A stretch of DNA of 64,000 nt from Pomacea canaliculata (Eukaryota; Mollusca; Gastropoda; Architaenioglossa; Ampullariidae), in the NCBI RefSeq assembly GCF_003073045.1, contig NC_037597.1, positions 28,759,927-28,823,926 of the forward strand. Direction: 5' to 3'. The notes beneath the pieces were generated by a model. It was not told where the DNA came from. It was given only the letters and a program-made list of their open reading frames with translations, and did not search any database. This document shows, piece by piece, positions 1 to 64,000 of the stretch. Both the position numbers and the translations under genes were made by a program. Numbering within the stretch: the first letter of the stretch is position 1; each line of letters opens with the position of its first letter.

Positions 1-1128
1 AACACATGACAACACATGTGCTACTCATGACAACAAATTCAAATAAACAGCTGCTGTTGCTGAAGGTGATGTCATGCTATGAAGGAAAAAAGCTTTGGTC
101 AGTTGAAAACAGAAAACAAGTTTGCTGGGGGTCGGATGCACAGCCATGCAACCTGGAAGCTAATAGTTTAAAAGCATTTTAGCTGACTACTAAGTGTGAA
201 CATCTAGCTGGCACAACTGAGCCTCCCACTCCCTCTCCATCACCACTAATGTCACTCATGCAGCATCCAGAAAGCTATACCTTTAGACAAACTCTGACCT
301 ATGACCTTTCCCTATATTGGTGATACTTTATGTAAAGGTCATGTGAATTAACCCCACTTTATTTATTTTTATGAAAATGGGATTGGGGAAGGTTTTACAA
401 GAAAAGGCTGAAGGTTACTTTTGAAAAGAAACCTAGTCCAAACAAGTGAGCTTACTTTGAACTCAGTTTTTAGATCTTTTATAAATTCATATAAATAATC
501 ATAAGCATACCATGAAAGTGAGTCTTGACTTAGAACTTCATGCTGTTATAGATGATTTGTTCTGACTGTTGCCCAATTATTAAGCCTACTTGTGTATGTG
601 TACACATTTTCAGCATTCTTGAAGGTGGCCAACAGTATTGGTTTTTCTTCCCCTGACAAGCTGACTTATGAAGTTGGTGGGTCTAGGAGCTTACAAAAAT
701 ATAATATTGTATCATCTTTGCAGCATGCAGCCTGAAAAGATTCTTTTAACCTGCATGCCTTTGTTTTGTGTTGATTGTGTTGACAAGTAGATGTTTATTT
801 GGGTGGGGCCAGGAATATTTAGCTCTTACAGTCTATTAATTTCAGAAATTGTGACTTGTGTAATTCAATTATTTTTGGACAGTTTTTTTCTTTACACAAA
901 TTCTCTCCCTTTTGACACAACCATTTTAGCATATTATAATCCAAACTTCACCTTGACTTGACTATATTGCATGCAACCTTATGCTCTTATATTTTAAACG
1001 TCATCTTGACCTATGGCATGTATCTTTTGCTCTGCCTTGACCTGGCTATTGCATGCAACCCTTATTCCAGACTTGATCTTGACCTAACTGAGTGCATCTT
1101 GACCTGATCAGTATTGGTATATCTGCAG

Positions 1129-4095
1129 GCAGGTGGCTGGCAGATCGCAAATCCAAGAAAGATGACAATGAAATGAGCGCTGAGCTCAAGATGCTTCAGT
1201 CACTGGACCATGAAGCCCAGCACGCACAGGCTGCCATTCAGTACCCGGAGCCCAAGGACATTGACAAAACAGGTGAGGCAAATTGGTATCCAGGCTAATT
1301 TATCTTGCTTGCTAGAAAGTACAGCTTGTCATTTGCAAGCAGGTTCAATCTAGGACAGGTGCAAAATAATATTAAAATATTTGCCACATGGAAAATATTT
1401 GTGGGAACTGCAGTGTGCAGCATCAGTCTGGATTACCTGTCTGGCAGCTAGAACATGATGGAGCATTGTAAGGAAAGACATTTGGGGTGACTAAAAACAG
1501 CGGCGAACATGAATGCACTGAACAGGGGGTGAACTTCACTAAACTGGACGGTTGATGTGTGTGAAAAAAAACCACGAAAGAAAGACGGCCATCATGTATT
1601 GTATACTGGTCATGTAGTCAGGAGGATTAGAGTGCATGATTAAATAAACACCTATTGTATCCTGCCTCAAGACTTGCATAGTTTCACCAAGCCATACAAG
1701 TATGTATACAGTTCTTACATAAGAAAAAGTCAGGTTAGATTACATATGAGTGTAAGAGAGAGAAAGAACTCCTAAATCTCTTGAAGTTATGATCTGTTTT
1801 ATACGGTTTTATGTGTAACTCATCTGACACTGCAATGCATTACACTTGCTCTGTTATTTGAAAACGAGGACTGTAGTATGTAGTATAGTTGATGATTAAA
1901 TAACCAATGACACATGACCTTCTACCTCATGCAGCAATGCTAAAACAAAAGAACCTTAAAGTCAGGGTAACATGCAGATGCTACTAGCTGGCCCTAATGT
2001 ATCAAGATATTGGAACCGAGTGGCTCTCATTCTCTGTAGGTAAAACCACTCCTGTGGCATCCTTTACCCCAGAAGCTGCAACGAGTAAGTATGTGGGAAG
2101 ACAGAGGCATGTGGAAAACTGGTGATGGGCATTAGAGCATTTGAAGCATCCATCTTTGAATGTTTGATGACTTTTTGTCAGATATTCTAGCTGTTGTGTT
2201 TGCTGCCGACCTTTCATGTACCTTTGAGAGGCTGTGTTTCACATCTGTGACCAACCCATCTGGTGGCATACCGCACTGCAGATTTGTACATTTGATTAAG
2301 TCTCAGTCTTGGCTAGCCCACTCCATGGACAGGTGTTTACACCTGAATGCGGAATGTTATCTACTAATTTCAGTTTTCTCCTTCAATACTGTATACTGCT
2401 GCTTACTAATATATTGCTGGAATGATATTAAACCCACTGAAGATGTGTTTATATTTCTTTTGAGTCCAGCAGGGGTGTGTTCACATCTCTGGGTCTGTGA
2501 GAATGTTTTCCTATGGTTATCAGTGGTGTGTGTTTACATTTCTGAATGTTCATATCTTGGTTTCTTTGAATATATGTGTGTTCACACCAGTGATGGTGTG
2601 TTGTGTTCACTTCTTTGGGATGGTGGTTATTTTTTACATCTCACATTTGTTTGAACTGTGGGTATTTTTGCACTCATATTTCTTTGGGTCTCCGGGTATT
2701 TTTATATCTTACATTTGTCTGAGTTGGTAGGTGTTTCACATTATTTGTTTGAGCTGGTGGGTATTTTCACATCTCACATTTCTTTGGGCTGGTGGGTATT
2801 TTCACATCTCACATTTCTTTGGGCTGGTGGGTATTTTTAAATCTCACATTTGTGTCCCAGACCCGATGATGTGAAAAAAATTAAACCTACCTACCCAATC
2901 AGCTTAGTGATGGGTCTGTAGGTCAACCGCCTGTCAAACAATGGCACCAGCCCTTTGACTATAGTCTCACACCACCTTAAATGACCGGCACTCACTGCTG
3001 CTTGGTCAAGGCACACTAAGTTCCAGGGTTTGCAACCAGGCCTGACGAGAGGGGGGGACAGGGGGGTCTGGTGTACCCGGGCCCGCGGCTGTCAAGGGGG
3101 CCCGGCCTTGGTCAGTGGATTTTTTTTCTTCTTCTCCTTTTCTTTTTCTTTTAAAGAAAGGTCTAAGGACAGAACACCCAAGCATTACACATGCTGAAGT
3201 TGAGATTCAAGTCTGTAGAATACAATTTTGGGGTACTGGGGCCTGTCGTGAGATTTACGATTACAAGTACAAGGGGCCCGGAGAGGTCGTCTGTCCCGGG
3301 GCCCGGGCTGGCTCTCGGCGGCCCTGTTTGCAACAACATCTGGTAGTAACTAGAACCAATAGCCAGTGTCCATATCACTTGGCACTTCAGTCTTCCAGAG
3401 CTTTACACTGGAAACATGTGCCTGGGGCTGAAGGGGGAAAAAGGAACAGCAAACAGCCCCAAAAGTGCTATAGAAAGCAACTCCAAACAGTACTGAGCAG
3501 ATGACGTGATGTAAGCTATAATGATGTAAAATGCCATTGGCTTTGAGAAAAACGAGAGAGGAAGACCAAGTGTGTCAGCAAGAAAGGCCCTAACCCTGCC
3601 CTATCTCTCTAGAGCCAGATAAAAATATCCTTGGAAAAACTCTGAAACGTCATTTGCTTCTGCTCATTTCCCTATTCACACACCTCCTCTGAAAGTGAAC
3701 AGTTCTGGACTTACTTGTGTATGAAACTTGTAAAACAGCAAAGAATTGTTTGACAGGCAACACCTACTATTCCTCATTATCATTGATATATGTCAGCATC
3801 GTTTCTAGTTCATAGAACTCATGTATCTATTATATTTACCATCCTTCATCATCTAACACAGCCTTAAGGATCGTTCTCTAAAGCTTATATTCTGTAAAAC
3901 TAGCCCACCTATTCCCTAGAAGCAGTTTCTGTTGCAGAGCTGGAGTACCGCCTAGACTACCAGCTGCGAGAGCGGAGCATGGAGAACAGCTACGTCTCTT
4001 TGTTGACGTCACACACATCATACTGGACCAGCCGTGATGTGGCTCTTTTCCTGCTGGTTCATCTATTTCCACAGCTGCAGGAAGAGGGTGTGTAG
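1129..4095 (+). CDS. 3' end of an unrecognised gene (three C-terminal exons)
   Basis: Three exons join in one frame: 1129-1272, 2040-2084 and 3938-4095. Acceptors end in ctgcag, ctgtag and gttgcag; donors are gtgagg and gtaagt. Junction phases agree (both introns in phase 1), and the last exon ends in TAG at 4093-4095. The joined peptide of about 115 residues begins AGRWLADRKSKKDDNEMSAE, is charged and probably helical at first, then has a linker GKTTPVASFTPEAAT, and ends with a moderately hydrophobic stretch DVALFLLVHLFPQL. The gene starts left of the window. I do not recognise the family. A membrane-associated tail is possible but not demonstrated. The exon structure is likely real because phase and splice signals agree; the function is open. 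Confidence 0.6.
2640..2850. repeat. Minisatellite, about 39-bp unit
   Basis: About five diverged tandem copies of a unit containing tttgggctggtgggtatttt and cacatctcacat. It lies in an intron of the unrecognised plus-strand gene. Short open frames across it are by-products. Confidence 0.75.
3037..3326. mobile_element. hAT-type MITE with perfect 8-bp target duplication
   Basis: A 290-bp non-coding element with imperfect terminal inverted repeats (CAGGCCTGACGAGAG on the left, CAGGGCCGCCGAGAG when the right end is reverse-complemented). It is flanked by identical 8-bp direct repeats tttgcaac at 3029-3036 and 3327-3334. CAG...CTG ends and an 8-bp duplication are typical of hAT transposons. The interior is rich in gggcccgg. 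No transposase is present, so it is a non-autonomous copy in an intron. Confidence 0.8.
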
Positions 4096-4275
4096 CGTTC
4101 AGCGAGTATGCCTAGTCATGCTGACAACTATTACTGCTGTCATGGGTGTGTAGTTGTCAGCGAGTATGCCTAGTCATGCTGACAACCACAGATCAAACCT
4201 TAAGATTGCTGTTGTCATGGGTGTGTAGTTGTCAGCGAGTATGCCTAGTCATGCTGACAGCCACAGATCAAGCCT
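4088..4275. repeat. Tandem repeat of about 74 bp, three copies
   Basis: Three consecutive copies of a unit containing tcagcgagtatgcctagtca and tgctgaca. The array begins at the stop codon of the upstream gene and would be part of its 3' UTR. Confidence 0.75.
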
Positions 4276-7200
4276 TAAGATCTCTGCTATGGGTGCTCAG
4301 TTGTACTAACATTGTAGTCATATGCAACTTCATCTTTTAAATTTGAACATCACACCAAGATTGTTATTGCTATAAAGAATGCTAAGATACAGTCAGTCAT
4401 ATATGTCATCTTCAGTGGACTGTATTCTAAACAGGCTTTGGTTTTTCAAATTTATGTCAAGCTTAACATTCTTGTGCAAGGATCTGTTTCACAGGGAAAT
4501 GCCTCGTTAGAAAGGATAGAACTTTGATCTTGATGATGCAGTCATAATGCATTATCTACATTATCAGTACAGTTGTGTATTCTTGCTGGCTTATCTGGTC
4601 TTGTCGGCCCTGAGTATTTGAGGTAGTCAGCATGTCACCTATGAGTATAAACATCGATCAATAATTGTCTGAGCACTGTACGAACAAAATAAGCATTGTC
4701 TGAAAAAAGTGTACTCTATACTCCACTATAGCTGGTTGTCTTTTATCTTGAATTCAGGGGCAGGCCATTGTCTGATAAAGCTTATTGTGAGTTGTGGGCC
4801 CTGAGACTTGGTGTAATAACATGTCTGTCTCCAGTCCATCAACCATCATTTAAATCACACTTTTTTAATTATTTCTTAGATATATAAATGCTTGCAAAGA
4901 CTGCCAATGCACAGTTTGTAGCTATATATAATGTAGTCTCGTCTTGATGCTAAAAATGTCTGTTAGTTTGTCTGCAGCCATCTTGCATTTTATCAGCACA
5001 AGGTGGGAGAAAACTGCTTGCTGTCTTTCACAAGTCATGAGTTCTCGGTCACTTTACATTTTCACAAGTCTTGAGTTCTGGCTGCTGTTGATATTTTTTA
5101 CATCATTATCACAGTCTTACAGATTCATTTCTGTCCAGGCTTTCCTCATTCAGCCTATGCCTATTCTTGTGTCTCTGTAAATTGTCTGTTGCACGTGTGT
5201 ACATATTTGTGTACATAAACATGAGTTCTGTTATTGAACACTCACAGTGTGTTTGTATGCTAGACTGTTACTAGTCAGAGTCCTTCATTAATGTTACTCA
5301 GTATATTTTTGTCTTACCTGGACTTAAAAATTGTGTCTTATTGTATATATATATATTCATATTCAGTGCCTTGCTGCTTATGATCTGTTCTGCTAATTAA
5401 TCTTTTCTACCTTGAGTCAAGGGAGAATACTAGTTGTATTGTGTAATGTCTTTCATTTGTCTAGGGTTGTATTATGATGTGTTCTGCTGTATAATCTTTT
5501 CTACCTTGAGTCAAGGGAAAATACTAGATGTAATGTCTTTCACATGGTTGAGATGTATTTAAAAGAAACCCAAACTATGCCCATGTGCACAGTTATAATA
5601 ATATTAAAGCGTTATGTGTGCATGCTGCAAGTACATGTCTTTGATAGCGATTTACAGGCAATATTTAGTTGTCCAAATATTTGTTTGGAGCATCTTTTAC
5701 GTATTGCAGGGTGGAGGTAACTTGCTTTGTTCTCAGTTTTTAGACCCGGTAATCTTCAGTCATTTTAATCTGTAAATAATCTGCAGAGTGCTTCCTATTC
5801 TGCAGTAATCCACAAGTCCTACAGGAGTTCTCTTATCCTTTAGTTTTCCTCAAATTCTATTGAAATCAAGCGATCATGTGAACATAACAAACTATCCTGA
5901 TTCTTTTTGGCAGCAAACAGTGTACAGATATATCATGTCCAAAGATATAGTCATAACTCTACATCTCTTAATGCATGCAACCCTTGTACACGTTTATAAA
6001 ACACAAATTTACATTCCTTTCATGTATGTAGAAAGTCAAACTACGTTCCATATAAGTAATGCAATGGGAGAGGTTTGTGTTTGTGAACTACAAACAAAGG
6101 TATTATCCATTTGACACCGTTCAACATAAATGCTTTTGGAACAAGGATTGGATCATGCATTGCTTATTTGTGGTGTGTTGGACAGAGAACCAAGTCATGT
6201 GGTATAGCTTAATTTTCCATAAGAGAGGGCAGGGAGTATGGTACAAGGGTGAAGCTTGTATGCTTGTGGTTTAATTTGCTTTTTTTCGTAATACTGATTA
6301 CTTGCTTAAGATAAAATCTAATTTTTTGAAATTTTTCTCATTGTTAAGATGCAAAAGATATTTATAACAAAGTTCTTCATATTTGTCAGAAAACTGACAT
6401 GTTTTCTCTGTCTGTGATTTGCATATAACTGATGACTAACAAGATTGTGCTGAGAAATGCCTCATTCTTGTGGTTCAGGGGCAAATCTGTAAGTGAGATG
6501 AAGGTAGTTTTGAAAGAACAGCCTTCATTTTCTTGCATGAAAAGTGCTCTTTATTTTTATCTATTGAAAAGAACAGCCTTCATTTTCTTGTATCAGAACT
6601 ACTCTTTTATTTTTAGCTAATTGAAAGTTTAAGTTGTGTACTGCTGATGTGGACTATCTGTGTTGCCACTACAACCAGGACTAACAGCTGCCTATCCTAT
6701 TTGTCCACACAAGGTCTTCCAGCAGTCAGTTTGGCTTGCATCATCAGGTTGCTACCAGTAGCCTTTTGACACTCATTTGCATTAATTCAATGTACATCCT
6801 AATGTGTTAGAAGTATGTCTCATTTTCTTGTATGACCAATACATGCTTGAATACAAACAAGGTGGCAGACACATGCGCACAGTATGTTGGTCAGAGACAC
6901 ATCAACAGATGGGACATGCTGAGGTCACGATTGTCAGTAACGCTTGCTTGCTCCAAGCTAATGCTTACTGCCAAGAATGACCAGGAGCTGTGAACAATCT
7001 TCTAGTCTGCTCAAGATTGTGAGTATAATTTGATTTTCTGCTCATGATTGTCAGCATAGCTTGATTACCCCATGTTTACTAATGCTTACTGCCAAAGATG
7101 ACCAGGAGTTCTGTATGTTCTTCTGGTCTACTCTTTCTTGAGAACACTTCACCTGAGGGTGGGTTTCCCAAGACCTGAGTCAGGGTTAGGGTTACTGTAC

Positions 7201-7344
7201 CTTGCATGCACTCTTAAGAGGCAGTACCTCTCTGCATTGCTCTCTCCATTTTTCTTTTGATTTTCTCTTCACATATCACTCAAGGTTTGCACATTTCTTT
7301 TTTTACACATCACATATATCGCCATCTCACTCTCTTACTTTATC
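4276..7344. other. Non-coding stretch: probable 3' UTR and intergenic DNA
   Basis: No gene recognised. Visible structure is limited to short local duplications: a block around ctaccttgagtcaaggga at about 5410 and 5500, aaaagaacagccttcatttt at about 6510 and 6570, and a segment containing taatgcttactgccaa at about 6960 and 7080. Open frames here are short and show no conserved motif. Confidence 0.5.
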
Positions 7345-7530
7345 TTGGCAGTCCGGTGGCACAAAGGTTAGCACCTGTCGCCAATACTGTGAGGGTTGGC
7401 TGTCCTAAGTTCAGCGCTCATCTTCGGCACGCTGTTTTTTCTTTGCATGTGGCATCTGTTTACAGGGCTGGCTGTTTGCTGTGATATAGCTTTAGTTGCT
7501 GGCTCCCCCACCCCTCTTACTTTATCTCCG
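7345..7530 (+). mobile_element. tRNA-derived SINE with LINE-type tail
   Basis: The head reads cagtccggtggcacaaaggt, resembling a tRNA A box (tggcacaaagg); a degraded B box lies near cctaagttcagcgctc. The tail contains ttgctgtgatatagctttag followed by ttgctggc, nearly the same as the LINE 3' tail near 61880-61930. A tRNA head plus a borrowed LINE tail is the normal SINE design. Boundaries are approximate and no target duplication was identified. Confidence 0.7.
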
Positions 7531-8164
7531 CATCCAACTTTAATCCATATGTCTCAGCTGTTTCCGTACCTCTTTCTTGACCTTGATTCATATTAACCAT
7601 CGCCTCATCGCCTCATTGCCTCATTGCCTCATTGCCTCATTTATCTGCCTTGATCCACACTCCAGTTACCCCAGATGTTGTCTGGCAGATGTGTCTTCCC
7701 TACTGTCCAGACATTATCATCTGGCAGTGGGCTGTGGTGCTATGCTGTCTTGCAACACTTAAATAAATGCAGTTTTCATAGTGAACAACATCGTTGTCCT
7801 TGGAAGGCCTTCCTTTGCACAGCTGCACAGACTTTTGTCATGTCTGGTATGTTTTTTCATGATCCCCCAGTCACAACAGGTTCCACATTCCATTATTTGT
7901 GTGTGTGCATATGTGTGTGTGTGTGCTGACATGACCAAATACACATAAATATTATTAAATTAATTCATCTTATGAATTGAATCTCTGTGAGATTCCCAGC
8001 AGCAGATTTTTGCCCAAAAAAGTTGTATTTATGGTCATGAAATTACCTTCAGTTACGCTACTGAATATTGCATAATTTCTTTTTAATGTGTTGTCATACA
8101 TGTTTATCAAATCCTACCCTGTGATGAGATTCCAAATATATGATATCTTCAATGAATTTACTTG

Positions 8165-8180
8165 TATATGGAATAAATGA
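8165..8180 (+). promoter_or_regulatory. Possible polyadenylation signal
   Basis: An aataaa hexamer at about 8172 is followed by GT-rich sequence and could end a long 3' UTR of the upstream gene. Many other aataaa hexamers occur by chance, so this is weak. Confidence 0.2.
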
Positions 8181-8199
8181 TATTGTGATATCAAAATCT

Positions 8200-9960
8200 C
8201 TTTTGGTGTGACTGCAAGAGCGGTGGTGATGTATTTGTTCACAAATTTTCTGAAAGCATTAGCTTGCCTGGTCTTCATGCACACTTGTGTGTGTTGTGTT
8301 AAAAATCCTGATTCTTAGGCTCACATTTTCCTTGTCTTGATGTTTGATGCTTGTGCAACCAGCAGTGTTTGGCTGTTTGGTGACTGCATGACATGGTTTG
8401 ATGTTTATATTAGGCTTTCCTTGATGCTGCCTAAAATGCCTGAATTTAAATGTCTGCTATGCCGCGGCCACTTTTAATGCCTTTTAATGTTTTCAGTGTA
8501 TCATCGTCACAAACTGCATACATCACATTTTCTATATCATCATCGTCGTCATAGTCAACTGGAGGAACACTGTGGTGACCTAGCGCTGATGTTTCTATCC
8601 TAGCGCTGCCAGCTCTTGTCCTGGATGTACTAGCCTTACTGTCTCCCTTGCACCATACATAAAGGTTCCCACATCTCCCATGTTGTCATGAAAATGCCCG
8701 CATATTCGTAGAGAACTCGTTTCCCCTGAGCTCCTCAATCTTTCCTAAATCTGGGCCAGACGTAAAGCCTCCCTTACATTCGTAAAGCTTTCTTTGCATT
8801 CACAAAGAGTGGAGTGGATGGGAGCAGCGATTGCGGAGGATGAGCGCAGTTCACGTGGCGACAGACGACAGACGACAGGTGTGCGGTCTCGCGGCGCTGG
8901 CCACGTGCAACACTAGAGGCGGGTACTTCCAACAGACCCCACCCCACCAGCCTCCTCGATAGACGATTCTGCTATAAACAAACTATGATACACTTCTTGA
9001 TACATAACAACACTGACACGGCCGGCTTTTGACATCTTGGAGGTCATGAGTCGAATATTTGTGGATGTACAGTACTTTTAATCGGCTCATGTTTCTCACG
9101 GATTTTTTTTTTCGGTGGGGGGCCGGGGGTCGTGAGGGTTCAGCTTGTGTGTAGGATGAGACAGGAGTGACGAAACAGACGAAACAAGAAATATCGAAGC
9201 ATGTGTGTGGTGTTGCCGCTCATGTTCTATACAAAACACCTGACACCCTGTAACCCTTGCCACCCCTCATACCCTCTTCGTTGCTGGCATGGCGTAAAAC
9301 ATCACAAGCACTAACCCTTCCCATTTCCCGACAAACCCGTGACCTGTCTATGAAATGAAAACCATCAGCAGCAAGCGGCAGTAGTGGCAACCACAGGACC
9401 TCGAAGTTTTCTCCTGACCCGAGATTTCTGTCTCTTTGGACGGTACTGCGGTGTTGGGAGACTTGTTTTCCTTGGTATGAAGGTCTTGTGAGAGAAACGT
9501 CACTGGGTGGCCTATACGGGTGTCGCTATGTGTCCTTGCCTCCAATGGAAGTCGATGATCACTCGCCAGCCCCAGCCCCTGAGGTGGGAGGGTGGGGTGG
9601 TGCATGGATGGAGGAATGATTCCATGAGCCCAGCGACTGTGGTGACACAGGAGACAATCATACTCTCAGGCTAGGACAGTGACAGCGACAGAGATGACAC
9701 AGGAGACGGTACATGTTACGTACAGAATGTCTGTGGAACACGTACACAATATTTACTGTTCATATCTGTTAGTCCATGGAGGGCGACAGACTTCAGGTGT
9801 TGGATGTTTTCTACTCCGCTCTCCATGACGTGGTGTGACCTTGAGTTTAAAATAAACTCCACGTCATTCCTATTTATAGCGAGAAACTCCGTGTTCCACC
9901 TCTTCCCTTTCTAACAACAACGGCTAGTCAAGCATTTCAGGCCACAGGCGTCTGTACTCT
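8200..9960. other. Intergenic stretch, partly GC-rich
   Basis: No exon was recognised. The 8800-9150 part is richer in CpG than the surroundings and could hold a promoter. A minus-strand open frame at 9348-9605 has no recognisable motif or splice context, so I do not call it. Confidence 0.4.
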
Positions 9961-9966
9961 CTATGC

Positions 9967-10153
9967 CAGTGGTTCTTAACCTGGGTTCGATCGAACCCTA
10001 GGGGTTCGGTGAGTCGGTCTCAGGGGTTCGGCGGAGCCTCCGCCACGAAGGTCAAGACACACCTGAAATTCGTGATGACACTAGAGAAGGGTTCGGTGAA
10101 CGTGCAGATGAAACTTGTGGGTTCGCTACCTCAAACAAGGTTAAGAACCACTG
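9967..10153. mobile_element. hAT-type MITE
   Basis: A 187-bp element with terminal inverted repeats CAGTGGTTCTTAACC and GGTTAAGAACCACTG. The interior repeats ggttcg-type sequence. Flanks ctctatgc (9959-9966) and ctctagac (10154-10161) match at 6 of 8 bases, compatible with an aged 8-bp target duplication. It has no coding capacity. A 40-bp satellite starts directly at its right end. Confidence 0.8.
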
Positions 10154-10812
10154 CTCTAGACACGAGTGGTCTAGCCACAGACTATACTCTCTAGACACAA
10201 GTGGAGTGGTCTAGCCACAGACTATACTCTCTAGACACTGGAGTGGTCTAGCCACAGACTATACTCTCTAGACACAAGTGGAGTGGTCTGGCCACAGACT
10301 ATACTCTCTAGACACGTGGAGTGGTCTAGCCACAGACTATACTCTCTAGACACAAGTGGAGTGGTCTATCCACAGACTATACTCTCTAGACACAAGTGGA
10401 GTGGTCTATCCACAGACTATACTCTCTAGACACAAGTGGAGTGGTCTAGCCACAGACTATACTCTCTAGACACAAGTGGAGTGGTCTGGCCACAGACTAT
10501 ACTCTCTAGACACAAGTGGAGTGGTCTAGCCACAGACTATACTCTCTAGACACAAGTGGAGTGGTCTAGCCACAGACTATACTCTCTAGACACAAGTGGA
10601 GTGGTCTGGCCACAGACTATACTCTCTAGACACGTGGAGTGGTCTAGCCACAGACTATACTCTCTAGACACAAGTGGAGTGGTCTAGCCACAGACTATAC
10701 TCTCTAGACACAAGTGGAGTGGTCTAGCCACAGACTATACTCTCTAGACACAAGTGGAGTGGTCTATCCACAGACTATACTCTCTAGACACAAGTGGAGT
10801 GGTCTGGCCACC
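10154..10812. repeat. 40-bp minisatellite, about 16 copies
   Basis: Tandem units containing ctagacacaagtggagtggt and ctagccacagactatactct, with few changes (ctatcc or ctggcc for ctagcc; short gaps in three copies). The array begins at the last base of the neighbouring MITE, and its ctctaga phase matches the MITE flank. Confidence 0.9.
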
Positions 10813-11119
10813 AACACACCAAATATTTTAACAAGTTTTTTCCTTGTTGATATAAGGCATATTTTTAGTCTTTGTGATACTCCAATCACTCCTCTGCTTG
10901 TCCGTCCATCAGTGTTGAAGTACTTCAGCACACAGGCAAGTTACATTTGAAAATTTTTCAAACAAGAAATATTTATTTAAAATTTGATCCAACAAAAATA
11001 CATCGCTTGCATTACAAATGATGGAGACATAAATGATAAACATTGACAACACTATAAAGCATTACAGGATTTCCACAGCAGAAGCTTTTCATGTACACAA
11101 TAATTAGTTTTAAGACTAT

Positions 11120-12170
11120 GGCCTACTGAAAATGCATTCAATCAAAATGAGTTTTTGTCACATGGGCATTAATATTTTCAGGCCACCATCAGATCCTATG
11201 AACTATGAAAAGGATTTGTCCTGGAAATCAGTCTTGGGTAGCATCAATGTGCGAATTTGTTCTCATCATTTCCATGGAGACTTCCCATCATCTCGTCATG
11301 GCACACTTTTCTATCAATGAATAACAGATGATAGTTCCTCTAATTCTCACAGGGAGGTGTATGACTGGGGTTTTGAGAGAGGCTGCTATGCTAGTATGTT
11401 CTGCTACAACAATTATTTATTGCCAAGATATTTTGTAGATAATATCTGTAGAACTATTTGAGAGAGCAGGTCATGAATACACACACATACACTGCTGATC
11501 AAAAAATTGCAACAGCATTGTATTTTTATGGAGCACAAGCAAAGCACTTTCTTTGGAAAAAGATGGTTTTACCACAGGAAGCTACCATTCGAAGGTAAGT
11601 GATCCTTACTTATGTGCCTGTCACTAGGGAAGAGATTGTTTATGAGGACACTGTACCAATGTACCATGAAAAAAGAATGCATTGGATAAACATATGAGGA
11701 ATGAAACAAGAGAAATATTAAATGGATTAGTTTCTGATTGATGTAATGAATTAAAGAACTTAAAAGCACCTATGCCAACATGAAACATTTTAAACATTTT
11801 AAACATTTTGTTCACCTACCTATAATTGCTGCCAAAATTTCTGTTTAAAAAATAATTACTTAAACAATATTGAATTAAGAAAAAATATCAATTGTTCCCT
11901 TTTCATTCGATAATTATTTTTCAATATTCAGATGACTCAGCAGTATCTAACCAGGTTTTAAAAATGCTTAATAGGCTCAGAAGGCTCATTTTTTCTTACC
12001 ATTGATGGCATGGAAATTAAAAGACACCTGGACTGGAATGCCAAGAGCATTGGGTTTGTTAATCTTGAAGCAGGATCCCTAGATAAGCAATTACCTGTTA
12101 CAGACATTCCTGTGGTTATGATAATAAGTCTTACAGGGCATTTGAAGGTGCCGCTAGCTTATTTGTAGTT
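11120..12170 (+). pseudogene. P-element (THAP9-like) transposase relic
   Basis: Two pieces on the same strand look like one decayed transposase. At about 11160-11320 a frame reads FRPPSDP...DLSWKSVLG...RICSHHFHGDF, which fits the second half of a THAP zinc finger (Pro-rich loop, Trp, then CxxHF). At 11998-12165 another frame reads TIDGMEIKRHLDWN, then GFVNLEAG and PVVMIISLTGHLKVPLAYL, resembling the RNase-H-like catalytic domain of P-element/THAP9 transposases, where the Asp of the IDGM segment is the first catalytic acid; it ends in TAG at 12166-12168. The intervening 680 bp has no continuous frame. A DNA transposon fossil is the best reading; confirmation needs a protein comparison. Confidence 0.55.
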
Positions 12171-12192
12171 TTTTACTTTTTAGTTCATGGTA

Positions 12193-12735
12193 TACAAGGG
12201 TCGTTCAAAAAGTTCTAAGCCTCACCAAGAAGGAGTTGCAGAAACAAGACAGCTTTTCACAATTTTTCTAAATAGTCCATCCTGACATCAATGTACTTGG
12301 TCCAACGACGCTCAGCCTTTTTCAGTTTTCTTGGGCCCCATCTAGCAGGCAGCTTGCTCATCTCCAAGATCTCGGTTAAAACAGTGTGGGCTGAACCAGA
12401 ACTAATGCCTTTGGACTTAGCTATCTGCTGGACAGTAATATGTCCGTCATTCAAAACCAGACGGTGATTGACATCAACTTGATCATCAGTGGTTGAGGTT
12501 TTTGGTTGACCTGACCGAGGGTCATCTTCTGTGCTGACCCTGTCCCGCTTGAATTCAGCAGCCCACGTGTTCACAGTTACATAGGAAGGGAAGTCCTCAG
12601 CAGGTGTCTGTACCATGTCCTCATGGATTTCCTTTTCTCTTACAGATACTTTATGACTGCTCAGACCTGTTTTGTACATTTTTAGATTTGTCTCACTACC
12701 CTTCACCTGTGTATGGGCCTCACCCACACACAAAT
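12193..12735 (-). mobile_element. Mariner-like transposon with internally deleted transposase
   Basis: The minus-strand frame 12257-12733 carries the N-terminal helix-turn-helix part of a mariner transposase (EIHEDMVQ, SYVTVNTWAAEFKRDR, EDDPRSGQPKTSTTDDQVD, HITVQQIAKSKGISSGSAHT, LPARWGPR). It then jumps directly to the family's C-terminal tail (ERRWTKYIDVRMDYLEKL followed by stop). The whole central DDD catalytic domain, normally about 200 residues, is missing. The left end carries a terminal-repeat-like sequence, acaagggtcgttcaaaaagt, next to a TA dinucleotide at 12191-12192. I could not find the matching right terminal repeat. The deletion derivative keeps an open frame across the junction but cannot catalyse transposition. 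Confidence 0.75.
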
Positions 12736-12799
12736 TAAAACAGAAATCTGTATTAGGTTTTCTAGTTTATAAGAAGTGGTAGTGTGTTACCACAACAAA

Positions 12800-14480
12800 A
12801 TGTTTTGCTATGCCTCTTCTTTCTGGGTGAGGATTAGAACTTTTATCAATATCAGCCTTGCTGGAGAAGGCATACGACACTAATTAACAAAGACTGTTTT
12901 ATTTTAAAACTATAGGGCTGTTGTTTATTGCGCTTATTGTTGGGGAAATAGGGTGTCAATATTAAAGTTTTAGCAAAAGGACCTTCTGTGTGAACAAAAC
13001 AGTCATAATGTATAATCAGTTTTCCCAGTGGTGTGAATGAAAAAGAAGATAAGGCTGAAGATAACAATACAAAGTTTGGTCATAAAGCTATGCCAGGTTG
13101 TTTTCTGTAAAGCCTGCCACTTCATAAAAAGTCGTATATTCAAGTTATTTCAACATTGTTTACAAAGGTATGAGTAAGTTAATCAAATCATACTTTGTTT
13201 TGTGTAAATATTTGAAGCTGGCAGCTGTAGCTAGTTTGGAACTTGACATATCATAGGATTGCATGGTTTGATTGTTATATTTTGTAAGAAGATTAAAATG
13301 CATTATCAGTTATACTTTCAACACAAAATATTGGTTATTTTAAGGTTTTACATTTATCTAAAACAATTTCTGAATAAATAATGATAAAAAAAGTCGAATG
13401 AGGTATCAAGTCTCTACATGTGCTAGCTGCACGTACTTTGTATCCCAACCCAGCCACATTCACAGCTCAGTATGTCACCTGTGCTTGTCACAGACAATCA
13501 TGACCATGTTCGTGTTGCAGCAGACACTCAAGTTTCCATGACTACATCATTAGAACTTTAAACAATGTAATACATGAATAGAACCTTCTATACTATGATA
13601 CAGCTTCGCAGTGGATTTGTGACTTGCAGTGCAGTGGTTACATTAGTGAGACACGTGGACCGGAGGTCAGAAGCCATTTGCCGGGTGCTGGCTGTGGGGT
13701 TGTTGTGTGAAAGTGTGGTGTGAAGTCGGTGGTGTAGGCATTGTGGTGACAAAGACATGACAATACATCACTCGTCACAACAGGACCGGGACAACATAGG
13801 ATGGACGACTACTTGACTCCGTGAGGCACGTGCTACATCTGGACATAGCTCTCCTCGCGCACTACGCCGCCTCCCCAGGAGTTCACGTCACCACGTCACC
13901 ACGTGATTTACCGACGTGCGCCATTATTTTCATAGAAACCAAACTACTACTTCCATAAACATGAGCAAACTAATGCATGGTTACCGGCCGACAAATAGTG
14001 GGTGTGATATATTGTACAGTAAGAAATCCACTCGGTTACCAAGGTACCGACCTTGTCCTCCGGAGAGAGCGGCGAGACATTCTGTATCACGACAGTCACC
14101 ATGGTTACCATGTTGGTGACAAATGACAGCACACATTCTGCCCATCTATTGGCAGTTGTCTGCTGCCTTCGCCTCTAAATCGGGGGAAACAGCATGAGGG
14201 GCTGCTGTATCTTCTGCAAGTCGTCTACCCCTACCCTTAAATAAAAATGCACACGCACGCGCGCACATACACACTCGTTGGTGCACGTGGTATGCGCTGC
14301 TGTTGACGTTCTTGGTGCAGGTCAAGAAGGGTCATCCTCACGTTACTGACGTCATGAAGTGCGTGTACTCCCAGCGCGTCATCAGGTGAGGGTTCCCAGT
14401 GTCCACGTTGTCAGTGATGATGCTATCACGCCAGTCCGGTGACGGTGGCGTTGTGTATGACGTCACCGGGTGGTCGCTGA
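12800..14480. other. Intergenic stretch
   Basis: The first part is AT-rich without recognisable coding sequence. The part after 13600 is richer in GC and in cacgtg/acgtca-type motifs. No exon was assigned. Confidence 0.4.
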
Positions 14481-14483
14481 TTC

Positions 14484-16580
14484 CTAGTCACCATCACGGG
14501 AACTCTTGCCCGTTGGCCGCCGTTTGGCGGGAGATGAGGAGGGAGAGGAGTCTTCGTTGTGCGAGGATAATCCCAAAGGCGCCTCCGTCTCCAACATGGC
14601 GCCGATGGTGTGCAGGTCGGCGCTGTCCACCAAGTCCAGGGGGCGCTCACCCTCGCACGACATGATTTCCTTGTTGGCACCTTTCGTCAACAAGTACCTG
14701 AGCACTCACGCACGCACGCACAATCGAGAACACACGTGCATATGAGCAATAATAAACAACAGGCTGCCGTATTACAGGCACCTTGTGAACCAGGCTGAAG
14801 CTAAGACTACTTTAACCCACGACTGCCCGATAAAGAGGACGACTTAATGACATGATGATATCAGTGATGACATACGTCAAGCCGGGCCACACCCCCAATA
14901 GCAGCTTTATACTGTCCTACCTGTCTGAATCAAGCCCTCAGCAAGCTACAGCCTTCAAGCAAGGTCTTAGTTTGCTCTGAGACAAACAGATGCTAAACAA
15001 TTCTTAGTGGCATAGCTCAGTGTCAGAGACCTGTTAGTGCTGCACTATGTGTGGGCACCATTAGCACGGGGCGCCAGGGCGAGATATTGATAGTTTCTTC
15101 TCTCTGACCTTACAGTTAATTTTATAATTAATTATAATTCATGCTGAAATAGAACACATTCTGTAGCTATACAATTGAATTGTATGTGTAAAATCAACCA
15201 GATAGAAACTTTAAAGAATAATACAAATAAAACACTTTAGTTTCGCAGATTTTTCCTAGCCATAAAATGAACTGTATAGCTATAGATTGCATCCTGTAAT
15301 TAATGTATTGTATAGCTATAGACTGAATCCTGGAAGTAATTTATTGTACAGCTATACAATGAATCCTGTAATTAATTTGCATAGCTATAGAACGCATCCT
15401 ATAATTAATAAGTTTAGATAAGGAATGCATCCTGTTATTATTGCATTGTATAGCTATAGAATGAATCCTGTAATTAATTTGTACAGTTAAAGAATGCATC
15501 ATGTAATTAATTTTCATAGCTAAATAATGCGTCCTGTTATTATTGCATTGTACAGCTAAAGAATTCATCCTGTTTTAAATGTATTGTATAGCTAAAGAAT
15601 GCCTCCTGTAATTAATGTGTTTAGCTAAAGAATTCATCCTGTTTTAAATGTATTGTATAGCTAAAGAATGCCTCCTGTAATTAATGTGTTTAGCTAAAGA
15701 ATTCATCCTGTTTTAAATGTATTGTATAGCTAAAGAATGCCTCCTGTAATTAATGTGTTTAGCTAAAGAATTCATCCTGTTTTAAATATATTGTATAGCT
15801 AAAGAATGCCTCCTGTAATTAATGTGTTTAGCTAAAGAATTCATCCTGTTTTAAATGTATTGTATAGCTAAAGAATGCCTGCTGTTATTAATTTGTATAG
15901 CTATAGAATGCATCCTGTAATTAATGTATTGCATAGCTAAAGAATGAATACTGTAACTAATGAATCGTAGAGAGACAGAGTAATATACGTCATTCCTTCC
16001 CTGCCTCGTGACTTCACACTACGTCATCGCCCTCTTGTCATCACACTACGTCATCCTCATGGTCTTCACGCTAGGTCATCCCACCACTGTCCACACACTA
16101 CGTCCTACATTTCCCTCCTTGTCTACGTTTCTCTCACCTGACGATGTCGGTGTGCCCCTCAGCGCAGGCGGCATGGAGGGGTGTCCAGGTGTCGGCGTCC
16201 CGCTCGTTGACGTTGGCTCCGTGCTCCACCAGCAGCTTGACAGCTGCCAGATTGCCATCCAGCACTGCCTGGTGTAGCGGTGTCAGGCCTGACACAGACA
16301 GACACGTGACAGACAATCAGGCACACAGACACACAGGTGACAGTTAGAGGCAAGCAGTGGAAGCAATGTAGGCAGAATGTAAGTTGATGGAGAGTGTCGG
16401 TGGCGTACCGGCATCGTTGAGGGCGTTGATGTCAATTTTGAGCGATGCCCGGCGGAGCATGACCTTGCAAGCATCCAAATCGTTCTCCCGGATGTTGTCG
16501 AGGAAGACCAGATCATCTGGGAAACGAACCTTTGGACGGGAGCGCTGCTGTTTGGCCAGAATACTGGCCCTGCGAGACAT
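14484..16580 (-). CDS. PPP1R27: Protein phosphatase 1 regulatory subunit 27-like ankyrin protein (complete, 3 exons)
   Basis: Minus-strand exons 16580-16409, 16288-16138 and 14697-14484 join in frame (phases 1 and 2; donors gtacgc and gtgaga, acceptors ending tgtcag and gctcag) to give 178 residues. Start ATG at 16580 begins MSRRASILAK. Residues 17-20 (KVRF) form an RVxF-type PP1-docking motif followed by PDDLVFLDNIRENDL, matching vertebrate PPP1R27 (SVRFPNDVLFLDHIRQGDL). Ankyrin repeats: about 58-90 (GLTPLHQAVLDGNLAAVKLL), 91-123 (DTWTPLHAACAEGHTDIVRY) and a partial third (ANKEIMSCEGERPLDLVD). The acidic, Ser-rich tail (SSHNEDSSPSSSP, KRR) extends past the 154-residue human protein. The family binds and modulates the PP1 catalytic subunit; human PPP1R27 also binds dysferlin. 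An upstream non-coding exon is possible. Confidence 0.88.
15240..15965. repeat. AT-rich minisatellite inside the PPP1R27-like intron
   Basis: Irregular units built on tatagctaaagaatgc and cctgtaattaatg change at 15555-15870 into a regular higher-order unit of about 88 bp (aagaattcatcctgttttaa...tagctaaagaatgcctcctg), repeated about four times. It lies wholly in the intron between exons 2 and 3. Open frames over it are artefacts. Confidence 0.85.
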
Positions 16581-16599
16581 GCTGTACCACGTGACCTCA

Positions 16600-17510
16600 C
16601 TCCTCCTCCCCCTGATGGCACGACGCCCGCACACCAGAGTCGGGGACCAGTCACCGGAAGCGCGTCTTTCGATGATCTGCTAGACACAACCAACAACAAG
16701 CAGAAGGTGAAGGTGGGCTGAAGAGGCGGAAGAGTTGGTCACTCACTGCCAGTAACTTATGTACCTGACGTCATGAGAAGAAAAATTAGAGTTCTTGCTT
16801 TAATTGATATTTTATTGATATATTTCAGTTTATTTCCTTCACAATTGCACATCTTTGTTCACTGACGTCACAGACCAGTCCGTGTCACAGGGAAACGTGA
16901 AGTTAGGTGTTTGAAATAAGAATGGGAGGACAGGCGCGTGCTCTCCAGCTCTGGGTGACCTGTGAACGAAGTGAGCGCGGGAACGGACAGGTCTGTTGAC
17001 TGACGAGCGTTTATGACACGTGTATTATCATGATGACCACTGCTGCTTGTGATGACAGTGTGAGGGCGTACACTCTCCTTTGTGTCTTTTACGACTTTAT
17101 TATCAAAGATTTCTAACTGTGCGACAGTTAACTGCACGCTGGAGCGAGATGCCTAGTGACAGTTGTGTCCTTCATGCATCACAAAACTGCGAACACTCGC
17201 CACGACACAACTGCTGCATGAAGCCCACGTGCATGAGCCCGAGTGACGTAGACTTGAGAGCCTTGGAACGTGGCTGGACGTGTTCACCCTGCCTCTGATT
17301 CGACAACCTTGTGTTTGTTACCCGTCCTGGCTGTCCCTAGGTCACGTGTTGGGCCATTTGCTTTCCATCAGGCGATATCACCTGCGCTCAGCCTCGACTT
17401 CACCGTTACATCCGGGGTGTGGAGAGGATCCTGTCAACCCAAGTGTCAGATCCACCCGTCATTCGCCAGTCCGTGTTCTTGTTACCTTGTGTCCTGCTGT
17501 CAGCAAAAAC
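16600..17510. other. Upstream flank of the PPP1R27-like gene
   Basis: The region likely holds the promoter and 5' UTR, but no TATA box or initiator was identified with confidence. No other exon recognised. Confidence 0.3.
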
Positions 17511-17514
17511 TTGT

Positions 17515-17665
17515 ACATCACGATGGTGGTACGTCACGACATCACGATGGTGGTACGTCACGACATCACGATGGTGGTACGTCACGACATCACGATGGTG
17601 GTACGTCACGACATCACGATGGTGGTACGTCACGACATCACGATGGTCGTACGTCACGACGTCTG
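17515..17665. repeat. 24-bp minisatellite with CRE-like half sites
   Basis: Six near-identical copies of a 24-bp unit (catcacgatggtggtacgtc + acga). Because the unit length divides by three, several frames stay open. Each copy carries tacgtcac, close to a CREB/ATF half site. It lies about 1 kb upstream of the PPP1R27-like start. Confidence 0.85.
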
Positions 17666-17874
17666 TCGGCTGGAAGGGAGGGGGTGACGACTAGCCTCAT
17701 AGACTGCATGGAGTGTGCGCACTGTGTGGCAGGTGTGGGGTCCGTGTGTGTTCACGTGCACACCGAGCACCGTCAGCATGGCGTGTTCTTTGTCTCACAA
17801 ACTGTTTCCGTCAGGTGAGGGGCGCCACTAGGGCGATGCTCTACTTTTCTCTCTACAGCTGTACAAGGCCCTTG

Positions 17875-18305
17875 ACACTTGTATAGAATTCGTTCTATAG
17901 CTAAACATTACATTCTATATCTATGTAGAATATTTTATAAGTACAGAATTCATTCTATAGCTATATATTTCATTCTATATTTCTATAATATATTCTGTAA
18001 GTACAGAATTTGTTCTATAGCTAAACATTACATTCTATATTTCTATAATATATTCTGTAAGTACAGAATTTGTTCTATAGCTAAACATTACATTCTATAT
18101 TTCTATAATATATTCTGTAAGTACAGAAATCATTCTATAGCTAAACATTACATTCTATATCTATGTAGAATATTCCGTAAGTACAGAATTCATTCTATAG
18201 CTATATATTTCATTCTATATTTCTATAATATATTCTGTAAGTACAGAATTCATTCTATAGCTCTACATTACATTCTATATCTATGTAGAATATTCATTCT
18301 ATAGC
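17875..18305. repeat. 60-bp AT-rich minisatellite, seven copies
   Basis: Unit of exactly 60 bp containing gaattcattctatagctaaa and acattacattctatat, with variants. It shares the tatagctaaa core with the array at 15.2-16.0 kb and may be related. The 141-residue plus-strand frame is a by-product of a 60-bp period. Confidence 0.9.
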
Positions 18306-18472
18306 TAGAGAGGGAAAACCTCGGTATTTATGTCATACTCAGCAGGTGCTGTCCAGCTCATTGTATATATACAGTTCCATCCAGTAGCTAATGCTTAAGT
18401 AGCAGGGTGGCAGGCTAGAGACAGAAGTCGCGGCTTGTAGTCCGACATTCACGGTAATCACGTGATCTAGCC

Positions 18473-18805
18473 CAGTGGTTCTCAAAGTGTGGTCCACTAG
18501 TGGTCCGTGTGTATAGGTCAGGTGGTCCGCGGCTGACAGTCGTCATATGTCAGCAAAGTGATGTTTAAAGTGATGTATTCCTGGCATTAACATTTTAATT
18601 ACAAACAACGAGGTAGGTAGTTTTATGTCAACTTATTACTATACTACTGTCACAGAGGTACGTTTAGTTTTTAATTGTAATCAAACTAATGCGGCAATTT
18701 AAATTTGAAATTCATAGTACAGACTGATTTTTAGGCCTTGGTGGTCCGCCATATTTTTAACTTAAGTAAAGTGGTCCGCGGTCCGAAATACTTTGAGAAC
18801 CACTG
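18473..18805. mobile_element. hAT-type MITE
   Basis: Terminal inverted repeats CAGTGGTTCTCAAAGTGTGG and the reverse complement of the right end, CAGTGGTTCTCAAAGTATTT. Subterminal ggtccgcgg motifs occur at both ends. No coding capacity. The 8-bp target duplication is not obvious (left flank atctagcc, right flank acgtagtg), so it is old or altered. Confidence 0.75.
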
Positions 18806-20745
18806 ACGTAGTGCACAGTCCAAAAGGCAATGACGTGGCTGTTGTTAAAGAGTGCGCACGTGTGTTTGTTTGATGGAGTGATACCTGTCTGTGACACCTG
18901 TTTGTGACAGTCTATTTCCCTGCCTCAGTAGTTTGACTTAGTTACTCACAGACTTGTGCACCGTCAACTTACTGCGCAGCTTGAGTGATGACTTGTTGTC
19001 TGACGTAGCACACGTGGGGTGAGGTGTCTACAGGAGGACGTAGTCCAGGCCCCAGGAAGTGCTCCACCTGGAGACGATGACGCTGGGACCCAGCGCTCAG
19101 ACACCGGTGTTGCAGGTGACTGGTACAGAAAGGCCTTACTTGTCACTACATCATTGTGTGTCCTTACACCTTGATATAGGTACGTGCGTGTGTGTCTGTG
19201 TCTGCGTACCTTGATATAGGTACGTGCGTGTGTGTCTGTGTCCTTACACCTTGATATAGGAACACGTGTAGGCTCTCCGTGTGTGTGTGTGTGAGTAAAA
19301 GAGGGAGGCTATCTCAAGACCCTGTAGCTGTAGGGAAGGACTGAATGCTCTAGTGTCACATTTACTACCTCTTAACCTTCCCTCTCTCCTGTCCATGCCC
19401 CAATGAAAATGACGATGTTGATGGTATCCAAGAAACAGAAAAGTGTTGGGAGAAATCACAGGCTTTTACAACATCTTGAAACTCTTGACCTGTCTACACC
19501 CATGCTGACCCCTTCATGTCTATCCTACCTGTGTCCGTGTTCCTCCCTATCTTCTACCTTCTACCTTCTACACTGAGCTGTCTCTACAGCCATCTTCTTC
19601 ATTTGGTGTCTTGTACAACTAGTGCGCTTCCTGCTCACATCAGTTGTCTATGTATCTAGATATCATACCTAGCTCCTGTATAGTTAATGGACCATCTGTG
19701 TCCACGTCCCCTGTTTGCTGCTATGCATGCTGTTGCTTGTGTCATTGTGTTCTTACCTGTAAGTAAATTGTGGGCTGTGAGCTCAGGACACTTACCTCCC
19801 TCCACATGGCGACATACGCTTCATCATTTTACTATTATATTATTATTATAAAAATAGCGATTTTTTCATGGCTAATGTGAGTCCCTAAAAATGTTGACCA
19901 CTGACAAAAGTAACATCATGTGACTAGTGTCACTGTCAACAGTCACACTGATTAGAGGTTACCGACAACACAATTCTGACATTCCTGAAGTATCCCCACC
20001 TGAGTTGACGCACAGCACGAAATAATAATATTCAAACAGCACACACAAGTCAAATACCAGTCAGATGAAGGAACTGACTCGTGTAATGTAGGTCCCTGAA
20101 GGGCTGCGTTGGTGAGCGATGATTGTCAGGTGTTGGCGACATGTTAGTCATTGTCACAATAATCCAGGGTCCCACTCACACCACCTGGCTGACGCCACTA
20201 ACACATAAAAGTTCAGGTCACTAAACTCAATAAACCCGGTTGACCGACCTGAGCAGGACATGTCGCAGCGAGTGCTTGTGGAAGACAAAACAAAGACATG
20301 GACAAAGGAACATCAGCGCCACGGGTGGCCAGAGAAACCGTGAGTTGATCTCGCAGCCTCACCTGTCAGTGACGTCGGTCACAGTCTACCTGTGATGCCA
20401 GACTTGAGAATGTCACGTGCATGCGACAAACCAGCCACGTAGTGTAAGACTTTCAGTTCTAGAACACACACACACACACACACACACGTGCAAACACGCG
20501 CGCCAAGAGAAACCAATGTTAGGATAAAGGAGAAGAAAGGATTGAGAAAAGTGCGGAGGTGCCTTCTATCGTCTGCTAGGCCTTGACCTCTGGACACACC
20601 CCACTGCGTGCGCACATCATCTTAGCCTGCACCCTCCCCCATCACACGCCTTCATCTTTCGCTTGCAAGCAGTCTCTAGCATTTCTCACGCTGCTCCTGC
20701 CTCGGGGCGAGGGCTCTGTGTGAAACCATCCACCCCCCTGCATGG
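18806..20745. other. Intergenic stretch with a short duplication and a CA microsatellite
   Basis: A unit with accttgatataggtacgtgc plus tgtgtgtctgtgtc is repeated about three times at 19170-19265; a (CA)n run lies at 20465-20488. No exon recognised. Confidence 0.5.
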
Positions 20746-20749
20746 GAGG

Positions 20750-21825
20750 TAGGCTAGACTAGAGGCTAGACTAGAGACGAGACTACAGACTAGAGACGAA
20801 ACGAGACTAGAGACGAGACTAGAGACGAGACTAGAGACGAGACTAGAGACGAGACTAGAGACGAGACTACGAGACTAGAGACGAGACTAGAGACGAGACT
20901 ACAGACTAGAGACGAGACTAGAGACGAGACTAGACTAGAGGCTAGACTAGAGACGAGACTAGACTAGAGACGAGACTACAGACTAGAGACGAGACTAGAG
21001 ACGAGACTAGACTAGAGGCTAGACTAGAGACGAGACTAGACTAGAGACGAGACTACAGACTAGAGACGAAACGAGACTAGAGACGAGACTAGAGACGAGA
21101 CGAGACTAGAGACGAGACTACAGACTAGAGACGAAACGAGACTAGAGACGAGACTACAGACTAGAGACGAGACTAGAGACGAGACTAGACTAGAGGCTAG
21201 ACTAGAGACGAGACTAGACTAGAGACGAGACTACAGACTAGAGACTAGAGACGAGACTAGACTAGAGAGACGAGACTAGACTAGAGACGAGACTACAGAC
21301 TAGAGACGAAACGAGACTAGAGACGAGACTAGACTAGAGACGAGACTAGAGACGAGACTAGAGACGAACGAGACTAGAGACGAGACTACAGACTAGAGAC
21401 GAGACTAGACTAGAGACGAGACTAGACGAGACTAGACTAGAGCTAGACTAGAGACGAGACTAGACTAGAGACGAGACTACAGACTAGAACGAGACCTAGA
21501 GACGAGACTAGACGAGACTAAAGACTAGACTAGAAACGAGACTAGAGACGAGACTACAGACTAGAGACGAGACTAGAGACGAGACTAGACTAGAGGCTAG
21601 ACTAGAGACGAGACTAGACTAGAGACGAGACTACAGACTAGAGACGAGACTAGAGACGAGACTAGACTAGAGGCTAGACTAGAGACGAGACTAGACTAGA
21701 GACGAGACTACAGACTAGAAACGAGACTAGAGACGAGACTAGACGAGACTAAAGACTAGACTAGAAACGAGACTAGAGACGAGACTAGACTAGAAACGAG
21801 ATTAGAGACGAGACTAGGCTGTGAG
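20750..21825. repeat. CTAG-rich satellite of about 1.1 kb
   Basis: A long array of short units gagactagagac / gagactagactagag, arranged in higher-order blocks that also contain ctacagactagagac. T occurs almost only within ctag or ctac, so one strand is nearly pure purine plus CTA. Confidence 0.92.
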
Positions 21826-21939
21826 ATGGACGCAAGGGGTCAACAGCTGACCCTACTGTCCAGTCGTTGGTAGGTCAAGCGATTCATGCGATAGCAACCA
21901 CTGCCGCTGGTGGTGTGCACGTACCCTGTGGCAATGCAG

Positions 21940-22445
21940 ATGCACGCAAATACACATCATACGTGCATAGGATACACGGCACCCACATATCATACATAGG
22001 ATACACAGCACCTATACATCATACATAGGATACACGGCACCCACACATCATACATAGGATACACAGCACCTATACATCATACATAGGATACACGGCACAT
22101 ACACATCATACATAGGATACACGGCACCCACACATCATACATAGGATACACGTACGGTACCTACACATCATACATAGGATACACGGCACCTACATATCAT
22201 ACATAGGATACACGGCACCCACACATCATACATAGGATATACAGTACCTATACATCATACATAGGATACACAGTACCTATACATAATACATAGGATACAC
22301 AGCACCTACACATCATACATAGGATACACGGTACCCACACATCATACATAGGATACACGGCACCCACACATCATACATAGGATATACAGTACCTACATAT
22401 CATACATAGGATACACGGCACCCACACATCATACATAGGATAAGC
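21940..22445. repeat. Minisatellite, about 29-31 bp unit
   Basis: About 16 copies of a unit catcatacataggatacacg + gcacccaca with variants (agcacctata, agtaccta). No open frame of interest. Confidence 0.9.
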
Positions 22446-22529
22446 AGTACAGATGGATGTAGGAAGCACACGGCATGTGTAGAACTCATGATGTGTACTT
22501 GGCTCATGAAACGCATGCTACACACAACG

Positions 22530-22805
22530 AACAAATGTCAGTTTATCCTGTACACAAATGTCAGTCACTTTATCCTGTACACAAAGGTTAGTTTATCCTG
22601 TACACAAATGTCAGTCAGATTATCCTGTACACAAATGTCAGTCACTTTATCCTGTACGCACATGTCAGTCACTTTATCCTGCACATAAATGTTAGGTTAT
22701 CCTGTACACAAAGGTCAGTTTATCCTGTACACAAAGGTTAGTTTATCCTGTACACAAATGTCAGCCACTTTATCCTGTACACAAAGGTTAGGTTATCCTG
22801 TGTTG
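22530..22805. repeat. Minisatellite with tttatcctgtacacaaatgt unit
   Basis: About ten copies of a unit alternating between about 22 and 26 bp because of an optional cact insertion (tttatcctgtacacaaatgt + cagtca). The short plus-strand frames are repeat artefacts. Confidence 0.85.
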
Positions 22806-23574
22806 GTCAGTGTATCGTATATACACTAGTTTTATGTTGTACAAAATGCGGATCTGCCCCATGACATGACAACACTGTGCTCTACATGTTGTGGCACTGA
22901 CGCTAATGATGTGTTGATGACATCGCCTGTCGCTCTTATCCTGCTACACCAAAACAAGTGGGCGTGTACACGCATGCGCACTGGGTAAACCCCATTACCC
23001 TGTGCCTGTGACCATGGACGTGTAATACAAGTTCGTGCTGTGACAGCGGCCCCTACAACACCCCGATAACACCCCGATAACACCTCGATAACACGATAAC
23101 ATCATTCTGCTGACGACTGTGTGCACCGAGACACGGGGCTGAGCAGACCTGCTCACTGAGTACAGCGTACCAGCTCCAGTGCAGGTGCACCAGACAGGGA
23201 CAAACAAGGAATCGTGGGACGGACTGACTGACTGACTGACGGACTGACTGACGGACTGACTGATGGACTAACTGACGTACGTACTCACGGTGCTCTGCCG
23301 ACACACGAGGTAGTGCTGCTGCAGGCGTCTGGCGACACGTTGTGTTATGTCATCAATACGCTAGACCCGGGGGGTAGGAGGGTGGGCGGGGAGCAGCGTT
23401 ATCTCCAGCCTCGTACACGCGCAGTTACTTGATGAGGTGGATGTGACGAGGCCGCCACCCGCTACAAGCGCAGTCGTTGTCTACTGCAGCCTCCCACACA
23501 CACACATACACACAACGCAGCGCTGCCTACCACTGACGTGGGCTGACTGCAGTAGACGTCTGGAGCTCAGCTCC

Positions 23575-23630
23575 ACCAGACAAGGGTATCAGGGTATCAG
23601 GGTATCAGGGTAATCAGGGTATCAGGGTAT
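23575..23630. repeat. Short gggtatca repeat
   Basis: About six copies of agggtatc with one taatc interruption. A gactgact run precedes it at about 23220-23270. Confidence 0.7.
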
Positions 23631-23764
23631 CCCGCTCTCTCTTGCTCCCAGCTCGACCTGTAGCCGCCTGCAGCCAGCGGACACGGCGCTGTACTTGCGA
23701 GACCCAAGTCTGCGGCGACTTGCAGATAAGGGAAGCATCAACGCCGACACCGTTACCTGTAGGC

Positions 23765-24180
23765 GGGTACACTGCCACGTCCATCACGGACACCGCCACG
23801 TCCATCACGGACACTGCCACGTCCACCACAGACACTGCCACGTCCACCACACACACTGCCACAGTCACCACGGACACTGCCACGTCCATCACGGACACTG
23901 CCACGTCCACCACGGACACTGCCACGTCCATCACGGACACTGCCACGTCCACCACGGACACTGCCACAGTCACCACAGACACTGCCACGTCCACCACGGA
24001 CACTGCCACGTCCATCACGGACACTGCCACGTCCACCACGGACACTGCCACGTCCACCACAGACACTGCCACAGTCACCACGGACACTGCCACAGTCACC
24101 ACGGACACTGCCACAGTCACCACAGACACTGCCACGTCCACCACGGACACTGCCACAGTCACCACGGACACTGCCACACG
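23765..24180. repeat. 21-bp minisatellite, about 20 copies
   Basis: Unit gacactgccacgtccaccac + g, with gtcc alternating with agtc. The period divides by three and the unit lacks stops in most frames, so both strands show frames of 166-224 residues (for example DTATSTT repeats). These frames are mutually overlapping and have no splice or domain support; I do not call a gene. Confidence 0.9.
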
Positions 24181-24184
24181 GTGC

Positions 24185-27100
24185 GGGGCCACTAGAGGGA
24201 GGGAGGGGTACATCAGGAGGTGTTGGAGAAAAGGGGAGATTTGATGGGGGAGGGGACGAGGAGGTGTGTTCTGATTGAAGGAAAACATTCACAGCAGCAA
24301 CACGTTCGTCTGCTGTTCACTGCTCACTAGGGGGCGCATCGTGTTGCTGTTTTCACGCGCTGAGGCACTGTAAGGGATGTGCAAGCGAAACTGCCATCTC
24401 ACCCTGCACTTTATACTCTCAAGACAGGATACTATTTCCCACAGAAATAGGAATGTATAATCTACTTCCGTTCTCGAGATCAAACACAGAGACAAACGTC
24501 GCTAATATTTCTCGTGTGTGTGTGCGCGCGCGCACGAGCTTTGCCTTCTCTGGTCTTCCTTGCAGAAGAGTGTCTGGAAGTGGCAGGGCGCGTAGGGTCT
24601 GTCCTGACTACTTGCATCTTGTAGTCAGGCTGACAAGGGCTGCCGAGAGACGAATGCCTGAATATGCCCCCTACTTCAGGCTAATGTAGGAGATGGGGGG
24701 CGGGGTGGATGTAGTTTGCCGAGCCAGCAACGCAGGTTAGGTCCCGGCAAAGATGCCAACCGTGGTGTTGTAGTACCCAAGTAGCTCCTGTAACATCTCA
24801 TTTGCATGTTTAGCTTATTCCTTGTTACTCCTAGAGAGTCCGCCATAGGTTCCCACGTCCTTTGCCTCGCTCTCTACTGTTCTTTTCCAAGTCGGTCCCC
24901 CAACTCTCCTCTTCCCCTGAGGGTTCCGGTCAAGTCCCTGCCTGGCAATGGTGTCAGCTGGTTTGTGCAGGGTGTGTCCTACCCAGCCCCATTTGTGCTT
25001 TGTGATGCCTTAACTAGTGGCATTCTGGTTGGTTCTTTTCCTCAGGCTGGTGTAGGTTTTTTTCAGGCCATCTTATTCCCAGTAACGTGTAGCATTGGCG
25101 TGACCTGTCACATGTAGCATTGGCGTGACCTGTTACTGTCGGCATGGATTTCAATACAGATGCCCATGTAGTACGAAGAAGGGTAAGGGTAGAGCAATAG
25201 AAGTAGAGAGAAATGTTTCTGCCACTCTTTACTTATTTTTGTTAATCCTTAATTTCACAGTAACACCCAACCTCGTTCGTATTTCTCCTCCTTAATTCTA
25301 CTAACAGTTCATAGTTTGCACCCTCATTTGCAATACTAATTAGTTTTTGCAAAGATAGGCACTGTCATGTGCAACACTAATATTAGTCTCACTCTTATAG
25401 GCACCGACATTTGCAATACTAATTAGTTCTTACTATGATAGACACGCTGTTCGCTAAGCATGTTTACATAGTTTACAAATTGCAATTATCAGTACTAAGA
25501 TATCAGTAGCACACACATCCAATGACTTGTAACGGATCAACTGGCACATTTGGGGTTTTGTACAACCACCTATGCTGAGTTCAAAAATGTAAAGAAATCT
25601 GCAATGAGCAGAAAACTTCCCTTTTTCTGCCCCAAAATTCAAAAAATCATGTGTTTTTTTTCAAACTAAATGTTTCCTTTTTGTCCAAAGTTCTGTATTT
25701 AACAACCGCAAGAAAAGATCAGTTTGTGATAACATCTGCAGTGTCAGACAATAACTAGAAGCACTACAGGTAGCGGGGTTCATTTCTAGTCACGCGGTCA
25801 ACGACAATCTTGCTTCCTGCGACATGTCGGCATAAAGTCTCTTGACGATGACAGCTCCAATGTCACCATCCCTTGCATCCATCCCATAGACTGATTGTGC
25901 TGCCTCACTCCCTCGTCCTGACACAAGACTTGGACTCCCTGAGAGTGGCAAGGTATCTGACTGATGAAGGGCTGAGTGACAAGCTGCTGGACTTCTTCAT
26001 GTGGAAGGTGCTTTGTGAGAGGTGCTTCTAGTGTGCGACCTCCATTGATAGCAGTCTTGCAACGTTTAAACATTCTCCTTCAGCTTGGGAGGTCGACATT
26101 CTCTAACTTGCTGTTGAGACCCACCAGCTTGCTTGGTGATAAGCTCCACTGGCTGCCTTCCTATAGGCTTCATCGCCATCTGGAAGTATCCACTGAAGAA
26201 CATTTTTCTGATGGCCCAGGATGCGCTCCGTGTCACTATGGGTCGTGTTATGTTCCTGCAGGCCGATGATAACAAACTCTGTCATTACTAAACGCTGCTG
26301 AGGTTGATTTCTGGAAGAGGATCATTGTCGGCAATGAGTGGAAATCGTTCTGCAGAAAGTGGCGACGATGCTGTCAGTCAATGTAGTTGCAACTGGTCCT
26401 TTCCACGGTGTGGGTCCTTCAGCTGCACCAGTGAGCGTGTCGCACAGCTTCAGCTGCACCAGTGAGCGTGTCGCACAGCTGGCGGACTGGAAGCTCATTC
26501 AAGTGTAAAGAGAATTGAACCACTGCGGTGTCGTTTGGTCAAGAAACAGTTGTTTTATTATTGGTGTTATTTGTACATGGTGTAAGGTGTATGGTGTGGG
26601 TCTAAATTGTGTTCATGCTTCCATTTGTGTTTGGTGCAGCAGGACGTAGGCTCAGTCAACACTGGGGTTGTTATGTGTCAGCAATTCTCAACTTTGACAC
26701 ACAATGCCACAAGACAAGAGCACGACCTAAAGCCTAGCAACCACACGTTCAGGTTGAAATCACGTTGTGTAGCAGACAAGGAGGAAACGCACGTATAGCT
26801 ACGGGCTTCTGACGTTCCTACGTCTGGCAGCTACAGTCGTGAGTGACAAGGTACAACCTACCTGAGCCGCTCTTTATTCTCGGCAAAAACGCAGCAGCAG
26901 CAAGAAGAAGTGACGTGGAGCTACTGGACCGTGTCCACCGATTGTGTCAGCGGTGTGTCTTGTGTCATCTTACAGTGTCTGAAGAACTGTCGTGGAGCCA
27001 CTGGACCGCCATGACCGCTTGTGTCTCTGAGACTGTCGTCTGCCATTGTGTAGCGTCATAACACAACGTCATTCGCATCAACACTATGACGACATTGCTG

Positions 27101-27265
27101 CGTCAAAAGTCTCTCTTAAACACGTGTTTAAGGTCTCTCAAACTCAATAGTCCAATACCCAGAACTGACCTGTTCAAGACGAGCCTGATATATATTCTGG
27201 CACTGGTCTTTGGAACGACCCTCCCTCCGATCTCCACAGGACGGACTCCAGTATGTACAGGGTCA
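24185..27265. other. Intergenic stretch
   Basis: No exon assigned. At 26405-26475 a 35-bp block (cttcagctgcaccagtgagc...) is duplicated in tandem. Minus-strand frames near 25800-26280 could be a decayed element but I cannot name a family. Confidence 0.4.
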
Positions 27266-27274
27266 AAGTGGGAC

Positions 27275-27580
27275 TCCTACATCACCTACAGCACCTACAG
27301 CACCTACCGCACCTACCACACCTACAGCACCTACAGCATCTACAGCACCTACCACACCTACAGCACCTACAGCACCTACATCATCTACATCACCTACAGC
27401 ACCTACAGCATCTACAGCATCTACATAACCTACATCACCTACAGCACCTACAGCACCTACAGCACCTACAGCATCTACAGCACCTACATCACCTACAGCA
27501 TCCACAGCATCCACAGCACCTACAGCACCTACAGCACCTACAGCATCTACAGCACCTACAGCACCTACAACATCTATTTC
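27275..27580. repeat. 9-bp minisatellite (cacctacag)
   Basis: About 34 copies of cacctacag or catctacag. All long frames here are repeat artefacts. Confidence 0.93.
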
Positions 27581-27844
27581 ATTCCTACTTATCCTACCGA
27601 CGAAGAAAACATGTAGCATAGGTCGCTACTGTTGTAGCCAATAGTAAAACAAAAGCTGCCAATCACCTAGCAACACCGTGTTTGTACATATAAAACTTTC
27701 TCTTTGTTTTGATTCCTTCTTCTGAATGAATGTAGTCTTTTCATTTCTACTGCTACTCCAGGGCTGGATGTCAAAAAAAAAAACAACTTTTCTTATTCTG
27801 TTGTGGTGGGCGGAACATGATCTAGTCCCCACGATCTGTTTGGC

Positions 27845-27950
27845 GAGATGATGATGATGATGGATGATTGAATGATGATTGATGATGGATGGATGATTGA
27901 TCGATGGATGGATGATGATGATGATGAGGAGGAGGAGGAGGAGGAGGAGA
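27845..27950. repeat. GAT/GGA microsatellite
   Basis: Runs of gatgat, gatggatgatt and gaggag. Low complexity only. Confidence 0.85.
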
Positions 27951-28739
27951 GCCATTATCTGGTTATGCCAGAGCTAGACACGACTGTCAATATTTTGTGG
28001 CTAGTCAGGCAGAAGGAAACCACTGCGACTCCCTGCTGTCCAAACATAAAATTTGTCGATTGTACGATTTGCGATTTAAAAGATAAATTTCATTATTGGA
28101 TTTTATATTCTTGTCTCGTGTTAACTTCCGAAAACGATTGGCTTTAAAATATTTGTGTACACTATTCTTAAAGGCCGAAGCTTAACTAACTGATGGACTG
28201 CATCAACAAATGATGACCTTTAAATGTAAGAATCCTTATTTGTTTAGTAACATTTGTCTTCAAGATCTTGTGGCCATACCTCCAAATGTCTGCGATTATC
28301 CGTCACTGGCATTATTGTCATTCGTGAGTGTGAGGCCAGGATGAGCAGGCAGACATTAGCAACTCACGATTGTGCTGAGCTTCACGAGAACAGCAACACA
28401 AAACATGTCATTACACAAAATGTAGCTACAAAGTGTGGACCTCTGACAGTTCTAACTTCATCAAAGTTCTGATCATGTGTTGGAAAACACGTTGTTTGTC
28501 AATGAAGCATGCGATGAACATCAAACAGGAGTTACAGGACCTCCCGGCGGGGGAAGGAATGCCCCATCCACGTGACTAACTGAAGGCAGTTTCAACAGAG
28601 GTGACCTGAAGTCAGAGAAATAAACAAAACTATTCTTGTAGATTTATTCAAACATGTTACAATGTCATGTGACTGGCTTAAGTGCTGTGCAGTGTCATGT
28701 GATTCGAGCATTTCAGGTTTGTATCGTTCCCGGACAGTG

Positions 28740-29990
28740 CACCACACACCCTGCAACCAGAGGATGTACACAGAGATACTGGCAACGTGATGTACACAGA
28801 GATACTGGCAACGTGATGTACACAGTGATACTGGCAACGTGATGTACACAGTGATACTGGCAGCGTGATAGGCACTGGCAACGTGATGTACACAGAGATA
28901 CTGGCAACGTGATGTACACAGAGATACTGGCAACGTGATGTACACAGAGATACTGGCAATGTGATGTACACAGAGATACTGGCAACGTGATGTACACAGT
29001 GATACTGGCAGCGTGATGTACACAGTGATACTGGCAACGTGATGTACACAGAGATACTGACAACATGGTAGGCACTGGCAACTTGATGTACACAGTAATA
29101 CTGACAACGTGATGTACACAAAGATACTGACAACATGGTAGGCACAGGCTAACGTGATGTACACAAAGATACTGGCAACGTGATGTACACAAAGATACTG
29201 GAAACGTGATGTACACAAAGATACTGGCAACGTGATGCACACAAAGATACTGGAAACGTGATGTACACAAAGATACTGGCAACATGGTAGGCACTGGCAA
29301 CGTGATGTACACAAATATACTTGCAACGTGATGTACACAGTGATACTAGCAACGTAATGTACACAGTGATACTGGCAACGTGATGTAAACAGTGATACTG
29401 GAAACGTGATGTACACAAAGATACTGGCAAAGTGATGTACACAAAGATACTGGCAACATGGTAGGCACTGGCAACGTGATGTACACAGTGATACTGGCAA
29501 CGTGATGTAAACAGTGATACTGGAAACGTGATGTACACAAAGATACTGGCAACATGGTAGGCACTGGCAACGTGATGTACACAGTGATACTAGCAACATG
29601 GTAAGCACTAGCAACGTGATGTACACAGTGATACTGACAACATGGTAGGCACTGGCAACGTGATGTACACAGTGATGAAGGCAACGTGATGTACACAGTG
29701 ACACTGGCAACATGGTAGGCACTGGCAACGTGATGTACACAGTGATACTGACAACATGGTAGGCACTGGCAACGTGATGTACACAGTGATGAAGGCAACG
29801 TGATGTACACAGTGACACTGGCAACATGGTAGGCACTGGCAACGTGATGTACACAGTGATGAAGGCAACGTGATGTACACAGTGATACTGACAACATGGT
29901 AGGCACTAGCAACGTGATGTACACAGTGATACTAGCAACATGGTAGGCACTGGCAACGTGATGTACACAGTGATACTGACAACATGGTAT
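28740..29990. repeat. 26-bp minisatellite, about 1.25 kb
   Basis: Unit gatactggcaacgtgatgta + cacagt, about 26 bp, more than 40 copies, with a frequent variant in which a unit is replaced by acatggtaggcactggcaac. The minus-strand frame of 420 residues and its companions repeat every 78 bp (three units) and have no domain. A second, small block of the same repeat is at 37645-37785. Confidence 0.93.
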
Positions 29991-29994
29991 GAAT

Positions 29995-30090
29995 GAATGA
30001 ATGAAGGAGACTTATAACGCGCAAAATCCGAATCCTAGGGAAACGCTCAATGCGCCGAAATGATACAGAAAAGTACACCAATAAAACATT
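29995..30090 (+). repeat. Short dispersed repeat after an aatg microsatellite
   Basis: gaatgaatgaatgaag is followed by acttataacgcgc and then gctcaatgcgcc. This layout resembles the stretch at 48700-48765 (aataataatgtttatttcta, tagcgc, gctcaaagcgc). Both may be copies of one common short element. Confidence 0.35.
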
Positions 30091-30409
30091 AGCAGCTGCA
30101 GAAAACCAAAAGGGAAGTTAAACGATCAGACGGTTAAAAAAGGACCACAGTTGTGAGCGAACGATCTGCTGCTGCAAAGCGCATGACCACTACTCACAAC
30201 ACAGGACCACAAATCAGAAAAAGGAAAAAGAAGGTGTTTGCATGGGCAAAAATGAAGGGTTAGATCATCAGGTGCTTGGCTCTGCAGTACAGTCCACAGT
30301 CCTCTTGACGAGTGCTGAGCTACATGCACTGTGGTCGTATCTCTGTGACCTGTATATAGCTGATCGATACAGGTCACACTATCAAACTGCACGATGACCC
30401 CTCTGATGA

Positions 30410-30545
30410 TTGTGATCAACATCTACAAGCCACATGATGTAAGTGTCTTTGTGTTGTGATCAACATCTACAAGCCACATGATGTAAGTGTCTTTGTGTTG
30501 TGATCAACATCTACAAGCCACATGATGTAAGTGTCTTTGTGTTGC
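30410..30545. repeat. 44-bp direct repeat, three copies
   Basis: Three nearly perfect copies of a 44-bp unit including gtgatcaacatctacaagcc and acatgatgtaagtgtctttg. Confidence 0.85.
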
Positions 30546-31018
30546 ATTCTGCGAACTGACTGAGCTACAGGCTGGATGTCGATCTCTCTCGCGTGCTTCA
30601 CTCACTGTCACAGCGAACTTGAGTTGCAGTAAAGAAAGTGAAGCGACGATCCCCTTTGTCATTGTATAATATGATAATATTCCTTCATAGTCTTAAGATG
30701 TTTTCAGTATATTCTCAATATTTTTCCGATGTCATCGATCCTTGTTATCTGGAGTCGTCGCCGTTAGATCTACAGTGATCGCCCTTATTAACCACAAATA
30801 ACCACAAAACTACAAATAGTTTGCACTTCTTTCTCGTGGAACGGCTGAGACTCTCAGCTGCCAGTGTTAGTAGCAGCTGCCAGTGTTAGTAGCAGCTGCG
30901 CAAAGGACTGTTAGTGTCCGCCATAGAAGCAAACTCCGAGAAAAGCTCTTGTATCTGAAATATCGTGTGGCAACAGCCTGTCCTCAAGTCAAATAGTCTT
31001 GCACAGCAACGACGAAAC

Positions 31019-31048
31019 GAAAAAAAAAAAAAAAAAAAAAAAAAAAGC
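31019..31048 (+). repeat. Poly(A) tract
   Basis: About 28 consecutive A after gacgaaacg. It may mark an old retroposed insertion, but no parent sequence was identified. Confidence 0.7.
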
Positions 31049-31399
31049 ACCGGGCTAACCAATGGGCACCAAAAACACAGCAAACTATTAAAAATGCAAA
31101 AATTGCGGAGAACCGCCTCCCTCAAAACCTGCCAGGCTAAGGGACGCTACTCCAGTCAATAATACAAGTATTAGACTGTTTTGCACTGATGCTGAACATC
31201 AAAAAGAAAGGGATGAATAAAAAAGTTGACAATAAAAAATCACAGATGGAAAAGTCAGCAACAGAATTCAACCTGAATGATGCTGGATATACCAGCAAGT
31301 ATATTACGAAAATGCACCCTGGCATAGACATTCAAGCACAGAGAGTATTATTACACTTGCTTTATTCCGTTAGGAATGACTTAGCATCAGATCATATAT

Positions 31400-32094
31400 G
31401 CTACCTTCACATGGAGTAAATCTTAATGTGCAGACTAGCATCATAAAAAATAGAAAAGCGGAACACATACTATTCAACATTAAAGCATAATATTCAAAGA
31501 AAACATGTTTGTGCTATTGGTTTGCAGTGAAAGACCTGTATTGATCATTAACACAATCCATCTCTCTTTGTAACAACAAAATTTTCAATCTTTGGCTCTC
31601 ATGACAGTTTAACGTGTTTCACAATATTATGAACAACGGAAAAAAAAAATTGCTGCTTTAAATAAGTCACAGCAACATCAAGATTTACAAGAAATTCACT
31701 TGTGGACATAATACAATAGTTTGAAATGTGTACTATATAAATATATTATAAATCAAGTGAATTTGTGATAAATGCTAGATTATCCAATATTACCCTGAAT
31801 AAAAAAAAAAGACAAATTCATCTGCTAACAACCGTTAAAAAAAATAAAAGTTTTCTGTTTAGGTGCTGAAAGGAATAGTAGGAGAGCATTGTTTAAAAAG
31901 GGTTACTTGAAAATATATTAAAACCTCAATTGTGACATGTGGGCTATTCAACTTACAATAAAAAGTAATTAAAAAAAACTTGGTAACCTGTGGTAGGCTG
32001 AATAACAACAGAATATCAAAGAAAAATATCGTGTGACTAGACCATTCTGCATTGTCTTGTTAGAAGGCTGATTTTATACTGCCAACAAGATTTT
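31400..32094 (-). other. Probable 3' UTR of heme oxygenase
   Basis: AT-rich sequence without open frames directly follows the heme oxygenase stop. Several tttatt motifs (aataaa on the minus strand) could end the transcript; I cannot choose one. Confidence 0.4.
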
Positions 32095-33096
32095 TCAGTT
32101 AGTAAACATAAAACTCATAATTGTAGCAGCAAACAAAGCGCAAGTGGAGACCAGCCAAGCTTTTTCAAAAAATTGCAATGGCAAAGATGATGGCTTCAAG
32201 GTTTCAGAGGACTTAGTCCCATCTGTAACATTGCTACTGCCATCTAGACTTACATAAGAATTGCGAGAAACATCCTGATCAGTACCAAACTTGCTGCTGC
32301 TGCTGTAGCCTCCTGGAATAATCTCAGCTAAAATGTCCATCTCCGTGAACAGGTCTATGTTGAGCTGAAACATTACTCGTGTTTCATTCACAATTTTCTG
32401 AAATGTCTCCGTGTCCAAAATGAGACCGTTTAAACGGCCAGAGTAGAAATCCTTGAACTTTTTTAAGTTATCAATATTTTCAAACCTGTAAAAGCTAAGC
32501 CCATCATTGTTCTCATCGCTGTTGTCGTTATTATTCAATTTGAGATTCAGGTGCTTGCTGAGCTTGTAGCGAAGGATTTGGCCACCAGAAAGATCCCCTA
32601 GATACCGGCCATAGCAATGAGCAATGAGTGCTGCAGGGTCAGTCCTCCCTAGATACCGGATGCGCTCCACATATTTGTGTGCAGCAAAAGTACACTTGGC
32701 CTTTTTTGCCCACTCTGTGCCAAGGAAAAATTCCAGGTCTTTTTCAATGGCCTGCTTGCGGTTTAGCTGGACTGGGAAGTAGACAGCCCCCAGAATTGGA
32801 TGTTGTTTATTTACTTCCTCTTCCATAGCTAAGTAGATATGGTAAAGATCAGCGAGGAAAAGTGAGTATGACTGCCGAGTTATGCCACCACCAATGACTT
32901 TCAGCATAAAGGTGGCTTTTTCAGCAAGTTCATGCAAGTCTTTAGACCCATTTTTCATGGCTTGCTGAAGCATATCATTTTTCTGTGCACTGTCCTCTGA
33001 CTCAGCAAGGTCTCTTACTCTGGACTGCTCTTCACTTTGAGTGCTGTAAGTGTTATCTGCTTGTGAGCTTGACCCAACTTCAGTGTGACCATCCAT
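32095..33096 (-). CDS. HMOX1: Heme oxygenase, tail-anchored, single exon
   Basis: One uninterrupted minus-strand frame of 333 residues. It cleaves heme to biliverdin, CO and iron with electrons from cytochrome P450 reductase, normally on the ER membrane. His55 (KDLHELAEKATFM) matches the proximal heme ligand; the signature YGRYLGDLSGGQILR spans 162-176, with Asp168 matching human catalytic Asp140. ADLYHIYLAMEEEV (82-95), AVYFPVQLNRK and FQLNIDLFTEM are further family blocks. Residues 312-331 are hydrophobic, ending in FTN: a C-terminal tail anchor. The N-terminus is about 30 residues longer than human HMOX1, polar and Ser/Glu-rich, and an Asn-rich insert (NNNDNSDENND) lies near 188-198. The start context atcATGG is good. 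No introns are present, whereas vertebrate genes have several; all key residues persist, so the gene looks functional. Confidence 0.95.
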   Translation of the reverse strand: MDGHTEVGSSSQADNTYSTQSEEQSRVRDLAESEDSAQKNDMLQQAMKNGSKDLHELAEKATFMLKVIGGGITRQSYSLFLADLYHIYLAMEEEVNKQHPILGAVYFPVQLNRKQAIEKDLEFFLGTEWAKKAKCTFAAHKYVERIRYLGRTDPAALIAHCYGRYLGDLSGGQILRYKLSKHLNLKLNNNDNSDENNDGLSFYRFENIDNLKKFKDFYSGRLNGLILDTETFQKIVNETRVMFQLNIDLFTEMDILAEIIPGGYSSSSKFGTDQDVSRNSYVSLDGSSNVTDGTKSSETLKPSSLPLQFFEKAWLVSTCALFAATIMSFMFTN

Positions 33097-33525
33097 GATG
33101 TCGTGGACGATTTATTCAATGCAAGCCAGCCAACGATATTACTGATTCCTAGATGTTGTGGATGTAAGTTCGTGGAGCGATGCTGATGTTGGCTCGCAGT
33201 TGTCTCTGTTGTCAGCTGATCTTGGCAGGTACCCAGCCTGCAAGGGCTTTGGGTGTTTGAACGGCCCCGATAGGGAAGTGAGACTTTGGGATGGGAAGCG
33301 TGTAATTCGATCCTAAACGGACGCGTCCATCGCGCTTTTTTTCTTCAGCCGCTCTCGATTTGGTAGCCACGTGATCGTGTCGCATCCTTCCACCCGCTGT
33401 TTTCCAACCCCCTCCCCGCGTGTACGGGTCATAGGAAGGTCACATCGGCCGGTTTTACTTTGACCTGCACGCGGACATTTTGAACTGTACGTCCATCTTC
33501 AAGTGAAACACCGCCGATTTCTGAA
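33097..33525. promoter_or_regulatory. Likely bidirectional promoter between heme oxygenase and a divergent transcript
   Basis: About 430 bp of relatively CpG-rich DNA lies between the heme oxygenase start and a plus-strand donor (ctgaa|gtaagt at 33525/33526). No clear TATA box. A tgctgatgttggc at about 33181 weakly resembles a MARE/antioxidant element, the kind that regulates heme oxygenase elsewhere, but the match is poor. Confidence 0.4.
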
Positions 33526-33875
33526 GTAAGTCTTAATAAAGTTAAGTGAAAGATGCCATTAAAACAACTATACTTTATAACAGTGGATAGTCATTAATAA
33601 TTTATGATCATATATAAGTATTGTAGTGCTTTTTGTGAAATGTTTCACGTGTTGTACCCGGCAGGTCTCACACATACATCGCTAGCAACTCGCTTTTACA
33701 TGACGCTGTCTTCTATATGTGCTGTAAATAATTTAAATGGTTTAACCATATCCTTCTTGTTGTAAATAATCAAATTGTTTAATCGTATCTCTTGCCTACT
33801 AATTGCACGTATTTACTAATTACAGAAATGAAATGTTGAGCGCGAATACGATTGGCGGAAGCAAGATGACAGTGC

Positions 33876-35673
33876 ATGATGGGTTCAAATCAACTAGTCA
33901 AGAGGTAAAGCACACACACACACAATCTCTCGTATTATTGATGATTAACTTCGAAGTTGAAATCTATGACATGAACTCATTGAGTCATGCTTGAAATTCG
34001 TCGTCTGCATTCTCAATAACAGTGGTGCTGCGATTACCAAACGTCTTGGTGCATTCTAGGGGAAAGCAACAAGACAATCACATTGCTTTCTGAACAACTA
34101 AAATTTTGGAAAATTATTGCAAAGCAAAAGAAAGAATTTTATTTTTGTACTTATACACTTTGAAATTAAAACAAAATGTATGAAATCCAAAGCTATGCAA
34201 TGAACTTTGTCAAAGTCTGTCATTTTTCTAACAATCACTTATCTGATCACATATATTTTCTATTCTCTTAAAATGCTGCATGCCATTTTTTCATTTTATT
34301 TTACATGATTTACAAAAAGAACTAATTATAACAATCTTTAATTGCAGATCACACTGACTGTAGGTCTGGCTCAGTGAATTTTACCAGTAAGTTTATTTTG
34401 TCTCCCTCTATGATTTCATGAGGATCACTATACAAGCACAGGTTTTGTGTTTTTAATGGTGTACATGCACATCCTTATTATATCCATCTAAACATTTTCT
34501 GCTAATTAAAAAAATTGTCAATAGACCTGCATCCATAGTTTTGTTTTGTCATTACTTTTAAGACTAAAAGTAATATTTTGATTTCAAATACATTTTTGAA
34601 CAGAGTTCTCAGCAAAGTTGATGAGCAGAGCAAAACACTACAGAATGTAGTTCACAAACTGAATCAGGTCACCCTGCTTCTTCAAAATATGGGGAAAGAG
34701 GAGCTGATGAAGAAAGGAATTAGAACAAAAGTGGTATGTCATTTAAGTATAATGTGTTAGTACTAGACACCTTTTTTAAATGTTACCTTTAACTTTAGCT
34801 AATATATCAGTTAATATGTATGTTATGCTTTACAGTCTTGATAAACCATTTAACAAACAGGCAGGCATAGCATCGGCTTACAGGTTAACTCTCCTGACAA
34901 GAATGTGTGGTCAGTGTAATATTTGTATTAACAAATAATACACATTTTATGAAGTACAAAATAATGTAGTATTTTATATGCATAGATTTTATTTATAAAA
35001 TAATTCTGTCACTTGCTTTTCATGGTGTCAAAATGAGCAGTCTGTGTGTCTATTAACTATGACCACTAAAATTGTTTTACTTTCATAAAGAATAGCTTTG
35101 ATTAAACTCTTAATTAACTTGGTGATTTGAGTCACTTAATGCCATTATTTTCTCTGAAGTCCCACTAGGGTTTATTTAAGAGACTGGGTCTGGTTTGTAG
35201 CTATATTCATCATGCAACCATTGATCCCTCATCAGTGGAGTAGGGTTCAGCATTATATCTTAAACTTATCCAATCCAGTGAATTAATTTATTTTGCATTT
35301 GTATTGTAGTATTTTACATGGTGGAAACAACTACAGATTTTTTTTAACAGGTTCAGCACCTCTCGTGCACGGAGAATTTTAAAACGGCTGCTTTCTTCAG
35401 AGTTGGCTCAGTGGAACCAAAGGGGAAAAAGTTTCCAGTCACTTCAGCTGAGAAGTATATTAATTGGTGCGTAGTTTTTGTTTGGTTTTGATTTCTTTGA
35501 GGTGTACGTCAATATGAACTTAAAAGGACAAAGTTTCCGAACAATTTTTAAAAATAGTGAATCTAAGTATTATTTTCTCTACATTTACAAATTTATTATT
35601 GTGTACAATAGCATTTAAGTCTACCTTACAATTTCTATTTGTGCACAGCTGCAGTCCAAGAGACATGGATTGA
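33876..35673 (+). CDS. Possible small spliced protein (99 residues), divergent from heme oxygenase
   Basis: After an apparent non-coding first exon ending at 33525, exons 33826-33904, 34604-34733, 35351-35466 and 35649-35704 have good acceptors (tacag, aacag, taacag, cacag) and donors (gtaaag, gtatgt, gtgcgt, gtgagt). Starting at ATG 33876 and skipping a 39-nt exon at 34348-34386, the frame stays open over three junctions and ends with TGA at 35671-35673. The peptide begins MMGSNQLVK, has a probable coiled coil (VLSKVDEQSKTLQNVVHKLN) and ends INWCCSPRDMD. Including the 39-nt exon introduces a stop, so that exon may act as a poison exon. No family recognised; a long non-coding RNA is the alternative. 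Confidence 0.4.
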
Positions 35674-36384
35674 GGAATGATTCGAAGGGTGATGCCATCT
35701 AATGGTGAGTGGAATTACAAAATGAGTTTGTCAAGTTAAAATTATTAATGTGAGCATTGTTTTATTCTTCGTGGATTTATTCAGTAGGCCTATTTACTTT
35801 ACTTTTTGTACTAAAGATTAATTGGTTACTTTCAGATATTATCCAAAACTTCTTATACACACAAATGGCCATCAAGACATTACCGTTTCAAAATCTTTTT
35901 ATTCGACTCTTGTTCAAGTTCTTGTAATCTCACTAGTAATTAGTAGATTTATGAAAGCTTTAACTCTTTCTTTACACAAGGCTAAAGGCGGTTAAACCCC
36001 CCTGTACGCATGAATTTACCCTTTTTCAAAAAATTATTAAAAAATAACTAAACAAGATAGAACAGCAATTTAAATTGATTATGACAGATCAAAATGTGGA
36101 AGTGGAACAATTTTACCGTAATCTTGCTTGTGAACTCACTTTTATGATAATCCAACCAAAATTAGGTATATTATGTGAAGTTTGGAAAATGTTTTTTTTT
36201 TACACATTTCAAACAAAAAATTCGGGAGCAGATGAAAACCATTTTTGCACCATTCGTGGCCAAATTCTCCTTCATCTGAAGCAGGAATATCCTCTGGGAT
36301 GTTCTTTCTTTTGTTATTCGACGTTTCAGATGCATGATGTTCACAATGTGTACCATCGAAAAGGACAGGTAGTGTAGAAGGTTC

Positions 36385-36767
36385 CCAGTCACTTAATCCC
36401 CAGACACTTCATCCCCAACGCTTCATCCTTAAAATGAAATTTTAACTATAAAAATTATGAAGCCGGCGAAAAATTTAATTGCAATTCAAATAATTATCTT
36501 CATATAAACATCACAATAAGTTTTACAATTAAAATAAATATTGAAATACATTAATAATATTTAAATCATGCTATTAACTTCAACGTCATTTGAACATCTA
36601 CAACATTAGTTAAAGTATTTTAATTGTAAAACTTATTGTGATGTTTATATGAAAATAATTATTTGAATTGCAATTAAATTTTTCGCTGGCTTCATAATTT
36701 TTATAGTTAAAATTTCATTTTAAGGTTGAAGCGTTGGGGATTAAGTGTCTGGGGATTAAGTGTCTGG
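36385..36767. mobile_element. Foldback MITE with 153-bp inverted arms
   Basis: Nearly perfect inverted repeats at about 36385-36537 and 36615-36767 are separated by an AT-rich spacer of about 77 bp. The ends carry ccagacacttaatccccaga-type sequence and its complement. No coding sequence; superfamily not assigned. It could fold into one long hairpin. Confidence 0.8.
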
Positions 36768-37644
36768 ACACCAGTATAGAATATCGGCGAGACTTTCGTT
36801 CAAACATACGTCCTTCGTCATGTAAGGGAGATAATTGTGTTCATAAAGGCCTAAACTATCTTATTTATTAAGTTTTTCTTTTAAACCACGAGCTGTATAG
36901 GCCTAAACAAAATTACAACAATGCATCAGCCCAATGTGAATACTGCATAACAAGTGAGCGGCCACCTGTGTTGAGTGCATAAAGAAAGAGTTAAGCTTTC
37001 ATCTATGTGAGAGGTTAGTTCTACTTACACAGCAAAAATCAAAATATGTAAATACATTGTAACTTTTTTCTTTTCTTCTACACTCATGGATCGATTTTTG
37101 GTGTCATATTTTTCTATCTTTTATGTAAATTGTTTGACTTTATGTTATAAATAATTATTTCAAAAATAACTTTCATGGGGTAAAAAATTATTGACTGTAA
37201 TTTTTATGTAAATAATGCTTATGTTCAAAAACAACTTTAATGCTTTAAATAATGTAAACTGTTAAAATAGTTTTTTGTTGTAAATAATAAAATCGTTTAA
37301 TGATATCTCTTGCCTACTATTTATGGGTTGTGAGGAAACGAGATTTTGAAAAGCTGTTGAATGTTTTCTTCATGGTGTGCAAGCCTGTGTACCAGTGTAA
37401 GTAAAAGTGAGAAAGGGTGAGGGATGCAGCAAGAGGGGAGTGGGAGTGGGGAATTTGATGGGAAAACACGACTTCTCATGGGTGATCGGTGGGAAGGTGG
37501 GTGGGTCTTTCGTGGGAAAACATGGGAACCCGTGGGAATTCCCTAAGAGGTCCCCTTAGGGTCCCGCCTCCAAAACCCGAGAGGGACCCAACTTTCTTCC
37601 CGAAGAGGTCCCATGAGGGACCCAAGAGTTCTTGCAGGCTGGGT

Positions 37645-37785
37645 AGGCACTGGCAACGTGATGTACACAGTGATGAAGGCAACGTGATGTACACAGTGAC
37701 ACTGACAACATGGTAGGCACTGGCAACGTGATGTACACAGTGATACTGACAACATGGTAGGCACTGGCAACGTGATGTACACAGG
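37645..37785. repeat. Second block of the 26-bp minisatellite
   Basis: Six or so copies of the same units as at 28740-29990 (ggcaacgtgatgtacacagt; tgacaacatggtaggcactg). It starts abruptly after unrelated sequence containing tcttgcaggctggg. Confidence 0.9.
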
Positions 37786-38600
37786 TCTGGTCTGCTAGCT
37801 TGATCACGTGATCCAACAAATTCTCACAGTGGGTGAGAAGTTAATGCACGTCCGCTTTTTTCGTACATCAAATTTTAGATGTAAATACTCGCTTTCCTTG
37901 ACGATGAGACTTGCGTGTGTGCAGATGACTAGGCCATGGCCGACAGGTATGATGATTAGTAAACAAAGGGAGACAAACGCAATGGACAGATTAAACGAGC
38001 TGCTGCTTTCAATTCTCCTTTATTGTAAATTTAATTTTAAGAATTTAAAACGAATTTTAAAACTTGAAATCGCGATCGACTGCGTGTACACCAACGAGTC
38101 AATATACAGTTATACAATATACATGTTGCCGGGTGGTGGCTGGGTCACGAAGAGGGAAACAAATAAACGTGTTTAACAGATTTTTCTTACGCTGCACATC
38201 AGACTTGTGTTGACCTTGTTTTGTTCAGCTTCGTGTAAACAAACAATTGTGATGTACTTTGAGAACACAAGGCAAGCTAGACAATTTCTTCAGGACGTCC
38301 ACCTCTTGTTTCCACACACCCTGCCTCTCCTTCAAAATACAATTTTAAAAACGAGTCTATCGCAATGGACCCAAAAATCTCTGGAGCTATTTATAGCAGC
38401 GGCGACGGTACCGGAAGTTACGTGAGTGGCAGAAGGGAAGCAGCTGAGAGATGAGTATGCAGTGGAGGAGGCAATGGAGGAGAGAGGCCGAGGCTGGCGA
38501 AGGGCGCCCGGCGCTGGCGCAGTCTGCGCGAGGTGGCCGCCATTCTGTGACGTGTCTCTCTGACGTCAGCATCCCACGGATCACAGCTGGAGGACAACCC
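37786..38600. other. Intergenic stretch with a GC-rich, promoter-like end
   Basis: No gene recognised. The 38380-38600 part is GC-rich and contains ggtggccgccattctgtgac, which resembles a YY1 site in a CpG promoter. Any transcript starting here could not be followed. Confidence 0.3.
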
Positions 38601-39085
38601 GTTGAGGAAATCAGAAGGACAGACAGAAAGAGGACGGTAGGACGGACGGACAAAAAAAGATAACTGTAGGACAGACAGAAATATTACAGTAGGACAGAGA
38701 GAAAGATGACAGTTGGACAGACAGAAGGATGACTGTAGGATAGACAGAAAGATGACTGTAGGACAGACAGAAATATTACAGTAGGACAGAGAGAAAGATG
38801 ACAGTTGGACAGACAGAAGGATGACTGTAGGATAGACAGAAAGATGACTGTAGGACAGACAGAAATATTACAGTAGGACAGAGAGAAAGATGACAGTTGG
38901 ACAGACAGAAGGATGACTGTAGGATAGACAGAAAGATGACTGTAGGACAGACAGAAAGATGACAGTTGGACAGACAGAAGGATGACTGTAGGATAGACAG
39001 AAATATTACAGTAGGACCAAGAGAAATACTGCAGTCGGACAGAGAGAAAGATTACAGTAGGACAGAGAAAAGGAGGTTATCGTCA
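38600..39085. repeat. Minisatellite of gacagacagaaagatgactg type
   Basis: Units of about 23-25 bp (gtaggacagacagaaagatg + act/aca), partly grouped in a higher-order block of about 90 bp repeated three times between 38690 and 38960. Confidence 0.88.
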
Positions 39086-39219
39086 CAACATTCAGTCTCC
39101 AGAAACATTTAGATACTGTCACCTGACACGTCTGCTCTCATCATGGGCAGATGGACTGGCAGACATGCTAACCTTTGGAATATTTGTAATGCGCAGAATT
39201 TGTGATCTTTTGTTTACAC

Positions 39220-39315
39220 AAACAGACAGACAGGCGGCCAGACAGACAGACAGACAGGCGGCCAGACAGACAGACAGACAGGCAGGAAGGCAGGCAGAAA
39301 GACAGACAGGCACAC
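39220..39315. repeat. cagacagacaggcggc microsatellite
   Basis: Runs of cagacagaca and ggcggcc. Low complexity; open frames are artefacts. Confidence 0.8.
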
Positions 39316-40413
39316 ATTCAGACAGTCTTACCTGTGAATTCTGTGATCATGTGACATTCAGTCTTACCTGTTTCGCAACTTCAGCAGGTCATCGTTGTTA
39401 TTGCGATCCACTCTGTTACCTGAAGTGTCTTGATTGTCTACAATACAAGGTGAGGTAGCCCCATCAGCACCAGTTGTTCTACAAAAATCTCGCTAACACC
39501 TGCTATACCTGCGTCACTCTTACACATTAGCATGTCACATACACCTGAGCATATATCCCACCTGGGTGAGCAAGACACACTTGAACATACAGCACACACC
39601 CGAGCACTAACTGTTGAAAGTCATCGTCTGCATCTGCCAGTCGCACATATTCAGGTCGCTGGTGGCTGGCTCATCGGGAAACAGAATGACGTCTACCTGG
39701 GCTGGCCTACACCTGTGGACTGATCACAGGGTTTCATCTTCAGATTGAAAGAAACTCTCATCTTGAGAAATGTCAAAATCTCTCACTGACTCCGGACGGT
39801 ACTGTCGCCATTTTCCAGATGATGCTTGTTTACTAGCATGATGATTTGACGGGCTTGCAGATGACTGTGCACGTGACTGTCCCACTGGATGTCACGCCTT
39901 TCATTCCCTCGCCTACCACCACTGCCAAAGCTGTGGCAAGGACAGGAATCATTTCTCACTTTCATCACCACTCACATGTTTGAAGATCGACATTGCCTCG
40001 TTGATCCTCGATAGGATCGTATCCGGAGATGACAGACGTTGATGCAGTGGATGAAGTTCATGGTATGTGTGAGAGGTCATAGGTGTGCGTGTGTGTTAAA
40101 TCTTACATACATATATACACTGTATATACATTCTGCTATGCTTACATGTATAAATTATTTTCGTGAGCAAACAATTTCTGTCCTGGATTATGCCTGGTAC
40201 CGACAATAAAGACTAGTTGGATGGTTCCTGCAGACACTGGCCCCGGGGAACTGGGCTCGTGGGGGACAGGATATATCTCATTTCCCGCGCCGACATCACG
40301 TTACAGGGGAACACCACGTGACACCTTGCTCTACACCAGACAAAAGACTTAACGACGTGTGTGACGTAAAGTACACAAAAACTAGTCAACACACAATCAT
40401 GCAAATACACATG

Positions 40414-41896
40414 TCAACAAAGAGTTGCACTCCTGTCCGTGCTAGTGGTAGTTGTGGTGTTACAGTGCGCAGTTAGCTGCCCCTTCTCACCTGCAATCTC
40501 AGCATAGGGGCCGCTGCTTCTCCGCGGCACCGACAGCCGGGGCTGGGTGGAGAGCCGGGGCTGGGTGGAGAGCCGGGGCTGGGTGGAGAGCCGGGGCTGG
40601 GTGGAGAGCCGGGGCTGGGTGGAGAGCCGGGGCTGGGTGGAGAGCCGGGGCTGGGTGGAGAGCCGGGGAGATGCTGAAAAGCGCTTGGCTGCTGGGTTGA
40701 GGCTGAGACGAGGAAGGTTCTCGTAGGTCTGAGGGAAGTCCTGGGGGGACTGAGCCAGGTTCTCGTAGGTCTGAGGGAAGTCCTGGGGGGACTGAGCCAG
40801 GTTCTCGTAGGTCTGAGGGAAGTCCTGGGGGGGCTGAGCCAGGTTCTCGTAGGTCTGAGGGAAGTCCTGGGGGGACTGAGCCAGGTTGTCGTAGGTCTGA
40901 GGGAAGTCCTGGGGGGGCTGAGCCAGGTTGTCGTAGGTCTGAGGGAAGTCCTGGGGGGGCTGAGCCAGGTTGTCGTAGGTCTGAGGGAAGTCCTGGGGGG
41001 GCTGAGCCAGGTTGTCGTAGGTCTGAGGGAAGTCCTGGGGGGGCTGAGCCAGGTTGTCGTAGGTCTGAGGGAAGTCCTGGGGGTACTGAGCCAGGTTGTC
41101 GTAGACCGGGGACTGTGACGGGGAGGTTAAGGCGGTTGACTGACTTTGTGTAGGGTCGCTTGACTGGGTACCTGTCTGGCTAGGTGAAAGGGTGACTGGC
41201 TGGCCGTCTGTCTGACTGTCCGTCGTGGTCACATCCCAGTCCGAGTCCTGGGTGACGTCACTAGCATCACTAGCCACCAGTGGCAGCTGCTGACTTTTGA
41301 TGTAGCCGTCTGCTAGGTCGGCTGAAACACAAAACCCTGAAGTGACTGACAGGCAAGTGAAGGCCACGTCATAGCCACACATTAATTATGAGAGTAATGA
41401 TACACTAGCAGAATGGTAGCGGCTACAGGCATGTGTTGCTCACCGTCTGTAGTCCAGTAGCTTTGTGGATGAGGGACCTCATTTCTAGACGTAGTAGTTT
41501 CTTCCTCAACTACTGACACCTGCCCTGTGTGTCTGGCAACCATTGCCTCTCTCCCTATACCCTCCTCAACTATTGCCACCTTCTTGCTCCAGCAAGGTGC
41601 ACATGTTGGGGGAACTTTCTTTTTCTTGAGGGTTACACTACAAAACGACCCTCAAGCACTCGCTATAAGACGCCGCAACACCACAAAGACGGTTACACCA
41701 CCAAAAGCAAGGGTAGTAGCTCTAAAACACTCGCCAGTCGCCACCATACCCGAAACATGGTTAACCCTCTCGCTGTTTAGTTCCTCTACATTTCAGGCAT
41801 TTGTGGAGAGTGAAACAACTCGCTAGACATTTACTATCCAGGTACATCCCATTCCTTGTGGCGGGACTTGCAATCGTCAAATTATTATATATAACA

Positions 41897-41946
<50 letters not shown>

Positions 41947-42271
41947 ATCATCATCATCATCATTATCCGCTTCTAAAGATAGTGCTAACCAGAAGTCACC
42001 TTTAGGAGGCCACAGAAGATAGCCGGCTGATGGTGCTTCAGGGTCTCCCGAGTCTATCGCCGTCTTGAAGGACGTGAGGAGCAGTCGGGTCAACATCATC
42101 ACCGCCAGCTGTCACACACATGTAACGTCGTCACGATACAGCTGTCACACACACACGGGTGTAACGTCGTCACGATACAGCTGTCTCTCTCTCACACACA
42201 CACACACATGTAACGTCGTCACGATACAGCTGTCACACACACACGGGTGTAACGTCGTCACGATACAGCTG

Positions 42272-42343
<72 letters not shown>

Positions 42344-42473
42344 CGTCGTCACGATACAGCTGTCTCTCACACACACACACGCATGTAACGTCGTCACGAT
42401 ACAGCTGTCACACACATGTAACGTCGTCACGATGCAGCTGTCACACACATGTAACGTCGTCACGATACAGCTG

Positions 42474-42504
<31 letters not shown>

Positions 42505-45500
42505 TGTAACGTCGTCACGATACAGCTGTCTCTCACACACACACACATGTAACGTCGTCACGATACAGCTGTCTCACACACACACACACACATGTAACGT
42601 CGTCACGATACAGCTGTCACACACATGTAACGTCGTCACAATACAGCTGTCTCTCTCTCACACACACACACATGTAACGTCGTCACGATACTGCTGTCTC
42701 TCTCTCACACACACACACGTGTAACGTCGTCACGATACTGCTGTCACACACACACACACGGTGTGTGATCTGTACACATTTACATGTAACTCACAACTAC
42801 ACATCCCAGTAATTCGTCGTCACCACTTGTTTGTTTGTCCGTCCCTCGTACTATTGCCTGTGTCCGTGTCTCATTCCTGACGTAAGCGCTAAGAGCTCTG
42901 TAGGCGTGTGAGCATGCGCATTACAAATCTTATAATAATTATTACTATAAGAGATCTCATTGATCAGGTGAGTGACATCTCTACAGGTGACGAGTGTCCT
43001 ACAGGTGGCAACAGCTACAACAGGGACTTGGGACAACACGATGCCGGTGATGTGATGACGGACATTTATGTCTCTGGACTGCTGATTGTTTGCTGAGACC
43101 AACTCAGCCTCCCGCAAAGTTGTCGGCTGTCACGTCTCGGCCAACCATTTGCTGTTTAATATCCGAAACGAACCACGATAATATTCTTAAAATCAACAAT
43201 AGACGCAATAAATTTGTTACTTAGTTACTTTTTATTTATTTATATTCCTATATATTTAGGCCTTCGACCTCCAGTTGCCATGACTTGGCGCCAATAAACT
43301 GAAAACACATCAGACCATAAACTAAGCTTTTGTACCTCCGTCAACACAGGAGTTCGCATCGTCTGCTTGTCCTTTTGCTATTTTAGTGTTCAATAGCTAA
43401 GCCACAAGCCACTTTGTGCTTTGGCCTCGTTCTAGAAGTCAACGTGGGGACCAGTCATCTCAAGAAAGACGTCCGTGATGTGATGGTATTATGTCCGTCA
43501 GACGGGAGGACAGACACCTTGTGACAACACAAGATACATACCTGTGCAAAACATATGATCAGAAGGAAGATTCCAATACCGCGCAGAACTGAATACGCAA
43601 AAAAGTCCATCAGTGCCTGACGACAACCGGCGGTGTAGAGGGTGACGCCCATGAGGTGGTTGTAGTTGTAGTGCAACTGCCGCTGGGTCACGTGATGGTG
43701 GATGCAAGGTCGCGGGGACGCGGGGTCACAGCAGCTGAAGGGAACGTCGTCGTTGAGATAAGCGTCGCCAACCTTGAATCTGAGGCAAGTGTCACTAAGG
43801 TGAGTTCAGCTCATCTCACACTTACATCCGATGGTGGCTTGGCAGGCGTGAGTGTCACTGGATAGGTGTGTAGGTGGTTGTATGTATAGAGGATAGGTGT
43901 GTAGATGGCTGTGTGTATAGGTTGTTGTATGTATAGAGGATAGGTGTGTAGATAGCTGTGTGTATAGAGGATAGGTGTGTAGATGGCTGTGTGTATAGGT
44001 GTATAGGTGGTTGTGTGTAGAGGATAGGTGTGTAGATGGCTGTGTGTATAGGTTGTTGTATGTATAGAGGATAGGTGTGTAGATAGCTGTGTGTATAGAG
44101 GATAGGTGTGTAGATGGCTGTGTGTATAGAGGATAGGTGTGTAGATGGCTGTGTGTATAGGTGTATAGGTGGTTGTATGTATAGAGGATAGGTGTGTAGG
44201 TGGCTGTGTGTATAGGTGTATAGGTGGTTGTGTGTATAGAGGATAGGTGTGTAGATGGCTGTGTGTATAGGTGTATAGGTGGTTGTATGTATAGAGGATA
44301 GGTGTGTAGGTGGCTGTGTGTATAGGTGTATAGGTGGTTGTGTGTATAGAGGATAGGTGTGTAGATGGCTGTGTGTATAGGTGTGTAGGTGATTGTATGT
44401 ATAGAGGATAGGTGTGTAGATGGCTGTGTGTATAGAGGATAGGTGTGTAGATGGCTGTGTGTATAGGTGTGTAGGTGATTGTATGTATAGAAGATAGGTG
44501 TGTAGATGGCTGTGTATAGAGGATAGGTGTATAGGTGGTTGTGTATATGTGTTTGTATGTATAGGTGGATGTGGGGATAAGTAGATAGATGGTTGTGTGT
44601 ATCAGTGGATAGGTGAATAGATGGTTGTGTGGATAGGTGTATAAATAATTGGGTGTGTAGGTGGTTGGGTGGATAGGTGAGAGCGTATTTTTGTGAGGAG
44701 GTTCTGACAGTAAAAATCTGAATATACATCAATGATGACACAGATGTCCTGTAAACTAGTCACTTGTAAAGGTTCGACTTAACCACGATAGGTTTCCAAT
44801 CACGTTGGGGGATTCATCTTGTCTTACTAGTTTGCGATCTATGTTCGAACCGGGTTGAGAGCTTTTTCCTAGTTTAGAGCAAACTCAAGATCGTTGATGA
44901 TCACTGATCGTTCTGAACCAGACGGGGAAGGATGGCAGACGGCTTATCGCTAGCTAGTGAGTGTGACAACGGCGCTGACCGATCGTGACTAGAGCTCACC
45001 TGTAGCTGCCACACCTGGTGCAGTTGTCAATCAGCTGTCATGACCAGGTACCGGAAAGGACAAGCAGAACCTTCATCACACTTGTGACAAGACAGAAACG
45101 CACCTTTGCACTTCCTTGGGGTCGGCCACCAGCACCTCCTGCGGCACCCAGGGTATTTTGAACCAGTCACCGTAGCCTTCGTCCCCGCAGCATTTATAAT
45201 TTATCTGCAGGATGTCCACTCGCGTCTTGATCTCGCCATCCTTGGAGTAGGCGGCCAGCGCGCGCCTCAGACCCGCGCGGAACTGGTCCGGCAGCTGAAC
45301 CAGCTGTCACAGGACACGTCACTTCGGTCACTTACAGATTTCTATACAGCTGATTGGCTTACGTCGCAGCCATCCAGTGATCTGCTTTTCCTTTACTCTA
45401 CCCTCTCCTCTACATTTCTCTACACAGCTTTCTCTACAATCTACCATCATTTTGTCTACACGATGTCCTAAAAGTTATTAGAGCGTTTCAAGAGAGAGAG

Positions 45501-47734
45501 AGAGAGGACGAACTGATGAAAGTGAGAGAGTTGATGAGCGTGCGTGATGTGCAGGTGACGTGTGAGTGACGTGCCTGAACAAAACAGTAGATGGAAGTGG
45601 CGAGGATGAGTAAGGTGGAGGCGAGCCCCAAGAGGTTGGTCGCAGTCAGAAGACCCAGAGAGCTACTGCGGGTACTCAGCTGACGGGCCCGCGCCATGAC
45701 CACCAACACCAGCGCCGTCAAGAAGTTAATCACACCTGCAAAGAGCAAAGGTCACGAAAAATACATGGGAAATGCGTTCTGATTTGTTTTTATTAGCACA
45801 AAGCCACTTTCGTTGTATTGTTTGCGAAACCATGATATAGCGATTATAGACTTCAGGGGAGCCGGAATTTTTCTTTCACTTTAAGCATCTGCACGTAGTT
45901 GTTTGCTCTTTTCCAGAATCTTTAACTGGTGACTCCTTAGTTACATCCATCAAGGAATACAGTCCGCCTTTTGCCAAGTTGGCGTGTGAAGGACGTGGAG
46001 CATGATGGCGGCCTCCAGACCGCGTGAGTGGATATCCGTCTGTTACGACAGCGGTTGCTTTTGGTGCTGCAAAAATAGTCATCTTCGTAGTCCCAGCAGC
46101 ACTGCCAGTTGTGGCAAGAGTGGAATGTTTGTCAATCGAAAACAATAAGTACTAATATGTGGATGCATCCACAAGTCTGCCAGTCACAGTTAGCGATATC
46201 AGAAGATATCCCGTCACCATCTCAATCGTTCCAACAAATTCCTCGGGTCGCGTGCTTCTGGTCAGCCTTGTGGTGCTGACCCTGGCTGCTCAAGTTTGCC
46301 CCACACTCTTGTAGGCGTGACCCTGTGACGACAGAACATCCTACACACAAACATCACATACCTACAGAGCTGCCATGCTGGCAAAGCTCCTTGCGCCGGA
46401 TACGATCACAGCCCGGTGCAGCCTCCCTTAGTGACTCCAGCTTTCCACACTTCTTTCATCGGTCAAGTAAAGACAACCCATCCCCACATGGGGCCAGCTA
46501 ATCCCGGCGAGAAAATCCGAGGCTCACAACTCATTTTTGAGGACGTAATGGACCACGTGATGAAGGTAAAACCCAGGGACGTAGTTATGACGCCCGGGAC
46601 AACATGGGGAACTTCATGGAAAGTCTCTTGTTTCCGAAGTTATAAAGCGATGTCCAGACCTGGCGGACACTACTTCATGCTTCTTTACCCCAGGGCACCT
46701 TCGCTACCGCCATGTAAGTGCGGCTCCGGGGGTAAAACAACACATCCGAGGTCTGACATCGCTTTCTAACTTCTGAAACAAGAAACTCTTCCTTGAATTC
46801 GCCATGTTGCCCTAGGCCAGTGATGCACAACCTTTTTCGGCCTGCGGGCCATATCCATTTCGGACAGCCGTGTCGCGGGCCACTTCACCGCAAAAATACA
46901 AAAAAAAAAAAAAATAGAGCAGATACCATTTTTTATTAGAAACAAGTTGTACTTACCATTAATTATGTGGTAATTAGTGGGATATTTGAAGTTGTTTTCC
47001 CGAAACCAACTTCTGAATGTCCGGCTGCATCGTAGATCGAGACACCAAGTCAGAGCACTGAATAGAAATGTTCGTCCATCGAAAAAAAAGATTGAGAGAC
47101 GTCCCTACGTGGAGATAAATATTTCTTCTTCCCTTTTTTTCGTTTTTTTTTTTTTTTTATTACTAACATGCCGATTTCCTGCACTGTGGGCAGAAGTTTC
47201 GCGGGCCGGATGGCACCGCGTCGCGGGCCGGATATGGCCCGCGGGCCGTAGGTTGGGCATCCCTGCCCTAGGGCAACGCCGTACCCTCGCTTCATCACTA
47301 TGGTCCCAGGAGAGAAAGGAACAACATATTTATCACATAGCCGTCACAGCACAACAACCACATACCCGTTACAGCTAACATAATTGTCACTGACAGCCAG
47401 GATGACTGCCATTACCCGTCACACCATAGCAAACTGCCACATGCCAGTTACAACCAGCAGGACTGCCGCTTCTCGTACAATCACAGTACCCATGACAACC
47501 AGAATAGCCACCACACACCTGTCACAGCTCGCATCACCTCCACATACCCGTCACAGCCAGCATGATGGGTAGGACTTCCGTGGCCACGCCCTGCACCAGC
47601 TCCAGCTCCGTGTCCACCACAGACGACAGGAAGGCAGCGGTGCCCATCATGGATGCTGACAATGGCAAGGCCACGAAGCCCATGGTGATGACCAGCGCCG
47701 CCAGAAAACGGCGGTTGCTCTCCGAAAACTTCAT
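40414..47734 (-). CDS. PRPH2: Peripherin-2/ROM1-type tetraspanin with repeat-rich cytoplasmic tail (6 exons)
   Basis: Minus-strand exons: 47734-47548, 45735-45575, 45303 (or 45294)-45104, 43779-43542, 41519-41444, 41321-40414. Phases match throughout; exon 2 uses a GC donor. Product: 589 (or 586) residues. Four membrane segments lie near 9-36, 52-77, 89-115 and 241-261. The large loop has the family's INYKCCGDEGYGDWFKIPW, VPFSCCDPASPRPC and an AGC cysteine, very close to vertebrate peripherin-2 (EFKCCGNNGFRDWFEIQW, VPFSCCNPSSPRPC). Peripherins curve photoreceptor disc membranes; a sensory-membrane role here is inferred. Only six loop cysteines are seen; I find no match for the seventh (human Cys150, intermolecular disulfide). 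The tail of about 325 residues carries ten YDNL/YENL 14-mers, then seven PRLSTQ repeats. A donor-like site (gcag|gtgaga) at 40491/40490 could allow an alternative C-terminus. Confidence 0.82.
40540..40670 (-). repeat. 18-bp coding repeat (PRLSTQ)
   Basis: Seven copies of an 18-bp unit encoding PRLSTQ plus a partial eighth (PRLSV), in the last exon of the peripherin-like gene. Basic residue then Ser (RLS) resembles a basophilic kinase site. Confidence 0.92.
40708..41107 (-). repeat. 42-bp coding repeat (YDNLAQPPQDFPQT)
   Basis: Nine full 14-residue units and a partial tenth in the last exon of the peripherin-like gene. Six units start YDNL and four YENL. The copies are in frame and differ mostly by single substitutions (P/S, D/E). 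Confidence 0.93.
41897..41970. repeat. (ATC)n microsatellite
   Basis: About 22 ATC units; the His-rich frame across it is an artefact. It lies in an intron of the peripherin-like gene. Confidence 0.95.
42100..42760. repeat. Composite minisatellite with variable microsatellite spacers
   Basis: About 14 copies of a near-invariant core, gtaacgtcgtcacgatacag + ctgtc, separated by (CT)n(CA)n spacers of 5 to 60 bp. It lies in intron 4 of the peripherin-like gene. Spacers are low-complexity, not unique, so it is not a CRISPR array. Confidence 0.9.
42900..43440 (+). repeat. Unnamed dispersed repeat, copy 1
   Basis: Shares five blocks, in the same order, with 62080-62690: gctgagaccaac, cggctgtcacgtctcggcca, ataaatttgttacttagtta, gagttcgcatcgtctgct and tttggcctcgttct. 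It is probably a mobile element of unknown class, in an intron of the peripherin-like gene. Confidence 0.6.
43865..44650. repeat. Minisatellite of gtgtgtagatggctgtgtgt type
   Basis: More than 25 units of about 28-31 bp combining agaggataggtgtgtagatg and gctgtgtgtataggtgtata, in intron 3 of the peripherin-like gene. The 311-residue minus-strand frame (YTPILYTHNHL type) is a repeat artefact. Confidence 0.92.
45736..46815. other. First intron of the peripherin-like gene, left part
   Basis: No exon recognised. Frames of 89 residues (minus, 45876-46145) and 117 residues (plus, 46416-46769) have no known motif. Confidence 0.4.
46818..47270. mobile_element. hAT-type MITE rich in gcgggcc
   Basis: Terminal inverted repeats CAGTGATGCACAACCTTTTT and, reverse-complemented from the right end, CAGGGATGCCCAACCTACGG; both ends contain cggcccgcgggcc-type sequence. 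Flanks ccctaggc and ccctaggg match at 7 of 8 bases, fitting an 8-bp target duplication. No coding capacity; it sits in intron 1 of the peripherin-like gene. Confidence 0.85.
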
Positions 47735-47754
47735 GTGATGGCTGTGAAGGGTTG

Positions 47755-48015
47755 TCTGGTCTCTGACTTCGTGAGGTGTCACCGAGGTCACCTGGTCTCT
47801 GACTACGTGAGGTGTGTCACTGAGGTCACCTGGTCTCTGACTACATGAGGTGTGTCACCGAGGTCAACTGGTCTCTGACTACGTGAGGTGTGTCACCGAG
47901 GTCACCTGGTCTCTGACTACATGAGGTGTGTCACCGAGGTCAACTGGTCTCTGACTACGTGAGGTGTGTCACCGAGGTCACCTGGTCTCTGACTACGTGA
48001 GGTGTGTCACCAGCT
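47755..48015. repeat. 38-bp minisatellite just upstream of the peripherin-like start codon
   Basis: Seven copies of a unit containing gaggtgtgtcaccgaggtca + cctggtctctgactac. It begins about 20 bp upstream of the ATG at 47734, so it lies in the 5' UTR or promoter. Confidence 0.9.
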
Positions 48016-49260
48016 CAGACACGCCACCACAGTCAGCAGTTGAAGCCGTTGTCGTCGTGCTCAGCCAGTTTTCATGGTTTGTCGAGTGGTGGCAGATGTC
48101 AGTCCCTTGTCATCTGAATGTTGAACGCATGACGCTGCTGTCATGAGATACGAACCAGGGTCGGACAGTTGTCGCGAGACGTCTATCGGCATGGAAACAG
48201 AGCCGGTCATCTCACGTCAGCTGGCCATAATGACGTCACAAGGTTACGTCAATTTCGTAAGATGATGCGACATGTTGCGTAGCCATCACTGAAGGTGTCG
48301 TGTGCACAACACGTGCAAGGCACGAGTCACGCGGAGAGAAAGACTTTCAGCAGTCTGCCTGTGCTATGGAAGTGAGGCCACATCCTACTGACAGGACAAA
48401 CCATTGTAATGATTGTGGGTAGCTAGGGATCTCTACACACTGCGAGTCCCAGCGAATGTCTGTCTTCTCCCCCTAGCGGCGACTAGTAGGTAGGTGGCAT
48501 ACTGGTGGCATATATACTTTCAACTCACTTTACCCAATGTTACAGGCGTCCTCAACATTCCAGCAGAAGATAATCCCTGATGTTTTTGTCTAGGTTGAAT
48601 TGAACACCACCCTGACTTTCCAGCAAAGTTGTTTTAACTGTTTTAGGAGTTAGCTCTAAGTCTTGACTATAGACCACTTTGAGCACAAATGATATTATAA
48701 TAATAATAATGTTTATTTCTATAGCGCTTTTTCCCACCATTAAAGGTGGGCTCAAAGCGCTTTACTAAAAGCAAAAAAACACACAAGCATAATAAGAATG
48801 GTTGCCGGTCTCAAAAGCAAAAAAAACAAAAACAAACAAAAACAAAAATAATGTATATAGCATATCTTTATTTTGATCAAGAAAATTCTTCCGCCCCTCC
48901 CTTTTCACTTCCCCAACCCCTTCTCTCTGTGCAACTACTTTTTATTTGTTCACTACAGTCATTCCACTGAGACATAGTGCATCCAGACAATATCTAGGTT
49001 AGGGTGTCAATAAATAATGACATTTTAGTACCCATGACAATGACTTTATTTCAGTTGATTCACGCCCATAACTGATATTGCTAGAGGAGGAAACTTAGTT
49101 AACACTGATAACTGTCTAAGCTTTTGATAAGCGGTTGCTGGAATAATCAGATTTGTTATCATTTCTCGACTTTCCCATACTTATGCACGTGCACTACAGC
49201 CACACAGAAAGGGAGAAGGGGGACCCAGAAGTAGGTACACAATACCAGTTAGGTCATGTT
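48016..49260. other. Intergenic stretch
   Basis: It holds the short dispersed repeat at 48700 and is otherwise without recognised genes. Promoter elements of the peripherin-like gene probably lie at its left end. Confidence 0.4.
48700..48765 (+). repeat. Short dispersed repeat with tagcgc motifs
   Basis: An aat microsatellite is followed by gtttatttctatagcgcttt and, after a small ccacc/ggtgg hairpin, gctcaaagcgctttac. This looks like the common short element also hinted at near 30000. Confidence 0.4.
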
Positions 49261-49264
49261 TAGT

Positions 49265-49500
49265 CTCAGATGCTTGAAATGTCCACCAACAACCTTGCAA
49301 CATTCTTTTAACCGGTCTCCAAATTTTCTCCTTCATCCTTGTCTATATGTCCCTCAAAAACAATTGAGTTAAGGGGAATATGGCAGCCAGTTAATGCTGC
49401 CCAGTCCAATGCTGTAGGAAAGTGATGTCAAGGTAGTTCCACACCATCAAATCAAAATGCAGGTAGAGCGGGGTGAGGGTCATGGAGAAGATACACCTTG
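49265..49500 (-). pseudogene. Degenerate mariner-type transposase, C-terminal fragment
   Basis: Read on the minus strand in shifting frames, pieces resemble the end of a DDE transposase of the mariner/Tc group: NYLDITFLQHWTGQ (compare the YLDxxFPxxWIGR block before the last catalytic Asp), then GHIDKDE and WENLE-like ENLETG...KNVARLLVDISS. Stops and frame breaks interrupt it. The assignment rests on remembered family patterns. Confidence 0.5.
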
Positions 49501-51532
49501 TTAAAACACTTTGGCAAAGTCAGCCCTGGTTGTGAGCTGCATTAACACTTTGCCTGACATGTTTGGGTAATTGTTACCATCCACATCTAGCCATGTGACA
49601 CCTTACTGGACAGTCTACACCACTTACAGACATCTGGCTTGACAGCCTACCTCACACAACACCTGGCTGGTTTAGGTTGGTTGTCACAGGATTATTCTAC
49701 GTCATACAATTATATGCCTGTTCCCAGGCTTCATCTGATGGTGTACCTACTTTTTTTGACAACCATATACAGTCCCTGCTGTTTACCTTTCTTGTATGGT
49801 TGACTGTTGGTTCGTTTCTAGTTTTTCATGTACAGTGCATTGACCTCACATCCACAGGGGAAGATGTGTTTTACAAACTACATTATTGTTAAAGGCTATT
49901 TAACATTGCTTGGAGCAGAGACTGTCAGATCTCATGAGGTGATGACCTGGGGTAATAGCAGAGTGGATATGATCAATAAGCATGGTGTCTCAACTTGTGA
50001 CTTTGTCTTGTCACTATTCAAGTCCCTGATGTTCTGTCATGTTCCTGGTTGTGATGTTTTATCTTGTTATTAAGTCCCTGTCCAGCTTGTTCTATAGTGT
50101 AGTCTTCTTACACTTTATATACAAAAATACGGGAAACATGCACATGAGCACACCAAACCTGGCAATACTTTTATTCCAGCCATTAAACATTTCCACAAAT
50201 TCTTCCAACAGTGATAACCATGTAAGCCATGAGCACACAAAAATCTAATTTGCATCAATTTACAAATCTTGTTACTAAGCTATCAACTCCAGATTAGCCC
50301 TTATTAATATAAGTGTAGGGCTCTGCTACGATAAAATTTGCAACAAGCAGTTTAAAAGTAAAATGAAAACCTAATCCCCAAATTGCACTCTGAGATAAAC
50401 AAGATTATATCTTAATCCATCAGATTAATACATTTTATAATTATAAATGATAACCTAATCCATCAGAATACATTTATAATTATAAATGATAAAATAATCC
50501 ATCAGATCAATATACTGTATTTTCCCCTGTACCCATTAGCTGTAGCAGGGGCCCCAGTTGTGGGCTGCATGTTACTGGTTATTTAGTAGAGGCTGCATGT
50601 TATTGTCGGTATATTACTATGCCTATCACTGGGAAATACTGTTGTGAGAGGGCTTACAATATATCAAGAAATCTGTTTCATGTATATATTTTAGTTATTG
50701 CAGGTATTGGGTGAGACAGGACTCCACTAGAGAGTGGTATGGAAAATAGTAAAAACTGTCAATAAATGGTAGATTCTCAAAATAAGAACTGACAGCCTGC
50801 AGTGATGTACATTTCCAGTAGAGTGAGCAGTACTTACAACTTATGTAGATGTACAAATGTACATGCAGAGCAGGGCTATTGATGTCTACAGTCAGGTACA
50901 CATTTCATGCGAAGTTCATTTTTATGAGTATTTGGGATTTTTTAGTATTTTGAATTTTCCACGCATTCTTTTAAAGATATAATTACTAATACAATTTTTT
51001 TTTAAACTGTCAATAGGCCCAGTCTACGGGGCCAGGAGATGGGCCATGGAATCGAGGGCTGGGAGATGGACTGTATCTGGCTCTTGCAGATGCCCTGGAG
51101 TACTTGAAGAGGGTTTTTTTGTGGTTTTGTGAGTTAGTTGGACGTGTTTGATTTTGTCCTGGAGTATGTTGTGGTCGCTCTTCCCCAGAGGCTGCACCAT
51201 TTTGTGTACCTCTGACGCTAAGAGGCAGTTAAATTTAGTTAATATCATTAAATGTATACAGACCTACTAAAGAGACAGAGTTGTTTTGTGAAGAAAAGAA
51301 CATGCAAATGTCCAGGCGTCTATGTCTACACCAGTATCTGTGATAGATGTACAAAAGATAGCAAAATGTTACAGCCACACATTTAGTATTCTCAGGGCTT
51401 AGAAACTACAGGATTATGACTTACACAAAACAAGTACATGTGCATGCATCCATTCACACACATCACTTCCTGTCTCCAGCAGCAAATGCCGCCTCCTAGA
51501 GAGTAAGTGCTTGGACTGAGATGAGACTACCA
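49501..51532. other. Non-coding stretch downstream of the sulfurtransferase gene
   Basis: The right end is probably the 3' UTR of the sulfurtransferase. A direct repeat of about 50 bp (aatccatcag...tttataattataaatgata) occurs twice at 50410-50505. A minus-strand frame at 51024-51248 has no recognisable motif. Confidence 0.4.
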
Positions 51533-54500
51533 TTAGTCTGTCACTATCTGATGGGGTTCTGCACGCTGGCTCCATTCTCGGAAGGCACCCTAGAAAAAAC
51601 AGGCAGGAAACATACACTTGTCCAAGACCGGTGTTATCACCTTTGGATATGTATGCATGTATGATGATGTGTTTTGCACTGTGTGAGAGCTAACGGCAGC
51701 ACGTGTATACATGAAACCCATGCAGGTGCTCAGGAGAGCTCATCACGCACATTTAAACGTGGAAGACTGTTGTGGCATTCCGAAGTAATCCTTGACAGAA
51801 GTAACACATCGGCGCTATGTGTACACTGGGAATCCAATAGCAGACCTTGCCTTACCTTGTCAAGGTGACTTTGTAACCAATTTCAATTCTGTATTTTATG
51901 CTTTATATAACTGTGTTTGGTGAATTTTATCTATACGTTTACCTAGAATTTTGGAAAGCAACTCTGTAACAAATTGTATGCAGCAAAACTGCCCCAATGT
52001 TTGTCACTGTAAGAGAAAACACTTTTTGTTCCTCTTCACAAGCACAGGCTATTTAAGTGATAAACCAGGAATTATAGAAGTTACCTGTTGTTTGTTTTGG
52101 GTTGTTTTTTTTTTTGGGGGGGGGAGAATCTGGATCATCTCAGCTTCCTCTAGCAGACATCTGAGAGCCATTGGACAGTGCCAAGTGCACTTTGTGTGAG
52201 CAGCAATACAATTCAGCTTGAATGATCCCCAGGGGGAATTCAAGACAGTGCTTGAACAAGCAATAATCTACACATGTACATGATATAAAAGAGATAATAT
52301 AAATGTACAAGTTGAAATAGTTGTCTCTTGCTCGCGCACACACACACACGTATTCCTAACAGCAGATACAGTTACCCCAGGCCACCTCAAGATGATGGCT
52401 AATAGAGTTTATCAAGTGATTGGCACGTGGAATGAATGAGTTCCAGAGACGATTGGTTCTGAATACAGGCATTGATTACCTACAGCCAGATTGCATGAGT
52501 GAGAACTCACATGCCAACACACAATCGGAAATAGAGAGGATGCATGATGCCTTCCTGAGGATTTGCTGATGACAAAAGGCTGCCATTTCCTTCTTCCTGG
52601 TTCCAGTGATCTTGGAACATATATTAACAAGGGAGACAAGAGTGTTCCCTAGAGAGAGGCTGTGGAACCAAGAGATGAAAGAAAAAGTGATGACACTTTC
52701 AATGAAGGATTGATAGAACTGAGTGAGGATTACAGAGCTGACAGAGAAAGATCTGAGTTTCCGTAGGAGGTACAGCTTCCCCACAGTTGGTGAGCAAACT
52801 CTATGAAGTGACTTTCAACCTATGGTATTCTGCTTATAAATCTGTGTAGATGCCTTTGTGGGGACCCTAGTGACTCCCTTCTATATGGTCATACACTGTG
52901 AAGTTCTTCTCCCACGTCACTACTGGTAAGTAGTATGTGATGGTGTGTTTCCCCCTGTGTGTGTGTAGATGGTGGAAGTAACTCCTAGTTCTAATACTCC
53001 AATTACACATGGACTAATTTGAATTTCATGGACTAGTTCCTTCATCCTGAACACTTTGTGATCCGGCATTAACTAAGTTGGCCAGATTTTACAATAAGCT
53101 TAAAACTGTCATAGATCTGTTGGTGTATAATTTGAGAATGAAGTAGCAACTGTGTACATAGCCACAAACTGATCTTAGATGTATCTGACATCTACAAAAG
53201 AACAGTGAATAGCATTTGACTGGATGGCTGTGTGGATGACAGTGTCATTGGCTGAAGAGAGTTAACGGTTGTTGGTGAAGCTGTTTTTGTAAGCAACCAC
53301 TTAGAAATGTGTTTATATATCAATATTTGGACAGTAGAGGTATAAGAATTATTGTGTATGAAAACAAAGCAAAGAGTTGAAAGGAAGATTACCTGTGAAC
53401 TAGTTATGTATAAGAGGTGATTTCTTCATAAATTATGACCAAATTTTGCTTATGTAAATTCTGTGTTATTGCTAACTTAATTAAGAAAAGAGAAAGAAGA
53501 AACACAAAATTTATTTTTGGGGGGCTGAAGCACAAGCAGATATTTGTTTTGTTGTGTGAAAAAACAGGTGTGGACATAGTGTATGCACTTGTGCTAGGTG
53601 AGTCCTTGATATAAGTGTAGCTCTGTGTTTGTTAAAAACAAATCTCCAATGACATGTACATCACTGATAATTGCCCATCATATTCTGCTTTTAATTGTAG
53701 TTTAGAAGCTGAAGATCTAGAATGATGTTATGAATGTCCATGGATACTCCTAATTAACACGTGGCTTCAGCTCTACCATTGGTCTTGATTTCTGTTTCAT
53801 TGCATAAATCTCATTTCTTTGTCCTCTCCTCATTTACGTTTACATTTAGCCTTTGACTATTGTCCTGGGTTAGCACTGATTTCAGATGATGAATCTGATA
53901 CTTATGAGATTTGTGTGCATATGGTAGCACAAAGCCTTGTTCATCTACCTTGATAGCCTTTTTGATAAATATCTTTGAAAAGTCTGGTGCTTTAATATTT
54001 AAACTTAACACGGTAGATATACACTATATCTTTACCCAATGAATGTCCTACCTACCTGACACACTGTAGACAGGCACCATCTCTGTACCAAGTCTATGTC
54101 CTACCTATCTCACATGGACATTGTAGACATTGTAGTCTCTGTACCAGCTATACGTCTTAACTGATACTTACATTGTAGACAGGCACCATCTCTTTACCCA
54201 GCAGATGAGCTGCAGCAGCTATGCCACAAGCAGTCATAGCTGTCTGACAGGTTGCCACCAGTGGTTTTCCCAGGTCAATATTTTCAGCATCAAACACTGC
54301 AACAATACAAACTTTATCAATTTGTAAAACAAAACTTACATTTTTTCCTACTCTTCTTATGATCCCATTACCTTTACTGCTGGCATGACCCAAACTTCCC
54401 CTTGGTCACCTCTAAACACCGCACCTTTTCTTTCGAATTCATCAGTTTGTGCATGCATAGGTACATATCTGTATAAAAGTATGTTGGTTGTGGGTCTCAT

Positions 54501-57500
54501 TTAAGACTTAAGCACATAGAAATTTTCCTATGGACCTATTAAAAAATCTCTTACCCACCCTGACATCCAAATATATACTGGCATCATTCTCACTCTGTCA
54601 CTCATTTACTCTCACACACATATTTAAGCACATAATTAACACATTAACCTGCCTACCCAACCCCCAAAAGTTAAAAGTAAAAACCTATCAGATAGATCTA
54701 GAAAGTTGCTTGACAGAACTAGAAATCTGTGGGTCAGAACTGAAGTGTATGGAATAAAACTAGAAATATATCAGGTGGCCAACAGTTACCATTCCATACT
54801 CTGTGTTATCAGCTGCAGTATCATGCACAACATACATAAGCAAAAGTACAACAGCAATAACGATGACTTCTGCAAAATGCTTCCTCTACATTTTTGAGCC
54901 TTTCAAAATCACAGTTTTCTCATCAATAATTAAGTTGCCCAAGAGCAACAATGTCTCCTAAATTATAAAGCTCAATAACATACACTTCTTCAGTTCTTGT
55001 GGAGGTTTGAAAGTTCCTTTATCCTCAAAGAGCGTAGAATATGGAATGTTGCATGCCCCAGGAATGTGGCCCCCTTTAACATAGAAAACAAAGCTGCATT
55101 ACGTCAGTGTCAAGGGCAAAGTAAGCAACAGCAAACTAGTGCTAAATGGATGATAAATGACATCAACACCAACAATGACACCAAAAGTCAGTGGGTATAT
55201 TGTACATGTACAGGGAGCTTCAACAACATGTTCATCTGTCGTGCAGCAAGTGTAAAAAGGACAGCACCATTGCTTTATTTTCAAGTTTTGTATGGCTGAT
55301 ACAAGTGACCAGTTGTTAGTGTTTTTGCTACCACCATGGCTGACACAAGCAATGACTGCTGAGTGGCAGTGGTCTCTAAGTGTTGCTGTATGAGACTGCA
55401 AGAAAGTGATGGCTGCATTCTGGAAACACTCTCGATGGTTGACATGTTGCAAGTTCTCACATGTTTTCATCATGATTACAGCTGCACAGTGTTTGACATG
55501 TTGCAAGTTGCTGCATGTTTATCTTGTATTAAAAGGTTTTGATGCAGGTCTGCCTGCATGCTTCAGCATCTCATTCCCAGTCCACATCATACAGCAAATG
55601 GGTCAGCTCTCAAAGTATGAACTATATACATATAGCCCATCATACAGCAAACATGCAAGCTGTCAAAGTATGAACTATATGCATGTAACAGGCTTGCATC
55701 TCCTATCATCCATGATCATGCGAAATAGACCAAAAGTATGCCAAAATATAGCAAAGTAGGCACTGTAAACTTGTTGCCTTATTATCCTACATTCTGTCTA
55801 AAAAGCTATATCTGTTGTGTCCAGATTGTTTTTGGTGCTACAATATTTTATTTTTAATGGTATACCAGTATTATTTTAATAATATGGCTTTTCTAATTGT
55901 ATCTTTCTGAATAAGCAATCTGAAACAAATATAGTCACCTGGCCAAATCTAAAAGAACACCGCACTCATTTTTCTATTTTTCTGTTGTTGCTCTTGCATC
56001 TGGTGCACCTGGCACCTGGTATACCTATCACCCGTCTACATTGTGACAGATGTTGCCAGTCATGTGCTTAATGGCACCTGGTATAAAGTCTACATTGTGA
56101 AAGAGGGAACTCTCCAGTCAAGTGCGTAGTAGGTTCAGCTTGGAGACAAAGACTGCAGGTTGTAAGCTTACTAGGGCCGGTGAAGGAAAAACTCCTTCTG
56201 CCCACTGAGCAGTGAATAAGGTTTATCTTCTACATGCCAAGCTCTAGCTTATGGTTCATCATCACTAAAGCATGAACCTTTACCTTTTGCCTTTCTCCTT
56301 TTACAGAGGTTTACCTGGTTGAAGGTCATCAGAAGTAAAGAAAACCTGTGGTGTCCTTGAGTCCACAACTTGTTCAGCTTTGCTGGTCAGGTTTTTCTGC
56401 ATATCCTCGAAGTGCCGCACTAGGCCAGAGATGTATGTGGACTGGAATGATTTTCTCTGGAACAAGAAAAAGCAAGAGCTAGATAAAGCTCAATTAGTTT
56501 ACCTGTGCCAGAAGCTTCAGTTCCAAAGAACTCCTCAGGCTCTCTTGCATCAGCAACTTGCCAGGACTTGGCCTTAAGGTTGTGTGCCATGGCCTCAAAG
56601 TCTCGTACAAGTTGTGCATTAAAGGAAGGATTAAAATTGGACCGCTGCAACACAGATTAACAAATATAGCAATATGATTTCCCATCATGATGTACAGATC
56701 TCTCACATTCTATAGTATTCTCTTCTAGACTTACTTAGCAAAACCCTAATTCTATTCTGCCACTAGATCTTTGTTTCTGATTATTAGCCTTGAACTTGAG
56801 ATATCTCTGCCCTTCCATTGAAAACGTGATGATAAACTAAGCTAAAGGCCCAACGACATCAGACAATAAGTTGTGTATGAAATGTAGCCACAAACTAGAA
56901 TGTGAAGTTGTGTATGAAATGTAGCCACAAACTAGAATGTGAGGCAAAGTAACAGGCATAAGATTAAACTGTAAAAACAACTGCTTCACTCACCTCAACT
57001 TTAGGTACTTCTACAGTCACATCATAGCCATCAAGTAGCCATTTTCTAAACCCTCCATCTAGTACTGACACCTTTTCATGGCCAAACAACTGAAATAAAT
57101 ACAGACAGGTGTGACAAGAATCCTTGGCTTTTCTCCCAAAGTTGCATTCTTCCTACACACAGCTGATTTCTAGCATATAGTATGGTAAGGCTTTTGTCAT
57201 GATCAGTAAGACAGTATGTCACTGCAGTAATTCTCTGTGATATTTAAATGTTTATGAACATATATATATATATTTATCTTGAGTTTTACACACTTCTTGC
57301 ACATGGTATGGTAATGCTTTTATCATGATCAGCAAGACAATATGTCACCGTGGAAAGTCTCTGTGGTATATATATCATGTATGCTACTGGCTCCTCGCAT
57401 ACAGTAATTAATGTTTCTATCAGAGTCAGTTAGTCTGACTACATTCTATGGTATTCATAGCCTTTAAGACTGATTACATTAAGACTGATTAATTGCTGGT

Positions 57501-60123
57501 ATTCATAGTCTATGAGACAATCAGATTAGAGACTATGGTATTGATAACTACTGGTTACCCTCTATGGTATTCAGAGTGTGATTACAGTCTTTGGTATTTA
57601 TAGTCCATAAAAAGTCTGATTATGGTATTATTCAGTCTTGTTACAGTCCATGTGTCCATAAGACAATCTGATTATACTACTATTTATAGTCAATAAGACA
57701 TTCTGATTACACTCAATGGCAGGGCTTCTGCTTACGCAAAAAAATTGCGTACAGTACGCATTAAAGTTCGGAGGACCCCTTCAATTTTCGTCAATGGGGT
57801 CCCAGGGGACCCCTTCAAATTTGGGCGAAGGACAGATACAAAATTGGGTAAGTGTAGTGTCTGACATCGTAGCCCAATCTATTGTTGTCGTCTGCTGCAA
57901 AGTGAGAGTAACTTCCCTTGCACTGAGATTTTTCCCTTACCGGGAAGAGTTTCATTAACCTATTTCCAAGATGTCGTTGACAGCGTGGTTAAAATCATCG
58001 TATCAGAAGCGGAAAGAAAGTGACCACTAGTGAGCATAAGCTCATCACAAATGCTTGCACACAAGCAAAAATGTAAAGGTCGTCCCATGAGCTTTTTCAG
58101 ATTGTTAGAGAGTGAGGTGTTAGAGACTCACTTTTCTCAAAGCCAGCTGAAAGTGAGGGCAATGCCCATCTCATCTCCCTCATTGCCTTACCTTCCCCAG
58201 CCCTCTTTGGAGTCAGCACTTATTCCAACCAGCTGGGTTGACTGGTGAGAATGGACTGTGCTACACAGGTATCAAAGCAGCACACCTTTCTGTTTGAGTG
58301 CCAGCACTTTAACCACTCGGCTATTTGCTCCCCCAGACACACACATACACACATGTACATGTGCACAAATGGGTTAGTGCAAATAGCTCATACCCGAAAA
58401 AGCCACCATGTTTTGAGAGCAAAGGCTGTGTTGGACCTATCATAGGTCACAACATGTGTGTTGTTACAAATCCCAAGACCTTCCACGTAATCCTGGAATC
58501 GGTTGGAATCTGGTATGGGATACTTGTGGAGTGATGTTGGAGAGGCTGGACACAAGCCATGAAGACTGAAGTAAACTGCCTCAGGAATGTGGGATCTATA
58601 AATAGACATAAAGAACAGCGTTTATGGGATGCTAGATGCATGAAGGAGTATAAGTACAGCATTACTGATGTGACATAAATTATGGCATGTGTTAAACGTA
58701 ATATGCCACAAGCTATTAGACTGAAATGCTGATTGTCACTGAGGATTCGCAAACACCGCCAGAATATGTCCGACGAACTTTAGAGAAACTAAAAGTTTGA
58801 GGTAGTACAAGCTTTAAGAGTCAGGCATAGAGAAATAGCTGTTTAGTACCAAACAGAAAACTGAACAGAACAATTACTGCTCCAGCCATCAGGTAAGCAC
58901 AAAAGTCTGTTACCTGTGTCAAGTGGCACAAATAATATATAGTCACACTAAACTTTGTCATGCAGTCAGGTGTGTAATGCCACACCACACAAAACATTAT
59001 CATTGACAGTGCCAGATATGCAACCCCAACAGAGAATACTTGGTGCAGCATGACTAAAAATATATTTGCATCAGCCATATTTCTAATTCAATGTCTCAAG
59101 TTATCCCCTTAACTTACCCTTATTTACAACTTTTAGAAGCTATTCACTATTCTTTTCCCTTACAAATAAAAATTCTCTAACGCCTTCACTAGAAATGGGA
59201 AGTAAAGATAACTCAGCAGTACTTCTTTTTTCACAAATAGGAGCAGACTTCGAAAATTGGAAGATAATCCACAGTTTTGGAGTTTATATCACAGCCTTAC
59301 TATGGCATGACTAAAAGCATCTTGGGATGTATGGCTACTTTATAGGCTGCATACCTATAGATGATTAACTGTAAGAGCTATAAACTTTTAATTGATTCTG
59401 AGTATTTCAGGCAGTTATTCCGAAACCAGAAGATCGTGTCCACAGATATGTTATCTGACGCCATTACACTGTGCATTATCAAATATTCCTTCTGCATAAT
59501 CCCTTTGCTGTCTCACTCATTATTTACTCACTAATTAGCTCTCCTTGCAAATGGCAGGCAACACAAAGTTTCAATCACTGCAGATATATTGACCTGAAAA
59601 TACATAACTAGAGACCTGAAAATACATAAGTAGTGATCTGAATATACATAACTACACACTGATTTGAAGATGCATAACTATAAAGCAATGGCAGCTTCCC
59701 CCTAAAAAATATTGTGTTGCTTAGTCATTCACTATTAGCATAGAGTTTGTAACCCCCACCCCAAAACACACACACACAAAAGCCAAACATCTTCCTATGC
59801 CACTGTAAAGAGACCTAAGATATTTAACCAGATACATAAAATACACCTGAAAATATATAAAATAAACCTGAAGGTACATAAGTAGTGAACTTAATATGCA
59901 TAAGCAGTGACCTGAAGATACATGACTAAAGACCAGACCGCTTGGGGATCTGGATAAGTCCTTACTCCATGTAGAACTCTTTGTATCCATCCACCTGAGG
60001 ATCAGGTGAGGCAGAGGCATCCAGCACTCGAAGAGGTCGTTTCTTGGAACCTGCTGTCAGTGCCAGTAGTTGGTCACGTAGCCAGTGAGTGGTCACCAGT
60101 GTCCCCAGACGTGCTATGGTCAT
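51533..60123 (-). CDS. MPST: 3-mercaptopyruvate/thiosulfate sulfurtransferase with mutually exclusive exons 4 and 5
   Basis: Minus-strand exons: 60123-59966, 58595-58394, 57089-56994, 56644-56503 (4) or 56456-56315 (5), 55073-54984, 54296-54172, 51589-51533. With one of exons 4/5 the frame is continuous and gives 289 residues (human MPST 297). The enzyme moves sulfane sulfur from a donor to an active-site Cys and then to an acceptor. Domain 1 has HIPEAVYF and HVVTYDRSN (Asp where an active rhodanese has Cys), then TWWLFRLFGHEKVSVLDGGF. Domain 2 has the exon 4/5 segment with Arg186 (matching human substrate-binding Arg188), GHIPGACNIPY, KPLVATC with catalytic Cys246, and the tail GAFREWSQRAEP. 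The active loop CQTAMT differs from CGSGVT (MPST) and CRKGVT (TST), so the preferred donor is uncertain. The start MTIARLGTLV lacks an obvious targeting peptide; an upstream exon is possible. Confidence 0.9.
56315..56456 (-). CDS. MPST: Sulfurtransferase alternative exon 5
   Basis: A 142-nt exon with the same phases as exon 4, acceptor gttccag and donor accag|gtaaac. It encodes 47 residues starting RKSFQSTYISGLVRHFEDMQ and containing EQVVDSRTPQVFF. About 18 of 47 residues equal exon 4, so it is an old tandem duplicate. Including both exons shifts the frame and soon meets a stop. Confidence 0.82.
56503..56644 (-). CDS. MPST: Sulfurtransferase alternative exon 4
   Basis: A 142-nt exon, phase 0 in and phase 1 out, acceptor gttgcag and donor cacag|gtaaac. 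It encodes 47 residues starting RSNFNPSFNAQLVRDFEAMA and containing WQVADAREPEEFFG. It supplies the beginning of the catalytic domain, including the Arg of the DAR motif. Confidence 0.85.
57720..57960 (+). other. Possible dispersed repeat in a sulfurtransferase intron
   Basis: Contains acgcaaaaaaattgcgtaca, a small inverted repeat, and the duplicated phrase gaccccttcaa around ggggtcccaggggacccc. An 80-residue frame crosses it without a known motif. It may be an element end. Confidence 0.25.
58150..58338 (-). mobile_element. tRNA-derived SINE
   Basis: On the minus strand the head reads gagcaaatagccgagtggtt + aaagtgctggc, like the A-box half of a tRNA-Leu/Ser, followed after about 35 bp by a weak B box (gctttgatacctg). 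The body runs on to ggcattgccct. Boundaries are approximate. It lies just upstream of sulfurtransferase exon 2's donor side, in an intron. Confidence 0.6.
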
Positions 60124-61290
60124 TTCTGCTGAAGCTTTTTGGTGTACTTGTTTCTAATAAGCACTGTCATGCAAAAAGTTTCAAAATGAATGCCTAGATA
60201 GAGATAACTGATGCTGAGAAAACATGATTGAATGCTATGACTATAAAACAGAATTGGTGTGATACAATGAAAAATATAATACTAACAGATGATGGTTGTT
60301 TTAATCAGCCACAGCTTGGCGAAATATGCAGTGCCACTCCACTAGTCCTAGCTATGGCCAAAAACACTTATGCGTTGGTTTGCCATAAAATCTTTAGCAA
60401 GCAAATGTTTCTTCTCATCGCAAAACTAAGCCGCCAAAGGTGTAACTAGTACAAGGTGTTGCTGGACAGGAAGGCCCTTAGTAATGCTACCACACGTTCC
60501 CAGACACCCCTCCCTCACATTTTCCTCTGCGCCATGCATAAACGAACATACATGCACACTTCTAAATGCATTCGTGAATGTAAAACGCTGGTTACCCGTG
60601 TGAGGTGAACATTGCCTGACCTCTGTATACAAGTTCACAACGTGCCACAACAGGGGCTGTGCGCATGCGTGTGGGTCACTTGAGGTCACAGCACGGTTCC
60701 TGTCATTGTGCGACAATTGGCTTCTCGATCGTCTCTTAGCACACTCGGTGAGTCGCTCTCCTTCGTGGCATACAAACGGTTGATCAAAACGGCGAAAACA
60801 GTTGCTACACTTACAAAATTACACCGCCATACAATCCCCCACACGATCCTCGTGGAAACAAATCACATTCTCTTCCTTCCCCATTGCGTGTGTGTGTGTA
60901 CCCACGCACATGTGTATCTGTGTCGGTGTGTGTGTGTTGTGTGTTACAGAGAGAGAGAGACCTGCACATTTCGCTGGCTATAAACCTAACATTCATTCCC
61001 CTGGAGTGGACTGTCGACGAGCGACTACTCAAGGGAGAGAAGCTTTTGATCGTTGTTTGGAGTTTATCTCCCTTGGTACACGCTGTCTGTGGCGGCCTCA
61101 ATAATGTGATACCAAAATATATTGAACTATAACGCTGTTACGTGAGCAATTACATACCACCAATAAACTAACACACCATGCACTTGGTACACGCTATCTG
61201 TGGCGACCTCATTAACAATGTGATACCAAAATATATTGAACTTTAACGCTGTGAAGATGTTTGATGTCATTGTCTATGTTTGACCTGTAA
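60124..61290. other. Upstream flank of the sulfurtransferase gene
   Basis: The region likely contains the promoter and any 5' UTR exon, not located. A block of about 70 bp (ttggtacacgctgtctgtgg...atattgaacta) is duplicated at 61072-61140 and 61180-61250. A GT/GA microsatellite lies at 60888-60960. Confidence 0.4.
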
Positions 61291-61299
61291 ATGTCACAT

Positions 61300-61945
61300 T
61301 CTGACCTTATGGCAACGCCAACGGGAACACTTTTAGTCAAAACAAATTATTCACCACTCTTCCCTGTCTTTCCGACCGCCCACCTTTGTGCCACACTACA
61401 AGGCGACAAGGCGGGAGGAGGTGGTTCTTACAAGACTAAAGACAGGACACACCTATGCCAGGCAAGGATACCTCTTGCGAGGTGAGCTACCACCAGGTTG
61501 CCCCTGGTGTAAGGGAAATTTTAATGTTTTACACTTCTTGATTATCTGTCCAGAGCTCCAGACTATCCGTCGACAGTTTTTTGCAGAAAATTCTTTATTT
61601 GTCTTAGTTAGGTCCGCCCCATCGGCAGCAGTCTTTACCTTTTTAAAAAGGATAGGATCGACTCTATCATCAAATTTAAGGTTGTTTTTTTTTTTTTTTA
61701 CATTCTGATAGTTCTTTCTTGATTTCTAGTGTGTTGGTGGCCTTTTTGGGCTTCACCACCCTTCTTACACTTCATTTTTTCTTTTACACCTTGTTCACTT
61801 ACTATGTTGATTTGTTTTTAAAGATACGTACATGACTTGAGAAGATTTACCCCGAGACCTTTAAATTTAAAATTACATTTGTTGCCGTGATATAGCCCTA
61901 TAGTTGCTGGCACGGCATTAAACACCAACAAACCAACAAACTGTA
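61300..61945 (+). mobile_element. 3' end of an I/Jockey-type LINE
   Basis: The plus-strand frame from about 61388 reads RREEVVLTRLKTGHTYARQG, then YLLRGELPPGCPWC and HFLIIC, giving a CX2CX7HX4C zinc knuckle as found after the reverse transcriptase/RNase H part of I-type non-LTR retrotransposons. The 3' tail (ttgccgtgatatagccctat, ttgctggcacggcattaaac, then accaacaaaccaaca) ends near 61943. Only the last few hundred bases are present: a typical 5'-truncated copy. Confidence 0.8.
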
Positions 61946-62079
61946 AATGCAGTAGGACTGTAACATTTATATTGACTGTCGTTGTGAAGATGTTTGATGT
62001 CCTCAAATTTCCAAAGTCTTAGTGCATAATTCCGTTTGCAAACATCTTTGCAATACAAACTCTCACACGCCTTTCGAGA

Positions 62080-62690
62080 TGAGATGAAAACCTGGGCTCG
62101 CTCTAAGCACATATACGTGTATCTCTGCACTGCTACCTGGCTGCTGAGACCAACGCAGCCCACAGATTATAGAAGCACGGATGTATAGTATCTCTGCACT
62201 GCTACCTGCATGGCTGCCCGAAGATTATACTAGTGTGCGTCTCGCCAACTTGTCGGCCGTCAGTTCTCGGTCAACCATTTAACAATAGAATATTCCAAAC
62301 TACGATAAAATTCAACAACAGACTTGTAATAAATTTGTAACTTTATAGTTACTTTTTATTTCTTTCTCTTTTGGTGGATTAGGGACAAACGTGCTTGACC
62401 TCCACTTTCCCCACGAATTGGAGTCTATATTTTTTTTACTTTCCTGGTGTTTTATATATTTGTTCACTTTATTTTTTCTTCTTTTGTTTTTTCTGCGCAA
62501 TGAGCATTCTTCTGAATGGATACCTGCGCATTACAAATCGACATCATCATCATCAAAAGACAACAGACATAATGCTTGAGCTTTTGTACCTCCCTCAGTA
62601 CGAGAGTTCGCATCGTCTGCTCTTCTTTTTCTTCTTGATGTCGACAGTTAAACCGGAAGCATATCTGTGCTTTGGCCTCGTTCTGGAAGT
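62080..62690 (+). repeat. Unnamed dispersed repeat, copy 2
   Basis: Matches 42900-43440 in five ordered blocks (see copy 1), with extra sequence of about 150 bp, including a T-rich stretch and cattacaaat, before the gagttcgcatcgtctgct block. It directly follows the LINE fragment. Confidence 0.6.
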
Positions 62691-62699
62691 GGTCCGTAA

Positions 62700-64000
62700 C
62701 CATATGGTCAGCCAAGCATGGCACTGGGGTCTCGTGACTTGTCGTCATTATTGTCACTGTGAACAGCAAGTGCCACATTTTTCTCTCTAGTTTTCTTGCA
62801 GCACAAACTGGTTTAAAGCTTGTGTGTGTGGAGAGTCAGAGAGTGGTTGGTTGTGAAACAGCACGCAGCTGAAAGTAACCCATCCTCTAAATACAGGCCT
62901 CGAGTACCAGAGACAAGATTCCTTGTCTTTCGGTAGCTTCTGTGTCGTAATTAACATTGCCCTCACCTCTTGCATTATTGAGATGAGAGATTGAAGTGCC
63001 CTGCCCTTGTTGATTACGAGCTAATTTAATTAGCGCGGTGCTAGCGAGTCGTATTGTGGTAACATGACTCCCCCCCCCACTTCAATATTGCTAGCTAATT
63101 CTATTATCGCGGTTAACATGGTTTGTACTCCTTGCATTACTGAGTTGAAGTTGATGATGCTTCTTCATCGTTAATTAATTCTGTTGCTATCAGTTGTGAA
63201 TTAACTTTGTGTCGTTTCTGTGCAATCAGAGAGAGGAGGACACTGACAAGTGTAATTTCAACTGCTTTGTGTGCCGTTGCTGAACAACAAATTGTTTGCG
63301 GTCTGTATTTGCAGCTTTCGCAGTCTGGTCGTCCAGAAGATAATGTCTGCTGGACTGTCAAGTGTTGTCAGACAGATCACAAGGCTTCGTCTTCATGAGA
63401 CAACAGACGGAATTACTGTAGATTGCAAGGTCATTCACCACTCTAAAATAAAGGGTCCGGTAGTTGCTTTGTGAGAGGACATACTTGCCAATAAATCAGT
63501 GATGTCTGTGTCGCTTAGTTAAGTAGACAAGATGTTTGTAGGACTGAGAAGCCATATACCTTGACTGCACTGAAGATATATGTAGGACTGAGTAGCCCTA
63601 TCTTGGTTACGCTTGTCTTTGAGACACGGCAAATGTGGTGGTCCCAGTGTTCAGAAGCTTGAGGGCACTGGCAGTGTTCCAGTCTTATTGTGTACCTACT
63701 CTACACTCTTCATGTGTACCTACTCTACACTCTTGGTCTTTGTAGCCCTGCGTGCCCTACACACCCCACCCTCCATCTCCCCCAGGTGTACGCTCAGGGT
63801 TCCCCTCTCTCTTTTCTTCTTGTTTGCTGACAGTCCGGGTGTGAGACATGCCAGAGCCTGTCACCTTGTCTGTATCCAGGTACAGTTGAAAGCGACCTGA
63901 CGGCTCACCTTGTTGACGAGCCTGACATTTCCATAAAGGTGACGAAACAGACGCTGTACTGTGGTCAGTCCATTCAACGACCCTCCTACCCGTCCATGTT
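62700..64000. other. Right end of the window, no firm gene
   Basis: A frame beginning ATG at about 63342 (MSAGLSSVVRQITRLRLHET) follows an acceptor-like ttgcag at 63314 and precedes a possible donor (tgcaag|gtcatt). It could be a first coding exon of a gene continuing to the right, but the evidence is thin. Nothing else was recognised. Confidence 0.25.

Follow-up and report, generated by a model that had tools for sequence, protein, structure and literature searches.

The question raised by this locus, a 64,000-nucleotide stretch of the Pomacea canaliculata genome (NC_037597.1, positions 28,759,927 to 28,823,926; here called the window), is whether a single sulfurtransferase gene could supply two enzymes by choosing between two versions of one internal exon. 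The coding part of the gene was rebuilt on the minus strand as eight exons running from 60123 down to 51533, and the product is a two-domain rhodanese. Exon 1 (59966..60123) carries the start ATG and ends in phase 2; its 5′ end is placed at the first ATG. Exon 2 (58394..58595, phase 0 out) encodes a piece of rhodanese domain 1, and exon 3 (56994..57089, phase 0 out) encodes the end of that domain together with the start of the linker. These are followed by exon 4 (variant A, 56503..56644) and exon 5 (variant B, 56315..56456), and then by exon 6 (54984..55073), which is 90 nt long, has phase 1 on both sides, contains the motif GHIPG and ends in the donor GTATGT. The catalytic cysteine and the loop CQTAMTAC are encoded by exon 7 (54172..54296), and the C-terminus with the stop codon TAA by exon 8 (51533..51589). 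All seven introns have GT-AG borders. In intron 7, on the minus strand at 54063-54098, a stretch of 12 residues may be a short, incomplete copy of the last part of exon 7 (75 percent, E 0.59); one 15-base piece is present twice in the window.

Exons 4 and 5 are each 142 nt in length, share the same phases (0 in, 1 out) and encode segments of 47 residues of which 18 are identical. Inclusion of exon 4 (isoform A) or of exon 5 (isoform B) gives in either case 290 codons including the stop, or 289 amino acids. When the two exons are joined a stop is met at codon 227, within exon 5, when both are skipped the stop falls at codon 180, and when the intron between them is retained it falls again at codon 227, so that among the combinations tested (one, both, neither, intron retained) the frame stays open only with exactly one of the two exons. 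This bears out the initial annotation, which had described two adjoining homologous 142-nt exons of equal phase, either of which could be used singly and which together break the frame.

The global BLOSUM62 score between the two encoded segments is 81, and 5000 shuffles of one exon gave a mean of -20 and a maximum of 28. When 127,720 frames of 47 codons on both strands of the window were scored against each exon, the partner exon stood at 81 and the runner-up at 19 (exon 4 as query) or 15 (exon 5 as query); no frame above 19 that could represent a third copy was found in this set. At the nucleotide level 70 of the 142 bases are identical, a level far below that of alleles, and in the window a single strong match exists for each flanking exon. 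Both observations argue against an artefact of assembly, such as two haplotypes placed in series; nothing was found in favor of this account, which we consider extremely improbable. The differences between the exons number 22, 17 and 33 at the first, second and third codon positions, respectively.

The similarity that remains at the protein level was compared with neutral expectation by evolving each exon under a simple base-composition model to the observed nucleotide divergence in 5000 runs. The observed BLOSUM score was reached in none of the 5000 runs started from exon 4 and in none of the 5000 started from exon 5, a result that, at a simulated divergence that is saturated, speaks for past selection and not for present use; the fraction of runs free of stop codons was 0.093 and 0.084 for the two starting exons. 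Since neutral evolution did not preserve the similarity, both exons look to have been under past selection at the protein level. An origin of the pair by chance or artefact was rejected on the shuffles, the scan of window frames and these simulations.

Past selection bears as well on the suggestion that only one of the exons is in use today and that its partner is a silent relic of the duplication. The acceptor of exon 4 has the poorer pyrimidine tract (pyrimidine fraction 0.65, vs 0.88 in the pyrimidine-rich acceptor of exon 5), a point in favor of a relic. Against this, both exons are open and bordered by GT-AG sites, their donors are identical (CAG/GTAAAC), and the protein similarity lies far above the neutral expectation. 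In addition, each exon retains family residues that are gone from its partner: over 42 aligned columns the residue of the vertebrate family is kept by variant A only in 3, by variant B only in 5 and by both in 11. We regard a silent relic as unlikely; one of the exons may have gone out of use recently. The difference between the acceptors suggests that one of the two forms might dominate.

The intron between variants A and B (56457..56502) measures 46 nt, against 349 to 2582 nt in a comparison set of only eight introns, namely the other six of this gene and two of an MPST paralogue described below (828 and 849 nt, hand-counted). It contains two branch-point-like motifs, CTAAT and TTTAT, with the A at +9 and +19 relative to the 5′ splice site. 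Some animals do splice introns of ~46 nt, for which reason a steric block to splicing of this intron is to be taken as likely and not as proven. In the portion of PMC7969005 available, a spacing of ~50 nt between the 5′ splice site and the branch point is proposed as the steric limit to simultaneous assembly, and the choice of only one of OGDH exons 4a and 4b is stated to be imposed by branch points that lie close to the 5′ splice site; any branch point in an intron of only 46 nt would fall under that limit. We infer that one exon would most likely exclude the other by steric hindrance, and that decay of misspliced messages would act as a safeguard.

The short intron might, on another account, be spliced from time to time, double inclusion then giving a regulated and unproductive message that is targeted for decay and acts as a partial off switch. 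The double-inclusion message would meet its stop at codon 227, with 59 nt from there to the last base of exon 5 and three junctions downstream, a position typical of targets of nonsense-mediated decay. The branch-point-like sites at 9 and 19 nt are, on the other hand, closer to the 5′ splice site than the threshold proposed in the available part of PMC7969005, and we hold such a switch to be very unlikely. On sequence grounds exons 4 and 5 are strongly supported as mutually exclusive duplicated exons because of their matching phases, the logic of the frame, the signs of protein-level selection and the 46-nt intron between them.

The gene had been labeled MPST-type in the initial annotation, and this description holds for the general architecture but not for the residues that define substrate use. 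The Pfam Rhodanese profile matches two stretches in isoform A and in isoform B, and the second domain holds the catalytic cysteine in both. The swapped segment aligns to approximately residues 153-199 of bovine rhodanese, a region that we take to comprise the end of the linker and, within the catalytic domain, the first helix, the first strand and the loop bearing the substrate arginine. Taken with the domain borders of the family, the alignment agrees with the earlier placement of the segment at the opening of the catalytic rhodanese domain, and it puts the segment at the position of the substrate-binding arginine region as had been proposed; the arginines themselves are absent from A and B. 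Arg188 and Arg197 of human MPST hold mercaptopyruvate, according to the excerpted text of PMC12926118. In the MAFFT alignment A has Glu and B has Val in the Arg188 column; in the Arg197 column, where neither isoform has an arginine, the residues are Thr (A) and Pro (B), and the HMMER alignment places a gap there in B. The loop that follows the catalytic cysteine reads CQTAMT, vs CGSGVT in human MPST and CRKGVT in TST.

The label MPST was rejected on these grounds, with both arginines absent and a loop that is not CGSGVT. TST has the better claim by whole-length score: the best solved relatives of isoform A are bovine and human TST at 216.6 to 212.7 bits, and those of isoform B are the same proteins at 209.6 to 207.2 bits, vs 193.1 (A) and 192.5 bits (B) for human MPST; two chains named only 'Sulfurtransferase' score 199.3 and 199.2 bits with A and 192.4 and 192.3 with B. 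Yet the CRKGVT loop is missing, as is Arg186 of TST, whose column holds Glu (A) or Val (B). When the C-terminal half of B is used alone, human MPST comes first, at 106.6 vs 105.4 bits for human TST, a difference of 1.2 bits; as the whole isoforms favor TST and this half favors MPST, the scores leave the nearer family unsettled. To judge from the aligned residues, the substrate of the enzyme is probably something other than 3-mercaptopyruvate.

A protein search of the snail genome with isoform A gave at least 13 matches at E values up to 1 (14 candidates scored), and among those found eight belong to the window gene, three to a separate MPST gene (C1) and two, both weak (E 0.04 and 0.32), to a further gene (C4; L019, approximately 5800-8450). 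The C1 gene has both arginines and the CGSG loop. It is built of three exons, and the equivalent of the swapped segment lies within one large exon. Its first intron is in phase 1 and sits about three codons from the boundary between exon 4 or 5 and exon 6 of the window gene, and the two introns may be one ancestral intron. The C4 gene resembles sulfurtransferases but is diverged; its exons are arranged in a similar way, and its loop reads CNSGMSSC. One recognizable exon-4-like stretch is found in it between the counterparts of exons 3 and 6, with 8 of 40 residues identical to A, 5 of 40 to B and 10 of 40 to bovine TST. Ungapped scans with A, B and TST missed even this recognized stretch, so that a second, diverged copy of the exon is possible there. 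The junction of the next C4 exon does not have the phase expected on reading the letters, and at this point the gene may be broken, or its letters may have been misread. Among these three genes the exon pair appears to be present only in that of the window, with the qualification that C4 may hide a diverged copy.

A search of the genome with the Pfam Rhodanese profile gave at least four places, one of which is the C1 MPST; the window gene was absent from the listing, which indicates that the search is insensitive to short exons and that further paralogues may exist. The other three, which were translated, are frames with a Rhodanese match above the Pfam cut-off: L002, L003 and L004, on contigs C9, C8 and C5, respectively. 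One scan each of prokaryote and viral contigs with isoform A gave 20 and 2 pattern-matching stretches, respectively, and no relatives among them.

Comparison with these families also gives an indication of the age of the pair. Over 42 aligned columns exons 4 and 5 have 18 residues in common, and mammalian TST is matched at 12 by A and at 13 to 14 by B; over 37 columns human MPST is matched at 10 by A and 12 by B. Against the C1 MPST of the snail each variant shares 14 of 48 residues, vs 19 of 48 between A and B. Because the two variants resemble each other more than either resembles TST, MPST or C1, the duplication most likely took place after the window gene had split from those lineages, and it is most likely old.

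Taken as a whole, the sequence very probably records a tandem duplication of one internal exon in a diverged snail two-domain rhodanese gene, which left two mutually exclusive versions of that exon. The 5′ splice site and the branch point of the 46-nt intron would be too near each other for the intron to be spliced; exon 3 would join either exon 4 or exon 5, the chosen exon would then join exon 6, and misspliced messages would be cleared by nonsense-mediated decay. One gene would in this way probably make two enzymes differing beside the active site, with the catalytic cysteine and its loop in common and with differences in the end of the linker, the first helix, the first strand and the loop on the active-site side of the catalytic domain. 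A fuller picture can be offered only tentatively and is, in our estimation, more apt to fail in some part than to hold throughout: a splice-switched sulfurtransferase lacking the substrate residues of TST and MPST, with an old exon pair, an unspliceable 46-nt intron, one catalytic loop and two alternative walls of the substrate pocket. In this picture the two forms might be adjusted to the tissue, or to stress from sulfide and oxygen as with the alternative oxidase (AOX) of the oyster, and many molluscs would have retained the arrangement.

Mutually exclusive exons are a well-known kind of gene structure, and we know of no duplicated exon in an animal TST or MPST. Animal TST and MPST resemble the snail protein in their two rhodanese domains, the catalytic cysteine and similarity over nearly the whole length, but their substrate arginines and family loops are not kept in the snail gene. 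Among the matches listed in the literature searched (duplicated or mutually exclusive exons; molluscs, gastropods), there was no report of such an exon pair in the sulfurtransferase/rhodanese family, and as far as we have seen its occurrence in this family and in Pomacea canaliculata is new. Elsewhere, as far as the accessible parts of the sources go, exons 4a and 4b of OGDH are mutually exclusive tandem duplicated exons in an enzyme (PMC7969005), PKM and PFKP are named as further enzymes with mutually exclusive exons of this kind, and 236 annotated tandem duplicated exon substitutions are counted in human, half of them internal and most of them ancient (PMC9741552). The snail gene is like OGDH, PKM and PFKP in having homologous adjoining exons of which one is chosen; it differs in the enzyme family, in an intron of 46 nt in total and in that its isoforms are predicted from the sequence. 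The nearest parallel, from what is available of PMC5589949, is oyster AOX, in which exon 10 is duplicated in tandem and two forms differ near functional sites, and which that paper describes as the first case in a mollusc to yield a stress-adaptive variant. Both are mollusc enzyme genes with a tandem exon duplication and two forms, but that part of the oyster report describes terminal exons with an alternative 3′ splice site and shows their expression, whereas in the snail gene an internal exon would be chosen.

The window contains other features besides the sulfurtransferase gene. On the minus strand at 32095-33096, ~18 kb from the sulfurtransferase, lies a heme oxygenase frame that runs without interruption for 333 aa and matches Pfam Heme_oxygenase at 194 bits. 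Human HMOX1 and TST/MPST are on one chromosome arm, and the neighborhood of heme oxygenase and sulfurtransferase is possibly an old linkage. At 12257-12733, also on the minus strand, a frame of 158 aa has a weak match to Pfam HTH_32 below the cut-off and in our judgment resembles the helix-turn-helix part of a transposase. Long repetitive frames at 23614-24292, 27086-27621, 28592-29924 and 43806-44741 resemble translated tandem repeats.

If both messages are made, enzymes of sulfur transfer would join the metabolic enzymes that are tuned by exon choice, in a host that is an invasive and stress-tolerant snail. The locus, being very compact, would allow steric exclusion to be studied in molluscs, and the two isoforms would form a natural pair of enzymes one 47-residue segment apart and with the same catalytic loop, which could serve as a probe of the determinants of substrate choice in rhodaneses.
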